Of a stretch of 64,000 nt of DNA, positions 1 to 64,000 are shown in pieces (positions within the stretch are counted from its first letter, which is position 1; each line of letters begins with the position of its first letter). Under the pieces are notes generated by a model. The model saw nothing but the letters and a program-made list of their open reading frames with translations, ran no database searches and had not been told where the DNA came from. Source of the stretch: an uncultured Lachnospiraceae bacterium. GTDB taxonomy: Bacteria > Bacillota > Clostridia > Lachnospirales > Lachnospiraceae. The position numbers were made by a program, and so were the translations under genes. The stretch covers positions 62,001-126,000 of the forward strand of contig CADANF010000001.1 of the NCBI GenBank assembly GCA_902789175.1, in the 5' to 3' direction.

Positions 1-1
1 A

Positions 2-838
2 TCAGGTAAAAATGTACTTCATTTCTGGTCAGATAAGGATTTTTCTTTGGATGGCTACCAGACTATAACACTTGATAAGGGTGTGTATAGTTTTGGCGCG
101 AAGGTTCAGGGAGAAATGAAGAAAGATGGGGAAGTTGATCAGGTCAGAGCATATTATATAATTAATGGTGAAAGGTCTGATGGAGATAATGTATCCCTTA
201 AAGGATGGCGTAACTGGGTTGATGTAAAAACATCTGATTTTACGGTAAAGGAAGATAATACTGAAGTTAGACTGGGAGTTATAGTTAAAGGTACTTCCGG
301 AAGCTGGGGTAACTTCGATGATTTTTATTTAAATAAGATCGGAGAATATGTTGAGGAAAAGACGGCTGAACCAGCTGAAGTAAAAGATACAAAGAAACCG
401 GAAATAAACGATGAAAATGTTAAAAAGGACGGAAATGCTGATAAAGATGCAACAGACATTGATAAAGAAAAAAAATCATCAGATGTTCTGGTTGCTTCAG
501 TTGTAACAGAGGGAAATACAGTAAATAATACTTATGAAATCATTCAGAAAAAAGCAAAAACTAACTTTGAGTCGAAAGAAAAAAAGACGAAAGATATAAT
601 TACAAAAGATAGTAAGAAGGATGATACTATCGTAAAGGCTGATAAGACTGAAAATGTTACAGAAAGCGAAGAAGACAGAAGCGAAACTGAAGAAACCCAA
701 AATGTTTCCAATACTGTAGAAACTGAAAGAATAAAGGGTGAAAGAAAACCGGTAATACCTATTGCTTTAGGGGGATTTGCGGTTTTTGGGCTTGCGATTT
801 TTGGAGGAATCATTTTTTTAACAAAAAAAAGAAAGTAA
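2..838 (+). CDS. C-terminal part of a membrane-anchored surface carbohydrate-binding protein (5' partial)
   Basis: The frame is open from the window edge, so the real start lies upstream; a TTG at 47 is only an in-frame codon. The first roughly 120 visible residues form a beta-rich module ending in SGSWGNFDDFYL, which resembles carbohydrate-binding modules that follow secreted glycosidases, for example GH53 galactanases (family-level resemblance, inference). A Lys/Glu/Asp/Thr-rich linker of about 130 residues follows. A hydrophobic segment (PVIPIALGGFAVFGLAIFGG onward) and a final KKRK tail then give a typical membrane stop-transfer anchor. No LPXTG sortase motif is visible. The catalytic part, if there is one, is outside the window. 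Confidence 0.7.
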   Translation, partial: SGKNVLHFWSDKDFSLDGYQTITLDKGVYSFGAKVQGEMKKDGEVDQVRAYYIINGERSDGDNVSLKGWRNWVDVKTSDFTVKEDNTEVRLGVIVKGTSGSWGNFDDFYLNKIGEYVEEKTAEPAEVKDTKKPEINDENVKKDGNADKDATDIDKEKKSSDVLVASVVTEGNTVNNTYEIIQKKAKTNFESKEKKTKDIITKDSKKDDTIVKADKTENVTESEEDRSETEETQNVSNTVETERIKGERKPVIPIALGGFAVFGLAIFGGIIFLTKKRK

Positions 839-877
839 AATGAGAGACATTAAATAATAATATTTTAAAGAAAATAA

Positions 878-906
878 TTAACTAATCCAACCGGTTATGC
901 TATAAT
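878..906 (+). promoter_or_regulatory. Predicted hisC promoter lying inside the upstream terminator hairpin
   Basis: TTAACT (878-883), a 17-base spacer and a perfect TATAAT (901-906). The -10 box lies within the left arm of the inverted repeat at 890-940, so RNA started here (about base 913) would lack most of the left arm. Confidence 0.6.
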
Positions 907-946
907 CACGAATAACTCATTGTGATTTAGTATGACCGGTTTTTTT
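890..946 (+). terminator. Rho-independent terminator with overlapping promoter
   Basis: The left arm (from 890) begins ACCGGT and ends ATCAC; the right arm (921-940) begins GTGATT and ends ACCGGT. A run of T (941-946) follows at once and abuts the AGGAGG ribosome binding site of hisC. It terminates the preceding surface-protein gene if read through from upstream. Confidence 0.75.
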
Positions 947-960
947 AGGAGGATATTAAA

Positions 961-2013
961 GTGGCATATTGGGAAGAAAATGTTAGAAAAGTTGAACCAT
1001 ATGTACCTGGAGAACAGCCAAAGGTAAAAAATATCATTAAATTAAATACTAATGAGAATCCTTATGGACCATCTCCGAAGGTAAGCAAAGCAGTTTTTGA
1101 TTTCGATAGTTTAAGAAAATATCCTGATCCTGCAGTTACACTTTTAGTGGAGAAACTGGCTGAATATCATAATACAACAAAAGACAGAGTATTTGTGGGT
1201 GTTGGTTCAGATGATGTTATAGCAATGGCTTTTATGACATTCTTTAATTCAGATAAACCAGTACTTTTTCCAGATATCACCTATTCATTTTACCCTGTAT
1301 GGGCTAATATGCTGGGAATAAAATATGAGACTATTCCAGTAGATAAAGATTTTAATATAATTAAAGAAGATTATTATAGAGAAAATGGCGGGATAATATT
1401 CCCAAATCCTAATGCTCCAACCAGTAAGTTGGTTTCAAGGGATTTTATCATTGATATACTTAAAGCAAATAAGGATTCTGTGGTTATAATCGATGAAGCG
1501 TACATTGATTTTGCAAAGGAAGGTTCTTCTATAATTGACCTTACAGAAGAATATGAAAACTTACTTTGTGTCAGAACATTTTCAAAGTCAAGATCTCTTG
1601 CGGGTATGAGGATAGGATACGCAGTAGGTAATGCGAAACTTATAAAATATATGAATGATGTAAAATATTCATATAATTCTTATACTATGAATACACCTTC
1701 AATCCTTTATGGTGTTGCTTCTGTTGAGGATGATGCATATTTTAAGGAAACAGTTAAAAAGATTGTTGATACAAGAGAAAAATTTGTAAAAGAGATTGAA
1801 AGTATGGGATTTATTGTGCTTCCTTCAGCAGCTAATTTTGTATTTGCAAAATATCCAGGAAGAGATGCAGTAGATATCTTTGATGAAGCTAAGAAAAATG
1901 GTATCTATTTCAGATACTTTGATCAGGACAGAATTAGAGATTATTTAAGAATAACAATAGGAACCGATGAAGAAATGGATAAGGTTATAGATTTCTTTAA
2001 ATCATATCTTTAA
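961..2013 (+). CDS. hisC: Histidinol-phosphate aminotransferase
   Basis: A fold-type I PLP aminotransferase of 350 residues, the usual length for HisC. It converts imidazole acetol phosphate to histidinol phosphate in histidine synthesis. Visible family marks are the N-terminal NTNENPYGPSP, the aspartate-tyrosine motif IDEAYIDF, the Schiff-base lysine near residue 209 in TFSKSRSLAG, and the arginine of MRIGYAVG. The start is GTG at 961, eight bases after AGGAGG. It stands apart from hisH/hisF (28.5-29.8 kb) and the histidinol phosphatase gene (32.5 kb), so the pathway is scattered. HisC-like enzymes can also use aromatic substrates, so some breadth of function is possible. Confidence 0.9.
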   Translation: MAYWEENVRKVEPYVPGEQPKVKNIIKLNTNENPYGPSPKVSKAVFDFDSLRKYPDPAVTLLVEKLAEYHNTTKDRVFVGVGSDDVIAMAFMTFFNSDKPVLFPDITYSFYPVWANMLGIKYETIPVDKDFNIIKEDYYRENGGIIFPNPNAPTSKLVSRDFIIDILKANKDSVVIIDEAYIDFAKEGSSIIDLTEEYENLLCVRTFSKSRSLAGMRIGYAVGNAKLIKYMNDVKYSYNSYTMNTPSILYGVASVEDDAYFKETVKKIVDTREKFVKEIESMGFIVLPSAANFVFAKYPGRDAVDIFDEAKKNGIYFRYFDQDRIRDYLRITIGTDEEMDKVIDFFKSYL

Positions 2014-2015
2014 GA

Positions 2016-2044
2016 TTGACAAAATACTATACCCAAATTAATAT
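2016..2044 (+). promoter_or_regulatory. Predicted promoter for the DUF5688-like gene
   Basis: Perfect TTGACA at 2016-2021, a 17-base spacer and TAATAT at 2039-2044, starting three bases after the hisC stop codon. The -10 box runs into the left arm of the next hairpin. Confidence 0.5.
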
Positions 2045-2113
2045 AAGGATATGGAAGTAAATGTTTCGCACACATTGCTTTCATATCCTTTATTATTTTC
2101 TTTTGATTTTTTT
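2043..2113 (+). terminator. Terminator-like hairpin behind hisC, overlapped by a promoter
   Basis: The left arm 2043-2063 and right arm 2073-2093 pair over about 20 bases with few mismatches around a 9-base loop. A T-rich tract (2094-2113) follows. It can end hisC transcription, or act as a leader element if transcription starts inside its left arm. Confidence 0.6.
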
Positions 2114-2125
2114 CTGAAATTATTT

Positions 2126-3043
2126 ATGGAAAAGGAAAAAATCGTAAATGACATTTTAGCAGGTGTTTCAGAGAAACTGCGTGATCTTGATGTAGAGAAA
2201 ATCAGCGTTGTAAACAGTATTAAGAATAATGGCATAAGTCTTACTGGGCTTTCGGTCAAAATAAAAAATAAGGTCATAGCCCCTTGCATTTATCTGGATA
2301 ATTATATCAATGATTTGTATCGTGCCCCGGATCATGACTTATATTCTGTAGTTGAGGATATCGATAGAGCCTTAAGAATGGCATTAAACAATATAGAAGA
2401 TGAAGAACCTGATCTTACATTTGATCTGAATAAAGCAAAGAAGAGAGTGATAATAAGACTTATAAATTATGAGATGAATAAAGAATTACTTAAGGATGCT
2501 ATATATATAAGATTCCTTGATCTTGCAATTACATTCAGATGGCTTGTAGAAATAAGCGGAAATAAAGGGGACATTCTTGTAACAAAAAAATTAGGAGCAC
2601 CATGGGGGATATCCATAGAAGAACTCTATGAAATAGCCCTTAAAAACACTTTCAGATATTCTACTACTGTGATCACTAAACTGGATTCATTTATAAGCAG
2701 TCTTTGTCTGAATGGTTCAAATCAAACCTCTGGAAATGAGTGCTCAAATGACCTTAATCCTGCCTTGCTTTTGACCAATTGTGACGGATTTTATGGGGCT
2801 GTTACTTTGCTTAATGATAAGGTATTAGAAGATGCATATAACAGGATAGGGGAGGATTACTATATCATACCATCTTCGGTAAATGAGCTGATCGCTGTTC
2901 CAGGGACTTTTGTTGAAGATGAAGAAGAAGTTAAACAACTTATAAAAAGAGTCAATGAAGAGGTGGTCCCAAACGGTCAAATTCTGTCAAATTCGCTCTA
3001 CTACTATTGCCATAATGAAAAACAAGTATCCTTAAAAATGTAG
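2126..3043 (+). CDS. DUF5688-like protein of unknown function
   Basis: About 305 residues from the ATG at 2126. The frame is open further up to 2051, but that part is encoded by the arms and T-rich tail of the hisC terminator and reads as implausible hydrophobic sequence. No good ribosome binding site precedes 2126, so the start is uncertain. The protein is acidic and probably cytoplasmic. Its C-terminal half (FYGAVTLLND, YYIIPSSVNELIAVPG) resembles DUF5688, which is common in Lachnospiraceae; this is a recollection of family features. No catalytic motif was recognised and no function can be assigned. It is a single gene between hisC and csp. Confidence 0.65.
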   Translation: MEKEKIVNDILAGVSEKLRDLDVEKISVVNSIKNNGISLTGLSVKIKNKVIAPCIYLDNYINDLYRAPDHDLYSVVEDIDRALRMALNNIEDEEPDLTFDLNKAKKRVIIRLINYEMNKELLKDAIYIRFLDLAITFRWLVEISGNKGDILVTKKLGAPWGISIEELYEIALKNTFRYSTTVITKLDSFISSLCLNGSNQTSGNECSNDLNPALLLTNCDGFYGAVTLLNDKVLEDAYNRIGEDYYIIPSSVNELIAVPGTFVEDEEEVKQLIKRVNEEVVPNGQILSNSLYYYCHNEKQVSLKM

Positions 3044-3119
3044 AAAGAAAGCAATTTTGCGGATTATCGAGGGAACTTGTGAACAAAAATAGTTTCCGTG
3101 TCAAAAAAAGGCATTTTCC

Positions 3120-3148
3120 TTGACTGAGATGTTGAAGTGTGATAGATT
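3120..3148 (+). promoter_or_regulatory. Predicted cold-shock gene promoter
   Basis: TTGACT (3120-3125), a 17-base spacer and TAGATT (3143-3148). This gives a leader of about 50 bases containing a small GTGC/GCAC hairpin before the csp ribosome binding site. Confidence 0.5.
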
Positions 3149-3203
3149 AACATAGTGCGTTAAATTGCACGAAAATTGCGTGATGTTTTTGGAGGAAACT
3201 AAA

Positions 3204-3407
3204 ATGGCAAACGGAACAGTAAAATGGTTCAATAATCAGAAGGGTTACGGATTTATCACAGATGAAGCTGGAAAAGATGTATTCGTACATTATTCAGGAC
3301 TTAACATGGAAGGCTTTAAGACTCTCGAAGAGGGACAGAAAGTAGAATTCGATGTTACTGATGGTGAAAAAGGACCACAGGCTATCAACGTAACAACCGT
3401 TAAATAA
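3204..3407 (+). CDS. Cold-shock protein (CspA family)
   Basis: 67 residues forming a single OB-fold cold-shock domain. It binds single-stranded RNA and DNA and acts as an RNA chaperone in the cytoplasm. Both RNA-binding motifs are visible: KGYGFI (RNP1) and VFVHYSG (RNP2), after the usual NGTVKWFN start. An in-frame ATG exists at 3165, but ATG 3204 has GGAGGA at the right distance and gives the normal family length. The gene is monocistronic, with its own promoter and a strong terminator at 3444. Confidence 0.95.
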
Positions 3408-3443
3408 TAGATATTATATCCATTTTTAATACATGTTTTACGT

Positions 3444-3477
3444 AAAAAGAATTACAGATTGTCTGTAATTCTTTTTT
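3444..3477. terminator. Terminator behind csp, symmetrical
   Basis: AAAAAGAATTACAGA pairs with TCTGTAATTCTTTTTT around a TTG loop. It has A-rich and T-rich flanks, so it could work in either direction. Confidence 0.85.
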
Positions 3478-3533
3478 ATGTTTAAATATGAATAAAATTC
3501 ACTTGTTTTTTTGTTTCTTTTTACTGATATACA

Positions 3534-3562
3534 TTGACATTTTATAGGTGAAGACATAAAAT
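3534..3562 (+). promoter_or_regulatory. Predicted promoter of the TetR-receiver operon
   Basis: TTGACA (3534-3539), a 17-base spacer and TAAAAT (3557-3562), 60 bases before the TetR-type gene. Confidence 0.6.
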
Positions 3563-3621
3563 TATTATGTATGGTTTTGTGCATATAGTACAGATTTTTA
3601 TTAGAAGGGGGTATACCTGAC

Positions 3622-4233
3622 TTGACTGAAAGTTTCATATCAACAAAAGACAGAATTATTTCTACAGCTATTGAAATAATCAGTGATTCCGGAATTTCCC
3701 AATTAACTACTAAAACAGTTTCGTTAAAGGCCAATATCTCTGAACCGCTTTTGTATAAGTTTTATGGAGATATGAATGAGCTTCTGGTTGATGTAGTGGA
3801 CTATTACTTTAAATTCGATAATACAGTTGAAAAAACTGTGCGTGCCAAAAAGGGTAGATATATAGATAAGATCATGACATATGTGGAAACATATGCTACA
3901 TATTACGATAGTTATTCAGAACTTTGCACTTTGATGCTTCAGTTTGAAGAATTGCTTCATAATGCCTACACTAGAGAAAAAATCGTTGAAGGTATGAATA
4001 ACAGAAGAGATTTTCTTATCACTCTTTTTGATGGAGCTATCGATAAAGGAGAAATTAGTATTCCACTTACTTCAAGACAGCTGGCAGATAGTGTTATGGG
4101 CTATTTTCTTATGGATTCCTTCAATAGAAGAATTATATATAATTCATGGACTTATAAGAAGTGTATTTGCGAATTTACTAAAAATCTTTTGGGTTTATCA
4201 ATAAACAAAGAGAAGAATGAAGGGGAGGACTAA
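3622..4233 (+). CDS. TetR/AcrR-family transcriptional regulator
   Basis: 203 residues starting at a TTG codon (3622), with AGAAGGGGG about 11 bases upstream. The N-terminal 50 residues form the TetR helix-turn-helix: DRIISTAIEIISDSGISQLT followed by a recognition helix ending EPLLYKFYGDMNELL. The rest is a helical ligand and dimerisation domain of usual size. The ligand and targets are unknown. The next gene begins one base after the stop codon, so the regulator is co-transcribed with a lone receiver domain. The neighbouring transporter cluster is over 1.9 kb away and is not necessarily a target. Confidence 0.85.
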   Translation: MTESFISTKDRIISTAIEIISDSGISQLTTKTVSLKANISEPLLYKFYGDMNELLVDVVDYYFKFDNTVEKTVRAKKGRYIDKIMTYVETYATYYDSYSELCTLMLQFEELLHNAYTREKIVEGMNNRRDFLITLFDGAIDKGEISIPLTSRQLADSVMGYFLMDSFNRRIIYNSWTYKKCICEFTKNLLGLSINKEKNEGED

Positions 4234-4234
4234 A

Positions 4235-4627
4235 ATGAGAGTTTTGATTGCTGAAGATGATGCAGCTAGTGGAAAGTTCCTTTATAAATTTATGTCAAAA
4301 TATGGGGAAGTTGTTCTTACGCATGATGGTATTGAGGCGGTAGATGAATTTGTTAAAGCATCAAACCAGAATAATAAGTTTGATCTTATCTGTCTTGACA
4401 TTATGATGCCAAAGATTGACGGTTATAAAGCTCTTGAAGCTATTCGTGATGCAGAAAGAAAACTCGGTGTTCCACGAATAAAAAGAACAAAAGTTATCAT
4501 GATAAGTGCATTGGATGAAGATTTTGATGCTTCCTATGCCAGCGAAGATTATGATGATTATGTATGTAAACCTATTGACATAAAGCAGCTGGATGGAATA
4601 ATTAAAAAACTTGATCTTTGTAACTAA
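4235..4627 (+). CDS. Single-domain response regulator (CheY-like receiver)
   Basis: 130 residues from ATG 4235, behind GGGGAGG. It is a stand-alone receiver domain: the acidic pair is in IAEDDAA, the phospho-acceptor aspartate in ICLDIMMPKIDGY, the conserved Ser/Thr position in VIMISAL, and the conserved lysine in YVCKPID. There is no output domain, so it probably signals through protein contact. It has no kinase partner next to it; the only kinase in the window (26.5 kb) has its own OmpR-type regulator. Confidence 0.9.
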   Translation: MRVLIAEDDAASGKFLYKFMSKYGEVVLTHDGIEAVDEFVKASNQNNKFDLICLDIMMPKIDGYKALEAIRDAERKLGVPRIKRTKVIMISALDEDFDASYASEDYDDYVCKPIDIKQLDGIIKKLDLCN

Positions 4628-4652
4628 TGCTTAAACTTGGAAAGGTAAATAC

Positions 4653-5978
4653 ATGGATCTTTTTGATTACATGCGAAAAGAAGAACAAAAGAAAGAGTCT
4701 CCTCTTGCAAGAAGAATGCGACCGGAGACTCTGGATGATATAGTTGGTCAGGAGCATATTCTTGGTGAAGATAAGCTACTAACCAGAATTATCAAAGCAG
4801 ATAAATTATCGTCCATTATTCTATATGGACCTCCTGGAACAGGAAAAACATCTCTTGCTATGGTTATAGCTAATACCAGTAGTGCATATTTTAAAGAGAT
4901 AAATGCTACCACCTCGGGAAAGAAAGATATGGAACTTGCGGTGGATGAGGCAAAGAACAATCTTGGAATGTATCAGAAAAAGACAATTCTTTTTATTGAT
5001 GAGATACATAGATTTAATAAGTCTCAGCAGGATTTTTTACTTCCTTATGTGGAAGATGGAACTATAATCCTGATCGGTGCTACAACTGAAAACCCATATT
5101 TCGAAGTTAATAGTGCTCTTATATCCAGGTCTACTGTATTTGAATTACGTCCGCTTTGTAAGGAAAATATTGAGACTTTGATTCGTCGTGCTGTATATGA
5201 TGAGAAAAAAGGGATGGGAGCGTATAATGTCCAGATAACAGATGAAGCAGTATCTTTTATTGCGGATATGTGCGAGGGAGACGCAAGACATGCCTTAAAT
5301 GCTATTGAATTAGGCATCCTCTCTACAGAGAGAAATAAAGATGATGGGAAAATATATATAGATCTTTCGGTTGCTGAGGAATGTATTCAGAGAAGAGCTA
5401 TAAGATATGATAAAAATGGTGATAATCATTACGATATCATATCGGCCTTTATTAAATCTATGAGAGGTTCGGATCCGGATGCAGCGCTTTATTATCTGGC
5501 CAAGATGTTATATGGTGGAGAATCGGTAACATTTATAGCCAGAAGAATTATGATATGTGCTTCAGAGGATGTGGGAAATGCCGATCCTATGGCAATCACA
5601 GTAGCTACCTCAGCGGCTCTTGCGGTAGAGAGAGTTGGAATGCCTGAAGCTCAGATCATACTTGCTCAGGCTGCTACTTATGTGGCTACAGCACCAAAAT
5701 CGAATTCTGTAGTTAATGGTATCTTTGCTGCAAATGATGCAGTTAAGAAATACTCCGGATGTGAAGTGCCTTTGTATCTGAGGGATGCACATTATAGTGG
5801 TGCAAAAGATCTTGGAAGAAAAGGTTATAAATATGCTCATGATTATCCTAATCACTATGTAGATCAGCAATATCTTCCAGATGCAATTAAGGATCTTAAA
5901 TTCTATGAGCCGTCGGATAATGGGCATGAAAAAGAAGTACAGGAATGGTTTAGATTTATTAAAGGGGAAGACAATTAA
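4653..5978 (+). CDS. rarA: Replication-associated recombination protein A (RarA/MgsA)
   Basis: A 441-residue AAA+ ATPase that acts at stalled replication forks and is related to clamp-loader subunits. Walker A GPPGTGKT lies near residues 59-66, Walker B LFIDEIHR near 113, and the arginine-containing ISRSTVFEL at sensor position. The C-terminal region (ASEDVGNADPMAI, YLRDAHYSGA) is the characteristic RarA tetramerisation part. It begins 25 bases after the receiver gene with GGAAAGG as binding site, and length is normal for the family. Confidence 0.95.
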   Translation: MDLFDYMRKEEQKKESPLARRMRPETLDDIVGQEHILGEDKLLTRIIKADKLSSIILYGPPGTGKTSLAMVIANTSSAYFKEINATTSGKKDMELAVDEAKNNLGMYQKKTILFIDEIHRFNKSQQDFLLPYVEDGTIILIGATTENPYFEVNSALISRSTVFELRPLCKENIETLIRRAVYDEKKGMGAYNVQITDEAVSFIADMCEGDARHALNAIELGILSTERNKDDGKIYIDLSVAEECIQRRAIRYDKNGDNHYDIISAFIKSMRGSDPDAALYYLAKMLYGGESVTFIARRIMICASEDVGNADPMAITVATSAALAVERVGMPEAQIILAQAATYVATAPKSNSVVNGIFAANDAVKKYSGCEVPLYLRDAHYSGAKDLGRKGYKYAHDYPNHYVDQQYLPDAIKDLKFYEPSDNGHEKEVQEWFRFIKGEDN

Positions 5979-6141
5979 ATTATTCTTTATATTTTTCTAT
6001 GACTTAAAAAAGTTTTTTCTAAATCTTAATAAATTCTTAATTTGCATTTTGTGCAAAAGAATTTTATAGTTTATGATGTAATAAAAATAGGGCTGGAGAG
6101 TTTCCGGTCCTAAAATTTTGCATATAAAAAGGGAGGAAAAA
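5979..6141 (+). promoter_or_regulatory. Leader region of the export operon
   Basis: An AT-rich spacer. Candidate promoter boxes are TTGCAT with TATAGT, or TTGTGC with TATGAT, around 6040-6076; neither is strong. A GGGCTGGA/TCCGGTCC hairpin (6090-6110) with wobble pairs lies in the presumed leader just before the GGGAGG site of the first gene. Its role is unknown. Confidence 0.35.
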
Positions 6142-7587
6142 ATGAAAAAAAGTAAGGGGACTCTAATTGGAATAATCATTGCCTCAATTTTTCTTATAGG
6201 GGCAGTAATCACATGGATAATCATTAATAACAAAAATTCTGATAGTAAGAGTGATAAGCTGGTCTTCGTTAATAAACTATCAAAGATAACAGGTGTGTCA
6301 AGTCAGTTGGATACGAAATTCATGGGCGTTGTAGAACCTCAGGAAACTAAATCAGTTGAAAAAGATCAGGATAAAACAGTAAAGGAAATCCTTGTTAAAG
6401 AAGGAGATATCGTTGAGGTCGGTACACCACTGTTTTCTTATGATACTGAACAGATACAGCTTGATCTTGAGTCAAAACAGCTTGATCTCGATAATCTTAA
6501 GAATCAGATAGATGCAGGTTATGAAACTTTAGAAGATCTTAAGAAATTAAGAGATAATGCTTCAGGTAATGAAAAGCTTTCATATACCAGTCAGATCAAT
6601 TCAGAAACAGTTGATATTAAGAGAAATGAATATGATTATTCAGTAAAAAAACTTGAGTATGAAAGACTTGAAGCTTCTTCAAAAAATGCCGCAGTTCTTT
6701 CTCCAATGGCCGGTGTAGTAAAGAAGATCAATAACACTGATTCAGGAAGTATGGATGATTATTATGGTGGTCGCTATGGATCAAGTGAAGATAATGGCTT
6801 TATTACTATTATGGCAACAGGCGCTTATAGAATAAAAGGAACAGCAACAGAAGAAGATATTGTAAGACTTTCTGAAGAGACTCCGGTGATCGTTAGATCA
6901 AGAGTTGATGAGACAAAATTCTGGAGAGGAAAGATATCAAAGATCAACAGAGAACCAGAAACTGACAATAATAATAATAATGAATATTATGGTTATGAGT
7001 CTGCAGGAGAATCATCTTCAAAATACAGTTTCTATGTAGAATTAGAAGATACAACAGATTTAATGCTTGGTCAGCATCTTTACATCGAATATGATATGGG
7101 ACAGACAGACATTAACGAAAATGATGTATTTATTCCAGAATATTATCTTATAAGAGATGAAAACGGTGAGATTGAAAAGGATGCAAAGGACCGTGCTTTA
7201 GTTTGGAAGAGAGATGATAAGGGTAAGATAAGAAAGACCCCTGTCACACTGGGTGATTATAAGGAGAATTCTGGATTATATGTTGTTAAAGACGGACTTA
7301 CCAAGGATGACTATATCGCATTCCCAGAAAATTTCATTGAAGAGGGTATGAATACAACTACTAATTTCGATGAGAGTTATGTAGATGAGAGTTCAATGAA
7401 CGATAGTGAGGGACAAGGCGGCATGGAAGGTAATACATTCACTGATGAAAACGGAAATACTTTTACTTTTGATGAAGAAGGAAATATATTTGATTCGGAT
7501 GGAAATAAAGTAGAGTATAACGAAAAAGGTGAATTAGTTCCTGCTTCTAACTCTGATGCAGAAAAAAATGAAAGTGAAGGTGAGTAA
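6142..7587 (+). CDS. Membrane-fusion/adaptor protein of an ABC exporter (MacA/YknX type), first copy
   Basis: 481 residues from ATG 6142, chosen over an in-frame ATG at 6118 because GGGAGG precedes it. One N-terminal membrane anchor (about residues 8-30) is followed by a biotinyl-lipoyl hairpin (VKEILVKEGDIVEVGTPLF), a short coiled coil (about 110-180) and a beta-barrel part. The end is an unusual Asp/Asn/Gly/Glu-rich tail with repeated DENGN, DEEGN and DSDGN motifs, suggesting an extended acidic, possibly cation-binding extension. It is the first gene of a four-gene export operon. Family role: an extracytoplasmic adaptor for a MacB-type exporter. Confidence 0.85.
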   Translation: MKKSKGTLIGIIIASIFLIGAVITWIIINNKNSDSKSDKLVFVNKLSKITGVSSQLDTKFMGVVEPQETKSVEKDQDKTVKEILVKEGDIVEVGTPLFSYDTEQIQLDLESKQLDLDNLKNQIDAGYETLEDLKKLRDNASGNEKLSYTSQINSETVDIKRNEYDYSVKKLEYERLEASSKNAAVLSPMAGVVKKINNTDSGSMDDYYGGRYGSSEDNGFITIMATGAYRIKGTATEEDIVRLSEETPVIVRSRVDETKFWRGKISKINREPETDNNNNNEYYGYESAGESSSKYSFYVELEDTTDLMLGQHLYIEYDMGQTDINENDVFIPEYYLIRDENGEIEKDAKDRALVWKRDDKGKIRKTPVTLGDYKENSGLYVVKDGLTKDDYIAFPENFIEEGMNTTTNFDESYVDESSMNDSEGQGGMEGNTFTDENGNTFTFDEEGNIFDSDGNKVEYNEKGELVPASNSDAEKNESEGE

Positions 7588-7588
7588 T

Positions 7589-8281
7589 ATGCTGCTTTCA
7601 CTTAAGAATATATATAAGAATTACCTTCAGGGGAATATGGAGATACCTGTTCTTAAAGATATCAATCTTGATATTGAAGAAGGTGAATATGTGGCTATCA
7701 TGGGTCCTTCAGGATCTGGTAAGTCAACAATGATGAATATTATAGGCTGTCTTGACAGGCCATCACAGGGAAGCTTCTTATTAGATGGTGAAGATATCAG
7801 CTTTATGAGCGATAGAAAGCTTTCTATGGTAAGAAATAAGTATATCGGATTTGTATTCCAGAACTTTAATCTTCTTTCAAGACAATCAGCTTTATCTAAT
7901 GTGGAACTTCCGCTTCAATATGCAGGTGTTCCTAGAAGTAAAAGAAAACCTCTTTGTGAAGAGGCTTTAAGAAGAGTTGGACTTGAAGAACGTATGGACT
8001 TTAAGCCAAACCAGTTATCTGGTGGACAGAAGCAGAGGGTTGCTATAGCAAGAGCTATGGTGAATTCTCCTAAGATTCTTCTTGCAGATGAACCTACAGG
8101 AGCTTTGGATTCAAAGTCTGGACTTCAGGTTATGGAACTTTTCAGAGAGCTGCACGATGAGGGGAAAACTGTCGTAATGATCACTCATTCAGAAGAAATT
8201 GCAAAGCATGCTGACAGGATTATCAGGATTTTTGATGGCATGATAACAAGCGATGAGAAAAATGAGGAGGTGATCAAATGA
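7589..8281 (+). CDS. ABC exporter ATPase (MacB/LolD/YknY type)
   Basis: 230 residues from ATG 7589, with AAGGTGAG just upstream; an alternative in-frame start at 7556 would overlap the previous gene. Walker A is GPSGSGKS (near residue 39), the signature is LSGGQKQR (near 143), and Walker B is [13 protein letters not shown]. The Q-loop lies in [11 protein letters not shown], the pattern of the LolD/MacB branch that powers export of peptides, lipoproteins or antimicrobials. Its stop overlaps the start of the second adaptor gene (ATGA). Confidence 0.92.
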
Positions 8282-9846
8282 AAAAGAAGTTGATAATTAC
8301 AATCCTTGTTGCAGCACTTGTGATAGGACTTCTTTCAGGAGGAACTTTCCTTTATAGAAGACATCAGAAAAATGCTAATCCTATCAAGGTTTATTCTGTT
8401 TCAATGATAAATTCAGGCGGTATGGGTTATGATTCTCATTCGATGAATGGAAATATAACAGTTAGTTCCAGCCAAAATGTATATCTTGAAAAAAATCAGA
8501 TAGTTAAAGAGGTATATGCATCAGAAGGGGATGCTGTAAAGGCTGGAGATAAGTTAATGCTTCTTGATATGACAAAGCAGGAATTAGATCTTGAGTCAGA
8601 TAAGGCAACTCTTGAAGAGTATAATACAGATCTTATCGTACTTAAGGGTGAGTTAGATGAATTATATAATGTAACTCCTGTACCGGATAATGCAGAGAAT
8701 TATAAATCTCCAGCTGAGGAAAGACTTGAAAAAGCAGAGGCAGCATTTAATGAGGCTGAGGAAAAACTTGCAGAGGTTGAAGCAAATAATCCGGAGGAAA
8801 GTGAAGATTATATCAAAGCTGATACATTAAAGAATTTTTGCGATACTTATCTTGGTGATGAAAATGCTCCTAAGCAGGAAGATTATCAGGATGAGGCAAC
8901 TTATCAGGCGGTTCTTACCTATAGAGCTGCTTTAAAAGGAAATATAGATGCTGATATAAAGACTGCTGAAGATAATTATAAAACATTAAAAGATAAGTAT
9001 GACGCGGATCATAAAACAGCTGAAGATATATTTAATGCAGCTAAGGATGAAAAAGAGGAAGCATCAAAAGCAGTAGAAGAAGAATATAAGAACAATCAGG
9101 GCAAGAAGACATATACAAAAACAGAACTTGCCGAGGCTATAAAAGAAAAGGAAAAAGCCGTCGAGTCTAAGAAACTTGCCATAAGAAAGCAGGAAATATT
9201 AGTTAAACAGTCAGAGACTAAGGTCGATAAAGGCACAATTGTTGCAACCATGGATGGAACTATAACAAAGGTGGACTTATCCGATGAAAATATAGCTGAT
9301 GGAAAACCAGTGATCACCATAAGTGGAACAACAGGTTATCAGGCAATCTTAAATGTAGATGAATGGAATCTGGTAAACATCAAGATCGGTGATAGAGTTA
9401 ATATCATGAATTATGATAATGGTATGAACTATGAAGGAAAGGTAATAGATATAGGTCTTTCACCTGTTGACAATTATTATTCAAGTGGAGATGTTTCTTA
9501 TTATCCGGTAACAGTATCGATTAATGCAGCAGCTGAAGATAATATATATCCAGGTCAGTGGATAGAGGCGACATTTGATACTTCTTCAAGTGATAATGGT
9601 GCTGAAGGAATATGTCTTTTATTACCATTTGTAAAGAAAGAAAATGGTAATTCATATGTAATGGTAAATGAAAATGGCTATTTAAAGAAGAAGTATGTTA
9701 AGACTGGAAAAACATACTGGGGCTATTGCATAGAGATAAAATCAGGCCTTTCAATGGAGGATGAGATAGCATTCCCGTATCTTAAGGATGCAGTAGAGGG
9801 TAAGAAATGTGTCTTATCTGAAAATTTAGATGAGATTTATAAGTAG
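8278..9846 (+). CDS. Second adaptor protein of the ABC exporter, with long coiled-coil hairpin
   Basis: 522 residues. An N-terminal membrane segment (about 5-25) is followed by a lipoyl half-motif (VKEVYASEGDAVKAGDKLML). A Glu/Lys/Ala-rich alpha-helical region of more than 200 residues (about 100-315) comes next, then the second lipoyl half (KVDLSDENIADGKPVITISG) and a beta-barrel domain. The helical hairpin is far longer than in the first adaptor. Start and ATPase stop overlap, so the two are translationally coupled. The two dissimilar adaptors in one operon may form a mixed complex (inference). Confidence 0.85.
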   Translation: MKKKLIITILVAALVIGLLSGGTFLYRRHQKNANPIKVYSVSMINSGGMGYDSHSMNGNITVSSSQNVYLEKNQIVKEVYASEGDAVKAGDKLMLLDMTKQELDLESDKATLEEYNTDLIVLKGELDELYNVTPVPDNAENYKSPAEERLEKAEAAFNEAEEKLAEVEANNPEESEDYIKADTLKNFCDTYLGDENAPKQEDYQDEATYQAVLTYRAALKGNIDADIKTAEDNYKTLKDKYDADHKTAEDIFNAAKDEKEEASKAVEEEYKNNQGKKTYTKTELAEAIKEKEKAVESKKLAIRKQEILVKQSETKVDKGTIVATMDGTITKVDLSDENIADGKPVITISGTTGYQAILNVDEWNLVNIKIGDRVNIMNYDNGMNYEGKVIDIGLSPVDNYYSSGDVSYYPVTVSINAAAEDNIYPGQWIEATFDTSSSDNGAEGICLLLPFVKKENGNSYVMVNENGYLKKKYVKTGKTYWGYCIEIKSGLSMEDEIAFPYLKDAVEGKKCVLSENLDEIYK

Positions 9847-9858
9847 GGAGGAAGTAGG

Positions 9859-11133
9859 ATGATCGAGAATATTAGACTTTCATTTCAAGGAATTATCGGA
9901 CATAAGATGCGTTCTTTCCTTACGATGCTTGGTATTATCATTGGTATTGCATCAATTATCGCTATTGTTTCTACCATTAAAGGAACAAATGACCAGATTA
10001 AGAATAGTCTTGTTGGATCAGGAACAAATGTTGTAAATATCAATACTCAGATGGGAGGAATGAATGTACTTCCAGATGATGGGCAGGATATGTCAAAGGT
10101 TCCAATCATCTCAGAGAAGATGCTGGCTGATATTAAAGATCTTCCAGGTATTGAGGATGCTGTAAGATATTATAAAGCAAATGAATATAATGGAATTGTG
10201 TTTAAGAATAAGAGTGATATCCAGCTGGGTATCATAGGATCAAATGCAGACTATTTGAACATTAACGGCTATCAGATAAAAGCTGGAAGAAGTTTTGTAA
10301 AAGAAGATTTTACCAAGATAAGAAATGTAGCTATTATAGATGATATAGCAGTTGATAATATATTTGATGGAGAAGATCCGATTGGAAAGGTTATTGAATT
10401 AAAAGGTATTCCTTTTACTGTAGTTGGTGTTACAAGTAAAATGGAAGAAGAGTTCAAGATAAATCTTACTTCATTAAGTGAGTGGGAGACATATTTTGGT
10501 GATGAATCTTCAGGTATGATGCTTATACCATATACCTCATGGCAGGAAGTGTATGCTTTTGATCAGCCATTTCAACTGGTGGTAAAAGCTAAGTCTACAG
10601 AGGATATGACAAAGGCAGGGAAGAATGCTGCAGATTATCTTAATGCACTTATACCTCAGACAGAACAGGATGATAAGAATTCAAGGGTAACATTTAAGAG
10701 TGAGGATACTCTTGAGAAAGCTAAAGAACTTCAGAATCTTTCAAGTGCAACAAGCCGCCAGCTTATCTGGATCGCAGGTATCTCTCTTTTGGTTGGTGGT
10801 ATAGGCGTTATGAATATCATGCTTGTATCGGTAACTGAGAGAACAAGAGAGATTGGTCTTAAGAAGGCTCTTGGAGCCAGGAGAAAAGTTATCTTAAGTC
10901 AGTTCCTTACAGAAGCAGCGGTTCTTACAAGCCTTGGTGGATTATTAGGTGTCCTTTGTGGAATCGGACTTTCATATTTCATATCTCACCTTGCGTCTGT
11001 ACCTGTTGCCATCTCTGTTCCAGCAATAATAGTATCAGTTGCATTTTCAATGGTGATCGGAATCATATTTGGTCTTATACCTTCTATCAAGGCATCAAAA
11101 CTTGATCCGATCGAAGCATTAAGATATGAATAA
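9859..11133 (+). CDS. ABC exporter permease (MacB/FtsX type)
   Basis: 424 residues. A first transmembrane helix after KMRSFLTMLGIIIGIASIIA is followed by a large extracytoplasmic MacB core domain (about 40-290). Three C-terminal helices carry the family motif VTERTREIGLKKALGARR at the cytoplasmic loop and end PSIKASKLDPIEALRYE. It uses GGGAGGAAG as binding site, 12 bases after the second adaptor. With the ATPase and adaptors it matches the layout of B. subtilis yknXYZ, which protects against a secreted toxin; the substrate here is unknown. Last gene of the operon. Confidence 0.92.
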   Translation: MIENIRLSFQGIIGHKMRSFLTMLGIIIGIASIIAIVSTIKGTNDQIKNSLVGSGTNVVNINTQMGGMNVLPDDGQDMSKVPIISEKMLADIKDLPGIEDAVRYYKANEYNGIVFKNKSDIQLGIIGSNADYLNINGYQIKAGRSFVKEDFTKIRNVAIIDDIAVDNIFDGEDPIGKVIELKGIPFTVVGVTSKMEEEFKINLTSLSEWETYFGDESSGMMLIPYTSWQEVYAFDQPFQLVVKAKSTEDMTKAGKNAADYLNALIPQTEQDDKNSRVTFKSEDTLEKAKELQNLSSATSRQLIWIAGISLLVGGIGVMNIMLVSVTERTREIGLKKALGARRKVILSQFLTEAAVLTSLGGLLGVLCGIGLSYFISHLASVPVAISVPAIIVSVAFSMVIGIIFGLIPSIKASKLDPIEALRYE

Positions 11134-11151
11134 GATCATAAGAAAATGATA

Positions 11152-11180
11152 TTGAAAGTGAACTTTTTATTTGATATAAT
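11152..11180 (+). promoter_or_regulatory. Predicted promoter of the SEC-C gene
   Basis: TTGAAA (11152-11157), exactly 17 bases, then a perfect TATAAT (11175-11180). It is 40 bases before the start codon at 11220. Confidence 0.75.
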
Positions 11181-11219
11181 TCACGAGGAAAATAAATTAC
11201 TTAATTTAGGAGAAATTCG

Positions 11220-11726
11220 ATGGGACTTTTAAAAGATTGGCGTGAACACGCTTATAATTTAGATGATAGAACTAAAGAAGGTCAGATGTTCTGGCAGAAG
11301 TATTTCCTTGTTGAAAAAGGAATTTATGAGAAGCTTCTTTCAGATGTTACAGTTGTAGAAAAAGGTACAGTTAAGGAACTTGCTGAGAAGTACAAAACAG
11401 ATATCGAAACTATGACAGGTTTCCTTGATGGTATTGATGACAGCTTAAAAACTTCAAATGATCTTGATAACATTACAGAAGATTCAGAAGTAAGTCTTGA
11501 TATTGATCCAGAGAAGCTTTACATGAACATGGTACAGTGCAAAGCTGACTGGTTATACGAGCTTCCACAGTGGGATAACATTTTCTCTGCTGAAAAGAGA
11601 AAAGCGCTTTATCTTACAGAGAAGAAGTCACATACTGTTGTTAAGGAAAAGAAGATTGGAAGAAATGATCCATGTCCTTGCGGTTCTGGTAAGAAGTATA
11701 AGCAGTGCTGCGGTAAGAACGCTTAA
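11220..11726 (+). CDS. SEC-C motif protein of unknown function
   Basis: 168 residues. The first 140 form an acidic, mostly helical region I do not recognise. The C-terminal 22 residues are a SEC-C zinc-binding motif, [20 protein letters not shown], as at the end of SecA and in many small bacterial proteins, where it binds zinc and can contact SecB or ribosomes. It is monocistronic, with a good promoter, TTTAGGAG binding site and terminator. The high-consensus promoter suggests steady expression. Confidence 0.85.
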
Positions 11727-11750
11727 ATAATATTATTATGAGTTATAAAG

Positions 11751-11780
11751 GGAGTATAGTTTAAAGACTATACTCCTTTT
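11751..11780 (+). terminator. Terminator behind the SEC-C gene
   Basis: GGAGTATAGT and ACTATACTCC form a perfect 10-base stem around TTAAAG, followed by TTTT. Confidence 0.85.
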
Positions 11781-11796
11781 AGGTTTAGAGGGATAA

Positions 11797-13644
11797 ATGA
11801 ATAAGGCAGTATTTAACGAGGAACAAATAGAAGCAATAAGATGGGGCAAGGGGCCGCTTCTTGTACTGGGAACTCCGGGGTCAGGTAAGACTACGGTGAT
11901 CACCTACAGAATATTAAACTTAATAGAAGAAAAAAAGGTAAGACCTGAAAATATACTGGTCATTACTTTTACAAAGGCTGCTGCTGAATCCATGAAGGAA
12001 AGGTTCCTTAATATCTCAGGCAGAAAATATGAGAATGTAAGATTTTCTACATTTCATTCTTTCTTTTATTGGATAATACGTACTGCTTATAAATTCAGTG
12101 ATGAAGCTGTTATCACTGAAGAAGAAAAAATGGGGATCATAAGAAAGCTTTTAAAACAGATCAACCCAGAATATGCTGACAATAATGAGGTATTAAATAG
12201 TGTACTGCTTCAGATGGATATCATAAATTTTGATATGATCGATATTTCTGACTATTATAGTAAGGATATGCCTTCAAATGATTTTAAAAGGCTTTTCTTA
12301 GAGTATCAGGATGAGAAAAAGAAATTAAGAAGACTTGATTTTAATGATATGTCATCCATGTGCTATACACTTCTTAAAGAAAGAAAGGATATCTTAAAAC
12401 AGATCCAGAGATTATATCCTTATATCATGGTGGATGAGTTTCAGGATACGAATCTTATTCAGTATGAGATCTTAAAACTTTTAGTTCATCCAGGGGATAA
12501 TATATTTGCTGTAGGGGATGATGATCAGTCAATATATGGATTCAGAGGTGCGAGACCTGACATTATGCTTTCCTTTGGACAGGAATTTAATAAGGCTAGG
12601 ATCCTTACTCTTTCCCTTAATTACAGATGCCCTAAAGTAATATGCGATAAATCAAGAAATCTTATTACAAATAATAAGAAAAGATATAAAAAGAGACTCA
12701 GATCAGGCGCAGGTGATAAGGGACGGGTTACTCTTATAAGACCAAAGGATAATGGTACTCAGTGTGAAATGATAGTTGACAGGATCAGACTTTCCATTAA
12801 AGAAGGGATTCTTCCAAGTGAGATTGCTGTCTTATATAGAACTAATCAGGATCCAAGAAAGCTGATATTTAAGCTAAGGGAATTCAATATCCCATTTGTA
12901 CTTAAAGATCTTCTTCCGGATATATTTAATCATTTTGCGGTAGTGCCTATTATTTCCTATATGCTCTTTGCAATAGGAGATGACAGAAGAAAAATCTTTC
13001 TTAATTTTATGAATAAGCCTGTAAGATATATCAGCAGAAATATGCTAAAATATGAAAATGTCGATTTAAGAGATCTTATTTTAGAAGCAGAGGATAAAGA
13101 TTATCTTGTAACTAATATCAGAATCTTAAATAATCAGCTGCGTCGTATAAGCAGATTAGATCCTTATGCAGCTATCAATTATATAAGAAAAGCTGTAGGA
13201 TATGATGATTATATAGCTGAATTCTGTGATAAGAGAAATATGGATAAAGAAGAGATATTTGATATCCTTAATGATTTTCAAGGAATGGCAGAAGGCACTA
13301 AGGATTTCAATGAGTTCTTTACTTATATGGAGGATTATAGAAAGATCCTTATAGAAGAAAGCAAAAAGAAAAAGATGTATCAGGAGTCTTTAGATGGAGT
13401 CAGATTAATGACGATGCATAGTGCTAAAGGACTTGAATTTAAAGAGGTACATATAATAAACTGTGTTGAGGGGGATATCCCTCATAAAAAGGCGAATACT
13501 GACTCGGAAATAGAAGAAGAAAGAAGAATGTTTTATGTGGCCTTAACCAGAAGCAGTGAATTATTATATATTTATAGTCCAAAAACTATGGGAAGTAAAA
13601 GCTGTAATGAATCCAGGTTCCTTAAAGAACTTGAAAGTGAATAA
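11797..13644 (+). CDS. UvrD/PcrA-like superfamily I DNA helicase
   Basis: 615 residues. All helicase motifs are present: GTPGSGKT (about 24-31), VDEFQDTN (about 212), GDDDQSIYGFRGA, LNYRCP, MTMHSAKGLEFKEVHI and EERRMFYVALTRS. It unwinds DNA 3' to 5' using ATP, presumably in repair. It ends almost directly after motif VI, without the C-terminal RNA-polymerase-binding tail of PcrA, and is about 100 residues shorter than PcrA, so it is probably a paralogue rather than the main UvrD/PcrA. A short AGAGGG precedes the ATG. Confidence 0.88.
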   Translation: MNKAVFNEEQIEAIRWGKGPLLVLGTPGSGKTTVITYRILNLIEEKKVRPENILVITFTKAAAESMKERFLNISGRKYENVRFSTFHSFFYWIIRTAYKFSDEAVITEEEKMGIIRKLLKQINPEYADNNEVLNSVLLQMDIINFDMIDISDYYSKDMPSNDFKRLFLEYQDEKKKLRRLDFNDMSSMCYTLLKERKDILKQIQRLYPYIMVDEFQDTNLIQYEILKLLVHPGDNIFAVGDDDQSIYGFRGARPDIMLSFGQEFNKARILTLSLNYRCPKVICDKSRNLITNNKKRYKKRLRSGAGDKGRVTLIRPKDNGTQCEMIVDRIRLSIKEGILPSEIAVLYRTNQDPRKLIFKLREFNIPFVLKDLLPDIFNHFAVVPIISYMLFAIGDDRRKIFLNFMNKPVRYISRNMLKYENVDLRDLILEAEDKDYLVTNIRILNNQLRRISRLDPYAAINYIRKAVGYDDYIAEFCDKRNMDKEEIFDILNDFQGMAEGTKDFNEFFTYMEDYRKILIEESKKKKMYQESLDGVRLMTMHSAKGLEFKEVHIINCVEGDIPHKKANTDSEIEEERRMFYVALTRSSELLYIYSPKTMGSKSCNESRFLKELESE

Positions 13645-13686
13645 AAAATATTAGTGAAAAAAATATTTAAGTAGGGAAGTTTTTAG

Positions 13687-15075
13687 ATGCTGTTTTCAAG
13701 TATTACATTTTTATATGGATTTCTGCCGGTGGTAGTTGCCGGATATTATCTTATCCCTAAAAAGCTCAGGAATATCTGGCTTCTTATAATGAGCCTTGTA
13801 TTTTATGGCTGGGGAGAACATAGATTTCTTTTAGTTATCATACTTACTATTCTGGTTGGATATATATCTGGCATAATGACTGAAAAGTACAGTGGAAGAA
13901 AAAGTACCATCTGGTTTTTGTCGGGGGTATTTATTGAACTGGGAAGTCTTGTTTTCTTTAAATACAGTAATTTCTTTATTGAAAATTATAATGCCTTAGC
14001 GGGACGGGGGGTTAAAATGATAAAGATAGCGCTCCCTTTAGGAATATCATTTTATACTTTTCAGATACTTTCTTATAATATTGATGTCTATCGTAAAAGA
14101 GTCAAGGCTCAGCATAATCTGATAGATTTAAGCTGCTATGTATGCCTATTTCCTCAGCTTATTGCGGGACCTATAGTAAGATATCAGACTGTAGAAAAGG
14201 AATTAAGATCAAGAAATGAATCTGTAGATAAATTTAGTTCTGGTGTGATAAGATTTGTTACTGGACTGGGAAAAAAAGTACTCCTCGCAAATGTAGCAGG
14301 TGAAATCTATAATGAGATAAATGCTCTTTCTGATGAAAAAAGCTCGATAGTTCTTATGTGGATAGCGACAATTGCTTTTTCATTTCAGATCTATTTTGAT
14401 TTTTCCGGATATTCAGATATGGCAATAGGTCTGGGAAGAATGTTTGGATTTAAGTTCTTAGAGAACTTTGATCATCCTTATATGTCAAAGTCTATAACTG
14501 AATTCTGGCGTAGATGGCATATCTCTCTTTCCGGCTGGTTCAGAGATTATCTTTATATACCTCTTGGAGGAAACAGAAAAGGGAAGATAAGACAGGGTGT
14601 AAATCTTATGATAGTCTGGCTGGTCACAGGATTGTGGCATGGAGCTGCCTGGAATTTTATAATATGGGGAGGATATTATTTTATACTCCTTATGATAGAA
14701 AAGTTAGGATTTGAAAAGGTATTAAAGAAATTACCTGGATTTATAGCCCGACTTTATACATTATTCTTTGTAAACTTAGGCTGGGTAATATTTGCATATG
14801 ATGATTTTAAGTTATTGAAGGAAAAATTAAGAAAACTATTCCTTGGAAAAGGACTTTCTTTTGCGGGAAATAGTACAATGTTTTATATTTCGGAATTCTT
14901 TTTATTTTTTATTCTTGCAGGAATCTTTTCAACAGATTTTATTAAAAAGATAAAGATAAAAAATGAGAATATAAAAACTGTACTGATGGTTTTATTTGTC
15001 CTTATAGTTATGACATTATCCACAGCATTCCTTGCTGCAGGAGCATATAATCCTTTTATTTATTTTAGATTTTAG
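13687..15075 (+). CDS. MBOAT-family O-acyltransferase (AlgI/DltB-like)
   Basis: 462 residues with about ten hydrophobic segments. It carries the MBOAT signature RRWHISLSGWFRDYLYIPLG and the catalytic-histidine segment GLWHGAAWNFIIWGGYY (His near residue 319). Such proteins pass acyl groups, usually acetate, across the membrane for O-acylation of polysaccharide or teichoic acid. The next gene, nine bases downstream, encodes a DHHW/AlgX-like protein, the classical partner. The polymer acylated is not shown by the sequence; the rhamnose-containing glycan encoded at 35-47 kb is one candidate (inference). Confidence 0.9.
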   Translation: MLFSSITFLYGFLPVVVAGYYLIPKKLRNIWLLIMSLVFYGWGEHRFLLVIILTILVGYISGIMTEKYSGRKSTIWFLSGVFIELGSLVFFKYSNFFIENYNALAGRGVKMIKIALPLGISFYTFQILSYNIDVYRKRVKAQHNLIDLSCYVCLFPQLIAGPIVRYQTVEKELRSRNESVDKFSSGVIRFVTGLGKKVLLANVAGEIYNEINALSDEKSSIVLMWIATIAFSFQIYFDFSGYSDMAIGLGRMFGFKFLENFDHPYMSKSITEFWRRWHISLSGWFRDYLYIPLGGNRKGKIRQGVNLMIVWLVTGLWHGAAWNFIIWGGYYFILLMIEKLGFEKVLKKLPGFIARLYTLFFVNLGWVIFAYDDFKLLKEKLRKLFLGKGLSFAGNSTMFYISEFFLFFILAGIFSTDFIKKIKIKNENIKTVLMVLFVLIVMTLSTAFLAAGAYNPFIYFRF

Positions 15076-15084
15076 GAGTAGCGT

Positions 15085-16203
15085 ATGAGAAAGAGGAATA
15101 TTATCATTACAATTTCATTTTGTTTATATATTCTTATCTTTTCTTTTGGATTCTTCCTTAAAAAGGATAGAAAGTTTTCCGAGCTTGAGAATAGAAATCT
15201 GGCAGAAAAACCATCTATCACTTTTGAAAAGGTAAAAAATGGTGAATATACAAAAGAGTTAGAGGATTATCTTTCAGATCAGATCATCTTTAAGGATGGT
15301 CTGGTAAAATTATCTACTTCAGTTAAGTATTTCGCAGGATATCAATTGATAAATGGAGTTTATATAGGACGAGATGGAAGTTATATTACGGATTTTAGAT
15401 ATGATGAAGATAAGCTGTCTAAGAATGTAGATTATATCAATGAATTCGTGGAAAAAAGTGATGATATTTCCTATTATTTCCTTATGATACCTAATGCTTC
15501 ATTTTATTATCAGTATGATCAGGACAGACTTCCATCTGATTCTGAAAGTCTTGCTATAGGTTATATAAAGGATAATCTGAATAGCAAGATCAAATTGATC
15601 GATATGAGCATTGTTTTGGGAGAACATAAAGATGAATATATCTTTAATAAGACAGATCATCACTGGACACAGGATGGAGCATATCTTGGATATGAAGAAC
15701 TTATCAAAGCTTTAGGTAAGGAGCCTATAAGTAAAACGGAATATGACAGGAATGAGTTGAAAGGGGATTTCCTTGGTTCTTCTTATTCGAAAGCACCTGT
15801 ATTTACAGCGGCTAAAGATGATTTTATCTTATATGACAATAAAGAAAATACATATAATGTAGATATAACTGAAGAGGACATAAGTTTCAGTGATGTATAT
15901 AATTATAAGAATCTATATAAGAAAGATATGTATACTACATATCTGGATGGAAATCATGCCATGGAGCATATTACATCACGAGGTTCAGATGATGATAAGA
16001 TACTTATCGTAAAGGACTCCTATGCCCATGCTTTAGTACCATTTTTAGCAGATAATTATAGTGATATATATATGGTGGATTTAAGATATTTTCATACTGA
16101 GAGCTTAAGCACATTTATTAAAAAAAATGATATAAAAAAGATTATATTTATATATAATATAGACTTTATTGATACTGATGATAACTTTGTATGGCTTTAT
16201 TAA
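15085..16203 (+). CDS. DHHW-family (AlgJ/AlgX-like) polysaccharide O-acetylation protein
   Basis: 372 residues with one N-terminal membrane anchor (about 5-23) and an extracytoplasmic SGNH-hydrolase-like domain. The family motif DHHW is at about residues 191-194 (KTDHHWTQDG), and a late KDSYAHALVPFL corresponds to the catalytic Ser block. It likely places acetyl groups, delivered by the upstream MBOAT protein, on a surface polymer. Binding site AGGAGT precedes the ATG. The pair is not linked to other envelope genes, and the chorismate mutase gene follows closely, so the operon is functionally mixed. Confidence 0.85.
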   Translation: MRKRNIIITISFCLYILIFSFGFFLKKDRKFSELENRNLAEKPSITFEKVKNGEYTKELEDYLSDQIIFKDGLVKLSTSVKYFAGYQLINGVYIGRDGSYITDFRYDEDKLSKNVDYINEFVEKSDDISYYFLMIPNASFYYQYDQDRLPSDSESLAIGYIKDNLNSKIKLIDMSIVLGEHKDEYIFNKTDHHWTQDGAYLGYEELIKALGKEPISKTEYDRNELKGDFLGSSYSKAPVFTAAKDDFILYDNKENTYNVDITEEDISFSDVYNYKNLYKKDMYTTYLDGNHAMEHITSRGSDDDKILIVKDSYAHALVPFLADNYSDIYMVDLRYFHTESLSTFIKKNDIKKIIFIYNIDFIDTDDNFVWLY

Positions 16204-16217
16204 GAAAAGAGGAGTAT

Positions 16218-17087
16218 ATGGATCTTTCAGAAGTAAGGGTAAATATTGACCGGGTAGATAATGAGATTAAGAAGCTGTTTGAAGAGAGGATGCATTTATC
16301 AGACGCTGTTGCCCGCTGCAAAGCAGAAACTGAGGATGCTATCTATAAACCTGACAGAGAAGTAGCAATAATAGAAAGGCTTACAACAGGGGTAGATCCT
16401 TCCATTAAGAGAGAATACATTGCTCTTATAAAGCGTATTATGGAAGTAAGCCGTAAGTACCAATATGGAAGAACTCTTGAATTAAAGGATTGTCTTAATA
16501 TTCCATATATAGATTCACTGACAGAAATTGATGATTATGTCGTTGAAAAAAGAGATGAGGATATAATTAGGCTGATCGATCTTAAAAATGTAAAAACAGT
16601 AACTGGTATGGATCAGCTTGCAAAAATCGTATTGGAAAACGATAATACTGCAGGTCTTGGTATTATGGAAGATGTAGGATATAGTGTTTCCGATGAGATG
16701 CATAAGATAATATGTGACAAGCCATTATATATAAATGAATGCAGGATCATTTCTTCTGTTGAAAATGGTATCGAACATAAGAAAAAACTTATAAAATTTA
16801 CTAAGAATCTTGTGGTAAGACCTGAAGATAACAGATTAAAGATAATGTTTGTCTGTGAGAATAAGAGTGGAAGCCTTGCAAGTGTACTTTCCATGATAGC
16901 TGATTATGGAATTAATCTTGCAGAGATCCATTCAAAGGCAGATGAAAAAGAAATCTGGAATTATGTATTTATTGCTGAGTTAAAATGTTCTTTTGTTGAA
17001 AAAGAGACAAAAGCACTTATATTCCAGCTTATGAATGAAACAGATGTATTTAAGATAATGGGAAGTTACTATATTCCAGAAGAGTAG
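16218..17087 (+). CDS. Chorismate mutase-ACT protein with an eroded prephenate dehydratase centre
   Basis: 289 residues from ATG 16218, behind GAGGAG. Residues 1-90 form an AroQ-type chorismate mutase (VRVNIDRVDNEIKKLFEERM, then KPDREVAIIERL). The C-terminal 85 residues form a PheA-like ACT domain (SGSLASVLSMIADYGINLAE, then WNYVFIAEL). In PheA a dehydratase domain of about 180 residues lies between them; here there are only about 115, and I see neither the YLGPEGTFS-type opening nor the TRF catalytic motif. It may therefore keep only mutase and phenylalanine-sensing roles, or be purely regulatory. No separate dehydratase gene is in the window. The start is 14 bases after the DHHW gene. Confidence 0.75.
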   Translation: MDLSEVRVNIDRVDNEIKKLFEERMHLSDAVARCKAETEDAIYKPDREVAIIERLTTGVDPSIKREYIALIKRIMEVSRKYQYGRTLELKDCLNIPYIDSLTEIDDYVVEKRDEDIIRLIDLKNVKTVTGMDQLAKIVLENDNTAGLGIMEDVGYSVSDEMHKIICDKPLYINECRIISSVENGIEHKKKLIKFTKNLVVRPEDNRLKIMFVCENKSGSLASVLSMIADYGINLAEIHSKADEKEIWNYVFIAELKCSFVEKETKALIFQLMNETDVFKIMGSYYIPEE

Positions 17088-17093
17088 ATACGG

Positions 17094-17160
17094 GTTAGTT
17101 TGATGCTCAAAAAACTAACGTAAGTTAGCGATTGCAAACTGACGCGGTTTGATGTATCAT
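17094..17160 (+). promoter_or_regulatory. Promoter and likely operator of the DtxR-family gene
   Basis: Promoter TTGCAA (17132-17137), a 17-base spacer and TATCAT (17155-17160). Just upstream, GTTAGTTT (17094-17101) is the inverted copy of AAACTAAC (17112-17119), and CTAAC-GTAA-GTTAG (17115-17128) is a second, overlapping inverted repeat. GTTAG/CTAAC half-sites recall DtxR/MntR operators, so autoregulation is likely (inference). Confidence 0.5.
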
Positions 17161-17220
17161 ACAAGGGCAAGGTTAAAAGAGGGGATAGACCTTTAAAATA
17201 TTTTTCAGAGGTGACAGATT

Positions 17221-17598
17221 TTGCATAATATTAAATCAAATGAATCAACAGAGAATTATCTTGAAGCAATACTGATGTTATCAGAGAAGCTTCCTGTAGT
17301 AAGAGCTGTAGATATTGCAAATGAACTTGAATTTAAAAAATCCAGTGTCAGTATAGCTATGAAGAATTTAAGGGAAAAGAAGTATATTACAGTTACAGAT
17401 GCAGGATATATCTATCTTACAGAAGAAGGTAAAGAAATCGCAGAAAGAATATATGAGAGGCATACAGTCCTTAAAGATTTCTTTATTTCTCTTGGAGTAG
17501 ACGAAAAAATAGCACAGGAAGATGCCTGCAGGATTGAGCACTTTATCAGTCGTGAAAGCTTTAAAGCTTTAAGAGATAAAGTAATCAATAAAAAATAA
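17221..17598 (+). CDS. DtxR/MntR-family metal-dependent regulator
   Basis: 125 residues. The start is TTG at 17221, seven bases after AGAGGTGA. The N-terminal winged helix (SNESTENYLEAILMLSEKLP, then SSVSIAMKNLREKKYI) and the dimerisation region with metal-ligand pattern (TEEGKEIAERIYERHTVLKD, then EHFIS) match the short, two-domain MntR/IdeR form without an SH3-like domain. It should sense manganese or iron and control uptake genes; no metal transporter is nearby. An inverted-repeat operator candidate precedes it. Confidence 0.88.
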   Translation: MHNIKSNESTENYLEAILMLSEKLPVVRAVDIANELEFKKSSVSIAMKNLREKKYITVTDAGYIYLTEEGKEIAERIYERHTVLKDFFISLGVDEKIAQEDACRIEHFISRESFKALRDKVINKK

Positions 17599-17649
17599 AA
17601 GTTTCCTGAAAAATTGATAAAATAAAATTATCAAAATTGACAGAAACTT
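17599..17649 (+). terminator. Two-part hairpin behind the DtxR-family gene
   Basis: AAGTTTC (17599-17605) pairs with GAAACTT (17643-17649), and inside it TTGATAA (17614-17620) pairs with TTATCAA (17628-17634). There is no strong T tract, so termination is uncertain. Confidence 0.4.
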
Positions 17650-17663
17650 GTACACAAATAGCC

Positions 17664-17692
17664 TTTAAATAGACACAAGTGCATTATATAAT
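17664..17692 (+). promoter_or_regulatory. Predicted promoter of the SpoVK-like gene
   Basis: TTTAAA (17664-17669), a 17-base spacer and a perfect TATAAT (17687-17692), about 60 bases before the AAGGAG site. Confidence 0.5.
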
Positions 17693-17755
17693 AAGCTTAG
17701 TAGTTGTGTTTATTTATTATGCAATTACAATTTAGTATCAAGGAGAAAATTAAAT

Positions 17756-18862
17756 ATGCTGCTTAACAGAGAAGACAGTATTAGTATGCCTGAAGCTGGT
17801 TCTGACATAAAGACAACAGCTAAATTTAATGCCGCAACAGGACAGTTTACTACAAAGGTTTCTGTAGACGCGGAAGGTTACAATCTTATTAAGAAAAGAG
17901 CAGATGATATCTCTGAATTCCAGAATATCAAAAAAGAAGAGGATCCCAATGCATCATTCCATAGAGGAAAAGGTGCTGTAGGACGTAGTAGAAAAGGCAA
18001 AGCTGCAGAAGATGACAAGATTGAAAAACCTCTTGATGAGCTTATTGAAGAATTAAACAATCTCATCGGTCTTAATTCAGTTAAGAAGGATCTGATGCAT
18101 ATCATTAACCTGATCAAGGTTCGTAAGCTTAGAGAGATTCAGGGTCTTAAGAAAGTAGATATGTCTTTTCACCTTGTATTTACTGGTAATCCTGGTACAG
18201 GTAAGACAACAGTTGCAAGACTTCTCGCAAAGATTTATAAACAGCTTGGAGTTGTTAGCCGTGGACAGTTGATAGAAGTTGACAGATCTGGTCTTGTTGA
18301 CCATTTCCCAGGCGGTACAGCTATCAAGACATCAGCAGTAGTTGATAGAGCAGTTGGTGGAATTTTATTCATAGATGAAGCATATACACTTACTAACTAT
18401 GGTGACGCAGGCGACTATGGCCAGGAAGCTGTAGATACTCTCCTTAAGAGAATGGAAGATGACCGTGATGATCTTATCGTTATCGTTGCAGGTTATCCAA
18501 ATGAAATGGATGCCTTCATTGAATCTAACCCAGGTCTTAAGTCACGTTTTAATAAATATATCAGTTTCGGAGATTATACAAGTGATGAGCTTATGGATAT
18601 CTTCGTTGTTATGTGCAGTGAGAATGATTATGATCTTGATCCAGGCGCATATATGATGGCTGAGAATTATTTACGTGGTATTGCTGAAGGAAAGAAAGAA
18701 AACTTTGCAAATGCTCGTCTTGTTCGTAACTATTTTGAAAGATGCGTTGACAGACAGGCTACTAGAATTGTAAAAAATCCTGATATTACAGAAGATGATC
18801 TGATAATGCTGGCAAGAGAAGATATGATCGAAACAGAGCCAGATAAGATCTTTGAAGTTTAA
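17756..18862 (+). CDS. CbbX/SpoVK-type AAA+ ATPase
   Basis: 368 residues. An N-terminal region of about 95 residues is unlike known domains. It is followed by a CbbX/SpoVK AAA+ core: Walker A GNPGTGKT (near residue 145), Walker B ILFIDEAYTL (near 204), and a sensor region with NPGLKSRFNKYISF. SpoVK acts in spore maturation in Bacillus, while CbbX remodels Rubisco; in Clostridia such proteins are annotated as stage V sporulation protein K without proof of role. A clear AAGGAGAAA precedes the ATG. The gene is monocistronic. Confidence 0.85.
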   Translation: MLLNREDSISMPEAGSDIKTTAKFNAATGQFTTKVSVDAEGYNLIKKRADDISEFQNIKKEEDPNASFHRGKGAVGRSRKGKAAEDDKIEKPLDELIEELNNLIGLNSVKKDLMHIINLIKVRKLREIQGLKKVDMSFHLVFTGNPGTGKTTVARLLAKIYKQLGVVSRGQLIEVDRSGLVDHFPGGTAIKTSAVVDRAVGGILFIDEAYTLTNYGDAGDYGQEAVDTLLKRMEDDRDDLIVIVAGYPNEMDAFIESNPGLKSRFNKYISFGDYTSDELMDIFVVMCSENDYDLDPGAYMMAENYLRGIAEGKKENFANARLVRNYFERCVDRQATRIVKNPDITEDDLIMLAREDMIETEPDKIFEV

Positions 18863-18878
18863 TAACATATTTTTCTTT

Positions 18879-18918
18879 AAAAAAGGCCTTTGCTATCATC
18901 ACCGCAGAGGCCTTTTTT
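18879..18918. terminator. Bidirectional terminator between converging genes
   Basis: AAAAAAGGCCTTTGC (18879-18893) pairs with GCAGAGGCCTTTTTT (18904-18918). It serves the SpoVK-like gene on the plus strand and mtaB on the minus strand. Confidence 0.88.
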
Positions 18919-18940
18919 AAGGGTTTTTAATTTCAGTTTT

Positions 18941-20227
18941 TTAATATTCAGTCTGAATTATAGTGTTTATCTTTGATGTATCAGCTTCTTCATTAATTGG
19001 GATCAGTACATCCATATATCTTTCAGTATGACCGCGGTAGTAGGATCTGCCATTTTTTTTGGTGATCTCTTCAACTAATACATTGATAGTATCGCCTTTA
19101 AAAAGATCATTATAGTTTTTCATGTTTTCATCTCTCATTTTAAGAAGAATGTCGCTTCGTCTGGTCTTTTCTGTTTCAGGTATCTGATCCTTCATACCAT
19201 CAGCAACTGTACCCTTCCTTCGAGAGAATTTAAAAACATGCATTTCATAAAGATTAAGTTCTTCAAGGTTTGCCCTTGTTACTTCAAAATCCTCATCTGT
19301 TTCTCCAGGGAAACCAACGATGATATCTGCTGTAAGAGCAGGGAATTTATAAGTATCTCTAAGAGCTTTGCATATCCTTTTTATATCATCTACAGTATAT
19401 TTACGGTTCATATTCTTAAGAGTCTTATCACATACACTTTGAAGAGAAAGGTGGAAGTGAGGACATACCTTAGGAATATCCTTTATCCTGTTTAAAAATT
19501 CATCAGTTATTACTCTTGGTTCCAAAGAGCCAAGTCTGATACGTTCGATTCCTTCGACAGTTGCAATACGGCATATTACATCAGCTAGATCATATTCTCC
19601 GATATCACCATAAGAAGATATGTTTATACCTGTAAGAACTACTTCTTTAACGCCGTTTTTAGCATAATTAACCACTTCATCATAGATCTCATCTATAGGT
19701 TTATTTCTTATCCTGCCACGTAAAAATGGGATTATACAATAAGAACAGAAACTGTTGCAGCCATCCTGTATCTTTATATAGGCTCTTGTATGGGTTTCAG
19801 GCATATTAACCTTTAAATCCTCAAATTCAGAGTCTTTATTAATATCGATGATATTATCGCTTGTATTTCTTTCTAAGAGAAATTCAGAAATGATACGTAC
19901 TACATCTTTCTTTCTGTTATTACCCATTATCACATCGCAAAGCTGGTTTTCCAACAGTTCACTAGAACATGCTTGAACATAGCATCCGGTAGCGATAACG
20001 ATGGCATCAGGGCATTGCTTTTTCATACGGCTTAATATCTGACGTGATTTTCTATCTGCCATATTTGTAACTGAACAGGTATTTACAATGCATATATCTG
20101 CATCATTTTCGGTTCCTTTAATTGCTCCTGCATCCAGCAGTTTTTCTAACATTGCATCAGATTCATATTGATTAACTTTGCAGCCTAGTGTATAGATGAA
20201 GATTTTTTTTCCTTCTAGTATTTTCAT
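18941..20227 (-). CDS. mtaB: tRNA t6A37 methylthiotransferase MtaB
   Basis: A radical-SAM enzyme that adds a methylthio group to threonylcarbamoyl-adenosine 37 of tRNAs. The N-terminal domain has YTLGCKVNQYESD, the MtaB form of the motif, plus cysteines in NTCSVT and TGCYVQ for one iron-sulfur cluster. The radical-SAM cluster is CNSFCSYC, followed by IIPFLRGR. The C-terminal TRAM domain includes YYRGHTERYMDV. I prefer ATG 20227 (428 residues); ATG 20248 is also in frame (435 residues), and neither has a strong ribosome site. Its promoter faces that of the HPr-like gene. Confidence 0.9.
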   Translation of the reverse strand: MKILEGKKIFIYTLGCKVNQYESDAMLEKLLDAGAIKGTENDADICIVNTCSVTNMADRKSRQILSRMKKQCPDAIVIATGCYVQACSSELLENQLCDVIMGNNRKKDVVRIISEFLLERNTSDNIIDINKDSEFEDLKVNMPETHTRAYIKIQDGCNSFCSYCIIPFLRGRIRNKPIDEIYDEVVNYAKNGVKEVVLTGINISSYGDIGEYDLADVICRIATVEGIERIRLGSLEPRVITDEFLNRIKDIPKVCPHFHLSLQSVCDKTLKNMNRKYTVDDIKRICKALRDTYKFPALTADIIVGFPGETDEDFEVTRANLEELNLYEMHVFKFSRRKGTVADGMKDQIPETEKTRRSDILLKMRDENMKNYNDLFKGDTINVLVEEITKKNGRSYYRGHTERYMDVLIPINEEADTSKINTIIQTEY

Positions 20228-20258
20228 ATAATTATTACACCATTTCATTTAAGAATTG

Positions 20259-20287
20259 TTGACTTTTATGTGTGCAACTTTTATTAT
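20259..20287 (+). promoter_or_regulatory. Predicted promoter of the HPr-like gene
   Basis: TTGACT (20259-20264), a 17-base spacer and TATTAT (20282-20287). It overlaps the opposing mtaB promoter. Confidence 0.6.
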
Positions 20288-20315
20288 TGTATCATATAGA
20301 AAATAAATATGTAAA
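20286..20315 (-). promoter_or_regulatory. Predicted mtaB promoter
   Basis: On the minus strand: TTTACA (20315-20310), an 18-base spacer and TACAAT (20291-20286). Its -10 box overlaps the -10 box of the plus-strand promoter, so the two would compete for polymerase. Confidence 0.5.
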
Positions 20316-20335
20316 CTTAGGGAGGTACAAAAAGT

Positions 20336-20572
20336 ATGACTACTGTTAAAGTATCATTAAATTCTATAGATAAGGTAAAAGCTTTTGTTAATGACATCAG
20401 CGGCTTTGAAGCAGAATTTGACCTTGTTGCCGGTAGATATGTTATAGATGCGAAGTCAATTATGGGAATCTTCAGTCTTGATATCTCAAAGCCAATCGAC
20501 TTAAATATCTACGGAGATAAGAATATCGTTGAGATCTTAAATGTTCTTAAGCCTTATCTTGTAGAGGAATAA
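20336..20572 (+). CDS. HPr-like protein lacking the phosphorylated histidine
   Basis: 78 residues, similar in length and pattern to the PTS phosphocarrier HPr (SIDKVKAFVNDISGFEAEFD and DAKSIMGIFSLDISKPIDLN match HPr strands and helix 2). The GLHARP block with the active-site His is absent, replaced by LNSIDK, and the regulatory serine region reads KSIMGIFSLD. It cannot therefore pass phosphate as standard HPr does. Crh-like regulatory use is possible but unproven. GGGAGG precedes the ATG; monocistronic with a terminator. Confidence 0.8.
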   Translation: MTTVKVSLNSIDKVKAFVNDISGFEAEFDLVAGRYVIDAKSIMGIFSLDISKPIDLNIYGDKNIVEILNVLKPYLVEE

Positions 20573-20579
20573 AATGAAT

Positions 20580-20620
20580 CAGCCATGGGATCACTTTTGG
20601 GTGGTCCCATTTTTTGGCTG
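20580..20620 (+). terminator. Terminator behind the HPr-like gene
   Basis: ATGGGATCAC and GTGGTCCCAT form the stem, followed by TTTTTT. An outer CAGCC/GGCTG pair extends across the T tract. Confidence 0.85.
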
Positions 20621-20644
20621 AAAATTTTTTTCAGGAAATGATTT

Positions 20645-21325
20645 ATGAAAGATATAGACATTAGAGAAGTATTATTTGATTATCTCGATGAAACATATGG
20701 CAGGATCAGGATCCTTGAGGAAAAGGTGATCTATGGTTCCAGAGCTGATGCTATAGGGATAATAGAAGATCTGATAATAGGATTTGAGATAAAGTCTGAC
20801 AGCGATTCTTATCAAAGACTTAGAAGTCAGATAAAGGATTATGAAAAATACTGTGATAAGTGTTATCTGGTAGTTGGAAAAAAGCACGAGATTCATGCAA
20901 AAGAACATGTTCCTTCTTACTGGGGGATAATAGTAGCAGATGAAAATGGAGTTACTCTTCAAAGAGAAGCTTTAGAATGTCCTAAAGTAAAGATTAAATA
21001 TCAGCTGGATATGTTATGGAGAAGAGAGATAGATGATATGGTACTTTCTTTATCCTATCCTGCATATAAGTCTTATTCGAAAGCTAAAGTTATGGAGCGT
21101 ATCCTGGAAAAAACAGATCAGGCAGTTTTGAAACATCTGATCACAAAGATACTGTTTGATAGGGATTATACTATATTTGATGAAGATAAAACTGATAAGA
21201 AATATAGAAAAACCAAGACGGGGATAACTGTTAAAAGTATAAAGAAAAGGAGGAAAGAGCCTGATTTAAAAGTAAGCAAAGTAGTAAGAAAGAAAAAAAG
21301 AAAAGTGTCAAGAAAAAATACTTGA
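20645..21325 (+). CDS. sce7726-family protein (PD-(D/E)XK nuclease-like)
   Basis: 226 residues. The N-terminal 130 match the sce7726/MmcB-like pattern: RADAIGIIEDLIIGFEIKSD with the Asp and the E-x-K of a restriction-endonuclease-like fold, followed by RLRSQIKDYEKYCDKCYLVV and SYWGIIV. The family is linked to DNA repair by fold, but its activity is poorly known. The C-terminal 40 residues are very Lys/Arg-rich, a likely DNA contact. The start is close behind the previous terminator with only a weak AGGAA site. The 3' end carries one arm of the palindrome and the start of the -35 box of the ylxM promoter. Confidence 0.75.
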   Translation: MKDIDIREVLFDYLDETYGRIRILEEKVIYGSRADAIGIIEDLIIGFEIKSDSDSYQRLRSQIKDYEKYCDKCYLVVGKKHEIHAKEHVPSYWGIIVADENGVTLQREALECPKVKIKYQLDMLWRREIDDMVLSLSYPAYKSYSKAKVMERILEKTDQAVLKHLITKILFDRDYTIFDEDKTDKKYRKTKTGITVKSIKKRRKEPDLKVSKVVRKKKRKVSRKNT

Positions 21326-21328
21326 CAC
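21305..21328. promoter_or_regulatory. Perfect inverted repeat overlapping a -35 box
   Basis: GTGTCAAG (21305-21312) and CTTGACAC (21321-21328) are perfect inverted copies with an 8-base A-rich gap. The right arm contains the TTGACA -35 box of the ylxM-ffh promoter. It could be an operator or a compact terminator stem. Confidence 0.5.
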
Positions 21329-21350
21329 TAAGTTCTTTGTATAGTATATT
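21322..21350 (+). promoter_or_regulatory. Predicted ylxM-ffh operon promoter
   Basis: Perfect TTGACA (21322-21327), a 17-base spacer and TATATT (21345-21350). The -35 box overlaps the stop codon of the preceding gene. Confidence 0.75.
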
Positions 21351-21402
21351 AAACAAGGCTGTAAAGGAAGAATACTTTACAAAGATTTGTTGAGGCGGTT
21401 TT

Positions 21403-21759
21403 ATGGAAAAGATAGTACGCCAGTCTCTTTTGTATGATTTTTACGGAGAACTGCTTACAGAACATCAAAAGCAGGCATATGAAGACATAGTATTTAATGA
21501 TATGTCTTATGCGGAAATAGCAAGAACAAGCAACATTTCAAGACAGGGCGCATATGATATGATAAAGAGATGCGACAAGCTTTTGGAAGGTTATGAAGAA
21601 AAACTTCATCTTGTTCATAAATTTCTATCAGCAAAAGAAAAGATTACAGAAATTAATAAGACTGCAGAACTTATCAAGAAAAAGAATAAGGATGCAGATC
21701 TTGATACTCTTATAGATGAGATCCTTACAAAATCTGAAGAGATTTTTGAGGAACTTTAA
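21403..21759 (+). CDS. ylxM: YlxM/p13-like helix-turn-helix protein
   Basis: 118 residues. A sigma-70 region-4-like helix-turn-helix (LTEHQKQAYEDIVFNDMSYA, then EIARTSNISRQGAYDMIKR) is followed by a coiled C-terminal region. It lies immediately upstream of ffh, the position conserved across Firmicutes, where it is regarded as a signal-recognition-particle accessory protein. It uses GAGGCGG as binding site and is first in the ylxM-ffh-rpsP-khpA operon. Confidence 0.88.
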   Translation: MEKIVRQSLLYDFYGELLTEHQKQAYEDIVFNDMSYAEIARTSNISRQGAYDMIKRCDKLLEGYEEKLHLVHKFLSAKEKITEINKTAELIKKKNKDADLDTLIDEILTKSEEIFEEL

Positions 21760-21796
21760 ATAGTATAATGCACATTGTGCTTGAACGGAGGATTAT

Positions 21797-23137
21797 ATGG
21801 CATTTGACAGTTTGAGTGATAAACTTCAGAATGTGTTTAAGAAGCTCCGCAGCAAAGGTTCCCTGAAAGAGGATGATGTTCAGGAAGCCATGAAGGAAGT
21901 TAAGCGTGCTTTGCTTGAAGCCGATGTTAACTTTAAGGTCGTTAAACAATTTATCAATTCTGTCAGCGAGAAGGCTGTAGGTGAGGAAGTGCTGAAAGGT
22001 CTTAATCCTGGACAGATGGTAATCAAGATAGTAAAAGAAGAACTTGTATCACTTATGGGTTCTGAAGTTACAGAATTAAAACTTCTTCCATCCAATGAGA
22101 TTACTATCATTATGATGTGTGGTCTTCAGGGTGCCGGTAAGACAACATCTGTTGCTAAACTTGCTGGACAGCTTAAGAATAAAGGTAAGAAGTGCATGCT
22201 GGTAGCATGTGATATATATAGACCTGCTGCGATTGAACAGCTGAAGATCAATGGTGAAAAAGTTGGCGTTCCTGTATTTGAAATGGGAACAGATTATAAG
22301 CCTGTAGAGATTGTTAAGGCAGCTTTAAAGCATGCCGATAAAAATGGAATAAATGTTGTATTTATAGATACAGCAGGTCGTCTTCATGTTGACCAGGACA
22401 TGATGGATGAATTAAAAGACATTAAGCGGGATATAGCGGTTACTTATACACTCCTTACTGTTGACTCAATGACTGGTCAGGATGCTGTAAATGTTGCCAA
22501 GACTTTCAATGATGAGATTGGTGTTGACGGCGTCGTTCTTACAAAGCTTGATGGTGACACCAGAGGTGGTGCTGCACTTTCAATAAAGGCTGTAACAGGC
22601 AAACCAATTATGTATGCAGGTATGGGCGAGAAATTAACTGACCTCGAACCATTTTATCCAGACAGAATGGCAAGCCGTATTCTTGGTATGGGTGATGTTG
22701 AAAGCCTTATTGAGAAAGCCGAAGCTGCAATCGATAAAGAAAAAGCTGCTGAGATGGAAAAGAAGATCCGAAAGGCATCATTTGACTATAATGACTTCCT
22801 TGATCAGCTGGCACAGATGGAAAAGATGGGCAGCTTATCCGATATTATGAATATGCTTCCTGGTATGGGAAATAAGATGAAAGATGTTGAGATTGATGAT
22901 AATGCAACACTTCATCCAAAGGCTATAATCCTTTCTATGACACCGGAAGAAAGAGCTAATCCAGATCTTATCAATGTAAGCAGAAAACAGCGTATTGCTA
23001 AAGGCTGTGGGCTTGATATGGCTGAGGTAAACAGATTCATCAAACAGTTTGAACAGACTAAGAAGATGATGAAACAGTTCTCAGGAATGATGGGTAAAGG
23101 AAAAAAGAAGAGATTTAAAATGCCGTTTGGCTTTTAG
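21797..23137 (+). CDS. ffh: Signal recognition particle GTPase
   Basis: 446 residues, normal for Ffh. The N-terminal four-helix bundle is followed by the G domain, with G1 GLQGAGKTTS (near residue 110), G3 DTAGRLH and G4 TKLDGDTRGG. A Met-rich M domain (about 300-446: MLPGMGNKMK, MMKQFSGMMGKGKKK) binds 4.5S RNA and signal sequences. It targets membrane and secreted proteins co-translationally with FtsY. Start ATG follows ACGGAGG. No 4.5S RNA gene was seen in the window. Confidence 0.97.
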   Translation: MAFDSLSDKLQNVFKKLRSKGSLKEDDVQEAMKEVKRALLEADVNFKVVKQFINSVSEKAVGEEVLKGLNPGQMVIKIVKEELVSLMGSEVTELKLLPSNEITIIMMCGLQGAGKTTSVAKLAGQLKNKGKKCMLVACDIYRPAAIEQLKINGEKVGVPVFEMGTDYKPVEIVKAALKHADKNGINVVFIDTAGRLHVDQDMMDELKDIKRDIAVTYTLLTVDSMTGQDAVNVAKTFNDEIGVDGVVLTKLDGDTRGGAALSIKAVTGKPIMYAGMGEKLTDLEPFYPDRMASRILGMGDVESLIEKAEAAIDKEKAAEMEKKIRKASFDYNDFLDQLAQMEKMGSLSDIMNMLPGMGNKMKDVEIDDNATLHPKAIILSMTPEERANPDLINVSRKQRIAKGCGLDMAEVNRFIKQFEQTKKMMKQFSGMMGKGKKKRFKMPFGF

Positions 23138-23168
23138 ATAATACATTAATTTTTAGGAGGAAAAAAAC

Positions 23169-23414
23169 ATGGCAGTAAAGATCAGATTAAGAAGACTGGG
23201 ATATAAGAAGCATCCTTTATATAGAGTGGTTGTTGCTGATTCTAAGTCACCAAGAGATGGAGCTGTTATTGCTCAGCTTGGAACATATGATCCTAACCAG
23301 GAGCCAGCTTTAGTTAAGGTTGACGCTGATGAGACAAAGAAATGGCTCTCAAACGGAGCTCAGCCAACTGAGACAGTTGCAAGACTTTTAAAGCAGGCAG
23401 GTATCGAGAAATAA
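23169..23414 (+). CDS. rpsP: 30S ribosomal protein S16
   Basis: 81 residues; the start [20 protein letters not shown] and the motif [16 protein letters not shown] are those of S16. It assists 30S assembly. AGGAGG precedes the ATG, 31 bases behind ffh in the conserved order ffh-rpsP-khpA-rimM-trmD. Confidence 0.97.
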
Positions 23415-23435
23415 GCTCCCAGGAGGTGACACGTA

Positions 23436-23663
23436 ATGAAAGAATTAGTTGAAATCATTGCAAAATCTCTTGTGGACGAACCTGATCAGGTTGTAGTAAC
23501 TGAAACAACCGATGAGAACACAATTACAATTGGACTTAACGTTGCAGCAGATGACATGGGTAAAGTTATCGGAAAGAGCGGTAGGATAGCTAAGGCTATA
23601 CGTACTGTTGTAAAGGCAGCTGCTTCGAAGGGTGACAAGAAGGTTATTGTGGATATCAAGTAA
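23436..23663 (+). CDS. khpA: KH-domain RNA-binding protein
   Basis: 75 residues, one KH domain with the GxxG loop in VIGKSGRIAKAIRTVVKAAA. KhpA pairs with KhpB to bind small RNAs and influences cell length in streptococci; the partner gene is not in this window. AGGAGGTGA precedes the start. A terminator follows, so rimM-trmD are partly uncoupled. Confidence 0.92.
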   Translation: MKELVEIIAKSLVDEPDQVVVTETTDENTITIGLNVAADDMGKVIGKSGRIAKAIRTVVKAAASKGDKKVIVDIK

Positions 23664-23676
23664 TTATAAAAATATG

Positions 23677-23703
23677 GCCGTGTCATTTGGCACGGCTTTA
23701 TTT
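23677..23703 (+). terminator. Intrinsic terminator between khpA and rimM
   Basis: GCCGTG (23677-23682) and CACGGC (23691-23696) around an 8-base loop, then a T-rich tract. Confidence 0.75.
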
Positions 23704-23735
23704 TTTACCAGTATATTATATATTTGGAGAATGAT

Positions 23736-24242
23736 ATGATTCAGTATTTTCAGGTGGGTGTTATCACCCAGCCTCACGGGATCCATGGTGAGGTAAAAGT
23801 ATTTCCAATCTCAGATGATATTAAAAGATTTGATGATCTCAAGGAATGTTATTTAAAGATAAAGAAAGATATGGTTCCTGTAACTTGTACAGGGGTAAAA
23901 TATTTTAAAAATCTTGTTATACTTCAGTTTAAAGAATTTGAAAGTATCGACGATGTAGAAAGACTTCGTCAGTGTCCGATATATGTTGACAGGGAACATG
24001 CTGTCCCTCTTAAAGAAGGGGAATATTACCTGGCAGATGTATTAGGTATAGACGTTGTAACAGAAGAGGGTAAAAAAGTAGGAATACTTAAGGACTATTT
24101 TGAAACTGCTGCACAGACTGTATATCAGGTTATCACTGATGATGGAAAAGAAGTGCTTATACCGGCCATTGATGAATTTGTTAAAAAAGTTGATATAGAA
24201 AATAATACTATGACAGTTCATCTTATAAAAGGAATGATATAG
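23736..24242 (+). CDS. rimM: Ribosome maturation factor RimM
   Basis: 168 residues. The N-terminal RimM domain opens with FQVGVITQPHGIHGEVKVFP; the C-terminal part is a PRC barrel (EYYLADVLGIDVVTEEGKKV). It helps assemble the 30S head and binds S19. The ATG at 23736 is chosen because GGAG lies six bases upstream; an in-frame TTG at 23724 would overlap that site. It is followed 13 bases later by trmD, its usual partner. Confidence 0.94.
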   Translation: MIQYFQVGVITQPHGIHGEVKVFPISDDIKRFDDLKECYLKIKKDMVPVTCTGVKYFKNLVILQFKEFESIDDVERLRQCPIYVDREHAVPLKEGEYYLADVLGIDVVTEEGKKVGILKDYFETAAQTVYQVITDDGKEVLIPAIDEFVKKVDIENNTMTVHLIKGMI

Positions 24243-24255
24243 ATAGGATAATGCT

Positions 24256-25005
24256 ATGAATTTTCATGTACTTACTCTTTTTCCGGAAATGATCGAGAAT
24301 GCTTTAAATGAAAGTATTACCGGAAGAGCCATAAATAAAGGACTTATTAGTCTTAATACAGTAAATATAAGAGATTATGCCACAAATAAGTATAAGCATG
24401 TTGATGACTATTGTTATGGCGGAGGAAGTGGAATGCTTATGCAGGCAGAACCTGTATGGTTATGCTATAAGGATGTGGAAGAAAAAATAGGAAAAAAACC
24501 TAGAGTTTTATATATGTCACCTCAGGGAAGAACTTTTGATCAGAAGTTTGCAGAAGAGCTTTCTTTGGAAGAGGATATAGTATTCCTTTGCGGACATTAT
24601 GAAGGAATAGACGAAAGAGCCTTGGAACTTATACAGCCTGAAGAGGTTTCCCTGGGAGATTTTGTACTTACAGGCGGAGAACTTCCGGCTATCACAATGA
24701 TAGATTGTATTTCAAGACTTGTGCCGGGAGTACTTGGTAAAGATGACAGTGCGGTCTATGAGACCTTTTATGATGGCCTTGTTGAATATCCGCAATATAC
24801 AAGGCCAGAAACCTTTATGGGGCTTAGTGTGCCTAAGATCCTTCTTTCTGGAGATCATAAAAAGGTTGAGGAATGGAGAAAAAATACTGCAATAGAACGT
24901 ACCAGGATCAAAAGGCCTGACATGTACAAAAAGTATATGGAAGAGCATAAAAATGATTTTGTTAAAAAGAAACAAAAAAAGGTTAACAAGTCTTCTGAAA
25001 TTTGA
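24256..25005 (+). CDS. trmD: tRNA (guanine-37-N1)-methyltransferase
   Basis: 249 residues, a SPOUT-fold dimeric methyltransferase that makes m1G37 and prevents frameshifting. Motifs: YGGGSGMLMQAEPV, CGHYEGIDERAL and the trefoil-knot SAM site SLGDFVLTGGELPA. The usual next gene in this cluster, rplS, is absent; a lipoprotein gene with its own promoter follows. That promoter lies within the last 25 bases of trmD. Confidence 0.96.
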   Translation: MNFHVLTLFPEMIENALNESITGRAINKGLISLNTVNIRDYATNKYKHVDDYCYGGGSGMLMQAEPVWLCYKDVEEKIGKKPRVLYMSPQGRTFDQKFAEELSLEEDIVFLCGHYEGIDERALELIQPEEVSLGDFVLTGGELPAITMIDCISRLVPGVLGKDDSAVYETFYDGLVEYPQYTRPETFMGLSVPKILLSGDHKKVEEWRKNTAIERTRIKRPDMYKKYMEEHKNDFVKKKQKKVNKSSEI

Positions 25006-25011
25006 TATAAT
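24983..25011 (+). promoter_or_regulatory. Predicted promoter of the lipoprotein gene
   Basis: TTAACA (24983-24988), a 17-base spacer and a perfect TATAAT (25006-25011), overlapping the trmD 3' end. Confidence 0.65.
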
Positions 25012-25047
25012 TTACAAGTCATTATATAAGTGAGGGAGATATGAAAA

Positions 25048-25638
25048 ATGAGAAAAAAAGTATTAACTCTTATTGTCGTTGGCGTATGTTCATTGGGACT
25101 TATTGGTTGTGGAAAGAGAAAAGATCTAAACGTTGAACCTTCTACTGCCACAACAGGTGTAAGTCAATCGGGACTGCAGGTTGAGTTGGTAAAGTTTGTA
25201 GGGGAAGATCTTTCCCGTCTTAACGTAAAAAGACAGCAGGCTGTAGAAATCTATAATGAGTATTTTAAATCAAATACCAAGGATGCAGATTCTACTGACT
25301 GGGTGACTAAACTCACAGATGAAGCACTTCCAAAATATGATGAATATATTAAAGAACTTAAGGCATTAAATTATGATAATAAAGAAGTTAATGATCTTAA
25401 GGATAAATATGTGCGCAGCGCTGAATTACAGCGTGATGCTATAAACCAGATAGTGATGTCGATAACAAAGAATGATGATTCATATGTAGAAAAAGCAAAG
25501 AAGGATATTGAAGATTCTAAAGCTGCTTTAAAAGAATATGAAGATGAGCTTAAAGCTTTATGTCAGCAGAACCAGATCACTATTAATGGTAATTTTCAGA
25601 TGGATGATTTCACAGCTTCTCCATCAGATGCAAAATAG
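25048..25638 (+). CDS. Small lipoprotein of unknown function
   Basis: 196 residues with a lipoprotein signal: MRKK, a hydrophobic core and lipobox LIGC with Cys at about residue 21, so it should be lipid-anchored outside the membrane. The mature part is charged and helical (Lys/Asp/Glu-rich, likely coiled coil, about 50-180). It has no family I recognise and no catalytic motif. Single gene with its own promoter and terminator. Confidence 0.8.
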   Translation: MRKKVLTLIVVGVCSLGLIGCGKRKDLNVEPSTATTGVSQSGLQVELVKFVGEDLSRLNVKRQQAVEIYNEYFKSNTKDADSTDWVTKLTDEALPKYDEYIKELKALNYDNKEVNDLKDKYVRSAELQRDAINQIVMSITKNDDSYVEKAKKDIEDSKAALKEYEDELKALCQQNQITINGNFQMDDFTASPSDAK

Positions 25639-25645
25639 TATTTTT

Positions 25646-25675
25646 AGGACTGCTAATTATTTAGCGGTCCTTTTC
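25646..25675 (+). terminator. Terminator behind the lipoprotein gene
   Basis: AGGACTGCTAA (25646-25656) pairs with TTAGCGGTCCT (25661-25671) with one wobble, followed by TTTT. Confidence 0.82.
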
Positions 25676-25690
25676 TTATATTTCACAGAT

Positions 25691-25718
25691 TTGTCAAACA
25701 TACTTGTTATCATATAGT
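25691..25718 (+). promoter_or_regulatory. Predicted promoter of the two-component operon
   Basis: TTGTCA (25691-25696), a 16-base spacer and TATAGT (25713-25718). Confidence 0.55.
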
Positions 25719-25766
25719 GGATTGTGGGGCTTTTATGCTTAGAGAATTATTCTGGAGGTTATAATT

Positions 25767-26441
25767 ATGGCAGATACAAAAATCTTGGTGGTTGATGATG
25801 AACCTAGAATGAGAAAACTCGTAAAAGATTTCCTTGTAAAAAAAGATTATATTGTAATCGAGGCAGGAGATGGGGAAGAGGCTTACGATAAATTCGTTGA
25901 GACAAAAGACATTTCCCTTGTCATTATGGATGTAATGATGCCGAAGATGGATGGTTATGAGACCAGTGAAGAGATAAGAAAGATCTCTAAAGTGCCTATA
26001 ATAATGTTAACTGCTAAATCTGAAGAAAAAGATGAACTTCGTGGTTTTGAAATCGGAGTTGATGAATATATTACTAAACCATTTTCTCCAAAGATTTTAG
26101 TAGCCAGAGTTGAGGCTGTTCTTCGCCGTTACCAGACCAGTGATGAGAATTCGATAATTGTTGCTGGAAATATCAAGCTTGATGCTACAGCACATAAGGT
26201 TACAGTAGATGGAAATTTAATAGATCTTTCATTTAAGGAATTTGAACTTCTGAATTACTTCATGGTAAATCAGGGAGTTGCATTATCAAGAGAAAAAATC
26301 CTCAATAATGTCTGGAATTATGATTATTTTGGAGATGCCAGAACTATTGATACACATGTAAAGAAACTTCGTGCAAAGCTTGGAGAAAGTGGCAAATTTA
26401 TAAAGACTATCTGGGCTCTGGGTTACAAGTTTGAGGTATAA
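25767..26441 (+). CDS. OmpR/PhoB-family response regulator
   Basis: 224 residues. The N-terminal receiver has phospho-acceptor Asp in VIMDVMMPKMDGY, the Ser/Thr switch in IIMLTAKSE and the Lys in YITKPFSP. The C-terminal winged helix (LSFKEFELLNYFMVN, RTIDTHVKKLRAKLGE, GLGYKF-like end) binds DNA. The sensor kinase follows after 14 bases. Target genes are unknown; phosphorylation by that kinase is the expected activation. Confidence 0.94.
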   Translation: MADTKILVVDDEPRMRKLVKDFLVKKDYIVIEAGDGEEAYDKFVETKDISLVIMDVMMPKMDGYETSEEIRKISKVPIIMLTAKSEEKDELRGFEIGVDEYITKPFSPKILVARVEAVLRRYQTSDENSIIVAGNIKLDATAHKVTVDGNLIDLSFKEFELLNYFMVNQGVALSREKILNNVWNYDYFGDARTIDTHVKKLRAKLGESGKFIKTIWALGYKFEV

Positions 26442-26455
26442 ATAAGGATTGATAA

Positions 26456-28030
26456 ATGAATACCGTAACAAGAAATGAAATCAGCTTAAAAATGAAATAC
26501 GGGTATAAGAATTCAGTTAGATTCAGGATCATTGGAATTACAGTATCGATTACCATTGCAATTGTTTGTGTTGCGTGGATCATAAGCAGGTTTATGATAG
26601 AAGATTTTTATCTTATCAATGCAAAGAAAACTTTGGTAGATACATTTTATTCCTGTAATGATTTTGTTAAGTCCATTGAAAATGATGATAGTCTTGAAGT
26701 TAATGGCGTAGGAGATTTCTATGGGAACGTAAAAAACTCGGGAAATTCCCTTATTGTCATAATTAATAAAGAGAATATGCAGATATATTCATCGGCATAT
26801 ATCAACAGGAAGATGTCTCTTTCAATTCAGAGTATCGTAGAAAACAATGATTTTGGAATGATCAGCAGGACGCCGGAGAGATATATCATTAAATTATCTT
26901 CTATCTCAGATAACCTTTTTGATTATAACGGAGATGGAATTGATGATACGAGTCTTGGTTCTACCCTTGATCTATACGGAGTTCTTGATAATGGAAACAT
27001 TGTCATATTGAGAAGAAATTTTGAAACCTTAAATACAAGTATGCAGTTTGCGGCTAAGTTTTTTACTATAGCTACGTTTGCACTTATCCTTCTTGAAACA
27101 TTTGCACTCCTTATCCTGACTCACAGATTTACAGCTCCAATAATTGAAATGAGCCAGATCGCTGACAGGATGACAAAACTTGATTTTGATGCAAAGGTTC
27201 AGGTTAAAACTGATGATGAGATAGGACGTCTTGGTAAAAGTATGAATAAGCTTTCTACCACACTTGAAGAAAATATCTCCAAGTTAAAATCTGCCAATCT
27301 TCAATTGCAAAATGATCTCGAAGAAAAAGATAAACTTGAGTCTATGCGTTCAGAATTTTTATCTCATGTATCTCATGAATTAAAGACACCTATTGCGTTG
27401 ATACAGGGATATGCTGAAGGCTTAAGTGATGGTGTTACGGATGATCCGGAATCCATGAAGTATTATATTGATGTAATTAAAGATGAAGCTGAAAAAATGA
27501 ATACTCTTGTTATGAAGCTTTTAGATCTTAATGAATTGGAATATGGTAAGACACTGAGCATTGAAAGATTTAATATAACTGATCTTGTAAATGATGTTGT
27601 TGCGGCAAATAAACTTCCAATGCAGCAAAAAAATATCAAATTCCGTTTTGATGAACCGGAGATGATCTCAGTATGGGCTGATGAATTTATGATAGAAGAG
27701 GTATTTACCAATTATTTAAGCAATGCCATCCATTATGCAAAAGAAGGCGGTACAATACGTGTTTGGTATGAAAAGCAGGATGAATCCGTCAGAGTCAACG
27801 TCTTTAATGAAGGAGATCGGATCGCTGAAAAAGATATCAATAAGGTATTTATCAAATTCTATAAAGCTGATGAGGCAAGAACAAGAAGCTATGGAGGTTC
27901 TGGTATTGGTCTTTCAATAGTTGAAGCTATAATGAGATCACATCAGCAGGATTATGGCGTATATAACGTGGATAATGGTGTTGTATTCTATTTTGAATTA
28001 AATACCAGAGGCGATAAAGTTGACAAATAA
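26456..28030 (+). CDS. Membrane sensor histidine kinase with an EF-hand-like loop in the sensor domain
   Basis: 524 residues. Transmembrane helices lie near 22-46 and 200-222, with an extracytoplasmic sensor of about 150 residues between them. A HAMP domain, HisKA with the phospho-histidine in SHELKTPIALIQGYAEGL (near 305), and an HATPase domain (N-box NYLSNAIHYA, G-box YGGSGIGLSIVEA) follow. The sensor contains DYNGDGIDD at about residue 156, which fits a DxNxDGxxD calcium-binding loop; calcium sensing is only a possibility. It forms an operon with the OmpR-type regulator. Confidence 0.93.
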   Translation: MNTVTRNEISLKMKYGYKNSVRFRIIGITVSITIAIVCVAWIISRFMIEDFYLINAKKTLVDTFYSCNDFVKSIENDDSLEVNGVGDFYGNVKNSGNSLIVIINKENMQIYSSAYINRKMSLSIQSIVENNDFGMISRTPERYIIKLSSISDNLFDYNGDGIDDTSLGSTLDLYGVLDNGNIVILRRNFETLNTSMQFAAKFFTIATFALILLETFALLILTHRFTAPIIEMSQIADRMTKLDFDAKVQVKTDDEIGRLGKSMNKLSTTLEENISKLKSANLQLQNDLEEKDKLESMRSEFLSHVSHELKTPIALIQGYAEGLSDGVTDDPESMKYYIDVIKDEAEKMNTLVMKLLDLNELEYGKTLSIERFNITDLVNDVVAANKLPMQQKNIKFRFDEPEMISVWADEFMIEEVFTNYLSNAIHYAKEGGTIRVWYEKQDESVRVNVFNEGDRIAEKDINKVFIKFYKADEARTRSYGGSGIGLSIVEAIMRSHQQDYGVYNVDNGVVFYFELNTRGDKVDK

Positions 28031-28095
28031 CTCTAGAGTTTATTAAAATTATAGAGGAAATTAATTATAAAGGTGAGTATTTAGGAGGGTTTAAA

Positions 28096-28314
28096 ATGAA
28101 AAAAGATGTATTCGTGGAATTCTATGGCGAACAGGTAAGAGAAGCAGATCTTATTGCTGAAGCAAAAAGAATCTGGGAAGCTGCCGGAAACAAAATAGAA
28201 AAGCTTACTTCAATAAAGCTTTTCCTTAAGCCGGAAGATGACAGAGTATATTATGTATTTAATGATAGTGAATCTGGTTCATTTCCTATCATAAATACAC
28301 AGAATGATTTCTAA
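28096..28314 (+). CDS. Small DUF6465-like protein
   Basis: 72 residues starting KKDVFVEFYGEQVREADLIA, with SIKLFLKPEDDRVYYVFND. It resembles DUF6465 proteins of Lachnospiraceae (from memory of family pattern); function unknown. AGGAGGG is well placed before the ATG and a strong terminator follows, so it is a genuine short gene. Confidence 0.75.
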   Translation: MKKDVFVEFYGEQVREADLIAEAKRIWEAAGNKIEKLTSIKLFLKPEDDRVYYVFNDSESGSFPIINTQNDF

Positions 28315-28331
28315 TTCTAATTGATCTTTAT

Positions 28332-28366
28332 GGGGAAGAGTAAATCTCTTCCCCCTTTCTTTTTTA
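28332..28366 (+). terminator. Strong terminator behind the DUF6465-like gene
   Basis: GGGGAAGAG (28332-28340) and CTCTTCCCC (28346-28354) around TAAAT, then a C/T-rich run ending in TTTTTT. Confidence 0.88.
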
Positions 28367-28465
28367 TATAAAAAAATTTTTTTGGTTTTACTTGATAACC
28401 TTAATATTTTATGTAAAAATAAGAAACGTTATTATTGATATGGATAACTTAGAGAGGATGACCGT

Positions 28466-29071
28466 ATGATAGCAATACTTGATTATGATGCTGGTAATAT
28501 TAAAAGCGTTGAAAAAGCAATCGAATATCTTGGAGAAGAATGCATTGTTACTCGTGACAGGCATGAGATTATGAAGGCTGATAAAGCTATCCTTCCAGGT
28601 GTTGGCAGCTTTGGAGATGCTATGGATAAAATAAGAAGATATGGTTTAGAAGAAGTTATCCATGAATTTATTGACACTAAGAAACCTTTTCTTGGAATCT
28701 GTCTTGGACTTCAGGTTCTATTTGAAGAAAGTGAAGAAACTCCGGGAGTTAAAGGACTTGGTATATTAAAGGGAAAGATTCATCGTATTCCTGATTCAAA
28801 GGACACTCCGGTTCCACAGATAGGATGGAATGATCTTTGCATAAAAGAAGGTGCGACTCTTTTCAAAGGATTAGAAAATAAGCCATATGTTTATTTCGTT
28901 CATTCTTATTATTTAAAGGCTGAGAACAGAGAAGATGTTGCAGCTTCTACAAATTATTCTGTAGATATAGATGCATCAGTTGAAAGAGAAAATGTATATG
29001 CATGTCAGTTCCATCCGGAAAAGAGTTCGGATGTGGGACTGAAGATACTTAAGAACTTTATTGAATTATAA
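28466..29071 (+). CDS. hisH: Imidazole glycerol phosphate synthase, glutaminase subunit
   Basis: 201 residues, a class I glutamine amidotransferase. Nucleophile Cys is in FLGICLGLQ (near residue 79); the His-Glu pair is in QFHPEKSSD at the C-terminus; an oxyanion-strand motif is LPGVGSFGDAM. It supplies ammonia to HisF. GAGAGGATGA precedes the start. hisF follows after 15 bases. Confidence 0.95.
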   Translation: MIAILDYDAGNIKSVEKAIEYLGEECIVTRDRHEIMKADKAILPGVGSFGDAMDKIRRYGLEEVIHEFIDTKKPFLGICLGLQVLFEESEETPGVKGLGILKGKIHRIPDSKDTPVPQIGWNDLCIKEGATLFKGLENKPYVYFVHSYYLKAENREDVAASTNYSVDIDASVERENVYACQFHPEKSSDVGLKILKNFIEL

Positions 29072-29086
29072 TTCGGGAGAGAAATA

Positions 29087-29848
29087 ATGCATACAAAGAG
29101 AATAATCCCATGCCTGGATGTTAAGGATGGAAGAGTTGTTAAAGGTGTAAATTTTGTTGATCTAATTGATGCAGGAGACCCGGTTTTATGCGGAAAAGCT
29201 TATGATCTTGCTGGAGCAGATGAGCTGGTTTTCCTTGATATCACAGCTTCTTCTGATAGAAGAAATATAGTTACTGATATGGTAAGACGTGTTGCCGAAA
29301 CAGTATTTATACCATTTACAGTTGGTGGTGGAATAAGGACTGTTGATGATTTTAAGGCAATCCTAAGAGAAGGAGCTGATAAGGTTTCTATAAATTCTTC
29401 AGCTATTGATAATCCTGATCTTATATCTGAGGCTGCTGATAAGTTTGGAAGTCAGTGCGTTGTTGTTGCCATAGATGCAAGAAGATGTAAGGATAGAGAT
29501 GGCTGGACTATTTATAAAAACGGTGGAAGGCTTGATATGGGCATTGATGCAATAGAATGGGCAGCTGAATGTGAGAAACGCGGAGCCGGTGAGATACTTC
29601 TTACCAGTATGGACTGCGATGGTACTAAGGCTGGATATGATATCGAACTTACTAATACTATTGCAGAGATGGTAAATATACCGGTTATTGCATCCGGTGG
29701 AGCTGGAAATAAAGAACATTTTTATGATGCTCTTACAAAAGGTCATGCAGATGCAGCTCTTGCAGCTTCTTTATTTCATTTTAATGAGCTAAAGATAAAG
29801 GATTTAAAAGAATATCTTAAGAATAAAGGCGTATCAGTTAGATTATGA
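29087..29848 (+). CDS. hisF: Imidazole glycerol phosphate synthase, cyclase subunit
   Basis: 253 residues, a TIM barrel. Phosphate and substrate motifs are visible: [46 protein letters not shown] and VIASGGAG. Catalytic Asp residues are in the first and fifth strands (LDVKDG, TSMDCDG). With HisH it makes IGP and AICAR. The stop overlaps the next start (ATGA), linking the GNAT gene to this operon. Confidence 0.96.
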
Positions 29849-30264
29849 TTAAATATATTGAAAAAAAATTAAGTGTTGAGGAATATCTTTCTCTTAGAGA
29901 GGCTGTAGGTTGGAAAAGGCTTACTGATAGACAGGCAAGTCTTGCCATAAATAACAGCCTTTATATGGTAGGAGTTTATGATGATGATAAACTCATCGGA
30001 ATGGGACGTATTGTAGGAGATGGAGGAGTTATCTGCTATATTCAGGATCTTATCATTCTTACAGAATACCGTAAAAGAGGAATAGGTTCTGTTCTAATCA
30101 AATATTTAAAGGATTATGTATCATCCCTTACAATGGAGGGGGAAGAAATGATGCTGGATCTGATGTGTGCAAAAGGAAGAGAGAATTTCTATATTGAAAA
30201 TGGATTTATAGAAAGACCAAATGAAAAATTAGGGCCGGGTATGATTTCATACATCAAAAAATAG
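29845..30264 (+). CDS. GNAT-family N-acetyltransferase
   Basis: 139 residues. The acetyl-CoA motif is [17 protein letters not shown], preceded by the strand CYIQDLIIL. It overlaps hisF by four bases, so it is translationally coupled. The substrate is unknown; the opening [18 protein letters not shown] is common in small GNAT proteins of Firmicutes. Last gene of the hisHF transcript, ended by an unusually long hairpin. Confidence 0.88.
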
Positions 30265-30281
30265 ATATAACGGACGCCATA

Positions 30282-30357
30282 ATTAAATAGACGCGAATGA
30301 ATCCCATCAGCGGGCTAAAACATGCCCTTTGATGGGATTCATTCGCGTCTTTATTTA
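30282..30357. terminator. Very long bidirectional hairpin between converging genes
   Basis: The arms 30289-30309 and 30330-30350 are perfect 21-base inverted copies. The 20-base loop contains a further GGGC/GCCC pairing. Outer AT-rich flanks (ATTAAAT and ATTTAAAT) extend the symmetry and provide T tracts for both strands. Confidence 0.82.
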
Positions 30358-30435
30358 AATTTTGGCTGGTTATGTATGCTCTGTAAAAATGAATTATGAA
30401 ATCGAAATATAGGGACTTTATAAAACCGCAGTTAT

Positions 30436-31392
30436 TTAATCTTCGATTGCAACAAGTTCTATCTTGAAGTTGAGGGCTTTGCCTGCAAGTTCATGGTTTG
30501 CATCGAAAGTGATCATAGTATCATCTTTTTCTGATACAACTACTGGGAAACGCTGTCCATAGCTGTTAGAAAGTACGATATGATCTCCAATACTCAGTTT
30601 TTCAGAACCGGGAATTTCTGATTGTTCTACCTTAAGGATAGCCTTAGGATCTCTTTCGCCATATGCTTCTTCAGGAAGAAGATGGATCTCTTTTGTTTCG
30701 CCAATAGCCATTTCAACTACAGCTTTATCAAAACCTGCGATCATCATGCCTGTTCCGCATACAAACTGAAGTGGTTCATTTCTATCATAAGATGAGTCGA
30801 ATTTAGTTCCATCATCAAGAGTGCCTGTATAATGAACGCTGACAATCTTTCCGGCATTAGGTCCTTCGAAGATTATAGGACGTGACTTTGGATCCATACA
30901 ACCGCCGCAGCCGTTGCCACAGCCACCGCAGCCTTCATCGCTGCCACAGCCACCGCAGCCTTCATCGCTACTACAGCCACCGCAGCCTTCATCACTGCCA
31001 CAACCGCAGCCTTCATTGCTGCTACAGCTGCACCCCTCAGCACTGCCACAGCCACCATCTTCATGGTGATTACAGTTAACTCCTTCGGATGTAAGGTTTC
31101 CTGCAAGAAAATCCTTTACAGCCTGATTTGCATCGCCACTGGCACCTGAGATTACATGAATTCCTTCTTCTGCAAGAGCATTTTTTGCGCCTTCGCCAAG
31201 ACCGCCGCAGATAACTACATCAATATCATAATCTGAAAGAAGAGGGGCGAGAGCCTCATGTCCTTCACCATCTGTAGTTATAAGTTCACAATTATCTATT
31301 TCATTTCCATCAACTTCATATATTTTAAATTCTTTAGTCTTTCCAAAGTGCTGAAAAACAAGTCCGTCTTCATATGTTACTGCTATTCTCAT
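30436..31392 (-). CDS. Fusion: NifX/NifB-like domain, Cys/Gly-rich linker and SlyD-type FKBP prolyl isomerase
   Basis: 318 residues in three parts. Residues 1-105 match the dinitrogenase iron-molybdenum cofactor family (MRIAVTYEDGLVFQHFGKTK, then VVICGGLGEGAKNAL). Residues 107-165 hold 14 cysteines in Gly-rich repeats, including three SDEGCGGC-type nonapeptides and a leading NHHED, probably metal-binding. Residues 178-318 form an FKBP domain with the inserted flap typical of SlyD (VSVHYTGTLDDGTKFDSSYD, then MIAGFDKAVVEMAIGETKEI). SlyD proteins usually carry metal-binding residues at their C-terminus; here the metal-rich part lies before the isomerase. AAAGGAT precedes the ATG. No nitrogenase or hydrogenase genes are nearby, so its partner is unknown. 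Confidence 0.9.
   Translation of the reverse strand: MRIAVTYEDGLVFQHFGKTKEFKIYEVDGNEIDNCELITTDGEGHEALAPLLSDYDIDVVICGGLGEGAKNALAEEGIHVISGASGDANQAVKDFLAGNLTSEGVNCNHHEDGGCGSAEGCSCSSNEGCGCGSDEGCGGCSSDEGCGGCGSDEGCGGCGNGCGGCMDPKSRPIIFEGPNAGKIVSVHYTGTLDDGTKFDSSYDRNEPLQFVCGTGMMIAGFDKAVVEMAIGETKEIHLLPEEAYGERDPKAILKVEQSEIPGSEKLSIGDHIVLSNSYGQRFPVVVSEKDDTMITFDANHELAGKALNFKIELVAIED
30916..30996 (-). repeat. 27-base tandem repeat encoding the Cys-Gly nonapeptides
   Basis: Three units of 27 bases, nearly identical at DNA level, encode the SDEGCGGC-type repeats of the fusion protein. Degenerate copies flank them. Such repeats can change copy number by slippage. Confidence 0.8.
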
Positions 31393-31515
31393 TATTAAAT
31401 CCTTTCAAAATCTGCATTTATTAAGATGCTGCATATTTAAGCAGACACCCTAATATTATATAAAAGAATCAAAAGAAATAAAAGAAAAATTTTCTAGGAT
31501 TAATGTCATTTGAGA

Positions 31516-31524
31516 TGATATAAT
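31516..31524 (+). promoter_or_regulatory. Extended -10 promoter candidate of the TrmH-type gene
   Basis: TGATATAAT gives a perfect TATAAT (31519-31524) with the upstream TG of an extended -10. No good -35 box is seen. A near-direct repeat of ATGAAA-AGTAAAAAGT lies in the leader (about 31571-31610). Confidence 0.45.
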
Positions 31525-31632
31525 AACATGAAAATTATTAAATGAATTAAAATTAATGATCAGCTAAAAGATGAAATAGTAAAAAGTAAAAAATGAAAAT
31601 AGTAAAAAGTTTCGAGAGAAACGGGGAATAAT

Positions 31633-32475
31633 ATGCAGATTATAGAAATAAATGATTTTTCAGATAGAGAATTGGATATTTATGTAAGGCTTTCGGAAAA
31701 ACAGCTGCTTAATGGTATTGGAGGAAAGGATACATCAAGACCTTTGGAGAATATATTTATAGCTGAAAGTCCGAAAGTGATTGATAGAGCCCTTAGTGCA
31801 GGATATGAAGCGTTATCATTTCTAGTAGAAGATGGTATGATTTATGGTGAGACAAAAGAAGTTATCGAAAAAGCTGAAAATAAAGCAGGCGTTAAAGATA
31901 TAAAGGTTTTTACTGCGCCTGCTGAGATCATGGCTAAAATGGCAGGCTTTAAGCTTACCAGAGGAGCACTTTGTGCCATGAAGAGAAAAAGTCTGATAAA
32001 TTATAAGGAACTTATTAAAGATAAGAGAAGGATAGCGGTTTTAGAGGGCGTTGTGAATCCGACTAATGTGGGTGCTATTATTAGAAGTGCTGCTGCTCTT
32101 GGAATCGAAGCTGTTCTTCTTACGCCGGATTCTTCGGATCCATTTTATAGAAGGGCATTAAGAGTTGGGATGGGAACTGCCTTTCAGATTTCCTGGACTT
32201 ATCTTGATAAATGTGATGACTATATTAAGGATCTTCATGACATAGGATTTAAGACAGTAGCCATGGCCTTAAGAGATAATACTATAGATTTTGATGATGA
32301 TAGATTAAAAGAAATAGATAAAATGGCAATTCTTCTGGGAACAGAAGGAGATGGACTAAAACAAAGAACAATAGATGATTCAGACTATACAGTAAAGATA
32401 CCTATGGCAAACGGAGTAGATTCTTTAAATGTTGCGGCCTGCAGTGCCCTTTGTTTCTATGAACTTACAAAATAG
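31633..32475 (+). CDS. TrmH-family RNA 2'-O-methyltransferase
   Basis: 280 residues. An N-terminal substrate-binding part of about 110 residues is followed by a SpoU/TrmH knot domain: NPTNVGAIIRSAAALGIEAV, AILLGTEGDGL and IPMANGVDSLNVA. These are the three SPOUT motifs for 2'-O-ribose methylation of rRNA or tRNA. The exact target cannot be told. CGGGGAA serves as binding site. It begins a run with the histidinol phosphatase gene 14 bases downstream. Confidence 0.9.
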   Translation: MQIIEINDFSDRELDIYVRLSEKQLLNGIGGKDTSRPLENIFIAESPKVIDRALSAGYEALSFLVEDGMIYGETKEVIEKAENKAGVKDIKVFTAPAEIMAKMAGFKLTRGALCAMKRKSLINYKELIKDKRRIAVLEGVVNPTNVGAIIRSAAALGIEAVLLTPDSSDPFYRRALRVGMGTAFQISWTYLDKCDDYIKDLHDIGFKTVAMALRDNTIDFDDDRLKEIDKMAILLGTEGDGLKQRTIDDSDYTVKIPMANGVDSLNVAACSALCFYELTK

Positions 32476-32489
32476 GAAGGATTAATAAA

Positions 32490-33263
32490 ATGTTAGCAAA
32501 TTATCATGCTCATACATGGCGTTGCCGTCATGCTTTTGGAACGGAAAGAGAATATATAGAAGAAGCGATAAAGGGCGGAATGAAATGTTTTGGTTTTTCG
32601 GATCATATACCTCAGGTATGGCCGGATGGCTATGACTCAGGCATGAGGATGACGCTGGATCAGCTTTCGGATTATGTTGAGACTATTACAGATCTGAAAA
32701 AAGAATATGCAAATGATATTAAGATATTTCTTGGGTTTGAGGCAGAGTATTATCCTGATTATTTCGATAAGATCATGGAAGAATTAAAGAAATATCCTGA
32801 AGTTGATTATATTATATTAGGGCAGCATTTTCTTTATAATGAGATCAACGCTCCGGCATCAGGTACTCCCACAAAAAGCGTAGATATTTTAGAGCAATAT
32901 GTTGATCAGACTATGGAAGCTTTAGAGACAGGGAAGTTCTCTTGTTTTGCACATCCTGATATCATTAATTTTACTGGAAATGATGAAGATTATTATTATC
33001 AGATGAAACGCATATGCCTTAAAGCTAAAGCAATGGATGTTCCATTAGAGATAAATTTTCTCGGATTTTTAGATGGAAGGATATATCCAAATCCAAAATT
33101 CTGGAAGATTGCGGGAGAAGTAGGAAATGAAGTGATATTCGGAGCAGACTGTCATTCAAAAGATATGGTGATAAATAAAAAATCTGAGGAACTTGCTTCT
33201 TTAATGGTTTCAAAATATAATCTTAAGCATATAGATTATTTAAAACTAAAGAAGGTTAATTGA
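32490..33263 (+). CDS. hisJ: PHP-family histidinol-phosphatase
   Basis: 257 residues. PHP metal ligands are visible in YHAHTWRCRHA, FGFSDHIP, LGFEAEYYPDY, ILGQHFLY, CFAHPDIINF and GADCHSKD. This matches the HisK/HisJ family that dephosphorylates histidinol phosphate, the step after HisC. It adds a fourth histidine gene in the window. GAAGGATT precedes the ATG. Confidence 0.9.
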   Translation: MLANYHAHTWRCRHAFGTEREYIEEAIKGGMKCFGFSDHIPQVWPDGYDSGMRMTLDQLSDYVETITDLKKEYANDIKIFLGFEAEYYPDYFDKIMEELKKYPEVDYIILGQHFLYNEINAPASGTPTKSVDILEQYVDQTMEALETGKFSCFAHPDIINFTGNDEDYYYQMKRICLKAKAMDVPLEINFLGFLDGRIYPNPKFWKIAGEVGNEVIFGADCHSKDMVINKKSEELASLMVSKYNLKHIDYLKLKKVN

Positions 33264-33291
33264 TACTATTAAAAGTAAGCAGGGGGGTTTT

Positions 33292-33693
33292 ATGATAAAA
33301 GAAAGAAAAGTCAAATGTCCTAGTTGTGGCAAAGTCTTTGATTATGATAAATGTCTAAGCCTTTGTCCTAAATGTGGAGAGTATTATGAGGGACCGGTGG
33401 AAGAACCGGAAGAGATAATTCCAGCAAAAGAATATAAAGTTGAAGAGAAAGACAAGATCACTGAGGATAAGAGGTTTTTAGATAGTCCTTATTACGATCT
33501 TTATAACCGTAAAAACAATATTCAAAGTCCGGCTTATCATGAAGAAAAGGATAGAAAAGCAAGAAAGGATATATTAAATATAGTATTAACAACCCTTGCT
33601 GTTTTTCTTATATTAACTGCGATCCTTTCTCTTATCGCAAGGGGACTTGTTACATATTTTTTCTTATGGTTGATCCAGTTGTTTAGAGGATAG
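33292..33693 (+). CDS. Zinc-ribbon membrane protein of unknown function
   Basis: 133 residues. An N-terminal zinc ribbon has Cys pairs at about 9/12 and 25/28 (CPSCGKVF, LCPKCGEYY). A charged middle and one C-terminal hydrophobic helix (about 99-125) follow. It is a tail-anchored layout with the ribbon inside the cell. Start behind AGGGGGG. The next gene starts one base after the stop codon. Function unknown. Confidence 0.78.
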   Translation: MIKERKVKCPSCGKVFDYDKCLSLCPKCGEYYEGPVEEPEEIIPAKEYKVEEKDKITEDKRFLDSPYYDLYNRKNNIQSPAYHEEKDRKARKDILNIVLTTLAVFLILTAILSLIARGLVTYFFLWLIQLFRG

Positions 33694-33694
33694 A

Positions 33695-34870
33695 ATGGAT
33701 AAAGAATATTATACATCAGGACAGTTTGCCAGTAAGGCTCATGTTACTTTAAGAACAATACGTTTTTATGATCAAAAAGATATATTAAAACCATCTTTTC
33801 ACACTGAGTCAGGAAACAGGTTATATACAGATAAGGATTTTGCAAAATTACAGCAGATCCTCCTTTTAAAATATCTCGGATTTTCTCTTGAAGAGATAAA
33901 AGAAATGACTTTGTCTTCATTTGATACTTATTCATTAAAAGAATCTCTTAAGCTTCAGAAAAGACTGGTTAAGGAAAAGATAGAAGAAATGGAAGAAATG
34001 ACTAAGGCCATTGATTCTACCTATGAGATGTTAGATAAAAATCAGCAGATCAATTGGAATGATATGATGAATCTTATACATCTAACTGCTATGGAAAGAA
34101 GTTTGGCAGAACAGTATAAGAATTCTGCTAATATTTCAGCAAGGATCAGGCTTCATACTGATTTTTCTACTAATAAAGAAGGCTGGTTTCCATGGATCGT
34201 AAAAAATTCAGGCATTAAGTCCGGTATGAAAATCTTAGAAGTAGGATGTGGAAGTGGAGCCATTTGGAAAGAAACAATAGATTCCCTGCCTAAAAAATTA
34301 AAGATCGTTCTTTCTGATATTTCAGATGGAATGGTAAGAGAAGTTAAGAAAGAATTTGATGATGATCCGAGATTTTCATTTGATATATGTGACTGTCAGA
34401 AGACAAGGTATAAGGATGAAACATTTGATATTGTCTATGCTAATCATGTATTCTTTTATTGCGAAGATATAAAAAAGACATTAAAAGAAATAAGAAGGAT
34501 ATTAAAACCGGGTGGGAAGCTTATATGTTCAACCTATGGCAGAAATCATATGAAAGAAATAACGGAGCTTGTACAGAAGTTTAATAAAGAGATCGTTCTT
34601 TCAGCAGAAAAATTATATGATGTATTTGGACTTGAAAATGGATCAAAGATGCTTAAGCCTTATTTTAAGAATATAAGAAAAGAGATATATGAGGATTCTA
34701 TTGAGATAAATGAGTCAGAACCAATACTTTCCTATATACTTTCCTGTCATGGAAATCAGAATCGTTATATCCTGAATAAATATAAGGAATTTAAGGATTA
34801 TGTGGAAGAAAAGACAGAATGCGGCTTTCACATAACAAAAGAAGCAGGAATATTTATCTGCGAAAAATAA
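33695..34870 (+). CDS. MerR-type regulator fused to a SAM-dependent methyltransferase
   Basis: 391 residues. Residues 1-75 are a MerR winged helix (YTSGQFASKAHVTLRTIRFY, then RLYTDKDFAKLQQILLLKYL), with a dimerising helix up to about 115. From about 140 a class I methyltransferase follows: motif I LEVGCGSGAIW (near 180), later DIVYANHVFFYC and LKPGGKLICSTYG. The methyltransferase could act as a ligand sensor or modify the inducer. No terminator follows, and the rfb promoter lies 40 bases downstream with a MerR-like 19-base spacer, so it may control the polysaccharide operon (inference). Confidence 0.88.
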   Translation: MDKEYYTSGQFASKAHVTLRTIRFYDQKDILKPSFHTESGNRLYTDKDFAKLQQILLLKYLGFSLEEIKEMTLSSFDTYSLKESLKLQKRLVKEKIEEMEEMTKAIDSTYEMLDKNQQINWNDMMNLIHLTAMERSLAEQYKNSANISARIRLHTDFSTNKEGWFPWIVKNSGIKSGMKILEVGCGSGAIWKETIDSLPKKLKIVLSDISDGMVREVKKEFDDDPRFSFDICDCQKTRYKDETFDIVYANHVFFYCEDIKKTLKEIRRILKPGGKLICSTYGRNHMKEITELVQKFNKEIVLSAEKLYDVFGLENGSKMLKPYFKNIRKEIYEDSIEINESEPILSYILSCHGNQNRYILNKYKEFKDYVEEKTECGFHITKEAGIFICEK

Positions 34871-34912
34871 TGAAGAAATAATAAGAAAAATAAAGAAAAT
34901 AAAAAATAATAC

Positions 34913-34943
34913 TTGACAGTGACGTTACGTCACCCGTTATGAT
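34913..34943 (+). promoter_or_regulatory. MerR-type promoter of the rhamnose/polysaccharide operon
   Basis: TTGACA (34913-34918) and TATGAT (34938-34943) are separated by 19 bases. The spacer contains GTGACGTTACGTCAC (34919-34933), a 7-1-7 palindrome. Overlong 19-20-base spacers carrying a dyad are the hallmark of MerR-activated promoters. Confidence 0.65.
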
Positions 34944-34985
34944 ACCTCCAGATAGAAAAAAATAATCTATTTGGAGGTTTTATTT
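34944..34985 (+). terminator. Hairpin that includes the rfbB ribosome binding site
   Basis: The arms 34944-34956 and 34966-34978 pair over 13 bases with one mismatch and are followed by TTTATTT. The right arm contains GGAGG of rfbB. RNA from the rfb promoter would start near 34950 and lack half of the left arm, while read-through RNA would form the full hairpin. Confidence 0.6.
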
Positions 34986-36020
34986 ATGAATATTGTAGTA
35001 ACAGGCGGAGCAGGATTTATAGGAAGTAATTTCGTATTCCATATGTTAAAGAAGTATCCTGATTATCGTATCGTTTGTATTGATGCCCTTACTTATGCAG
35101 GAAATTTATCAACACTTGCACCTGTAATGGACAATCCTAATTTCAGATTTGTAAAACTTGATATATGTGACAGAGTAGGAGTAGATAAATTATTTGAAGA
35201 GGAAAAGCCTGATATCATTGTTAACTTTGCAGCAGAGTCTCATGTTGACAGATCTATTGAGAATCCAGAGATCTTCCTTCAGACTAACATCATTGGTACA
35301 GCAGTACTTATGGATGCCTGCAGAAAGTATGGAATCAAGCGTTACCATCAGGTTTCAACTGATGAGGTATATGGAGATCTTCCATTAGACAGACCTGATC
35401 TTTTCTTCCACGAAGATACACCAATCCATACATCAAGCCCATATTCAACATCAAAGGCTTCTGCAGACCTTCTTGTAATGGCATATTATAGAACTTATGG
35501 TCTTCCTGTAACTATCAGTCGTTGCTCGAATAACTACGGACCTTATCAGTTTCCAGAGAAGCTTATTCCACTTATGATCGCTAATGCCCTTGCCGATAAG
35601 CCGCTTCCTGTATATGGAGAAGGACTTAATGTTCGTGACTGGCTCTATGTTGAAGATCACTGCAAGGCAATCGATCTTATCATTCATAATGGTACAGTTG
35701 GTGAGGTTTATAACATCGGCGGACATAATGAAATGAAAAATATTGATATTGTTAAGCTTATCTGCGAATATCTTGAGAAGCCAGAATCACTTATCACATA
35801 TGTAACTGATAGAAAAGGACATGATCAGAGATATGCTATCGACCCAACAAAGATCCATAGCGAATTAGGATGGCTTCCTGAGACAATGTTTAAAGATGGT
35901 ATCAAGATGACAATCCAGTGGTATCTTGATAACAAAGACTGGTGGGAAAATATCATCAGCGGAGAATATCAGAATTATTATAAGGAAATGTACGGAAAGA
36001 AAGAAGTACTTGATAAATAA
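34986..36020 (+). CDS. rfbB: dTDP-glucose 4,6-dehydratase
   Basis: 344 residues from ATG 34986, behind TTGGAGG. It is an extended short-chain dehydrogenase: NAD site GGAGFIGSNF, catalytic YSTSKAS with Tyr and Lys, the substrate Asp-Glu in STDEVYGDLP, and SNNYGPYQFPEKLIP. It makes dTDP-4-keto-6-deoxyglucose, the second step to dTDP-rhamnose. First of four rfb genes in order B-D-A-C. Confidence 0.95.
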   Translation: MNIVVTGGAGFIGSNFVFHMLKKYPDYRIVCIDALTYAGNLSTLAPVMDNPNFRFVKLDICDRVGVDKLFEEEKPDIIVNFAAESHVDRSIENPEIFLQTNIIGTAVLMDACRKYGIKRYHQVSTDEVYGDLPLDRPDLFFHEDTPIHTSSPYSTSKASADLLVMAYYRTYGLPVTISRCSNNYGPYQFPEKLIPLMIANALADKPLPVYGEGLNVRDWLYVEDHCKAIDLIIHNGTVGEVYNIGGHNEMKNIDIVKLICEYLEKPESLITYVTDRKGHDQRYAIDPTKIHSELGWLPETMFKDGIKMTIQWYLDNKDWWENIISGEYQNYYKEMYGKKEVLDK

Positions 36021-36043
36021 GAATTAATATCCGGAGGCAGTCG

Positions 36044-36967
36044 ATGAAAGTTTTAGTTACAGGCGTTTGTGGTCAGTTAGGCCATGACGTAATGAATGAA
36101 CTTAATAGTAGAGGATATGATGGCATAGGCTCAGATTTAAGTCGTTTCTATAATGGCATACAGGATGATACAGCAGTAACAAAAATGCCATATATTTCAA
36201 TGGATATCACTGATAAGAAAATGGTAGATAAGACTATTTCTGAAGTTGGTCCCGATGTGATCATCCATTGCGCAGCCTGGACACAGGTTGATGCAGCTGA
36301 AGATGAAGATAAAAAGGATTTAGTCAGAGCGATAAATGTTGACGGAACTAAAAATATAGCCGAAGCTGCAAAGAAGATTGATGCAAAGATGGTTTATATA
36401 AGCACTGATTATGTATTTAACGGTGAAGGAGAAACACCATGGAAGCCAGATGACAAGGATTATGCTCCTCTTAATGTGTATGGAGAGACTAAACTTGGTG
36501 GTGAAAAGGCAGTTTCAGAAACATTAGATAAATATTTCATAGTTAGAATTGCCTGGGTATTTGGACTTAATGGCAAGAATTTTATTAAGACAATGCTTAA
36601 TGTAGCAAAAAATCATGATACTGTAAGAGTTGTATCAGATCAGGTGGGAACACCTACGTATACTCTGGATCTTTCAAGACTTCTTGTAGATATGATAGAG
36701 ACTGACAGATATGGTTATTATCATGCTACAAATGAGGGCGGCTATATATCATGGTATGATTTTACAAAGGAGATTTATAAACAGGCTGGTCTTAGTACTA
36801 CGGTCCTTCCGGTAACAACAGAAGAATATGGAGTATCAAAGGCAAAACGTCCATTTAATTCACGACTTGACAAGAAAAAACTTGTAGAAGCTGGATTTAA
36901 GCCTCTTCCAGATTGGAAAGATGCTTTAGGACGTTATTTAACAGCTATGGGGGAAATGGAGGATTAA
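36044..36967 (+). CDS. rfbD: dTDP-4-dehydrorhamnose reductase
   Basis: 307 residues. NADPH site [11 protein letters not shown], catalytic pair in YGETKLGGE and motif [12 protein letters not shown] are those of RmlD, the last step to dTDP-L-rhamnose. CCGGAGGCAG precedes the start. rfbA follows after two bases. Confidence 0.94.
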
Positions 36968-36969
36968 TT

Positions 36970-37854
36970 ATGAAAGGTATAGTACTTGCTGGTGGGTCTG
37001 GTACAAGACTTTATCCGCTTACAATGGTTACAAGTAAACAGTTACTTCCGATATTTGATAAACCGATGATCTATTATCCTTTGTCAACACTTATGCTGGC
37101 AGGAATAAAGGATATACTTATCATCTCAACACCTGAAGACACTCCAAGATTTGAAGCGTTATTAGGGGATGGACATCAGTTCGGTATAAATTTAAGCTAC
37201 AAGGTACAGCCTTCTCCGGACGGACTTGCTCAGGCATTTACTTTAGGAGAAGAGTTTATTATTGGTGAGCCTTGTGCTATGGTACTTGGAGATAACATTT
37301 TCTATGGAAATGGATTTGGTTCTACTTTAAGAAAAGCTGCCAGTGATGCTGAAAATGGCAAGGCAACAGTTTTTGGTTATTATGTAAATGATCCTCATAG
37401 ATTTGGAATAGTTGAATTTGATGAAGAAGGAAGAGCTATCTCTATTGAAGAGAAGCCTGATAATCCAAAATCAAATTATGCTGTAACAGGACTTTATTTT
37501 TACCCGGCAGGAGTAAGTAAAAGAGCTTGGGAGGTTAAGCCTTCTAAGAGAGGCGAACTGGAGATAACAACTTTAAATGATATGTATCTTCAGGATAATT
37601 TGCTTAATGTACAGCTTCTTGGTCGTGGTTTTGCATGGCTTGATACAGGGACAATGGAAAGTCTTCTTGAAGCAGCGGAATTTGTTAAGACCATAGAAAC
37701 TCTTCAGGGAATCATGATATCAGCACCTGAAGAGATCGCTTTTATCAATAAGTGGATCTCAAAAGATGAACTTATGGTTTCTGCTGAAAGATATGGAAAG
37801 AGCAGATATGGGCAGCATTTAAAACAGGTTGCTCTTGGAAAAGTAAAATATTAA
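36970..37854 (+). CDS. rfbA: Glucose-1-phosphate thymidylyltransferase
   Basis: 294 residues from ATG 36970, with GGAGGATT upstream inside the end of rfbD. The nucleotidyl-transferase signature is [16 protein letters not shown]; further motifs are [27 protein letters not shown] and GFAWLDTGT. It makes dTDP-glucose, the first step of the rhamnose route. A 16-base-pair hairpin separates it from rfbC. Confidence 0.96.
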
Positions 37855-37862
37855 TTTTAATT

Positions 37863-37897
37863 ACTACTGTATTTAACAGACTGTTAGATACAGTAGT
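37863..37897 (+). promoter_or_regulatory. Intra-operon hairpin between rfbA and rfbC
   Basis: The arms 37863-37878 and 37882-37897 pair over 16 bases with one wobble around a 3-base loop. Only a weak T-rich sequence follows, so RNA processing, 3'-end protection or partial termination all fit. Confidence 0.6.
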
Positions 37898-37924
37898 TTG
37901 TTATGTGAGATAGGAGATATAAAA

Positions 37925-38533
37925 ATGGGACAGATTAATGTTGAAAAGAATGTTGGCGGAATTGAAGGACTCTGTGTTATAACACCTCAGGTGCATGGCG
38001 ATGAGAGAGGATATTTCATGGAAACTTATAATGAGAATGACATGAAGGAAGCTGGATTTGATATTAAATTCGTGCAGGATAATCAGTCAATGTCAACTAA
38101 GGGTGTACTTCGTGGACTTCATTTCCAGAAGCAGTTTCCACAGTGCAAATTAGTTCGGGCCGTACGTGGTGAAGTATTTGACGTTGCTGTAGATTTAAGA
38201 GCAGATTCAAAGACTTATGGAAAGTGGTATGGAGTTATCCTTTCAGCTGAGAATAAGACACAGTTCCTTATTCCTGAAGGATTTGCTCATGGATTCCTCG
38301 TGCTTTCAGATGAAGCAGAGTTTTGTTATAAGGTAAATGATTTCTATCACCCAAACGATGAGGGCGGCATGGCTTGGAATGACCCTGAGATCGGTATTGA
38401 GTGGCCAGGCCTTTGTGGAGAATATAATGGAAGTGCTTCTGCTGAAGGTTATACTTTAAGTGATGGTACAGCTCTTAATCTCTCAGATAAAGATCAGAAG
38501 TGGCTTGGGCTTAAAAGTACATTTAAGTTCTAA
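37925..38533 (+). CDS. rfbC: dTDP-4-dehydrorhamnose 3,5-epimerase
   Basis: 202 residues from ATG 37925, behind AGGAGAT. It is the RmlC cupin: FMETYNENDMKEAGFDIKFV, LRGLHFQKQFPQ with catalytic His, GEVFDVAVDLR and IPEGFAHGFLVLSD. It completes the dTDP-rhamnose set. A second promoter follows for the glycosyltransferase genes. Confidence 0.95.
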   Translation: MGQINVEKNVGGIEGLCVITPQVHGDERGYFMETYNENDMKEAGFDIKFVQDNQSMSTKGVLRGLHFQKQFPQCKLVRAVRGEVFDVAVDLRADSKTYGKWYGVILSAENKTQFLIPEGFAHGFLVLSDEAEFCYKVNDFYHPNDEGGMAWNDPEIGIEWPGLCGEYNGSASAEGYTLSDGTALNLSDKDQKWLGLKSTFKF

Positions 38534-38536
38534 AGA

Positions 38537-38565
38537 TTGAAATAATACAGGATTTTCAGTATAAT
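38537..38565 (+). promoter_or_regulatory. Predicted promoter of the glycosyltransferase operon
   Basis: TTGAAA (38537-38542), a 17-base spacer and a perfect TATAAT (38560-38565), three bases after the rfbC stop. It allows expression of the assembly genes apart from rfbBDAC. Confidence 0.7.
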
Positions 38566-38595
38566 TAAAAAATTAAAATATAAGGGGAATTCTAT

Positions 38596-39807
38596 ATGCA
38601 GCATGTGTTTATCATTGGCTCAAAAGGCCTTGGAAACTACGGCGGATATGAAACATTCGTCGATAAGCTTACAGAATATCATCAGAATAATAAGAACATT
38701 AAATATCATATAGCCTGCAAAGAGAATGGCAGTGGATATATGGATGAGGACAAGTTAACAGGTGTTAAAAAGATCAATCCTCATTGTTTCGTATATCATA
38801 ATGCAGACTGTTTTAAGATACATATACCTGAAAAGATAGGAGCAGCACAGGCTATCTATTATGATATCGCTTCTCTTAAGGTATTTATTAAATATTGTAA
38901 GAAAAATGACATTAAGGATCCCATTTTCTATATCCTTGCGTGTCGTATTGGACCATTTATCAGTAAGTATAAGAAACAGATTGAAAAATTAGGAGGAAAA
39001 CTCTTAGTTAATCCAGACGGTCATGAATGGATGAGAGCAAAATGGTCTAAGCCTGTAAGAAAATATTGGAAAGAATCAGAGAAGGGCATGGTTAAATCTG
39101 CTGACCTTCTTGTTTGTGATTCTGTAAATATTGAGAAATATATCCATGATGAATATGCAAAGTATGATCCTGCTACTACATTTATAGCTTATGGTGCAGA
39201 TATAAAACCAAGTATTCTTAATGATGATGATAAAAAAATAACAGACTGGTATAAAGAAAAAGGTCTTACAAAGAATGATTATTATGTTGTAGTTGGAAGA
39301 TTTGTTCCAGAGAATAACTTTGAGACCATGATAAGAGAATTCATGAAGTCCGGTTCTAAGAAGGATCTTGCGATAATTACAACAAATGATGATAAATTCC
39401 TTGCAGAACTTGATTCAAAACTTCATTTTAAAGAAGATAAGAGGATTAAATTTGTAGGAACAGTATATGATCAGGAATTACTTAAGAAGATCAGAGAAAA
39501 TGCCTATGGTTATTTCCATGGTCATTCTGTAGGCGGTACAAATCCTTCTCTTCTTGAAGCTCTTGGCTCTACCAGATTAAATCTTCTTTTGGATGTAGGA
39601 TTTAATAAAGAAGTAGGAGAGGATGCTGCTCTTTACTGGAGTAAGGAAGAAGGAAATCTTGCTTCTCTTATTGATAAAGCAGATCTTTTGTCAGATGAAG
39701 AATTAAATGATTTTGGCGAAAAGGCAAAGAAGAGAATAAGTGACGCATACAGCTGGCAGTTTATTGCTGAAAGATATGCTGAAATATTTGGAATAAACAA
39801 AAAATAA
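38596..39807 (+). CDS. Rhamnosyltransferase (DUF1972/Cps2T-like)
   Basis: 403 residues. The N-terminus IIGSKGLGNYGGYETFVDKL and the motif NPDGHEWMRAKW are those of DUF1972, the family of pneumococcal Cps2T, a beta-1,4-rhamnosyltransferase. The C-terminal GT4 part includes YVVVGRFVPENNFETMI and GHSVGGTNPSLLEAL. It likely adds the first rhamnose to a lipid-linked sugar on the cytoplasmic face. Its position directly behind rfbBDAC fits. Confidence 0.88.
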   Translation: MQHVFIIGSKGLGNYGGYETFVDKLTEYHQNNKNIKYHIACKENGSGYMDEDKLTGVKKINPHCFVYHNADCFKIHIPEKIGAAQAIYYDIASLKVFIKYCKKNDIKDPIFYILACRIGPFISKYKKQIEKLGGKLLVNPDGHEWMRAKWSKPVRKYWKESEKGMVKSADLLVCDSVNIEKYIHDEYAKYDPATTFIAYGADIKPSILNDDDKKITDWYKEKGLTKNDYYVVVGRFVPENNFETMIREFMKSGSKKDLAIITTNDDKFLAELDSKLHFKEDKRIKFVGTVYDQELLKKIRENAYGYFHGHSVGGTNPSLLEALGSTRLNLLLDVGFNKEVGEDAALYWSKEEGNLASLIDKADLLSDEELNDFGEKAKKRISDAYSWQFIAERYAEIFGINKK

Positions 39808-39818
39808 GGTGAAATATT

Positions 39819-41150
39819 TTGAATATATTACATTATGCATTAGGCTTTCCTCCATATAGAACTGGTGGATTAACTAAATATGTCATAGATCTTGCTAAGG
39901 AACAGGTGATGGAGGGACATAATGTCTCTCTTATCTGGCCTGGAGAGATAAAAATAATAGGCAGGAAAAACCGTATCAAAAAAAGACCTTCAGTTTATGG
40001 TATCAACAGTTTTGAAATTATAAATCCCCTTCCTGTTTCTTATGATGAAGGTATTGTTGATTTAATGGCATTTACACAAAATGGTGATAAGGAAGTTTAT
40101 ATAAAATTCCTTAAAGAAAATAATATAGAAGTGATCCATTTTCACACATTTATGGGGCTTCATGAAGAATTTGTAGATGCAGCAAAAGAGTTAGGTATAA
40201 GGACGGTTTATACAAGTCATGATTTCTTTGCTATATGTCCCAAAGTTACATTATGCAGAAATGGAAAGCTTTGTGAAGAGGTATTAGATTTTAGATCATG
40301 TCCTGAATGTAATTTGACAGCTTTGTCTATGAAAAAGATGATAATTCTTCAGTCACCTTTATACAGAACTCTTAAGGACAGTAGAATTGTTAAGAAACTT
40401 AGAAAACGTCATAGAGATACAGCATTAAATGAAGTGACAGATGATAAAGTGACAGGAAATAAATCTAAGAAAGCTAAACATGTTGGTTATTATATTCAGT
40501 TAAGGGCTTTCTATAAATTTATTTATGACAAGATAGATTTTATTCATTTTAACAGCTCTGTATCCAGGATGGTATATGATAAGTGTTTTGGAAAACATAG
40601 AGGAAAGGTAATTTCTATATCTCATGCCAATATCAGAGATAATAAAAAAGAAAAAAAATTCAGTGATGAATTAAGAATAACATATATTGCGGCGCCTAGT
40701 GCTGCAAAGGGGTATTATATGCTTATAGATACCCTTGATAAGTTATGGGAGGAAGGAAAACGATTCAGTTTAAATACACCTTTCATATCTCCTGTGGAAA
40801 GACCATATCTTAATTGCTTCGGACATTTTGATTCTGATGAATTAGGAAAGATATTTGATAATACAGATATTCTTGTTGCTCCAAGTGTATGGTACGAGAC
40901 CTTTGGTTTTACTGTACTTGAAGCACTTAGTTTTGGTGTGCCTGTACTTATCAGTGATCATGTAGGAGCAAAAGATATAATTCCTGATGATTCTTTACTT
41001 ATGTTTAAAGATCAGGACGAGCTTTATCAGATCTTAAAAGATGTAGATAAAGCTAAGTTAAAAGTGCTTAATAAGAATATAGTGAAGAATGTAAAGATAA
41101 AACTGCTTTCAGATCATGCGAAAGAATTAGAAAAGGAAGCATATAGGTAG
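39819..41150 (+). CDS. GT4-family glycosyltransferase
   Basis: 443 residues. The start is TTG at 39819 with AAGGTGA upstream. N-terminal PPYRTGGLTKYVIDLAKEQ and C-terminal PSVWYETFGFTVLEALSFGV show the GT-B fold and the nucleotide-sugar E-x7-E motif. A Cys cluster (AICPKVTLCRNGKLC, then CPEC) in the middle may bind metal. The sugar is unknown. It overlaps neither neighbour but sits 11 bases behind the rhamnosyltransferase. Confidence 0.88.
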   Translation: MNILHYALGFPPYRTGGLTKYVIDLAKEQVMEGHNVSLIWPGEIKIIGRKNRIKKRPSVYGINSFEIINPLPVSYDEGIVDLMAFTQNGDKEVYIKFLKENNIEVIHFHTFMGLHEEFVDAAKELGIRTVYTSHDFFAICPKVTLCRNGKLCEEVLDFRSCPECNLTALSMKKMIILQSPLYRTLKDSRIVKKLRKRHRDTALNEVTDDKVTGNKSKKAKHVGYYIQLRAFYKFIYDKIDFIHFNSSVSRMVYDKCFGKHRGKVISISHANIRDNKKEKKFSDELRITYIAAPSAAKGYYMLIDTLDKLWEEGKRFSLNTPFISPVERPYLNCFGHFDSDELGKIFDNTDILVAPSVWYETFGFTVLEALSFGVPVLISDHVGAKDIIPDDSLLMFKDQDELYQILKDVDKAKLKVLNKNIVKNVKIKLLSDHAKELEKEAYR

Positions 41151-41160
41151 CGGAGTATTT

Positions 41161-42303
41161 ATGGTAAAAGTACTTTATATTTTAAATAATGCATTTAACA
41201 GAGGTGGCACAGAAGCGGTTGTGCTTAATTATTATTCTCATATAGATCATAATGAGGTAGATATAGAATTTGCTGTTCATGCCACAGAAAAAGAATATGA
41301 TGAAAGTATCCTTACTCAGGAGTTACTTAAGCAAGGCGTTGTTATTCACAGGATAACTCCGCGTAAAGAAAGTATTGAAAAAAATAAGGAAGATTTAAGA
41401 AATTTATTTACTGAAATGAATTATGATATTGTCCATACTCATACAGATGCAGTAGGTTCCTATATCTTAAAGATTGCGAAAGAATGTAATATAAATATAA
41501 GAGTGGCACATAGTCACAATACTGCTTTTACTTTTAAGCCGGATTCATTAAAGTCATTTCTTAAATATATCTATTTAGAAAAGTGCAGATTGGATATAAG
41601 ACAGGCTGCGACAGAATATATGGCCTGCAGCAATGTGGCAGCGCAGTGGCTTTTCGGAAAGAAGAAAGCGAAAGAAACCTATATATTAAATAATGCCATA
41701 GATATAGGTAAATATGCTTATTCAGATAAGATAAGACAGGAAATAAGAAAACAGTATGGATTTAAAGAAGATGATCTTATCATTGGAAATGTAGGAAGAC
41801 TTGAACATCAGAAGAATCAGGCATTTCTCCTTGACGTATTAGCTGAGTTAAAGAAAACTAAAGATAATGTAAAGCTTCTTATCATCGGTGAAGGTTCTTT
41901 AAGAAAAGAATTAGAAGATAAGGCAAAAAAGATGTCTTTAGAAAATGATTTGTGCCTTCCTGGAAGCGTTGATAATGTTGAGAAAGTATTAAATGTTTTC
42001 GATATATTTGCATTTCCATCAATCTTTGAAGGATTTGCAGTGTCTATAATCGAGGCTCAGGCTAATGGACTTAAATGTATCGCAAATGACACTCCACGTG
42101 TGACTAAGGAGACAGATTTTACAAAGAATACGAGATGGATAGAGGCAAATGATCCTGTAATCTGGAAAAATGAAATTCTTGATATGGATTTTTCCAGAGA
42201 TAAAAATGCAGGAGAAAAGATAAAGGCTGCAGGATTTGATATAGTTTCTGAAGCAAAGAAACTTGAAGAATATTATAAGGGATTAGTTGAGAATGATCAG
42301 TGA
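41161..42303 (+). CDS. GT4-family glycosyltransferase (EpsF-like)
   Basis: 380 residues. NNAFNRGGTEAVVLNYY at the start, VGRLEHQKNQAFLLDVLAEL and FPSIFEGFAVSIIEAQANGL mark a GT-B, GT4-type enzyme similar to EpsF-like exopolysaccharide transferases. Donor and acceptor are unknown. It is tightly packed: the next gene starts before its stop codon. Confidence 0.88.
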   Translation: MVKVLYILNNAFNRGGTEAVVLNYYSHIDHNEVDIEFAVHATEKEYDESILTQELLKQGVVIHRITPRKESIEKNKEDLRNLFTEMNYDIVHTHTDAVGSYILKIAKECNINIRVAHSHNTAFTFKPDSLKSFLKYIYLEKCRLDIRQAATEYMACSNVAAQWLFGKKKAKETYILNNAIDIGKYAYSDKIRQEIRKQYGFKEDDLIIGNVGRLEHQKNQAFLLDVLAELKKTKDNVKLLIIGEGSLRKELEDKAKKMSLENDLCLPGSVDNVEKVLNVFDIFAFPSIFEGFAVSIIEAQANGLKCIANDTPRVTKETDFTKNTRWIEANDPVIWKNEILDMDFSRDKNAGEKIKAAGFDIVSEAKKLEEYYKGLVENDQ

Positions 42304-43288
42304 CAATGAAAAAATAGATATAGTAATGCCATGGGTAGATGGCTCTGATCCGGAATGGCTTAAGGAAAAGAGAGTATATAAGCCGGATACATCTGAGGAT
42401 GGAGTAAGATTCAGAGACTGGGAGGTACTTAAATACTGGTTCAGAGGTATAGAAAAATATGCTGACTGGGTAAATAAGGTACATTTTATAACCTGGGGAC
42501 ATATTCCAGCATGGCTTAATACTGACAATCCTAAACTGAATATTGTAAATCATAAGGATTATATTCCCGCTGAATATCTTCCGACATTCAGTTCACATAC
42601 AATAGAACTAAATATGCACAGGATAGATGGACTTGCTGATAGATTTGTCTATTTTAATGATGATATCTTTCTTTGCAGCAAAACTTCTAAGGAAGATTTC
42701 TTTAAAAATGGCCTTCCTTGTGATATGGCGGTTTTGTTTCCGAATCATGTAAATGGTACAAATAATCAGTTTGATCATATACTTCTTAATAATGCAGAAT
42801 ACTTTGCCAGACATTTTAATATTAAAGAAGTTATAAAAAAAGACAGAAGTAAGTGGCTCAATCTTAAATATGGTAAAAGTCTTATAAAGACTATGGTGCT
42901 TATGCTTTTCCCGGATTTTCCCGGAATTATGATGCATCATCAGCCTGTAAGTTTTAATAAGTCCACATTAGAGAGAGTCTGGGAAAAAGATGGGGAGCTT
43001 TTAGATGCTACCTGCAGACATAGATTTAGAGAAGCTACAGATATCAATCAGTTTGTATTTAGATATGATCAATTAGGGCGTGGAGAGTTTTCACCTTATA
43101 ATGTCTTTAAGAGAGGTGATTATCTTACCATAGGTAATGGAGTTGATTATTCTAAAGTACTTAATTCTGGATATAAGATAATATGCTTAAATGATACAGA
43201 TACTACAGTAGATTTTGATACAGAAAAGAAAAGACTTATAGCTGCCTTTGAAGCTAAATTTAAAGAGAAGTCTTCATTTGAGATTTAA
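42293..43288 (+). CDS. Stealth-family sugar-phosphate transferase
   Basis: About 331 residues from ATG 42293, overlapping the previous gene by 11 bases. Stealth conserved region 1 (IDIVMPWVDGSDPEWL) and region 2 (FRDWEVLKYWFRGIEKYADW, then FVYFNDDIFLC) are clear, and the late HHQPVSF fits region 3. Stealth proteins transfer hexose-1-phosphate to form phosphodiester-linked capsules. This predicts phosphate diesters in the glycan made here. Confidence 0.9.
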   Translation: MISDNEKIDIVMPWVDGSDPEWLKEKRVYKPDTSEDGVRFRDWEVLKYWFRGIEKYADWVNKVHFITWGHIPAWLNTDNPKLNIVNHKDYIPAEYLPTFSSHTIELNMHRIDGLADRFVYFNDDIFLCSKTSKEDFFKNGLPCDMAVLFPNHVNGTNNQFDHILLNNAEYFARHFNIKEVIKKDRSKWLNLKYGKSLIKTMVLMLFPDFPGIMMHHQPVSFNKSTLERVWEKDGELLDATCRHRFREATDINQFVFRYDQLGRGEFSPYNVFKRGDYLTIGNGVDYSKVLNSGYKIICLNDTDTTVDFDTEKKRLIAAFEAKFKEKSSFEI

Positions 43289-43303
43289 GAGGAGAGTTTT
43301 TAT

Positions 43304-44215
43304 ATGGATATATTTTTTAATGTATTACATTATAATTCTTTCAAGGCTACAAGCATGTGCGTGGATTCTCTTTTAGGATTAGATAATATAAAGAATTCGA
43401 AAATCCTTATATTTGATAATAATTCTAATAATGACAGCTTTAAACAGTTAGAAGAAAGATATAAAGAATGTGAAAATATAATCTTATTTCATAATTCAAA
43501 TAATGATGGTTTTTCAAAAGGAATGAATAAGGCTTACAAAATGGCGAAAGCTTATGGGCCTCAGTTTATCATCTGCCTTAACAATGATATTGAGATAAAG
43601 CAAAAAGATTTTATAGATAGATTACATGATATTTATGATAAGACAGATGCTTATCTTATAGGGCCGGATATTTATAATCCTAGAGAAAAGAAACATCAGT
43701 CACCAATGTATAGCGAAGTTGTTCCTTCTTCTAAGATTGATAAATTAATTGAAGGAAGAAAAAAAGAGATGGAGAATATTGACGCTGCTATCAGTCTTTA
43801 TCAGCATAGCGAGAAGATGCGTAAATATAGAAATCTTATTCCGTCCAAGTTATTAGAGATCAGAAATAAAAGAAAAGGTGAGGATATCATCACTTTATAT
43901 AAAGAGAAGGAATTACAAGGAACTGTACTTCAGGGATCGTGCCTGATATTTACAAAAAAATATATAGAAAAAGAAGAAGTGTGCTTTGAACCTGATACAG
44001 GTTTTTATGCTGAGGAACTACTTCTTTCCTTAAAATGTAAAACTCTTAAGTATGATACAGTTTATTCAAGTGATATAAAGGTTATTCACTGGCATGGGAT
44101 TTCCAGTGGATTTAAGTCAGTTCCATCAAGAGATGCTCTGATCACTAAGAATGAAAGACTTATTCATGCTTATGAAGTTTATAAAGACTGCTATGATAAT
44201 AATCCTTGGGCTTAA
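43304..44215 (+). CDS. GT2-family glycosyltransferase
   Basis: 303 residues. A GT-A fold, with DNNSNNDSFKQLEE near the start and the DxD-like NNDIEI; DGFSKGMNKAYKMAK is typical of rhamnosyltransferase-like GT2 proteins. A Lys/Glu-rich insertion (about 140-200) is unusual. AGGAGAG precedes the ATG. Sugar unknown; rhamnose is plausible. Confidence 0.87.
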   Translation: MDIFFNVLHYNSFKATSMCVDSLLGLDNIKNSKILIFDNNSNNDSFKQLEERYKECENIILFHNSNNDGFSKGMNKAYKMAKAYGPQFIICLNNDIEIKQKDFIDRLHDIYDKTDAYLIGPDIYNPREKKHQSPMYSEVVPSSKIDKLIEGRKKEMENIDAAISLYQHSEKMRKYRNLIPSKLLEIRNKRKGEDIITLYKEKELQGTVLQGSCLIFTKKYIEKEEVCFEPDTGFYAEELLLSLKCKTLKYDTVYSSDIKVIHWHGISSGFKSVPSRDALITKNERLIHAYEVYKDCYDNNPWA

Positions 44216-44226
44216 GGGTAGATGAT

Positions 44227-45471
44227 ATGAAAGATTTAAAGAAGATAAATATCAATTCGCTGATAATACTTATTTTTCTGATATTTGATGTCAGATTTTT
44301 TTATATGATAAATCTTCCAAAATACTTTGGAGGAGATGGCACTAATAAGATGTTACTGTCTCTCTTTGGTATTTGTGTATTTATTTATTATGTTATAAGA
44401 CATAAATTTGCTGCAGGAGAATTTGGAGTATATATCTTAGGGTTATATATCATACTTGCAGCGGTTTCTGTTCATTCACTTATAAAATTAGATTATAAGA
44501 TAACTCAGGTGGTATGGCCGTTGTTTCCTTTTATAAATCTTCTCTATTATTTTATATTAAGAGAGATATTAAATAATAAGAGGAATTTCAGATTCTTTCT
44601 TAGAATGGCTGAAATTTTCTGGAGCATACTTGTTCTTTTATTTTTGGCTCAGAGATTCATGTATCTTAGAAGTCAAACGATTTTTATGAAACTCGGAGTT
44701 ATGCTTCCGGAATATTATTTCAGACATCCAGAGCTGGGATTTAGAATATATAATGTGTTTGAAGGATTCAACAGGATTTTTGTGATCCTTACAGCATATA
44801 TTGTTTTTAAGAATCATTTTAGAAAATGTAAATTTGAGATGGTTTATACATTGCTCGGACTTTTAGCAATCCTTCTTGTAGATGGTTCAAGATTTTATAT
44901 AGCCACTGTTGTACTGGTGATAATAATAGAATTTCTTTTGGTAAATAAAGAGAGATTAAGATTCGGAGCTTTTTTACTTCTTATTTCAGGACTTTTGCTT
45001 GGGGCAGCAGTTGGATTTAAAATATATAAATCTGTAAATAATGATATTTCCGAAGATACAGGTTCTTCTTATGCAAGAACCGGAGCAATAGATTATTATC
45101 TGTCTGAAATGAAAGGAACAACTCTCTTCTTTGGATTTGGAATTGCAAATCCTGATGAAGGAGATCCTTTATATAAAGTAATACACGGTCCGGACGATAT
45201 ATATCATTTTGATGATATAGGCCTTGTGGGAACTTTTGCCAAATTTGGAATTTTCTCTGTAATATGGTATATATTATTTTTGCTGAAAATGATTCATTTA
45301 ACTATTAATACTGATAAGAAAAGAAAAGCTCTTAGTATTGGGATCACAGTTATGGCAGCAGTTGCGCTTATAACTCAGTCATATCTTGATCCGCAAAGGA
45401 TTCTTGCTATGCTTTTTAGTATGATACTCCTGGAAATTAATCTAAGGTCACCGGAAGTTATCAGTAATTAA
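44227..45471 (+). CDS. O-antigen/capsule polymerase-like membrane protein (Wzy)
   Basis: 414 residues from ATG 44227, with AGGGTAG upstream; an in-frame ATG at 44206 overlaps the preceding gene. About ten hydrophobic segments and a large outside loop before the last helices (RTGAIDYYLSEMKGTTLFFG, then GPDDIYHFDDIGLVG) match the Wzy/O-antigen ligase layout. Low sequence conservation makes the call depend on topology and on the neighbouring flippase. Confidence 0.78.
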   Translation: MKDLKKININSLIILIFLIFDVRFFYMINLPKYFGGDGTNKMLLSLFGICVFIYYVIRHKFAAGEFGVYILGLYIILAAVSVHSLIKLDYKITQVVWPLFPFINLLYYFILREILNNKRNFRFFLRMAEIFWSILVLLFLAQRFMYLRSQTIFMKLGVMLPEYYFRHPELGFRIYNVFEGFNRIFVILTAYIVFKNHFRKCKFEMVYTLLGLLAILLVDGSRFYIATVVLVIIIEFLLVNKERLRFGAFLLLISGLLLGAAVGFKIYKSVNNDISEDTGSSYARTGAIDYYLSEMKGTTLFFGFGIANPDEGDPLYKVIHGPDDIYHFDDIGLVGTFAKFGIFSVIWYILFLLKMIHLTINTDKKRKALSIGITVMAAVALITQSYLDPQRILAMLFSMILLEINLRSPEVISN

Positions 45472-45495
45472 AATATTTTGATCAAGGACAAGAAT

Positions 45496-46935
45496 ATGAA
45501 GACTAGATCCGTAAAACGTAATGCATTACTAAATATTATCAAACAGATATGTGCTATCATTTTTCCGATGATAACATTTCCTTATGCCTTCAGGGTATTA
45601 GGTGTAAATAATTATGGTAAATATACCTTCAGCTGGAATGTAGTAAATTATATATCCTATCTTGCAGCGGCAGGTATCCTTAGATATGCAGTAAGAGAGT
45701 GCGCGAGAGTAAGAGATGAAAAAGATAAATTATCAAAACTTATAAATGAATTATATTCTATCAATATAATTACAACAGCTATATCATTTCTTATACTTTT
45801 TGCTTTGCTTATATTTGTTGATCATTTTCATGACTATGCACCATTTATTCTGGTGCTTTCAGTTTCGGTGCTTTTTACAACGATTGGAACAGATTGGATC
45901 AATAGTGCTTTTGAAGATTATTTCTTTATAACTATCAGATATATAATAGCTCAGACTGTAGCTTTAGGACTTCTTTTTATACTTGTAAGAAACAGAGATG
46001 ATGTACTTGGTTATTCTATCGTTAGTGTGACGGGTATTATTATAGCCAATTTTTTTAACTATTTTCATATTAGAAAAAACCTGGGTATAATTCCTAAATT
46101 TGTCATATCAAAGGATATGAAGAAGCATATTAAGCCGATAATGTATTTCTTTGCCTGCTCAATAGCAACATTTATTTACATTAATTCGGATATATCGATA
46201 ATTAAACTGTTTTTTCCATATGATGATAGTCACAATGGTTTGTATGGAGCTGCAACCAGATTTTATCAGCTTATCAAAGAAATGATAAATGCGGCATTTG
46301 TAGTTATCATTCCCAGAATATCAAATGATCTTGTAAATGATAAAGAAAAGGCAAATTTAAAATTAAGTAAAGTACTTAATTTCACTATCCTTCTTACTGT
46401 GCCATGTTCTGTAGGACTTTTTATGGTAAGGGAGGATCTGATCATGATCTTCTCGGGAGCAGAATTTGCGGGCGCAACTACAGCCCTTGGAATACTGGCC
46501 TTTTCGCTGGCGCCGGCGTTGCTTGCTAATTTTTATATAAATATAGTAATGATACCTTTCAAAATGGAAAAGAAGGTTACCATCGCAACACTTATAAGTG
46601 CAGCAGTCAATATAGGACTTAATTTTGTGCTTATTCCATTATATGCAGAAAATGCAGCAGCCTTTACTACACTTCTTGCTGAAACATCTCTTGCATTAAT
46701 GGGTTTATATTATGCAAGAAAGATTAAGATAGGTAATGTTTCAAAATCTCTTGTTACAGCTTTGACAGGTAGTGGTTTGATATTTGTTATATGTTTTAGT
46801 ATTAATAATCTTATCAAAAACCGCGTATTCAATTTTGTACTGGATGTAGTATTAAGCGGCATAGCTTATGTTGTAGTTTTTGCTATATTTTATAATAAAG
46901 ATATAAAAGAATTCTTAAAAAAGAGGAAGAGATAA
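45496..46935 (+). CDS. Polysaccharide flippase (Wzx, MATE-like fold)
   Basis: 479 residues from ATG 45496 (AAGGA seven bases upstream; TTG 45478 is less likely). Twelve to fourteen hydrophobic segments; NIIKQICAIIFPMITFPYAF and GKYTFSWNVVNYISYLAAAG near the start are typical of Wzx/RfbX. It should move the lipid-linked repeat unit outward. The last base of its TAA stop codon is the first base of the licD ATG, which couples the two. Confidence 0.92.
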   Translation: MKTRSVKRNALLNIIKQICAIIFPMITFPYAFRVLGVNNYGKYTFSWNVVNYISYLAAAGILRYAVRECARVRDEKDKLSKLINELYSINIITTAISFLILFALLIFVDHFHDYAPFILVLSVSVLFTTIGTDWINSAFEDYFFITIRYIIAQTVALGLLFILVRNRDDVLGYSIVSVTGIIIANFFNYFHIRKNLGIIPKFVISKDMKKHIKPIMYFFACSIATFIYINSDISIIKLFFPYDDSHNGLYGAATRFYQLIKEMINAAFVVIIPRISNDLVNDKEKANLKLSKVLNFTILLTVPCSVGLFMVREDLIMIFSGAEFAGATTALGILAFSLAPALLANFYINIVMIPFKMEKKVTIATLISAAVNIGLNFVLIPLYAENAAAFTTLLAETSLALMGLYYARKIKIGNVSKSLVTALTGSGLIFVICFSINNLIKNRVFNFVLDVVLSGIAYVVVFAIFYNKDIKEFLKKRKR

Positions 46936-47750
46936 TGGAAAAGAAGGTTTACAACACAGGAGAGACAGAAGAGGAACTTAAAGCTGAGTATAATTATGAG
47001 GGCAGTAATCTTAGAAAAGCTCAGGATCGTATGCTTGAATTACTTATCTTCCTTGATAAGGTTTGTACTGAAAATGACATTGATTATTTTATAGGATATG
47101 GAACACTCTTAGGAGCAGTAAGACATGGCGGATTTATCCCATGGGATGATGATACAGATGTAGTAATGTCACCTGCCGGATTAAAAAAATTCAGAAAAAT
47201 AGTCAATAGTGGTAAATATGATTACGTTGTACAGGATCATTCGATTGATAAAGGCTTCGTAAGACATTATAATGTATTAAGAGACCTTAATTCCTGTTAC
47301 GTTAAGGATGAATTTATCCATAATCAGCGTAAGTATAAAGGGGTTCAGGTTGATATATTCCCTTGGGGATTTGGGGTTAAGAAGAAACCAAGAGCTTTTA
47401 TAAAGAGACTTCAGGTTATCAACGAATGGCATGCATTAGGAAAACATCCGATCATTTCATCAATGATCTATGGCATATCTAAATACTTTTTTATTCCAGT
47501 ATTTAAATTCTTTAGTTTATTTTCATCAAAGGAATACCTTTATCTTGGATATGAAAATGAATGGGATTTAAAATATAAGTATGATGACATTTTCCCTTTA
47601 GGCAGGATTGAATTTGAAGGACATCAGTTAAAATGTCCTCATAATCCAAAAGGAATGCTTTTAGTTGACTATGGTTCAAACTATAATGATCTTCCTCCTA
47701 AGGAGTCTAGAAATCATCATAGTGTTGATACGATAGAGTTTTATAATTAA
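46935..47750 (+). CDS. licD: LicD-family phosphocholine transferase
   Basis: 271 residues. The LicD signature is FIGYGTLLGAVRHGGFIPWD with the following DDTDVVM, the acidic nucleotidyltransferase-like site. LicD moves phosphocholine from CDP-choline to a glycan sugar. It is last of the assembly genes and overlaps wzx by one base. The first choline-binding-type protein gene follows after 13 bases, so donor attachment and reader are coupled. Confidence 0.92.
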   Translation: MEKKVYNTGETEEELKAEYNYEGSNLRKAQDRMLELLIFLDKVCTENDIDYFIGYGTLLGAVRHGGFIPWDDDTDVVMSPAGLKKFRKIVNSGKYDYVVQDHSIDKGFVRHYNVLRDLNSCYVKDEFIHNQRKYKGVQVDIFPWGFGVKKKPRAFIKRLQVINEWHALGKHPIISSMIYGISKYFFIPVFKFFSLFSSKEYLYLGYENEWDLKYKYDDIFPLGRIEFEGHQLKCPHNPKGMLLVDYGSNYNDLPPKESRNHHSVDTIEFYN

Positions 47751-47763
47751 ATACGGAGGTGCT

Positions 47764-49056
47764 ATGAGGGTTAGTAAAAAACTATTTTTATTGTGTGGGT
47801 TTATTACAGTATCTCTATTTTCTTTTAACAAGGTTGAAGCTGCTGATGGTGGAGCAGCTGATACGGTGGCTACCAGCAGCGATGCAGAACAAAAAGATGA
47901 TAGCGGATTTCTGGATGATAATGGCAAAGATGAGCCAGGTAATGAAGATAAGAAAGAAGACATCATTACAGGCTGGATCAAATGTAGTGACAATACCTGG
48001 ATCTATCATGATGATAAGGGCGAAAATGTAACTGGCTGGAAATATATCGATAACTACTGGTATTTCTTTAATGAAAAAGGGATCATGGCAGTAGGATGGA
48101 ATAAGGTAAAAGATAACTGGTATTATCATTATCCATCTGGGAAAATGGCTGTTTCATGGATTGAGGTTAATGATAATTATTTTTATCTTGCCCCATCAGG
48201 AAAGATGCAGACCGGGTGGCATAAGATAAACAATAACTGGTATTATTTTAGAAACAGTGGAACAATGGTAACTGGCTGGCAGAAAATAAAAAAGGAATGG
48301 TACTATTTTGCTATGTCAGGAAGAATGCAGACAGATTGGCAGTATATAGGAAAAGACTGGTATCATTTCAGAACAAGCGGAAAAATGGATACGGGCTGGT
48401 TAAAGCTTAGTAATGACTGGTATTATTTTTATCCATCCGGAAAGATGGTAACCGGCTGGCTTCAGCTGGGAAGTGACTGGTATTTCTTATATGAGTCAGG
48501 AAGAATGATGCATGATGCATGGAACGGTGATTATTATCTTCAGAGTAATGGCAGAATGGCAAAAGATATGTGGATCGGAAATTACCATGTGGATAAAAAT
48601 GGACGTAAGGACAATACCTGGGAAAAGTATAATGCAGATAATATGCATAACAAAGCTAAAGGTTACGATAGTGACACATCATATCTTATACTTGTAAACC
48701 GTTCAACCCACAGGGTTGGAATTTATAAGAAGTCTAATGGATCATGGACTAATATTAAATATCTTGAGTGTTCTGATGGCAGTGATAAGACACCAACTAT
48801 TGAAGGAACCTTTACAACTAAGGCTAAAGGTATTTACTTTGACCATGATGATGCACGACTCTGGTATTATACCCAGTTTTGTGGTGATTATCTTTTCCAT
48901 TCAGTATTATATGCACAGGAACCATCACCTGACACAGTTATTGATGGAAGACTTGGAAAAGCACTTTCTCTTGGATGTGTAAGACTGTCTCTTTCAGAAG
49001 CTAAATGGATCTATGATAATATTCCTTACGGAACTAAAGTAGTTGTATATCATTAA
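47764..49056 (+). CDS. Choline-binding-repeat L,D-transpeptidase
   Basis: 430 residues. A signal peptide (about 1-26, ending VEAAD) and an acidic linker lead into ten to eleven 20-residue repeats of the type GWxxxxxxWYYFxxSGxMxT (about 70-290), the choline-binding (CW_binding_1) pattern. The C-terminal domain (about 305-430) is a YkuD L,D-transpeptidase: YLILVNRSTHRVGIYK, His in LFHSVLY and the catalytic Cys in LSLGCVRLS. It would be held on phosphocholine and make 3-3 peptidoglycan cross-links or attach proteins. It is probably expressed with licD, being 13 bases behind it. Confidence 0.92.
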   Translation: MRVSKKLFLLCGFITVSLFSFNKVEAADGGAADTVATSSDAEQKDDSGFLDDNGKDEPGNEDKKEDIITGWIKCSDNTWIYHDDKGENVTGWKYIDNYWYFFNEKGIMAVGWNKVKDNWYYHYPSGKMAVSWIEVNDNYFYLAPSGKMQTGWHKINNNWYYFRNSGTMVTGWQKIKKEWYYFAMSGRMQTDWQYIGKDWYHFRTSGKMDTGWLKLSNDWYYFYPSGKMVTGWLQLGSDWYFLYESGRMMHDAWNGDYYLQSNGRMAKDMWIGNYHVDKNGRKDNTWEKYNADNMHNKAKGYDSDTSYLILVNRSTHRVGIYKKSNGSWTNIKYLECSDGSDKTPTIEGTFTTKAKGIYFDHDDARLWYYTQFCGDYLFHSVLYAQEPSPDTVIDGRLGKALSLGCVRLSLSEAKWIYDNIPYGTKVVVYH

Positions 49057-49060
49057 GTTA

Positions 49061-49107
49061 ACATAAAAATGGACCACAGTCCCGGGGGCTGTGGTCCATT
49101 TTTATGT
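49061..49107. terminator. Strong terminator of the polysaccharide-licD operon
   Basis: The 19-base arms (49061-49079 and 49089-49107), rich in ATGGACCACAG, form a nearly perfect stem around CCCGGGGG. A- and T-rich ends let it act on either strand. Confidence 0.92.
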
Positions 49108-49203
49108 AAAGGTATTATGTAAAGAATAGATGAACAGTTTGTGAAGAGATAGATTAAATGTCTTAATTCACTGCGTTATCACATATAATTGTCGGACATG
49201 GGG

Positions 49204-49230
49204 TATAATTATAAATAGGTGCAAACCTAT
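49204..49230 (+). promoter_or_regulatory. Possible promoter and 5' hairpin of the second repeat-protein gene
   Basis: A perfect TATAAT (49204-49209; another at 49184-49189) without a clear -35 box is followed by ATAGGT-GCAA-ACCTAT (49215-49230), a hairpin that would sit at the very start of the transcript. A T run follows at about 49238. Weak evidence. Confidence 0.35.
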
Positions 49231-49264
49231 AGTGTATTGTTTTTTAGTATTTAGGAGGTGTTTT

Positions 49265-52156
49265 ATGAGGAGAAAGAGAATACTCTTGTTAGGAATCGCT
49301 CTTTCTGGCTCGCTTGTTTTCAGCTGTGGCTTTAAAGGAGCGATAAAAGATGTTCGAGCGGAAGATTCGGGAATTGTAAACACAGATGATGATCAGCAGG
49401 AGGATGATCAGCAGGATGAGCTTCTGAATGAAGGTGAAGGGGACCTTGGTTCAGGTGGTGAAGGTGAAGTAAAACAGGACCAGGATATTGAAGGAGGGGG
49501 AAATCAAAACCAGGAAATTGATGGAGATATAGGTCAGGGGCAGGAAGTCCAGGGCAATGTAGAAAATAATCAGGAGATTCAGGAAGATTTAAATCAGGGA
49601 ACAGATATAAAAAACGGTAATGTCCAGGAACTGAAATTATCTAGGGGTATCGATTATTCTGAAATATGGAAACATATTGAAAGAAAATATGATGAAGATA
49701 CACAGAGAGATATCCTTTATCTTTTTGATGATAATGGAGATCCGGTTACTGAGATCGGGTTCCATGGCAAAGTTGAAAATAAGCCGGATGACTGTCTGGT
49801 TTATGTAATTGATGAAACAGGAAGACTTGCTACAGGATGGTTAGAAGTAGATGGTTCCACTTACTATTTTGATGAGTGGGAAGGGGAAATGCGTAGAGGT
49901 GTTTTCGATGGTTATAATTCTGTAACAAGAAGATATGATAAGTTCGTAGCAAACTATGAAGGAATTGTTGCTACAAAACCAGGCTGGAATAATGTTACTC
50001 TATTTAAAGGAACGGATATAAGATATATTGACGGAGAAGATCAGGAAGTTGAAGTCGAGGATAAGAGATGGTTTTATCTTTATAAAGATCATACTTTATA
50101 TACAGGCTGGCATGTAATTGATGGAAAGAAATATTATTTTGTTCCGGAAATGTGTCAGAATGAATGGGTGATCGATAATGATGGTAATAAATACTATTTT
50201 GATGAAAAAGGTCAGATAACTAATGATCCGTTGGTTTTAGGAGAAGATAATCCTTGGGGTGTAATTTATCCTGATAGTGATGGCTTTAAGGATATTGAGG
50301 AAGCTCTTAAAGTTGTAAAACAGGATGGAAAAGATTATGTGTTTGATGATGGTATCCTTCTTGTTGATACATTTGTTGAAATTGATGATAAGGAAGTATA
50401 TGTAAAGCCAGATGGTACTATCAATTATGGATGGTACAAAAACAGAAATGGAAAATGGATGTATTCTTATAAAGATGGTTCTCTTCCAGAGAATGGATGG
50501 GAGACTGTAGGAGCATTTAAGTATTATTTCATTCATGGTGAAGCCCTTTCAGGCGGAACATATCGCTTCTCAAAAGAAGATGATTCTTTAATTGACTATG
50601 GCGGCGATGATTTCTACATTTCAAGCTTATATGATTACTCTGATACGTATGAGCTTACTATTAGAAAAAATGCTATTATTGCCAATGGTTTTGTAAAAGA
50701 ATCAGATATTTACAGTGATTCAGATTCAGATCGACTTCTTTATTATGATAAAGGTGAAAGATATTACGGATGGATTAACAAAGGTGATGACTGGTATTTT
50801 ATCGAAGATTCAAGGGCTTTATGTAATAGATATGAATATTTATCTGATTATAATAAAGCGGATGAAGAAGATGAAGAAGAATTAACTAAAAATATAAAAT
50901 ATTCAATTGAAGAAGACAGATGGCATAATTACGGATTTGACAGTACCGGAAAGCTTATCGTCAATAAATGGTATAAATATACTAATTATGGAAGAACAGA
51001 ATGGTTCTATGCTGATGAGACTGGAAAAGGAATGACTGGATGGCTTAAATGGAAAGATCAGTGGTATTATATTTCTAATGGAATAATGCTTACAGATTCC
51101 TATACTCCAGATAATTATTATGTTGATAAAGATGGTAAATGGGATTGGAACTGGGATAAATATACTGAATTTACAACCAATGAATATGGATTAACAGTTC
51201 TTAAGGATAGAGAAGAACAAAGAGGCTGGTTAACAGGTCCTGGTGGAAAATTCTATTATGTAGCTGAAGGATACTATTTCTTAGAAAAATATGGTTATGG
51301 ATTTGAAGATAATCGCAATTTCGGAGTTTATAAGAATGGTTATTATGTAATTCCTGATGAAGATGGTGAAACATCACATGTTTACTGGTTCTCAAAGAAA
51401 GGCCTTTCTGTAAAGAAACCTGTAACTAAAGGATGGAAATCTATCGGTAATGGCAATTGGATATATGCTGGCGATGATGGTATAGCATATACAGGCTGGG
51501 TTGGTGACTACTATGTTGAAAACGGCTATATGATAAGAGATCGCTTCCTTGAAGTTACTTATGATGAAGAAAAGAAGGAAAATGAATACCACACTATATG
51601 GAATATTCCAAGAGAATTAGATGAAGAATCTAAGGTAAATTATATGTTTATCGATAATAAGGGTAAAGCTGTTAAGGGTAAATATACAGTGCCTATGTAT
51701 AATTTTGGTTATTTAACTGCTAAGAGAGTTAGGTATGATTATGATAATACCGACTATGTGGTATTTACAGATGAAAAGACTGGCTATTTAATAAAAGATA
51801 AAGGTTTTTATACTGACGCAGCTGGTGATCTATATTATTTATTTAGTTCAGGAATAACCATAGGAGCTAGAAAAGGACAGATAATTGAGCAGAGTTATGA
51901 TGAAAAAACTAAAACTGAAATGATCCTCGTTTTCCAAAATGCTGGAAAGCTTGCAACTGGCTGGGTACAAGCTGGGGAAATAAAAGGATACCTTAATAAA
52001 GACGCAACAGTTTATGATGGTATGCTTGAAGATGGAGGAAATAAGTATTTCTTTGATAGGGGACGACTTATCACAGACTCATTTATTGCTGGAACAAAAG
52101 CACTTTATGCAGGAGTAGATGGAAGAATTGCTGAAAAGAATCCATTTAAAAAATAA
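49265..52156 (+). CDS. Large secreted choline-binding-repeat protein
   Basis: 963 residues from ATG 49265, behind TTAGGAGG. A signal peptide (about 1-36, ending VRAED) leads into an acidic Gln/Glu/Gly/Asn-rich stretch with repeated Q-x-x-Q-(D/E)-(I/V) units (about 40-118). After that the protein is almost entirely degenerate 20-residue wall-binding repeats (TGWLEVDGSTYYF, GWHVIDGKKYYF, TGWLKWKDQWYYI, TGWVGDYYVENGYM). No enzyme domain was seen. It is probably a structural or adhesive surface protein. It has its own terminator and encodes no LPXTG. Confidence 0.9.
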   Translation: MRRKRILLLGIALSGSLVFSCGFKGAIKDVRAEDSGIVNTDDDQQEDDQQDELLNEGEGDLGSGGEGEVKQDQDIEGGGNQNQEIDGDIGQGQEVQGNVENNQEIQEDLNQGTDIKNGNVQELKLSRGIDYSEIWKHIERKYDEDTQRDILYLFDDNGDPVTEIGFHGKVENKPDDCLVYVIDETGRLATGWLEVDGSTYYFDEWEGEMRRGVFDGYNSVTRRYDKFVANYEGIVATKPGWNNVTLFKGTDIRYIDGEDQEVEVEDKRWFYLYKDHTLYTGWHVIDGKKYYFVPEMCQNEWVIDNDGNKYYFDEKGQITNDPLVLGEDNPWGVIYPDSDGFKDIEEALKVVKQDGKDYVFDDGILLVDTFVEIDDKEVYVKPDGTINYGWYKNRNGKWMYSYKDGSLPENGWETVGAFKYYFIHGEALSGGTYRFSKEDDSLIDYGGDDFYISSLYDYSDTYELTIRKNAIIANGFVKESDIYSDSDSDRLLYYDKGERYYGWINKGDDWYFIEDSRALCNRYEYLSDYNKADEEDEEELTKNIKYSIEEDRWHNYGFDSTGKLIVNKWYKYTNYGRTEWFYADETGKGMTGWLKWKDQWYYISNGIMLTDSYTPDNYYVDKDGKWDWNWDKYTEFTTNEYGLTVLKDREEQRGWLTGPGGKFYYVAEGYYFLEKYGYGFEDNRNFGVYKNGYYVIPDEDGETSHVYWFSKKGLSVKKPVTKGWKSIGNGNWIYAGDDGIAYTGWVGDYYVENGYMIRDRFLEVTYDEEKKENEYHTIWNIPRELDEESKVNYMFIDNKGKAVKGKYTVPMYNFGYLTAKRVRYDYDNTDYVVFTDEKTGYLIKDKGFYTDAAGDLYYLFSSGITIGARKGQIIEQSYDEKTKTEMILVFQNAGKLATGWVQAGEIKGYLNKDATVYDGMLEDGGNKYFFDRGRLITDSFIAGTKALYAGVDGRIAEKNPFKK

Positions 52157-52181
52157 AATATAATAGATAAAATATAGTTTT

Positions 52182-52220
52182 GGGGAGCGTATCGATGTGT
52201 TTTGATACGCTCCCCTTTTT
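52182..52220 (+). terminator. Terminator behind the second repeat-protein gene
   Basis: GGGGAGCGTATC (52182-52193) pairs perfectly with GATACGCTCCCC (52204-52215), then TTTTT. Confidence 0.92.
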
Positions 52221-52258
52221 GTATTTAAAAATTAGGAAAAATGGTTGTTATCTTACTT

Positions 52259-52274
52259 GTTTTTTATAAAAAAC
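52259..52274. promoter_or_regulatory. 16-base AT-rich palindrome before the third repeat-protein gene
   Basis: GTTTTTTATAAAAAAC is a perfect palindrome about 45 bases before the ribosome site. It may overlap promoter boxes (TTGTTT and TAAAAT at 16 bases), but AT richness makes chance symmetry possible. Confidence 0.3.
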
Positions 52275-52320
52275 ATATTAAAATAATTGGAGTAAATATT
52301 AATTAACGGAGGTAAGGTTA

Positions 52321-54570
52321 ATGAGGAAAAAAAATTTGCTTCGAGCAGCATTTCTTCTCACAGGTACAGTCGCTGTATCAGGTATGAACTTCGGGAAGAT
52401 CAATTCTGTTAGAGCGGATGAGATCAGTGATTCAACTATTGTAGCAACAGGAACGGATGCTTCTTTACAGCTTTCAGAGGAAGAGACTGAAGAGGAAAAA
52501 GAGACTGTTGATACAGAAGAAGTAACTTCAGAAGAGGTTGCTTCAGGGGCGGTTGCTTCTGAAGAAGTAGTAACAGAAACTGTTGATAGGGAAGAAACAG
52601 AAACGGTTACTTATGATGCTGCACTTGCAACAACACATACAGCAAAGCTTCCATATAAGGAAAATAATATCTATTATATGGCTGATTCAAAAGGAAACAA
52701 AGTAACAAAGGTTGGATTTGTTGAAGATAAGTATGGATATTTATATTATGTAACAGATTCTACAGGAAAACTTGCTACAGGTTTTAGGACAATAAATGGA
52801 AAGAAATATTATTTCAGACCAGGTGATACTTATAAGGGAAGAGTTGCCACAGACGTTTTTTCTACTGGTTCTAATTCTTATGTAGCTGATTCTGATGGGA
52901 AAATTGTAACTACTGTTGGATGGTATAAGTATGAACATGAGATATCTTGGAGTTATACTTCAGAAGAATGGGTGTATGTTGCAGATAATACAGGTAAATT
53001 AAAAACAGGCTGGCATAAGCAGAATGGAGTTAATTATTACCTTGACCCTGTTATGCAAAAGGGAGTTTTTGAGGACAATTCAAAACTTTATGTTGCTGAT
53101 CAGTATGGTCATGTTGTAACTGCCAAAGGATGGAAGAAGGTTCAGACTTCCAGTGAGGATGCAAAGTGGTTCTATTTTAATGATGATAAATGGTCTCTTG
53201 TTCAGGGATGGAAGAAGATAAATGGTAAATGGTATTATTTCTGTCCTGAAATGGCAACATCAACAATTATTTATGATAAAGATAAATATTATTGTTTTGA
53301 TAAGGATGGTCATTTAACAAGTGGTCCTTATGTTACAGCAGATGGTGAAATCACTATTGTTGATAAGAAAGGTGTTGTTAAGGATAAAGGATGGTTCAAG
53401 TCAAATGGTAAATGGTATTATCTTGATGGTGGAAGACTTGTTACTGATTCTGTAAGAACAATCGATGGTAAGACATATTATTTCAGACCAGATGGTTCAA
53501 TGAATAAGGGATGGTATCACTCTGTTGAGGATGATGGATCAAACGGATGGTATTTATCAGATGCTACTGGACAGATCCAGAAAGATGGCTGGTTAAAATC
53601 AGCTGGTGCTTCTTATTACTTTGAAAAAGGACATACTTTAACTAGTGGAACTTATTATTTTAAAGATAATAAGCGCACATATTCATCATCATCATATGAC
53701 AAATCCTATTACTTTGATGATGAGGGAAAAGTTGCTAACGGATGGACAAAATATGGAGGCAGCTGGCGTTATTATAAAGAAGGTCAGAAATATACAGGAT
53801 GGATCAAATCAGGAAGTGATTATTATTACTTTAAAGATTCAGAAATGGAAAGAAATACTATTATTACAATAGATGGTAATAAATATGCCTTTAAGTCTGA
53901 TGGAAAGATGGCAAAAGGCTGGTATAAATATAGCGGATATGGTGAGGCTGTTTGGTATTACTTTGATAATAATGGTAAAGCCCATGAGGGATGGATGGGA
54001 GACTATTATTTTAAAGAAGGCAAAATGCTTACTAATTCTGTTTTATATCAGTTTAAGGATGAAAAAGGAAGAATAAATTATGAAAATGGCTCTTCTTCTT
54101 CAGATGATGCTGTTGGTGCTTATATTATAGGTGAAAATGGTAAATATATTAAAGGTAGATCAACTTTAACTGCATATGATGGTTTTACTGTAAAAATTTG
54201 GACTGATCCAAAAACCGGACTTGCTGTTAAAGACAAGTGGGTAAAAGAGAATGGAAAGTGGTACTATTACAAATTTGGTGTTTGTATTACTATGCCATCA
54301 TATTATGTAGATGAAAACTATTATCATATGGAAATCAATGATAAAGATTATTTCTTTAATAGAGATGGTTCATTAGTAACAGGCTGGTTTAAATATAATA
54401 ATACATGGGGATATGCTGATGAGAATGGAAATCTCTATAATGGCTGGCTCAAGTACAATGGATCATGGTATTATTTTGATGAGGGAATAATGCTTGTAAA
54501 TGAGTATGTTCCTGATAGTGCAGGATGGTTTGCAGGAGCAGATGGTAAATGCACAATTATAAAGTTTTAA
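52321..54570 (+). CDS. Secreted choline-binding-repeat protein
   Basis: 749 residues. Signal peptide (about 1-36, ending VRADE), then a Thr/Glu/Val-rich linker (about 45-105). The rest is wall-binding repeats (ATGFRTINGKKYYF, KTGWHKQNGVNYYL, KGWFKSNGKWYYL, NGWLKYNGSWYYF), interrupted by less regular stretches. No catalytic domain is visible. It resembles the 963-residue neighbour in layout and signal peptide, suggesting duplication. CGGAGGTAAGG precedes the ATG; transcription looks separate, with a terminator on each side. Confidence 0.9.
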   Translation: MRKKNLLRAAFLLTGTVAVSGMNFGKINSVRADEISDSTIVATGTDASLQLSEEETEEEKETVDTEEVTSEEVASGAVASEEVVTETVDREETETVTYDAALATTHTAKLPYKENNIYYMADSKGNKVTKVGFVEDKYGYLYYVTDSTGKLATGFRTINGKKYYFRPGDTYKGRVATDVFSTGSNSYVADSDGKIVTTVGWYKYEHEISWSYTSEEWVYVADNTGKLKTGWHKQNGVNYYLDPVMQKGVFEDNSKLYVADQYGHVVTAKGWKKVQTSSEDAKWFYFNDDKWSLVQGWKKINGKWYYFCPEMATSTIIYDKDKYYCFDKDGHLTSGPYVTADGEITIVDKKGVVKDKGWFKSNGKWYYLDGGRLVTDSVRTIDGKTYYFRPDGSMNKGWYHSVEDDGSNGWYLSDATGQIQKDGWLKSAGASYYFEKGHTLTSGTYYFKDNKRTYSSSSYDKSYYFDDEGKVANGWTKYGGSWRYYKEGQKYTGWIKSGSDYYYFKDSEMERNTIITIDGNKYAFKSDGKMAKGWYKYSGYGEAVWYYFDNNGKAHEGWMGDYYFKEGKMLTNSVLYQFKDEKGRINYENGSSSSDDAVGAYIIGENGKYIKGRSTLTAYDGFTVKIWTDPKTGLAVKDKWVKENGKWYYYKFGVCITMPSYYVDENYYHMEINDKDYFFNRDGSLVTGWFKYNNTWGYADENGNLYNGWLKYNGSWYYFDEGIMLVNEYVPDSAGWFAGADGKCTIIKF

Positions 54571-54602
54571 GTAATATAACTGAATAAGTATCAGGTATTG
54601 AT

Positions 54603-54654
54603 GTCGATCTCTGGATGCTAGAAAAATTCTAATATTCAGAGGTCGGCTTTTTTT
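54603..54654 (+). terminator. Terminator behind the third repeat-protein gene
   Basis: GTCGATCTCTG (54603-54613) pairs, with wobbles, to CAGAGGTCGGC (54637-54647). An inner TAGAA/TTCTA stem extends it; TTTTTTT follows. Confidence 0.85.
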
Positions 54655-54698
54655 AGAAATTTTTTTGGGAGGTTTTTGTTTAGAAGGATAAAATTCAC

Positions 54699-54739
54699 TT
54701 GAGTTCAGTACAAAAAAGTGCTATATTGTTCATGAACAA
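54699..54739 (+). promoter_or_regulatory. Promoter and palindromic operator of the choline-activation operon
   Basis: TTGAGT (54699-54704), a 17-base spacer and TATATT (54722-54727). A perfect 14-base palindrome, TTGTTCATGAACAA (54726-54739), overlaps the -10 box and expected start of transcription. The first gene encodes an N-terminal helix-turn-helix, so self-repression is an obvious hypothesis. Confidence 0.65.
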
Positions 54740-54751
54740 AAGGAGGTTTCA

Positions 54752-56500
54752 ATGAATATACAGCAAGCAGATATACTTAAAGCATTATATGAAAAAGATT
54801 ACTCAACTCAAAGAGAGATTGCATCCCATGTAGGTCATGCCTTAGGTCTGGTGAATAAATCTTTAAGATTATTAGAAGAAGATAAATATATTCACATGAT
54901 GAAGATTACTGATAAGGGAAGGGAATATATAGATGGTTTTAAACCAAAGAATGCAATAATACTTGCGGCCGGCTTTGGTATGCGTATGGTTCCGATCAAT
55001 CATGAATGTCCTAAAGCTTTTCTTAAGGTAAAGGGAGAAATTCTCATTGAACGACTTATAAATCAGCTTCATGAAGCAGGGATTAAAAAGATATATGTAG
55101 TGGTTGGATTTATGAAAGAACAGTTTGATTATCTTATTGATAAATACAATGTTGAACTGATAGTAAATTCAGATTACGTTTTAAAGAATAATCTTTATTC
55201 ACTTAAGAAAGCTGAAAAATATATAGAAAATAGTTATATTGTTCCTTCAGATGTATGGTTTGAAGAAAATCCATTTGGAAAAAATGAAGCATATTCATGG
55301 TATATGATCACGGATAAAAAAGACAGTCAGAGTGATGTTAAACTTGCAAGAAGCTATGAACTTGTAAAAATTCCAAGAAATATTCAGGGTAATACCATGG
55401 TTGGACTTTCGTTTATTAGTAAAAAGGATGCGCCAACTCTTAAAAAGAGAATGAAAGATCTTTCAAAGTCAGTTTATCATGATAATGATTTCTGGGAAGA
55501 AGCCTTATATGATGAAAATGGAAAAATGTTCACGAAGGCAAAAGTTATCCAGCAGGATAAAGTAAATGAGATCAATACTTTTGAACAGCTGAGACAGTTA
55601 GATGATAAGTCTAAACAGCTTCAGTCAGAAGCAATACTTGTACTTGCGGATGCATTTAAGTGTGATGTTAATGATATTAAGAATATCGAAGTCCTTAAGA
55701 AGGGTATGACTAACAGGTCCTTCCTTTTTAACTATGAAGGTAGTAAATATATCATGAGGATTCCTGGAGAAGGAACAGATCAACTTATAAATAGAAAAGA
55801 AGAAGCAGAAGTATATAAAACTATTGCAGGTAAAGGATTCTGTGATGATCCTGTTTATATCAATCCTGAAAATGGATATAAGGTAACTAAATTTCTTATG
55901 GGTGTAAGAACCTGTAATGATAGAAAGGTTGAAGATTTACAGAAGTGCTTTAAATTACTTAAAAAGCTTCACAATATGAATCTTAAAGTTGATCATGAAT
56001 TTAATCTTCTTAAAGAAATCAACTTTTATGAATCATTATGGAATGGGGAGCCTTCTTCTTATCCTGACTATAAGAAGACAAAGGAACATGTTCTAGAGCT
56101 GATAAATTATGTAGATGGTCTGGATAAAAAGAAATGTCTTACTCATATAGATGCAAACTGTGATAACTTCCTTTTCTATAAAGAAAATGGAGAAGAGAAG
56201 CTTCAGCTTACTGACTGGGAATATGCAGGTATGCAGGATCCGGATCTGGATATTGCGATGTTTGCTATCTACAGCATGTATGAAAAGAGCATGGTTGATT
56301 TTATCATAGATATTTATTATGAAGATAAATGCCCTGAAGAGATCAGAACAAAGATTTATTGCTATGTAGCCATTGCCGGACTTTTATGGTCCAACTGGTG
56401 TGAATATAAGGCTCATCTTGGAATAGAATTTGGAGAATACAGCCTAAGACAATATCGATATGCCAAAGACTATTATACATATGCGAAAGAGAGGATGTAG
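54752..56500 (+). CDS. Fusion: winged helix, LicC-like cytidylyltransferase and LicA-like choline kinase
   Basis: 582 residues. About 1-65 form a MarR-like winged helix (STQREIASHVGHALGLVNKS, then KITDKGREYI). About 67-290 form a nucleotidyltransferase (AIILAAGFGMRMVPINHECP, KVKGEILIERLINQLHEAGI), the LicC family that makes CDP-choline. About 300-582 form a choline kinase: MTNRSFLFNYEGSKYIMRIP, the Brenner motif LTHIDANCDNFLF (near 464) and the metal site LTDWEYAGMQDPDLDIAMF. It joins choline phosphorylation, activation and possible gene control in one chain. AAAGGAGG precedes the ATG. The next gene follows after three bases. Confidence 0.9.
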   Translation: MNIQQADILKALYEKDYSTQREIASHVGHALGLVNKSLRLLEEDKYIHMMKITDKGREYIDGFKPKNAIILAAGFGMRMVPINHECPKAFLKVKGEILIERLINQLHEAGIKKIYVVVGFMKEQFDYLIDKYNVELIVNSDYVLKNNLYSLKKAEKYIENSYIVPSDVWFEENPFGKNEAYSWYMITDKKDSQSDVKLARSYELVKIPRNIQGNTMVGLSFISKKDAPTLKKRMKDLSKSVYHDNDFWEEALYDENGKMFTKAKVIQQDKVNEINTFEQLRQLDDKSKQLQSEAILVLADAFKCDVNDIKNIEVLKKGMTNRSFLFNYEGSKYIMRIPGEGTDQLINRKEEAEVYKTIAGKGFCDDPVYINPENGYKVTKFLMGVRTCNDRKVEDLQKCFKLLKKLHNMNLKVDHEFNLLKEINFYESLWNGEPSSYPDYKKTKEHVLELINYVDGLDKKKCLTHIDANCDNFLFYKENGEEKLQLTDWEYAGMQDPDLDIAMFAIYSMYEKSMVDFIIDIYYEDKCPEEIRTKIYCYVAIAGLLWSNWCEYKAHLGIEFGEYSLRQYRYAKDYYTYAKERM

Positions 56501-56503
56501 GGC

Positions 56504-57382
56504 ATGAAAGTCGATAATGCGGTAATACTTGCGGCTGGAACAGCCAGCAGATTTGCACCCTTATCTTATGAAAAGCCTAAGGCTTTAGCTGAGGTAAAAG
56601 GAGAAGTCCTTATTGAAAGACAGATAAGACAGCTACATGAAGCTGGTATAAATGAAGTTTATGTAGTAACTGGTTATAAATCAGAGCTTTTCTTATACTT
56701 GGAAAAGAAGTGTAATGTAAAGTTGATACATAATCCTTATTACAAAACAAGAAATAATAATTCAAGTATTAAGGCTGTAGAAGATATTTTAAAGAATACT
56801 TATATCTGTTGTGCAGATAATTATTTTAATGACAATCCATTTAATAGTGAGGAAGAATGCGCATTTTATTCGGCTCTTTATTCAGATGGAAGAACTAATG
56901 AATGGTGTATAACTACAGATGAGGATGGATTCATATCAAAGGTAACTATTGGTGGCATTTCTTCCTGGTATATGTTAGGTCATGTATTCTGGGATGAGGA
57001 ATTCAGCAATAAATTTACCAAGATCCTGGATAAAGTTTATGATTTGCCGGAAACAGCAGATAAGTATTGGGAAGATATATTTATTGAAAATATCGATAAA
57101 TTAAAGATGAAGATGAAGAAATATCCTTCAGATATAATCTTTGAATTTGACACTATAGATGAATTAAGAGAATTCGATGATTCATATGTAAAGAATACCC
57201 GTTCTTCAATACTAAAGAGTATTGCGGCGCGACTCAATGTGTCAGAGTGTGATATGGATGGCTTTAAATCCTTCAATGATAAGAATAATGAGGCCTCCGG
57301 TTTTACTTTTAATTTAAAAGGTAATATTTATTCATATAAATATGCTGATAAAAAAATAGTTAAGATCACAGAAAAGGAGTAA
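56504..57382 (+). CDS. Second LicC-like nucleotidyltransferase with a truncated kinase stub
   Basis: 292 residues. About 1-230 form a nucleotidyltransferase (AVILAAGTASRFAPLSYEKP, EVKGEVLIERQIRQLHEAGI) clearly related to the same domain in the upstream fusion. The last 60 residues (SSILKSIAARLNVSECDMDG, then FTFNLKGNIYSYKYADKKIV) align by eye with the first 50-60 residues of the upstream kinase domain, but the protein stops before any catalytic motif. It is thus a duplicate that kept only the first strands of the kinase. It may activate a different phospho-alcohol, or partner the first enzyme. Confidence 0.85.
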   Translation: MKVDNAVILAAGTASRFAPLSYEKPKALAEVKGEVLIERQIRQLHEAGINEVYVVTGYKSELFLYLEKKCNVKLIHNPYYKTRNNNSSIKAVEDILKNTYICCADNYFNDNPFNSEEECAFYSALYSDGRTNEWCITTDEDGFISKVTIGGISSWYMLGHVFWDEEFSNKFTKILDKVYDLPETADKYWEDIFIENIDKLKMKMKKYPSDIIFEFDTIDELREFDDSYVKNTRSSILKSIAARLNVSECDMDGFKSFNDKNNEASGFTFNLKGNIYSYKYADKKIVKITEKE

Positions 57383-57389
57383 CTTAAAA

Positions 57390-58937
57390 ATGATTGAAAG
57401 AATTAAAAAAAGCCAGGTGGATTGGATAATCACATTAGTCCCACTGGCCATCATCGTAGGTTTAGCATTATTATTCTTTATTTTCCCGGATAAATCTAAC
57501 GCTGTAGTTAGTCAGGTCAGATTTTTCTTTGGAGATACTCTTGGATCTTATTATTTGATCATAGGACTTGGACTTTTCCTTGTTTCATTATTTATCTCAT
57601 TTAGCAAGTATGGTGACATTGTACTCGGGGATCCTGATGAGAAGCCTAAATATGGTTTTTTCAAATGGGGTTCAATGATGTTTACTTGTGGACTTGCAGC
57701 GGACATACTCTTTTATTCATTTTCAGAATGGGTAATGTATGCAGCAGAACCACATATTGCAGAAATGGGTTCAATTCAGGAATGGGCTGGAGTTTTCCCT
57801 CTTTTCCACTGGAGTTTTATCCCATGGTCATTCTATCTTGTACTTGCTGTAGCATTTGGATTTATGCTTCATGTAAGAAAGAGAGATAGACAGAAGTTTT
57901 CAGAAGCTTGTCGTCCACTTCTTGGAAAGTATACAGATGGTATCATAGGCAGGATCATCGATCTTCTTGCGGTATTTGCTCTTATAGCTGGAACAGCTAC
58001 AACTTTCTCAGTAGCAACACCACTTATGGCAGCTGCTATTGAAGCTCTTGTTGGAATAAAAGTTAATAGAACTATGATCACTATCGTGATCCTTTTTGTA
58101 ACATGTATCATTTATACATATTCTCTTCTTCACGGTATCAAGGGTATTTCACATCTTGCAAATGCATGCATGTATTTATTCTTTGGATTATTATTATTTG
58201 TTCTTTTCTTTGGTGGAGAGACAAAATATATAATTGAAACTGGTGTTGAATCACTCGGTAAACTTCTTGGCAATTTCTTTGAATTGTCAACATATTCTGA
58301 TCCTCTTAGAAAGAATGGCTTCCCACAGGCATGGACAATCTATTATTGGGCATACTGGATGGTTTGGTGTGTTGCCGCTCCTTTCTTTATCGGACAGATC
58401 TCGAAGGGAAGAACAGTAAGACAGACAGTACTTGGTGGTTATGTATTCGGTGTTGGTTCAACTCTTGTAAGTTTCATCATTCTTGGTAATTACTCAATGG
58501 GTAAACATATGCATGGCGCGGCTGATTTTGTTGCTATGTATAATAATGGTGATAACGTATATGATATCATCATTGCTATGATGAAGACACTTCCTATAGT
58601 TCCTGTAGTTCTTGTATGGCTTATATGTACAATGATCGCTTTCTATGCTACATCATTTGACTCAATAGCTTTCATCGCATCATGCTACAGCTATAGAAAA
58701 CTTGATGAAGGAAAGAATCCTAATAAACTTGTTGAGCTTATGTGGTGCCTTCTTCTTATCCTTCTTCCAATAGCTCTTCTTTTCTCAGAGAGCTCAATGA
58801 CAAATATCCAGGCTGTAAGTATAATAGCCGCCTTCCCACTAGCTTTTGTCCTTGTACTTATCGCTATCAGCTTTATAAAAGATGGAAAGAAGTATATGGG
58901 TGAGCTTTCTTCAGTAAACACTAAGAAAGAGAAATAA
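57390..58937 (+). CDS. BCCT-family transporter (probably choline uptake)
   Basis: 515 residues with about twelve membrane helices. Family segments include WAYWMVWCVAAPFFIGQISK followed by GRTVRQTVLGG, the BCCT signature, and MMFTCGLAADILFYSFSEW with aromatic residues of the substrate site. BCCT carriers take up choline, betaine or carnitine. Its position eight bases behind the LicC-like gene points to choline. It ends with a good terminator. LicB, the usual choline permease of lic operons, is a different family, so this would be a replacement (inference). Confidence 0.9.
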   Translation: MIERIKKSQVDWIITLVPLAIIVGLALLFFIFPDKSNAVVSQVRFFFGDTLGSYYLIIGLGLFLVSLFISFSKYGDIVLGDPDEKPKYGFFKWGSMMFTCGLAADILFYSFSEWVMYAAEPHIAEMGSIQEWAGVFPLFHWSFIPWSFYLVLAVAFGFMLHVRKRDRQKFSEACRPLLGKYTDGIIGRIIDLLAVFALIAGTATTFSVATPLMAAAIEALVGIKVNRTMITIVILFVTCIIYTYSLLHGIKGISHLANACMYLFFGLLLFVLFFGGETKYIIETGVESLGKLLGNFFELSTYSDPLRKNGFPQAWTIYYWAYWMVWCVAAPFFIGQISKGRTVRQTVLGGYVFGVGSTLVSFIILGNYSMGKHMHGAADFVAMYNNGDNVYDIIIAMMKTLPIVPVVLVWLICTMIAFYATSFDSIAFIASCYSYRKLDEGKNPNKLVELMWCLLLILLPIALLFSESSMTNIQAVSIIAAFPLAFVLVLIAISFIKDGKKYMGELSSVNTKKEK

Positions 58938-58956
58938 TATAAAATTCAATCCTATT

Positions 58957-59002
58957 CCCCCTGGGCAGATATAAAAGATTAATCTGCCTTAGGGGTTTTT
59001 TT
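58957..59002 (+). terminator. Terminator of the choline-activation operon
   Basis: CCCC...GGCAGAT (58957-58970) pairs with ATCTGCC...GGGG (58982-58995), followed by TTTTTTT. Confidence 0.88.
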
Positions 59003-59074
59003 AATATAAATATAAATGTAGGTTATGATATGTGATTTTTTAAAGAAGGCAGAGTATATATATATCAAAAATGT

Positions 59075-59102
59075 TTGACAAAATCAAAACCTCCTATATA
59101 AT
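59075..59102 (+). promoter_or_regulatory. Predicted promoter of the giant lectin-like gene
   Basis: Perfect TTGACA (59075-59080), a 16-base spacer and a perfect TATAAT (59097-59102). Confidence 0.75.
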
Positions 59103-59136
59103 GATATGTGAAATTTTCGTGAAATACTATAGGAGG
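59090..59136. promoter_or_regulatory. Inverted repeat linking the -10 box and the Shine-Dalgarno site
   Basis: CCTCCTATA (59090-59098), overlapping the -10 box, is the perfect inverse of TATAGGAGG (59128-59136), the ribosome binding site of the next gene. Only RNA coming from upstream would contain both arms. Confidence 0.6.
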
Positions 59137-59143
59137 GCACATA

Positions 59144-62100
59144 ATGAACGGTACGAAAATGATTATTAAAAAAGTGATTTCTATGATATTAGTTATAGGA
59201 CTCATTTTAGAACTGATTCCAGGATCAGTTTATGCAAGAGATAATGGGGGAGGAGACGGGGATACACATTCTGGATATTATTCAAAAGATGGATTTGATT
59301 TTATTTATGAAGAATCGGACTCTTGGAATAATTATGCTAATGCGAGTATTACAATCAGGAATAATACTGAGTATGATAAGAGCTTGTGGAAGGTAGTTCT
59401 TATATATAATGGAATTATTGATAATATCTGGAATGCAGATATCGAAGAGTGTACTAAAGGTTCTGACGGTACATATATCTATTTAATCTCACCACAAAAT
59501 TACAATAGTACTATCATTAGTCAAAGTGATATAAGCTTTGGCTTTATTTCCTATGGAACAGAAGGTGTTCCTGTAAAACCTGAAGATATTTATTTTTGGG
59601 ATGGAACTCCTCTTAATGAGATAGGAAGCTATGAAAATAATGATGATGATTTATCATCAGTTACCAATGCATCAAAAACAGATGCTGAACCTAAATCTGT
59701 TGAAGGTAGAGAATATCCAATAAAAGAAGAGTGGAAGGGACTCTATTATACCCTTTTTACATCATCAGAAAATGGGGAAGCACTTAATGTTAATACAGCT
59801 GATATTGGCGGATCTGTACATACAAACGGTAATTTCTCATTTCAGGGAAATGCTATCTCTATCAGTGGAGTACTTGAAGCAGCAGGGGGTATTACACTTA
59901 AGACAGCTGATATAAAAGATAGTCAGAATATTTCTTATGATTATGAAAAGGCTGAAAAGATTGAAATGCCTGATATAGACGTTGTTCTTCATCAGATGGC
60001 AATTAATGACAGAGAAGAAGAAAATAACTGGAAAATATATCCTTCATATCAGCAGTTTGGCACTGATACTATAGAGTTGGATAAAAATATATATGTTGAA
60101 GACGGGATTTCTTTTAACGGAACAACATTTAATTCAACAGGAATCATTCTGGCAAATAAGGATATTTCATTTAATGTAAATGAAACAAAGGTAGGCACAG
60201 ATAATACTGTATTCATTGCTTCAGAAGAAGGAAATATCACACTTAACGGTAGTAATATAAATCTTAATGCTGTTTTATATGCTCCGAATGGTAACGTTAC
60301 CGTTAATGCGAATGAATTTCATTTGTCAGGAAGAATTATCGCAAAAGAGATAAATATCAATGGAACTATCATTGATATTAATGCTGGAATTCATGATTTT
60401 GATATGCTTGATGATATAGGTGTTTTTTATCATGAAGTTATTAAAACATTTGATACAAAAGAAGATTTTAATAATGCTAATAATAAATCAGATCTGAATT
60501 TGAAGCCTGTATTTAACAATGTTTCAGTAAGCGATAAAAACATCTATTCTTTTCAGAATGATATTAATGACGCAGGACTTATTCTGGATAAAAAGGATAA
60601 TGAAAATGTATATGTTAATAAGAATTATTCTGAAGGAAATATAAATATTGGAGAATCCTTTAGTGGTATCTTTGATAAGAATGATAAATTTAGTGGAAAT
60701 TTAAAATTATCCTTAAATAAAAAAGCAGAGAATATTGATAAGATCTACAGCTATAATGGACATTATTATGCAATTTCGAAAGATCTTACATTAAAAGAAA
60801 ATGCAAAAGAAATCTGTGAAGATATGGGTGGATATCTTTGCATTATGGATAATGAAGAAGAGTTAGATTTTATTAATGAGGTCATAAAAGAACAGTCCGG
60901 AAAAGAAATAACTTTTTTTTATGATGATCAGGATACAAAGGAAAGTTCTATAATTTTACCTGAAAATTATGTATGTGAGTGGAATAGTGAAAACGACATA
61001 AGGATAAATGATCTAAAGACTATAAGCATCAGATTTACTGTACCAAAAGATACGGTGGTTGATCTTAGCAAATTGCCATCATCTGTAACAGAAAATAAGA
61101 TAATGAAAGATGAAAATGAAAATAGCATTATCATACTTAAAACAAATGTTGCTTCATCAGAGATAGATATACCTATAAGCATAACATCAAGCGAGGAAAC
61201 TATAGATTTAATAAGTAATCTTTCTGTTTATTATGGTAATAAGGAACATATCAGTTCTGAAAAATTGGAAGATGTTAAGATTTCAAATAACAGATTCTAT
61301 TATACAGGAAGCTGGAGCACGGTATGTGACAGCCTTCAAAATGATGCAACCTGGTCATACTTTGATATGAAAGCATTATATCCTAATGACGGCGCTATCA
61401 GGCTTTATGCCTATGCTTCAAATGATCCTGAAGAATTACTTAAAAAAAGAAATAATTCAGAACTGAAAAATATTACTGAAGAAGAAGTAAGTGATAAAGA
61501 TTTTTATGGTTTAAAGGGAAGATATTTATATATCAAGGCTGAAATAATGGCTTCAGCAGATAATAGAACTCCTTATATAGATAAGATCATTGTTGGTGCA
61601 AATACTGATAAAAGGTCAAAAAATACAGGTAAAGAATATTTGCAGCAGGAAATCTGTGGTAAAGATTCTTTAAATATAAGTGAAGAAGGAAGCTATTCAT
61701 ATAAAGTCATTACAACAAAAGAAAACGATAATAAAGTAAAATGGGAATGTGAAGGTGAAAAGAAAACAGGAAAAGATATTAATGGATATAATAATTATTA
61801 TTCTTTTGATACAGAAGGCAGTCATCTTATAAAAGCTTATTATGAGAATGAAATAAGTGAATATGCAACTAAAAATCTCTCTGTTAAAAACGAAATATCT
61901 GATATAAAGCCGGAAGATATAAATGTAGAAGTTAATACATATCCGTTTTTTAACTGTTCTTTAGATAAAGATTCTTATGTAACAGGTGAAAATGTAAGTG
62001 TAATAACAGATATAAAATCTGAATATAAAGTTGCTGTGCTTTATGATGGTTTAAAATATGAAGCTTCCATTGAAGAAGGAAGATTTGATATAAGTAATGT

Positions 62101-64000
62101 AAAAAAGGGCACACATCAGGTAGTTATAGAAACAAGAAATAAAGATAATTATAGTTTTGTTAGAAGGGTTTCATTTGATGTTACGGATCCTGAGATAGAG
62201 GAACCAAGCATCGAGGAATCAAGTACAGAGGAACCAAGCACAGAGGAATCAAGTACAGAGGAATCAAGTACAGAGGAACCAAGTACAGAGGAATCAAGTA
62301 CAGAGGAATCAAGTACAGAGAAACCAAGTACCGAGGAACCAAGCACAGAGGAACCAAGTACCGAGGAGATAAGCACAGAAGAACCAAGTACTGAAGAAGA
62401 TATTCCTGATTATGATATATTTAAGACTTACGATAGTAAGAAAGATTTTGAAATTTGTAGTCCTATAAAGGGAAGGGACGATATTAAAACTGAATTTGAC
62501 AGTTTATCTGCAGATAGTTCAGATATATATGGTCTAAAAGATTTAGAATCCAGAGAAGGTCTTATCTTAGATAGAAAAGAAGTAGAAGATATAAGGGTTG
62601 ATAAGAGTTTCAATTATTGGAATTTTAAAGCAAGAGAGACATTTACTGGAAGTTATAAGGACGATGGCACATTTTCTGGTAATCTTTCAATTTCATTACA
62701 ATCCGGTTCTCATGAGATAGACAGCATATATATGTATAATGGACATGCATATGCAGTTTCTGATCATAGACTTTTATGGGCTGAGGCAAAAAAGCGTTGT
62801 GAAGATATAGGTGGTCATCTGGTTATAATAAACGATGCGGAAGAAAATGAATTTGTCAGAAAGATGGTCCAGGAAAAGACAAATTCTAATTATACCTGTA
62901 TTGGATTTACAGATAATGGGCATGAACGTAAATGGGTAGGCGTTGATGGTCAAAAAGCGGAATATACCAACTGGAACTCAGGGGAACCTAATAATGGAGG
63001 CGGTTGGGGCTATAACAAGCAGGATTATGCCTTTATGTATGAAAATGGCACCTGGGATGATGGATATGATACTTCAAAAGGGTATTATGTATGTGAATGG
63101 GAAGACATAAAAAATGTAGGAATCTATGACTTTAAAACTGTTGTTATGAAAATGGTTTTACCAAAAAATGCGATGGTTGAAGAAGTAAAAGGTGATACAT
63201 TTATAGAAGACTGCGTGAAATATACAGATGATGCTGATAATCAGGTGTTTGTATATACAGTTAATGTTGGAAAAGATGGAATTATTAATATACCTGTAAG
63301 TATAACTACTGATGGAGAGAATTTGGATCTGATAAAAGATCTGGCTTTTTATTTTAGCTATAAGGGACAGGTGAAAACTGGAAAGCTTAAAGATATTACT
63401 ATTAAGAATGACAGATATTGTTATAACGGAAGATGGTCCACAGTTTATGATTCTGGAAAGGATGATGCAGAATGGTCTTATTTTGATCTTAAGGCACTTT
63501 ATCCTTGTGATGGTAAGGTAAAATTATATGCTTATGCATCAAATGACTTAGAAGATATTTTAAAGGATAGAGAAACAATTGCTTTAAAGGAAATCAGAGA
63601 AGAAGAAGCTGTTTCAACTGAGGGAGTTACAGGAATAAGTGGAAGATATATTTATATGAGGCTGTTGGTATCAGCTTCTTATAATGATAAAACTCCATTT
63701 GTGGATAGTATAACCATAGGAGCTAATACAACAAAAAGACCTGAAAAAAGGGAAAAGCATTTCTTAATAAATGAAATAAGTGGTAAAGAAGTAATCTATA
63801 CTGGAGAACAGGCTGAATATTCATATAATACTCTTGTAGATAAGGAGAATGAATGGCCTACAGGATGCTGGGAAATAGAGGATAAGTATGCGGAACTGGA
63901 TGATCCTTATAGAAAGGATGAGGATTTTAAAGGAATTGATATTATAAGAGCATTTGATGTTCCAGGAAAGCACAAATTAAAAGTTTATTATCCTGAAGAG
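59144..64000 (+). CDS. Giant secreted multidomain protein with CBM2-like and C-type-lectin modules (3' partial)
   Basis: The frame is open from ATG 59144 to the window end (1619 codons, no stop). The signal peptide is about 1-31 (ending SVYARD). About 48-155 form a cellulose-binding CBM2-like domain (ASITIRNNTEYDKSLWKVVL, IDNIWNADI, SFGFISYG). About 190-420 form a beta-helical-looking, Asn-rich region (NITLNGSNINLNAVLYAPNG). Two tandem modules of about 650 residues follow, each with a C-type-lectin domain. Only the second (near 1192-1320) keeps WNSGEPNNG and a WDD motif for calcium and sugar binding; the first is eroded. A Ser/Thr-Glu repeat linker separates them. It is likely a surface or secreted glycan-binding adhesin; the anchoring end is outside the window. 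Confidence 0.88.
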   Translation, partial: MNGTKMIIKKVISMILVIGLILELIPGSVYARDNGGGDGDTHSGYYSKDGFDFIYEESDSWNNYANASITIRNNTEYDKSLWKVVLIYNGIIDNIWNADIEECTKGSDGTYIYLISPQNYNSTIISQSDISFGFISYGTEGVPVKPEDIYFWDGTPLNEIGSYENNDDDLSSVTNASKTDAEPKSVEGREYPIKEEWKGLYYTLFTSSENGEALNVNTADIGGSVHTNGNFSFQGNAISISGVLEAAGGITLKTADIKDSQNISYDYEKAEKIEMPDIDVVLHQMAINDREEENNWKIYPSYQQFGTDTIELDKNIYVEDGISFNGTTFNSTGIILANKDISFNVNETKVGTDNTVFIASEEGNITLNGSNINLNAVLYAPNGNVTVNANEFHLSGRIIAKEININGTIIDINAGIHDFDMLDDIGVFYHEVIKTFDTKEDFNNANNKSDLNLKPVFNNVSVSDKNIYSFQNDINDAGLILDKKDNENVYVNKNYSEGNINIGESFSGIFDKNDKFSGNLKLSLNKKAENIDKIYSYNGHYYAISKDLTLKENAKEICEDMGGYLCIMDNEEELDFINEVIKEQSGKEITFFYDDQDTKESSIILPENYVCEWNSENDIRINDLKTISIRFTVPKDTVVDLSKLPSSVTENKIMKDENENSIIILKTNVASSEIDIPISITSSEETIDLISNLSVYYGNKEHISSEKLEDVKISNNRFYYTGSWSTVCDSLQNDATWSYFDMKALYPNDGAIRLYAYASNDPEELLKKRNNSELKNITEEEVSDKDFYGLKGRYLYIKAEIMASADNRTPYIDKIIVGANTDKRSKNTGKEYLQQEICGKDSLNISEEGSYSYKVITTKENDNKVKWECEGEKKTGKDINGYNNYYSFDTEGSHLIKAYYENEISEYATKNLSVKNEISDIKPEDINVEVNTYPFFNCSLDKDSYVTGENVSVITDIKSEYKVAVLYDGLKYEASIEEGRFDISNVKKGTHQVVIETRNKDNYSFVRRVSFDVTDPEIEEPSIEESSTEEPSTEESSTEESSTEEPSTEESSTEESSTEKPSTEEPSTEEPSTEEISTEEPSTEEDIPDYDIFKTYDSKKDFEICSPIKGRDDIKTEFDSLSADSSDIYGLKDLESREGLILDRKEVEDIRVDKSFNYWNFKARETFTGSYKDDGTFSGNLSISLQSGSHEIDSIYMYNGHAYAVSDHRLLWAEAKKRCEDIGGHLVIINDAEENEFVRKMVQEKTNSNYTCIGFTDNGHERKWVGVDGQKAEYTNWNSGEPNNGGGWGYNKQDYAFMYENGTWDDGYDTSKGYYVCEWEDIKNVGIYDFKTVVMKMVLPKNAMVEEVKGDTFIEDCVKYTDDADNQVFVYTVNVGKDGIINIPVSITTDGENLDLIKDLAFYFSYKGQVKTGKLKDITIKNDRYCYNGRWSTVYDSGKDDAEWSYFDLKALYPCDGKVKLYAYASNDLEDILKDRETIALKEIREEEAVSTEGVTGISGRYIYMRLLVSASYNDKTPFVDSITIGANTTKRPEKREKHFLINEISGKEVIYTGEQAEYSYNTLVDKENEWPTGCWEIEDKYAELDDPYRKDEDFKGIDIIRAFDVPGKHKLKVYYPEE
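62204..62398 (+). repeat. 15-base tandem repeat encoding 13 (P/S)STEE pentapeptides
   Basis: Thirteen units of 15 bases encode PSTEE or SSTEE with few variants (PSIEE, SSTEK, ISTEE). They form the flexible linker between the two lectin modules and, being near-identical in DNA, are likely to vary in number between strains. Confidence 0.92.

What the first reader, a model, noticed from the sequence alone, without database searches (positions are those of the whole stretch)
46935..58937. A complete-looking phosphocholine surface system: uptake, activation, attachment and readers in 12 kb
The sequence shows, in order, licD, three secreted proteins with choline-binding-type GW/WYYF repeats, a cytidylyltransferase-choline kinase fusion, a second LicC-like protein and a BCCT transporter. 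Known lic biology (pneumococcus, Haemophilus) gives each a role, but there the transporter is LicB and the genes are separate. Here the decorating enzyme and three candidate readers sit behind a rhamnose polysaccharide locus in what looks like an anaerobic gut or rumen clostridium. Inference: the glycan from 35-47 kb carries phosphocholine and holds the three proteins on the surface.
Basis: partly seen in the sequence, partly recalled or inferred. Interest (0 to 1): 0.82.

Follow-up and report, generated by a model that had tools for sequence, protein, structure and literature searches.

The report
Self-regulated phosphocholine-decoration gene cluster
A gut-type Clostridia bacterium carries a compact gene set that probably imports choline, activates it and puts phosphocholine on a surface sugar chain that can hold choline-binding proteins; its central enzyme is fused to a DNA-binding domain that appears to control its own gene, a design that recurs in many gut bacteria.

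Summary
In order stand LicD, three secreted repeat proteins (the first with an L,D-transpeptidase domain, the second with weak repeats), a fusion, a second LicC and a BCCT. The fusion has three domains: winged HTH, LicC-like, LicA-like. LicD, BCCT and the fusion are each single in the genome. The kinase keeps the aromatic choline pocket of pneumococcal LicA and the BCCT shares BetT's Asp, so choline is the likely substrate. The fusion's LicC-like domain does not look like a CDP-choline maker: 85 of 107 such domains lack the TNEW Trp; the second LicC keeps it. A separate good LicC was found in 11 of 11 family genomes with the Trp-less fusion and 0 of 10 with a close Trp-bearing one, though two divergent Trp-bearing fusions also have one. 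A palindrome, TTGTTCATGAACAA, between promoter and ribosome-binding site recurs upstream of Trp-less fusions, so the fusion is probably an autoregulator. The module recurs in Lachnospiraceae, Oscillospiraceae, Erysipelotrichaceae, Coriobacteriia, lactobacilli and Treponema. Which glycan carries phosphocholine, and whether the repeat proteins bind it, is inference. New variant of the known Lic pathway.

The parts
34971..38533 (+). rmlB, rmlD, rmlA, rmlC (dTDP-rhamnose synthesis), start of the candidate acceptor-glycan locus
   Evidence: Pfam
38596..46935 (+). DUF1972 protein, three glycosyltransferases, Stealth phosphotransferase (42287-43288), weakly Wzy-like protein (44206-45471), MOP flippase (45478-46935)
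   Evidence: Pfam; the only PDB sequence match of the flippase at E<=0.001 is a teichoic acid flippase (9xzn, 1.4e-24)
46935..47750 (+). LicD, the only one in the genome; its start overlaps the flippase stop codon by one base
47764..49056 (+). CBP1: signal-peptide-like start (by eye), choline-binding repeats, C-terminal L,D-transpeptidase
49232..52156 (+). CBP2: secreted by the look of its start, weak choline-binding-type repeats
52321..54570 (+). CBP3: secreted by the look of its start, choline-binding-type repeats
54699..54727 (+). promoter-like site (TTGAGT-17-TATATT, TG before the second hexamer) of the fusion gene
   Evidence: consensus match only, 77 such sites in the 12.9 kb scanned against 60 in shuffles
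54726..54739 (.). perfect palindrome TTGTTCATGAACAA between promoter-like site and ribosome-binding site: predicted operator
54752..56500 (+). HTH-LicC*-LicA triple fusion: winged HTH about 1-62, altered cytidylyltransferase-like domain about 63-288, choline kinase about 300-582
56504..57382 (+). LicC2: likely phosphocholine cytidylyltransferase with a C-terminal tail like a kinase N-lobe
57390..58937 (+). BCCT transporter, the only one in the genome; likely choline importer

Best explanation
This is a Lic-type phosphocholine decoration pathway with its own importer and its own regulator. The BCCT brings in choline. The kinase domain of the HTH-LicC*-LicA protein makes phosphocholine. LicC2, not the cytidylyltransferase-like domain of the fusion, makes most of the CDP-choline. 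LicD, encoded at the end of the glycan operon, moves phosphocholine onto that glycan before the MOP flippase exports it. Secreted repeat proteins, here a cell-wall L,D-transpeptidase and CBP3 and elsewhere in the genome a GH25 and a GH5 protein, dock on the choline. The HTH binds the palindrome between promoter and start codon and represses its own operon; the altered cytidylyltransferase-like domain is a plausible sensor of CDP-choline, phosphocholine or CTP. Shown by computation: anatomy, active-site conservation, single copies in the genome, co-occurrence, the second-LicC association, the conserved palindrome. Inferred: the chemistry in vivo, the acceptor, the docking, that the HTH binds the palindrome, the direction of regulation and the sensed ligand.
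For: Kinase: LicA Thr29, Asp176, Tyr197, Trp251, Trp254 and Tyr268 (PMC4364537 passages) are each kept in 82-84 of 84 fusions of the window's type. Fold: AF2 model mean pLDDT 88.5, best PDB matches LicA 4r7b and LicC 1jyk. LicC*: no residue at the TNEW Trp column in 85 of 107 fusion LicC domains (one more is cut off there), 58 of them with the one string MRKNPDS--FWEEN, the window included; 75 of 91 separate CT-domain proteins keep Trp. Second LicC: 11 of 11 genomes with a Trp-less fusion, 0 of 10 with a close Trp-bearing one. Palindrome: 60 of 70 Trp-less fusion starts score >=10 bits against 21 of 1118 other ORFs, 3 of 71 BCCT and 3 of 78 repeat-protein genes; held out, mean 25.6 of 37 against 0.9 of 37 shuffled. 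BCCT Asp as in E. coli BetT, not in CaiT. Repeat-rich genomes 21 of 26 against 11 of 94.
Against: Two divergent Trp-bearing fusions (G022, G109), left out, also have a separate LicC, so the rule is not strict; in 2 of the 11 Trp-less genomes (G018, G090) the separate LicC has Tyr for Trp. Five of 60 Trp-less named loci have no LicC2 next to them. Five of 26 genomes with LicC+LicA have fewer than 10 repeat matches (G047 and G098 with the full module), and 11 repeat-rich genomes showed no LicC+LicA at E<=1e-20. LicA Glu213 is Tyr here. Window LicC2 has Cys and Glu where LicC has Asp105 and Asp192. TacF's phosphocholine arginines R230 and R333 are not kept in the flippase. DddT, the nearest solved BCCT, also has the Asp. 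LicD lies in only 16 of 73 Trp-less named loci. LicC* keeps Arg, Lys and metal-ligand positions, so it may still be active.
Confidence: 0.7

Rival explanations
1. Two substrates: the kinase is relaxed, LicC2 activates phosphocholine and LicC* activates a second phospho-amino-alcohol such as phosphoethanolamine, so that the glycan carries two decorations.
For: LicC* keeps Arg13, Lys23, the Asp102 position and Glu211 (numbering) and forms one strongly supported clade with a fixed substitution pattern, which looks like a new specificity rather than decay.
Against: No second LicD and no second LicA-like match to the fusion in the genome; the kinase pocket is that of a choline enzyme; phosphonate supply is not evident (PEP mutase only 28.2 bits against a cut-off of 31.5).
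Confidence: 0.2
2. CDP-choline feeds membrane phosphatidylcholine, as recalled for LicCA of Treponema denticola, and not a glycan.
For: LicCA fusions serve that path in Treponema (recalled, no paper read); the only NCBIfam match of the LicD is Mf1, a diacylglycerol cholinephosphotransferase, though far below its cut-off (80.6 of 225 bits).
Against: Only two PF01066 proteins in the genome: PgsA (177.8 bits, over its cut-off) and a PssA-like protein (65.4 bits, under its cut-off of 107) beside a protein that looks like Psd (by eye). LicD sits at the end of the glycan operon.
Confidence: 0.06
3. Independent neighbours: an osmolyte carrier, a LicD with another donor, and repeat proteins that bind glucan or another wall polymer.
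For: LicD is present in 53 of 94 family genomes without both LicC and LicA; the repeat family includes glucan binders.
Against: Fusion, LicC2 and BCCT are 3 and 7 bases apart and travel together in 50 of 60 loci; this is the only BCCT in the genome.
Confidence: 0.05

Closest known systems
Lic-1 phosphocholine pathway (licABCD; Streptococcus pneumoniae, Haemophilus influenzae)
   Same: choline kinase, phosphocholine cytidylyltransferase and LicD in one region; choline-binding proteins as in pneumococcus
   Different: BCCT in the place of LicB; kinase fused to an HTH and to an altered LicC; a second LicC; a conserved palindrome at the fusion gene
Pneumococcal choline-binding proteins (LytA, LytC, PspA, PspC)
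   Same: Choline_bind_1/3 repeats; the genome also has a GH25 protein with repeats, the domain pairing of LytC
   Different: CBP1 carries an L,D-transpeptidase; in CBP2 and CBP3 Pfam found only repeats (CBP2 also a sub-cut-off DUF7131)
TacF teichoic-acid flippase
   Same: the only PDB sequence match of the flippase encoded just before LicD (1.4e-24)
   Different: its phosphocholine-contacting arginines R230 and R333 are not conserved here
PntC 2-aminoethylphosphonate cytidylyltransferases
   Same: LicC-like fold; occur as fusion proteins; Glu at the Asp192 position
   Different: no PEP mutase over the cut-off in the genome; LicC2 keeps the TNEW Trp and the Tyr

Membership tests
Lic-1 phosphocholine pathway | choline kinase (LicA) with its catalytic and aromatic-pocket residues | tested here: met
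   Thr29, Asp176, Asn181, Asp194, Glu196, Tyr197, Trp251, Trp254, Tyr268 positions all invariant in 15 aligned fusions (residues); Glu213 is Tyr
Lic-1 phosphocholine pathway | phosphocholine cytidylyltransferase (LicC) active site, by LicC2 | tested here: met
   134 bits to 1jyk; SRKNCDNEWYWEED against TRKNDDNEWYWDED: 10 of 14 positions equal, T12 to S, D105 to C, D192 to E differ in the substrate or phosphate loop region. Numbers follow D105/D192/E216 of PMC6697681 (passages); that the Trp and Tyr line the choline box is recalled
Lic-1 phosphocholine pathway | the same, by the LicC-like domain of the fusion | tested here: not met
   TNEW Trp absent, Tyr190 to Phe, Asp105 to Pro, Asp218 to Asn, the T/S of the GXG(T/S)R loop to Met
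Lic-1 phosphocholine pathway | LicB-type choline permease in the cluster | tested here: not met
   a BCCT stands in its place; whether a LicB-like gene lies elsewhere in the genome was not searched
Lic-1 phosphocholine pathway | LicD phosphotransferase | tested here: met
   PF04991 104.7 bits; the donor it uses is not testable here
Choline BCCT carriers (BetT type) | Asp in the stretch where G153D makes BetP choline-specific | tested here: met
   same column as an Asp of E. coli BetT, Val in CaiT; G153D BetP called choline-specific in PMC6400524 (one passage). That the column is BetP 153 is recalled, BetP was not aligned; DddT has the Asp too
Choline-binding proteins | repeats over the Pfam cut-off | tested here: met
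   Choline_bind_3: CBP1 162, CBP3 130, CBP2 35 bits against a cut-off of 27
Choline-binding proteins | binding to and elution by choline | not testable with these tools
   bench test needed
TacF choline gatekeeper | R230 and R333 for the phosphocholine phosphate | tested here: not met
   gap and Ser in the alignment to 9xzn; R250 and R269 kept (residue offset counted by hand from the printed alignment)
CDP-choline route to phosphatidylcholine | a cholinephosphotransferase of the CDP-OH-P family | tested here: not met
   two PF01066 proteins, PgsA and a PssA-like one
Autoregulated wHTH operon | conserved palindrome at the promoter of the HTH gene | tested here: met
   binding itself not testable here

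The most novel reading that the evidence does not exclude
HTH-LicC*-LicA is a trigger enzyme: a choline kinase whose ancestral cytidylyltransferase domain has been retired from catalysis and turned into the ligand-sensing domain of a DNA-binding repressor. It reads CDP-choline or phosphocholine and shuts its own operon through a palindrome that overlaps the promoter or, in many relatives, the start codon itself. The lost catalytic step was refilled at least twice, once by canonical LicC and once by a truncated LicC-LicA.
Probability: 0.35. Interest if true: 0.78.

Novelty: new variant of a known kind. Interest (0 to 1): 0.62.

Why it matters
Phosphocholine on bacteria is known mainly from respiratory pathogens, where it steers adhesion, C-reactive protein and natural anti-phosphocholine antibodies (general knowledge). 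The module was found here in records named Fusicatenibacter saccharivorans, Blautia, Dorea, Faecalibacterium, lactobacilli and gut Treponema. If it works as read, ordinary gut commensals can wear the same mark, scavenge choline for it and switch it by a single self-regulating protein. It gives a marker (fusion + second LicC + BCCT) and a predicted operator that can be tested directly, and a clean case of an enzyme domain kept in fixed altered form after its catalytic job seems to have moved to another protein.

Tried and rejected
Rejected: phosphonate (AEP) decoration, since no PEP mutase over the cut-off was found. Rejected as unlikely: phosphatidylcholine synthesis. Rejected: that the flippase is a TacF-type choline gatekeeper by residues. 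Rejected: that the palindrome marks a genome-wide regulon; the exact site occurs once in 2.75 Mb, and sites with up to 2 mismatches number 20 against 13 for the reversed control; repeat-protein genes lack it (3 of 78 score >=10 bits). The second, start-codon-centred copy, seen in 42 of 67 Trp-less fusions and 1 of 17 Trp-bearing ones, is absent in the window (score -1.4). A regex for L,D-transpeptidase motifs in repeat proteins of relatives matched nothing, so the CBP1 architecture was not shown to be conserved; the window was not in that call, so the regex had no positive control.

Counting limits. Family genomes are related, so Fisher p values are optimistic; the genome lists for one search were typed. 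Of the 26 genomes with LicC+LicA, one search took 21 and left out five with divergent or split genes (G020, G022, G042, G093, G109); G022 and G109 are exceptions to the rule and G020 and G093 also have a separate LicC-like protein. In one search matches of 51-99 bits were set aside as other nucleotidyltransferases by score alone. (E<=1e-20) missed separate LicC2 copies (G081 shows one match only), which is why one search repeated the question with a LicC2 profile. The matrix was trained on most of the fusions it scores and its seed was chosen after seeing the data, hence the held-out test and the seed-free 8-mer count. Literature: searches, seen as capped listings; no listing showed an HTH-LicC-LicA protein or a BCCT in a lic locus, and the library holds only open-licence papers. 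Passages or an outline were read of PMC10434233, PMC4364537, PMC6697681, PMC13385700, PMC3578728, PMC6400524 and PMC4929436; none was read whole.
Full report
What is there. The window is bases 62001-126000 of contig 1 of a 2.75 Mb, 78-contig, 99.6% complete genome. Its family is Lachnospiraceae by inference: the same-family genome G118 has a contig of 167,977 bases, the length of a Fusicatenibacter saccharivorans contig found by name. At 46935-58937 stand, all on the + strand, LicD, three repeat proteins with secretion-type starts, a 582-residue fusion, a 292-residue LicC-like protein and a 515-residue BCCT. The fusion begins with a winged HTH, then a nucleotidyltransferase domain, then a choline-kinase domain. 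CBP1 ends in a YkuD L,D-transpeptidase domain. CBP2 is only just over the repeat cut-off. LicD overlaps the stop codon of the flippase of the upstream rhamnose-type glycan locus, and CBP1 follows 13 bases after LicD; LicC2 and BCCT follow after 3 and 7 bases. The glycan locus has rmlBDAC, a DUF1972 protein, three glycosyltransferases, a Stealth phosphotransferase, a weakly Wzy-like protein and a MOP flippase.

Is it one system? The genome has one LicD, one BCCT and one LicC-LicA fusion with its neighbour LicC2; a third hit (2.7e-4, 250-residue frame) was not examined. Repeat proteins also lie on contigs 5, 6, 17 and 32, among them GH5, GH25 and CAP domain proteins; the GH25 pairing is that of pneumococcal LytC (passages of PMC4929436). 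In 120 genomes of the family, 32 matched the fusion at E<=1e-20, 74 had Choline_bind_3 and 78 had LicD. Of the 32, I kept 26 with both a LicC-like and a LicA-like region and dropped six with only one. Genomes with 10 or more repeat matches are 21 of 26 with both and 11 of 94 without (Fisher p = 3.4e-11); LicD is present in 25 of 26 and 53 of 94. Exceptions: five genomes with both but few repeats, and 11 repeat-rich genomes without.

Choline as substrate. Pneumococcal LicA holds choline with Tyr197, Trp251, Trp254, Tyr268 and Val178, Glu213 at the rim, and Thr29 and Asp176 (PMC4364537 passages). The four aromatic residues, Thr29 and Asp176 are invariant in 15 aligned fusions and each kept in 82-84 of 84 fusions of the window's type; Val178 is Asn in the window and Val in most relatives, and Glu213 is Tyr. 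The BCCT carries an Asp in the column of an Asp of E. coli BetT, where CaiT has Val. A BetP with G153D is called choline-specific (one passage of PMC6400524). That the columns agree is recalled, since BetP itself was not aligned. The nearest solved BCCT, DddT, has the Asp too, so this is support and not proof.

The fusion is probably not the CDP-choline maker. At 14 active-site positions pneumococcal LicC reads TRKNDDNEWYWDED. Of 107 fusion LicC domains in the loci examined, 86 have no letter in the Trp column; one of these (L141) is cut off there, which leaves 85. Fifty-eight read exactly MRKNPDS--FWEEN, the window among them; 17 keep Trp and four have other letters. Of 91 separate CT-domain proteins, 75 keep Trp, three have Tyr and one Leu; the other 12 look like RmlA-type proteins or are cut by contig ends, by eye. 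The window LicC2 reads SRKNCDNEWYWEED and scores 134 bits to 1jyk, against 97 for the fusion. Residue numbers follow the D105, D192 and E216 named in PMC6697681 (passages); the passages speak of an aromatic box for choline without naming its residues, so that this Trp and Tyr belong to it is recalled. A tree of 86 LicC rows puts the Trp-less fusion domains in one clade (100/99, 24 rows with one Treponema fusion of the same kind), canonical solo LicC in another (95/93, with four further solo proteins), and the window LicC2 with Trp-bearing LicC-LicA fusions at moderate support (89/85). Its tail of about 60 residues resembles the start of the kinase domain, so it looks like a truncated LicC-LicA. 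Profile search of 21 of the 26 genomes: all 11 with a Trp-less fusion have a separate LicC of 250 bits or more besides the fusion domain (145-165 bits); all 10 with a close Trp-bearing fusion have that fusion as the only match over 100 bits. Against a strict rule: two divergent Trp-bearing fusions outside that search (G022, G109) also have a separate LicC, in G018 and G090 the separate LicC has Tyr for Trp, and five of 60 named Trp-less loci have no LicC2 next door (their whole genomes were not searched). The AF2 model of the fusion is good (mean pLDDT 88.5, pTM 0.67) and matches LicA and LicC structures, so the altered domain is folded; parts of its phosphate loop (75-79, 81-83) are poorly predicted.

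A predicted operator. In upstream regions of Trp-less fusions the 8-mer GTTCACGA or its complement occurs in 30 of 74 (no seed). A palindromic matrix finds sites over 7 bits in 64 of 74 against a mean of 11 in shuffles, 48 of them starting 21-40 bases before the start codon. In the window it is a perfect palindrome, TTGTTCATGAACAA at 54726-54739, ending 12 bases before the ATG and overlapping a promoter-like -10 by two bases. It is unique in the genome as an exact match. Of 56 sites of 15 bits or more in 1.9 Mb of fetched DNA, 47 lie at fusion starts. Scores of 10 bits or more: 60 of 70 Trp-less fusions, 1 of 17 Trp-bearing, 3 of 71 BCCT, 3 of 78 repeat-protein, 2 of 23 LicD, 3 of 92 solo LicC and 21 of 1118 other ORFs. 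With the matrix trained on one half and tested on the other (ten splits, window left out), a mean of 25.6 of 37 held-out regions score against 0.9 of 37 shuffled, and the window site scores 16.2-17.5 bits. In 42 of 67 Trp-less fusions, though not in the window, a second copy is centred on the start codon. The simplest reading is autorepression by the fused HTH, local to this operon.

Spread. The genome-contig scan kept the best 80 of 535 relatives: 73 Trp-less, five Trp-bearing, two others. Of 60 Trp-less loci with at least 2.5 kb downstream, 55 have a LicC2 next, 53 a BCCT, 50 both. Records include Lachnospiraceae, Oscillospiraceae, Erysipelotrichaceae, Coriobacteriia, lactobacilli, Streptococcus porci and Treponema; many are metagenome bins whose labels may be wrong. 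LicD lies within the fetched locus in 16 of 73 and repeat proteins in 16 of 73, so the core module is [fusion][LicC2][BCCT] and LicD and the repeat proteins join it case by case.

Against and open. The acceptor is inferred from operon order alone. The flippase has a teichoic acid flippase as its only PDB sequence match, but the phosphocholine arginines of TacF are missing. LicC* keeps several catalytic positions and may act on another substrate. A published survey of phosphocholine pathways in 26 species that bear it (PMC10434233: outline, abstract and passages) has no occurrence of Clostridi-, Firmicutes or fusion in its main text; searches listed no paper on this architecture.

Verdict. A real, ordered and widespread system, known in kind (Lic pathway with choline-binding proteins), with three unusual parts: a BCCT importer, a paired LicC with a fixed loss of the TNEW Trp in the fused copy, and a self-regulating HTH-enzyme fusion with a conserved predicted operator.

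Noticed in passing
window 42287-43288: Stealth-family phosphotransferase (CR1, CR2, CR3) in the glycan locus, which suggests sugar-phosphate links in the glycan.
   Followed up: no
window 47764-49056: A choline-binding-type repeat protein that is also an L,D-transpeptidase: a cross-linking enzyme possibly held on phosphocholine.
   Followed up: partly
window 59144-64000: Large ORF running off the window, with lectin-like stretches (by eye, not scanned) and TEEPSTEESS repeats, behind a perfect -35/-10 promoter-like site at 59075-59102.
   Followed up: no
window 52182-52215: Strong terminator-like hairpin between CBP2 and CBP3, so the repeat genes may be separate transcripts.
   Followed up: no
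L149 (G096 C8) 6215-7312: A 365-residue HTH-LicC protein with a kinase-like tail between repeat proteins, apparently a truncated Trp-bearing fusion.
   Followed up: partly
L131, 14434: A 17.9-bit copy of the palindrome in front of a LicD gene, hinting that LicD joins the regulon in some species.
   Followed up: no
L158 (G098 C3) 4266-6939: A second LicD + HTH-LicC-LicA pair in a genome that already has the module and is not among the 74 with a Choline_bind_3 match.
   Followed up: no
G105, G114, G027: Genomes rich in choline-binding-type repeats without a match to the fusion at E<=1e-20: another choline route or another ligand.
   Followed up: no
L135 10001-13290: A Trp-bearing fusion directly followed by a BCCT with no LicC2 in the locus: the combination expected if a Trp-bearing fusion needs no partner.
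   Followed up: no
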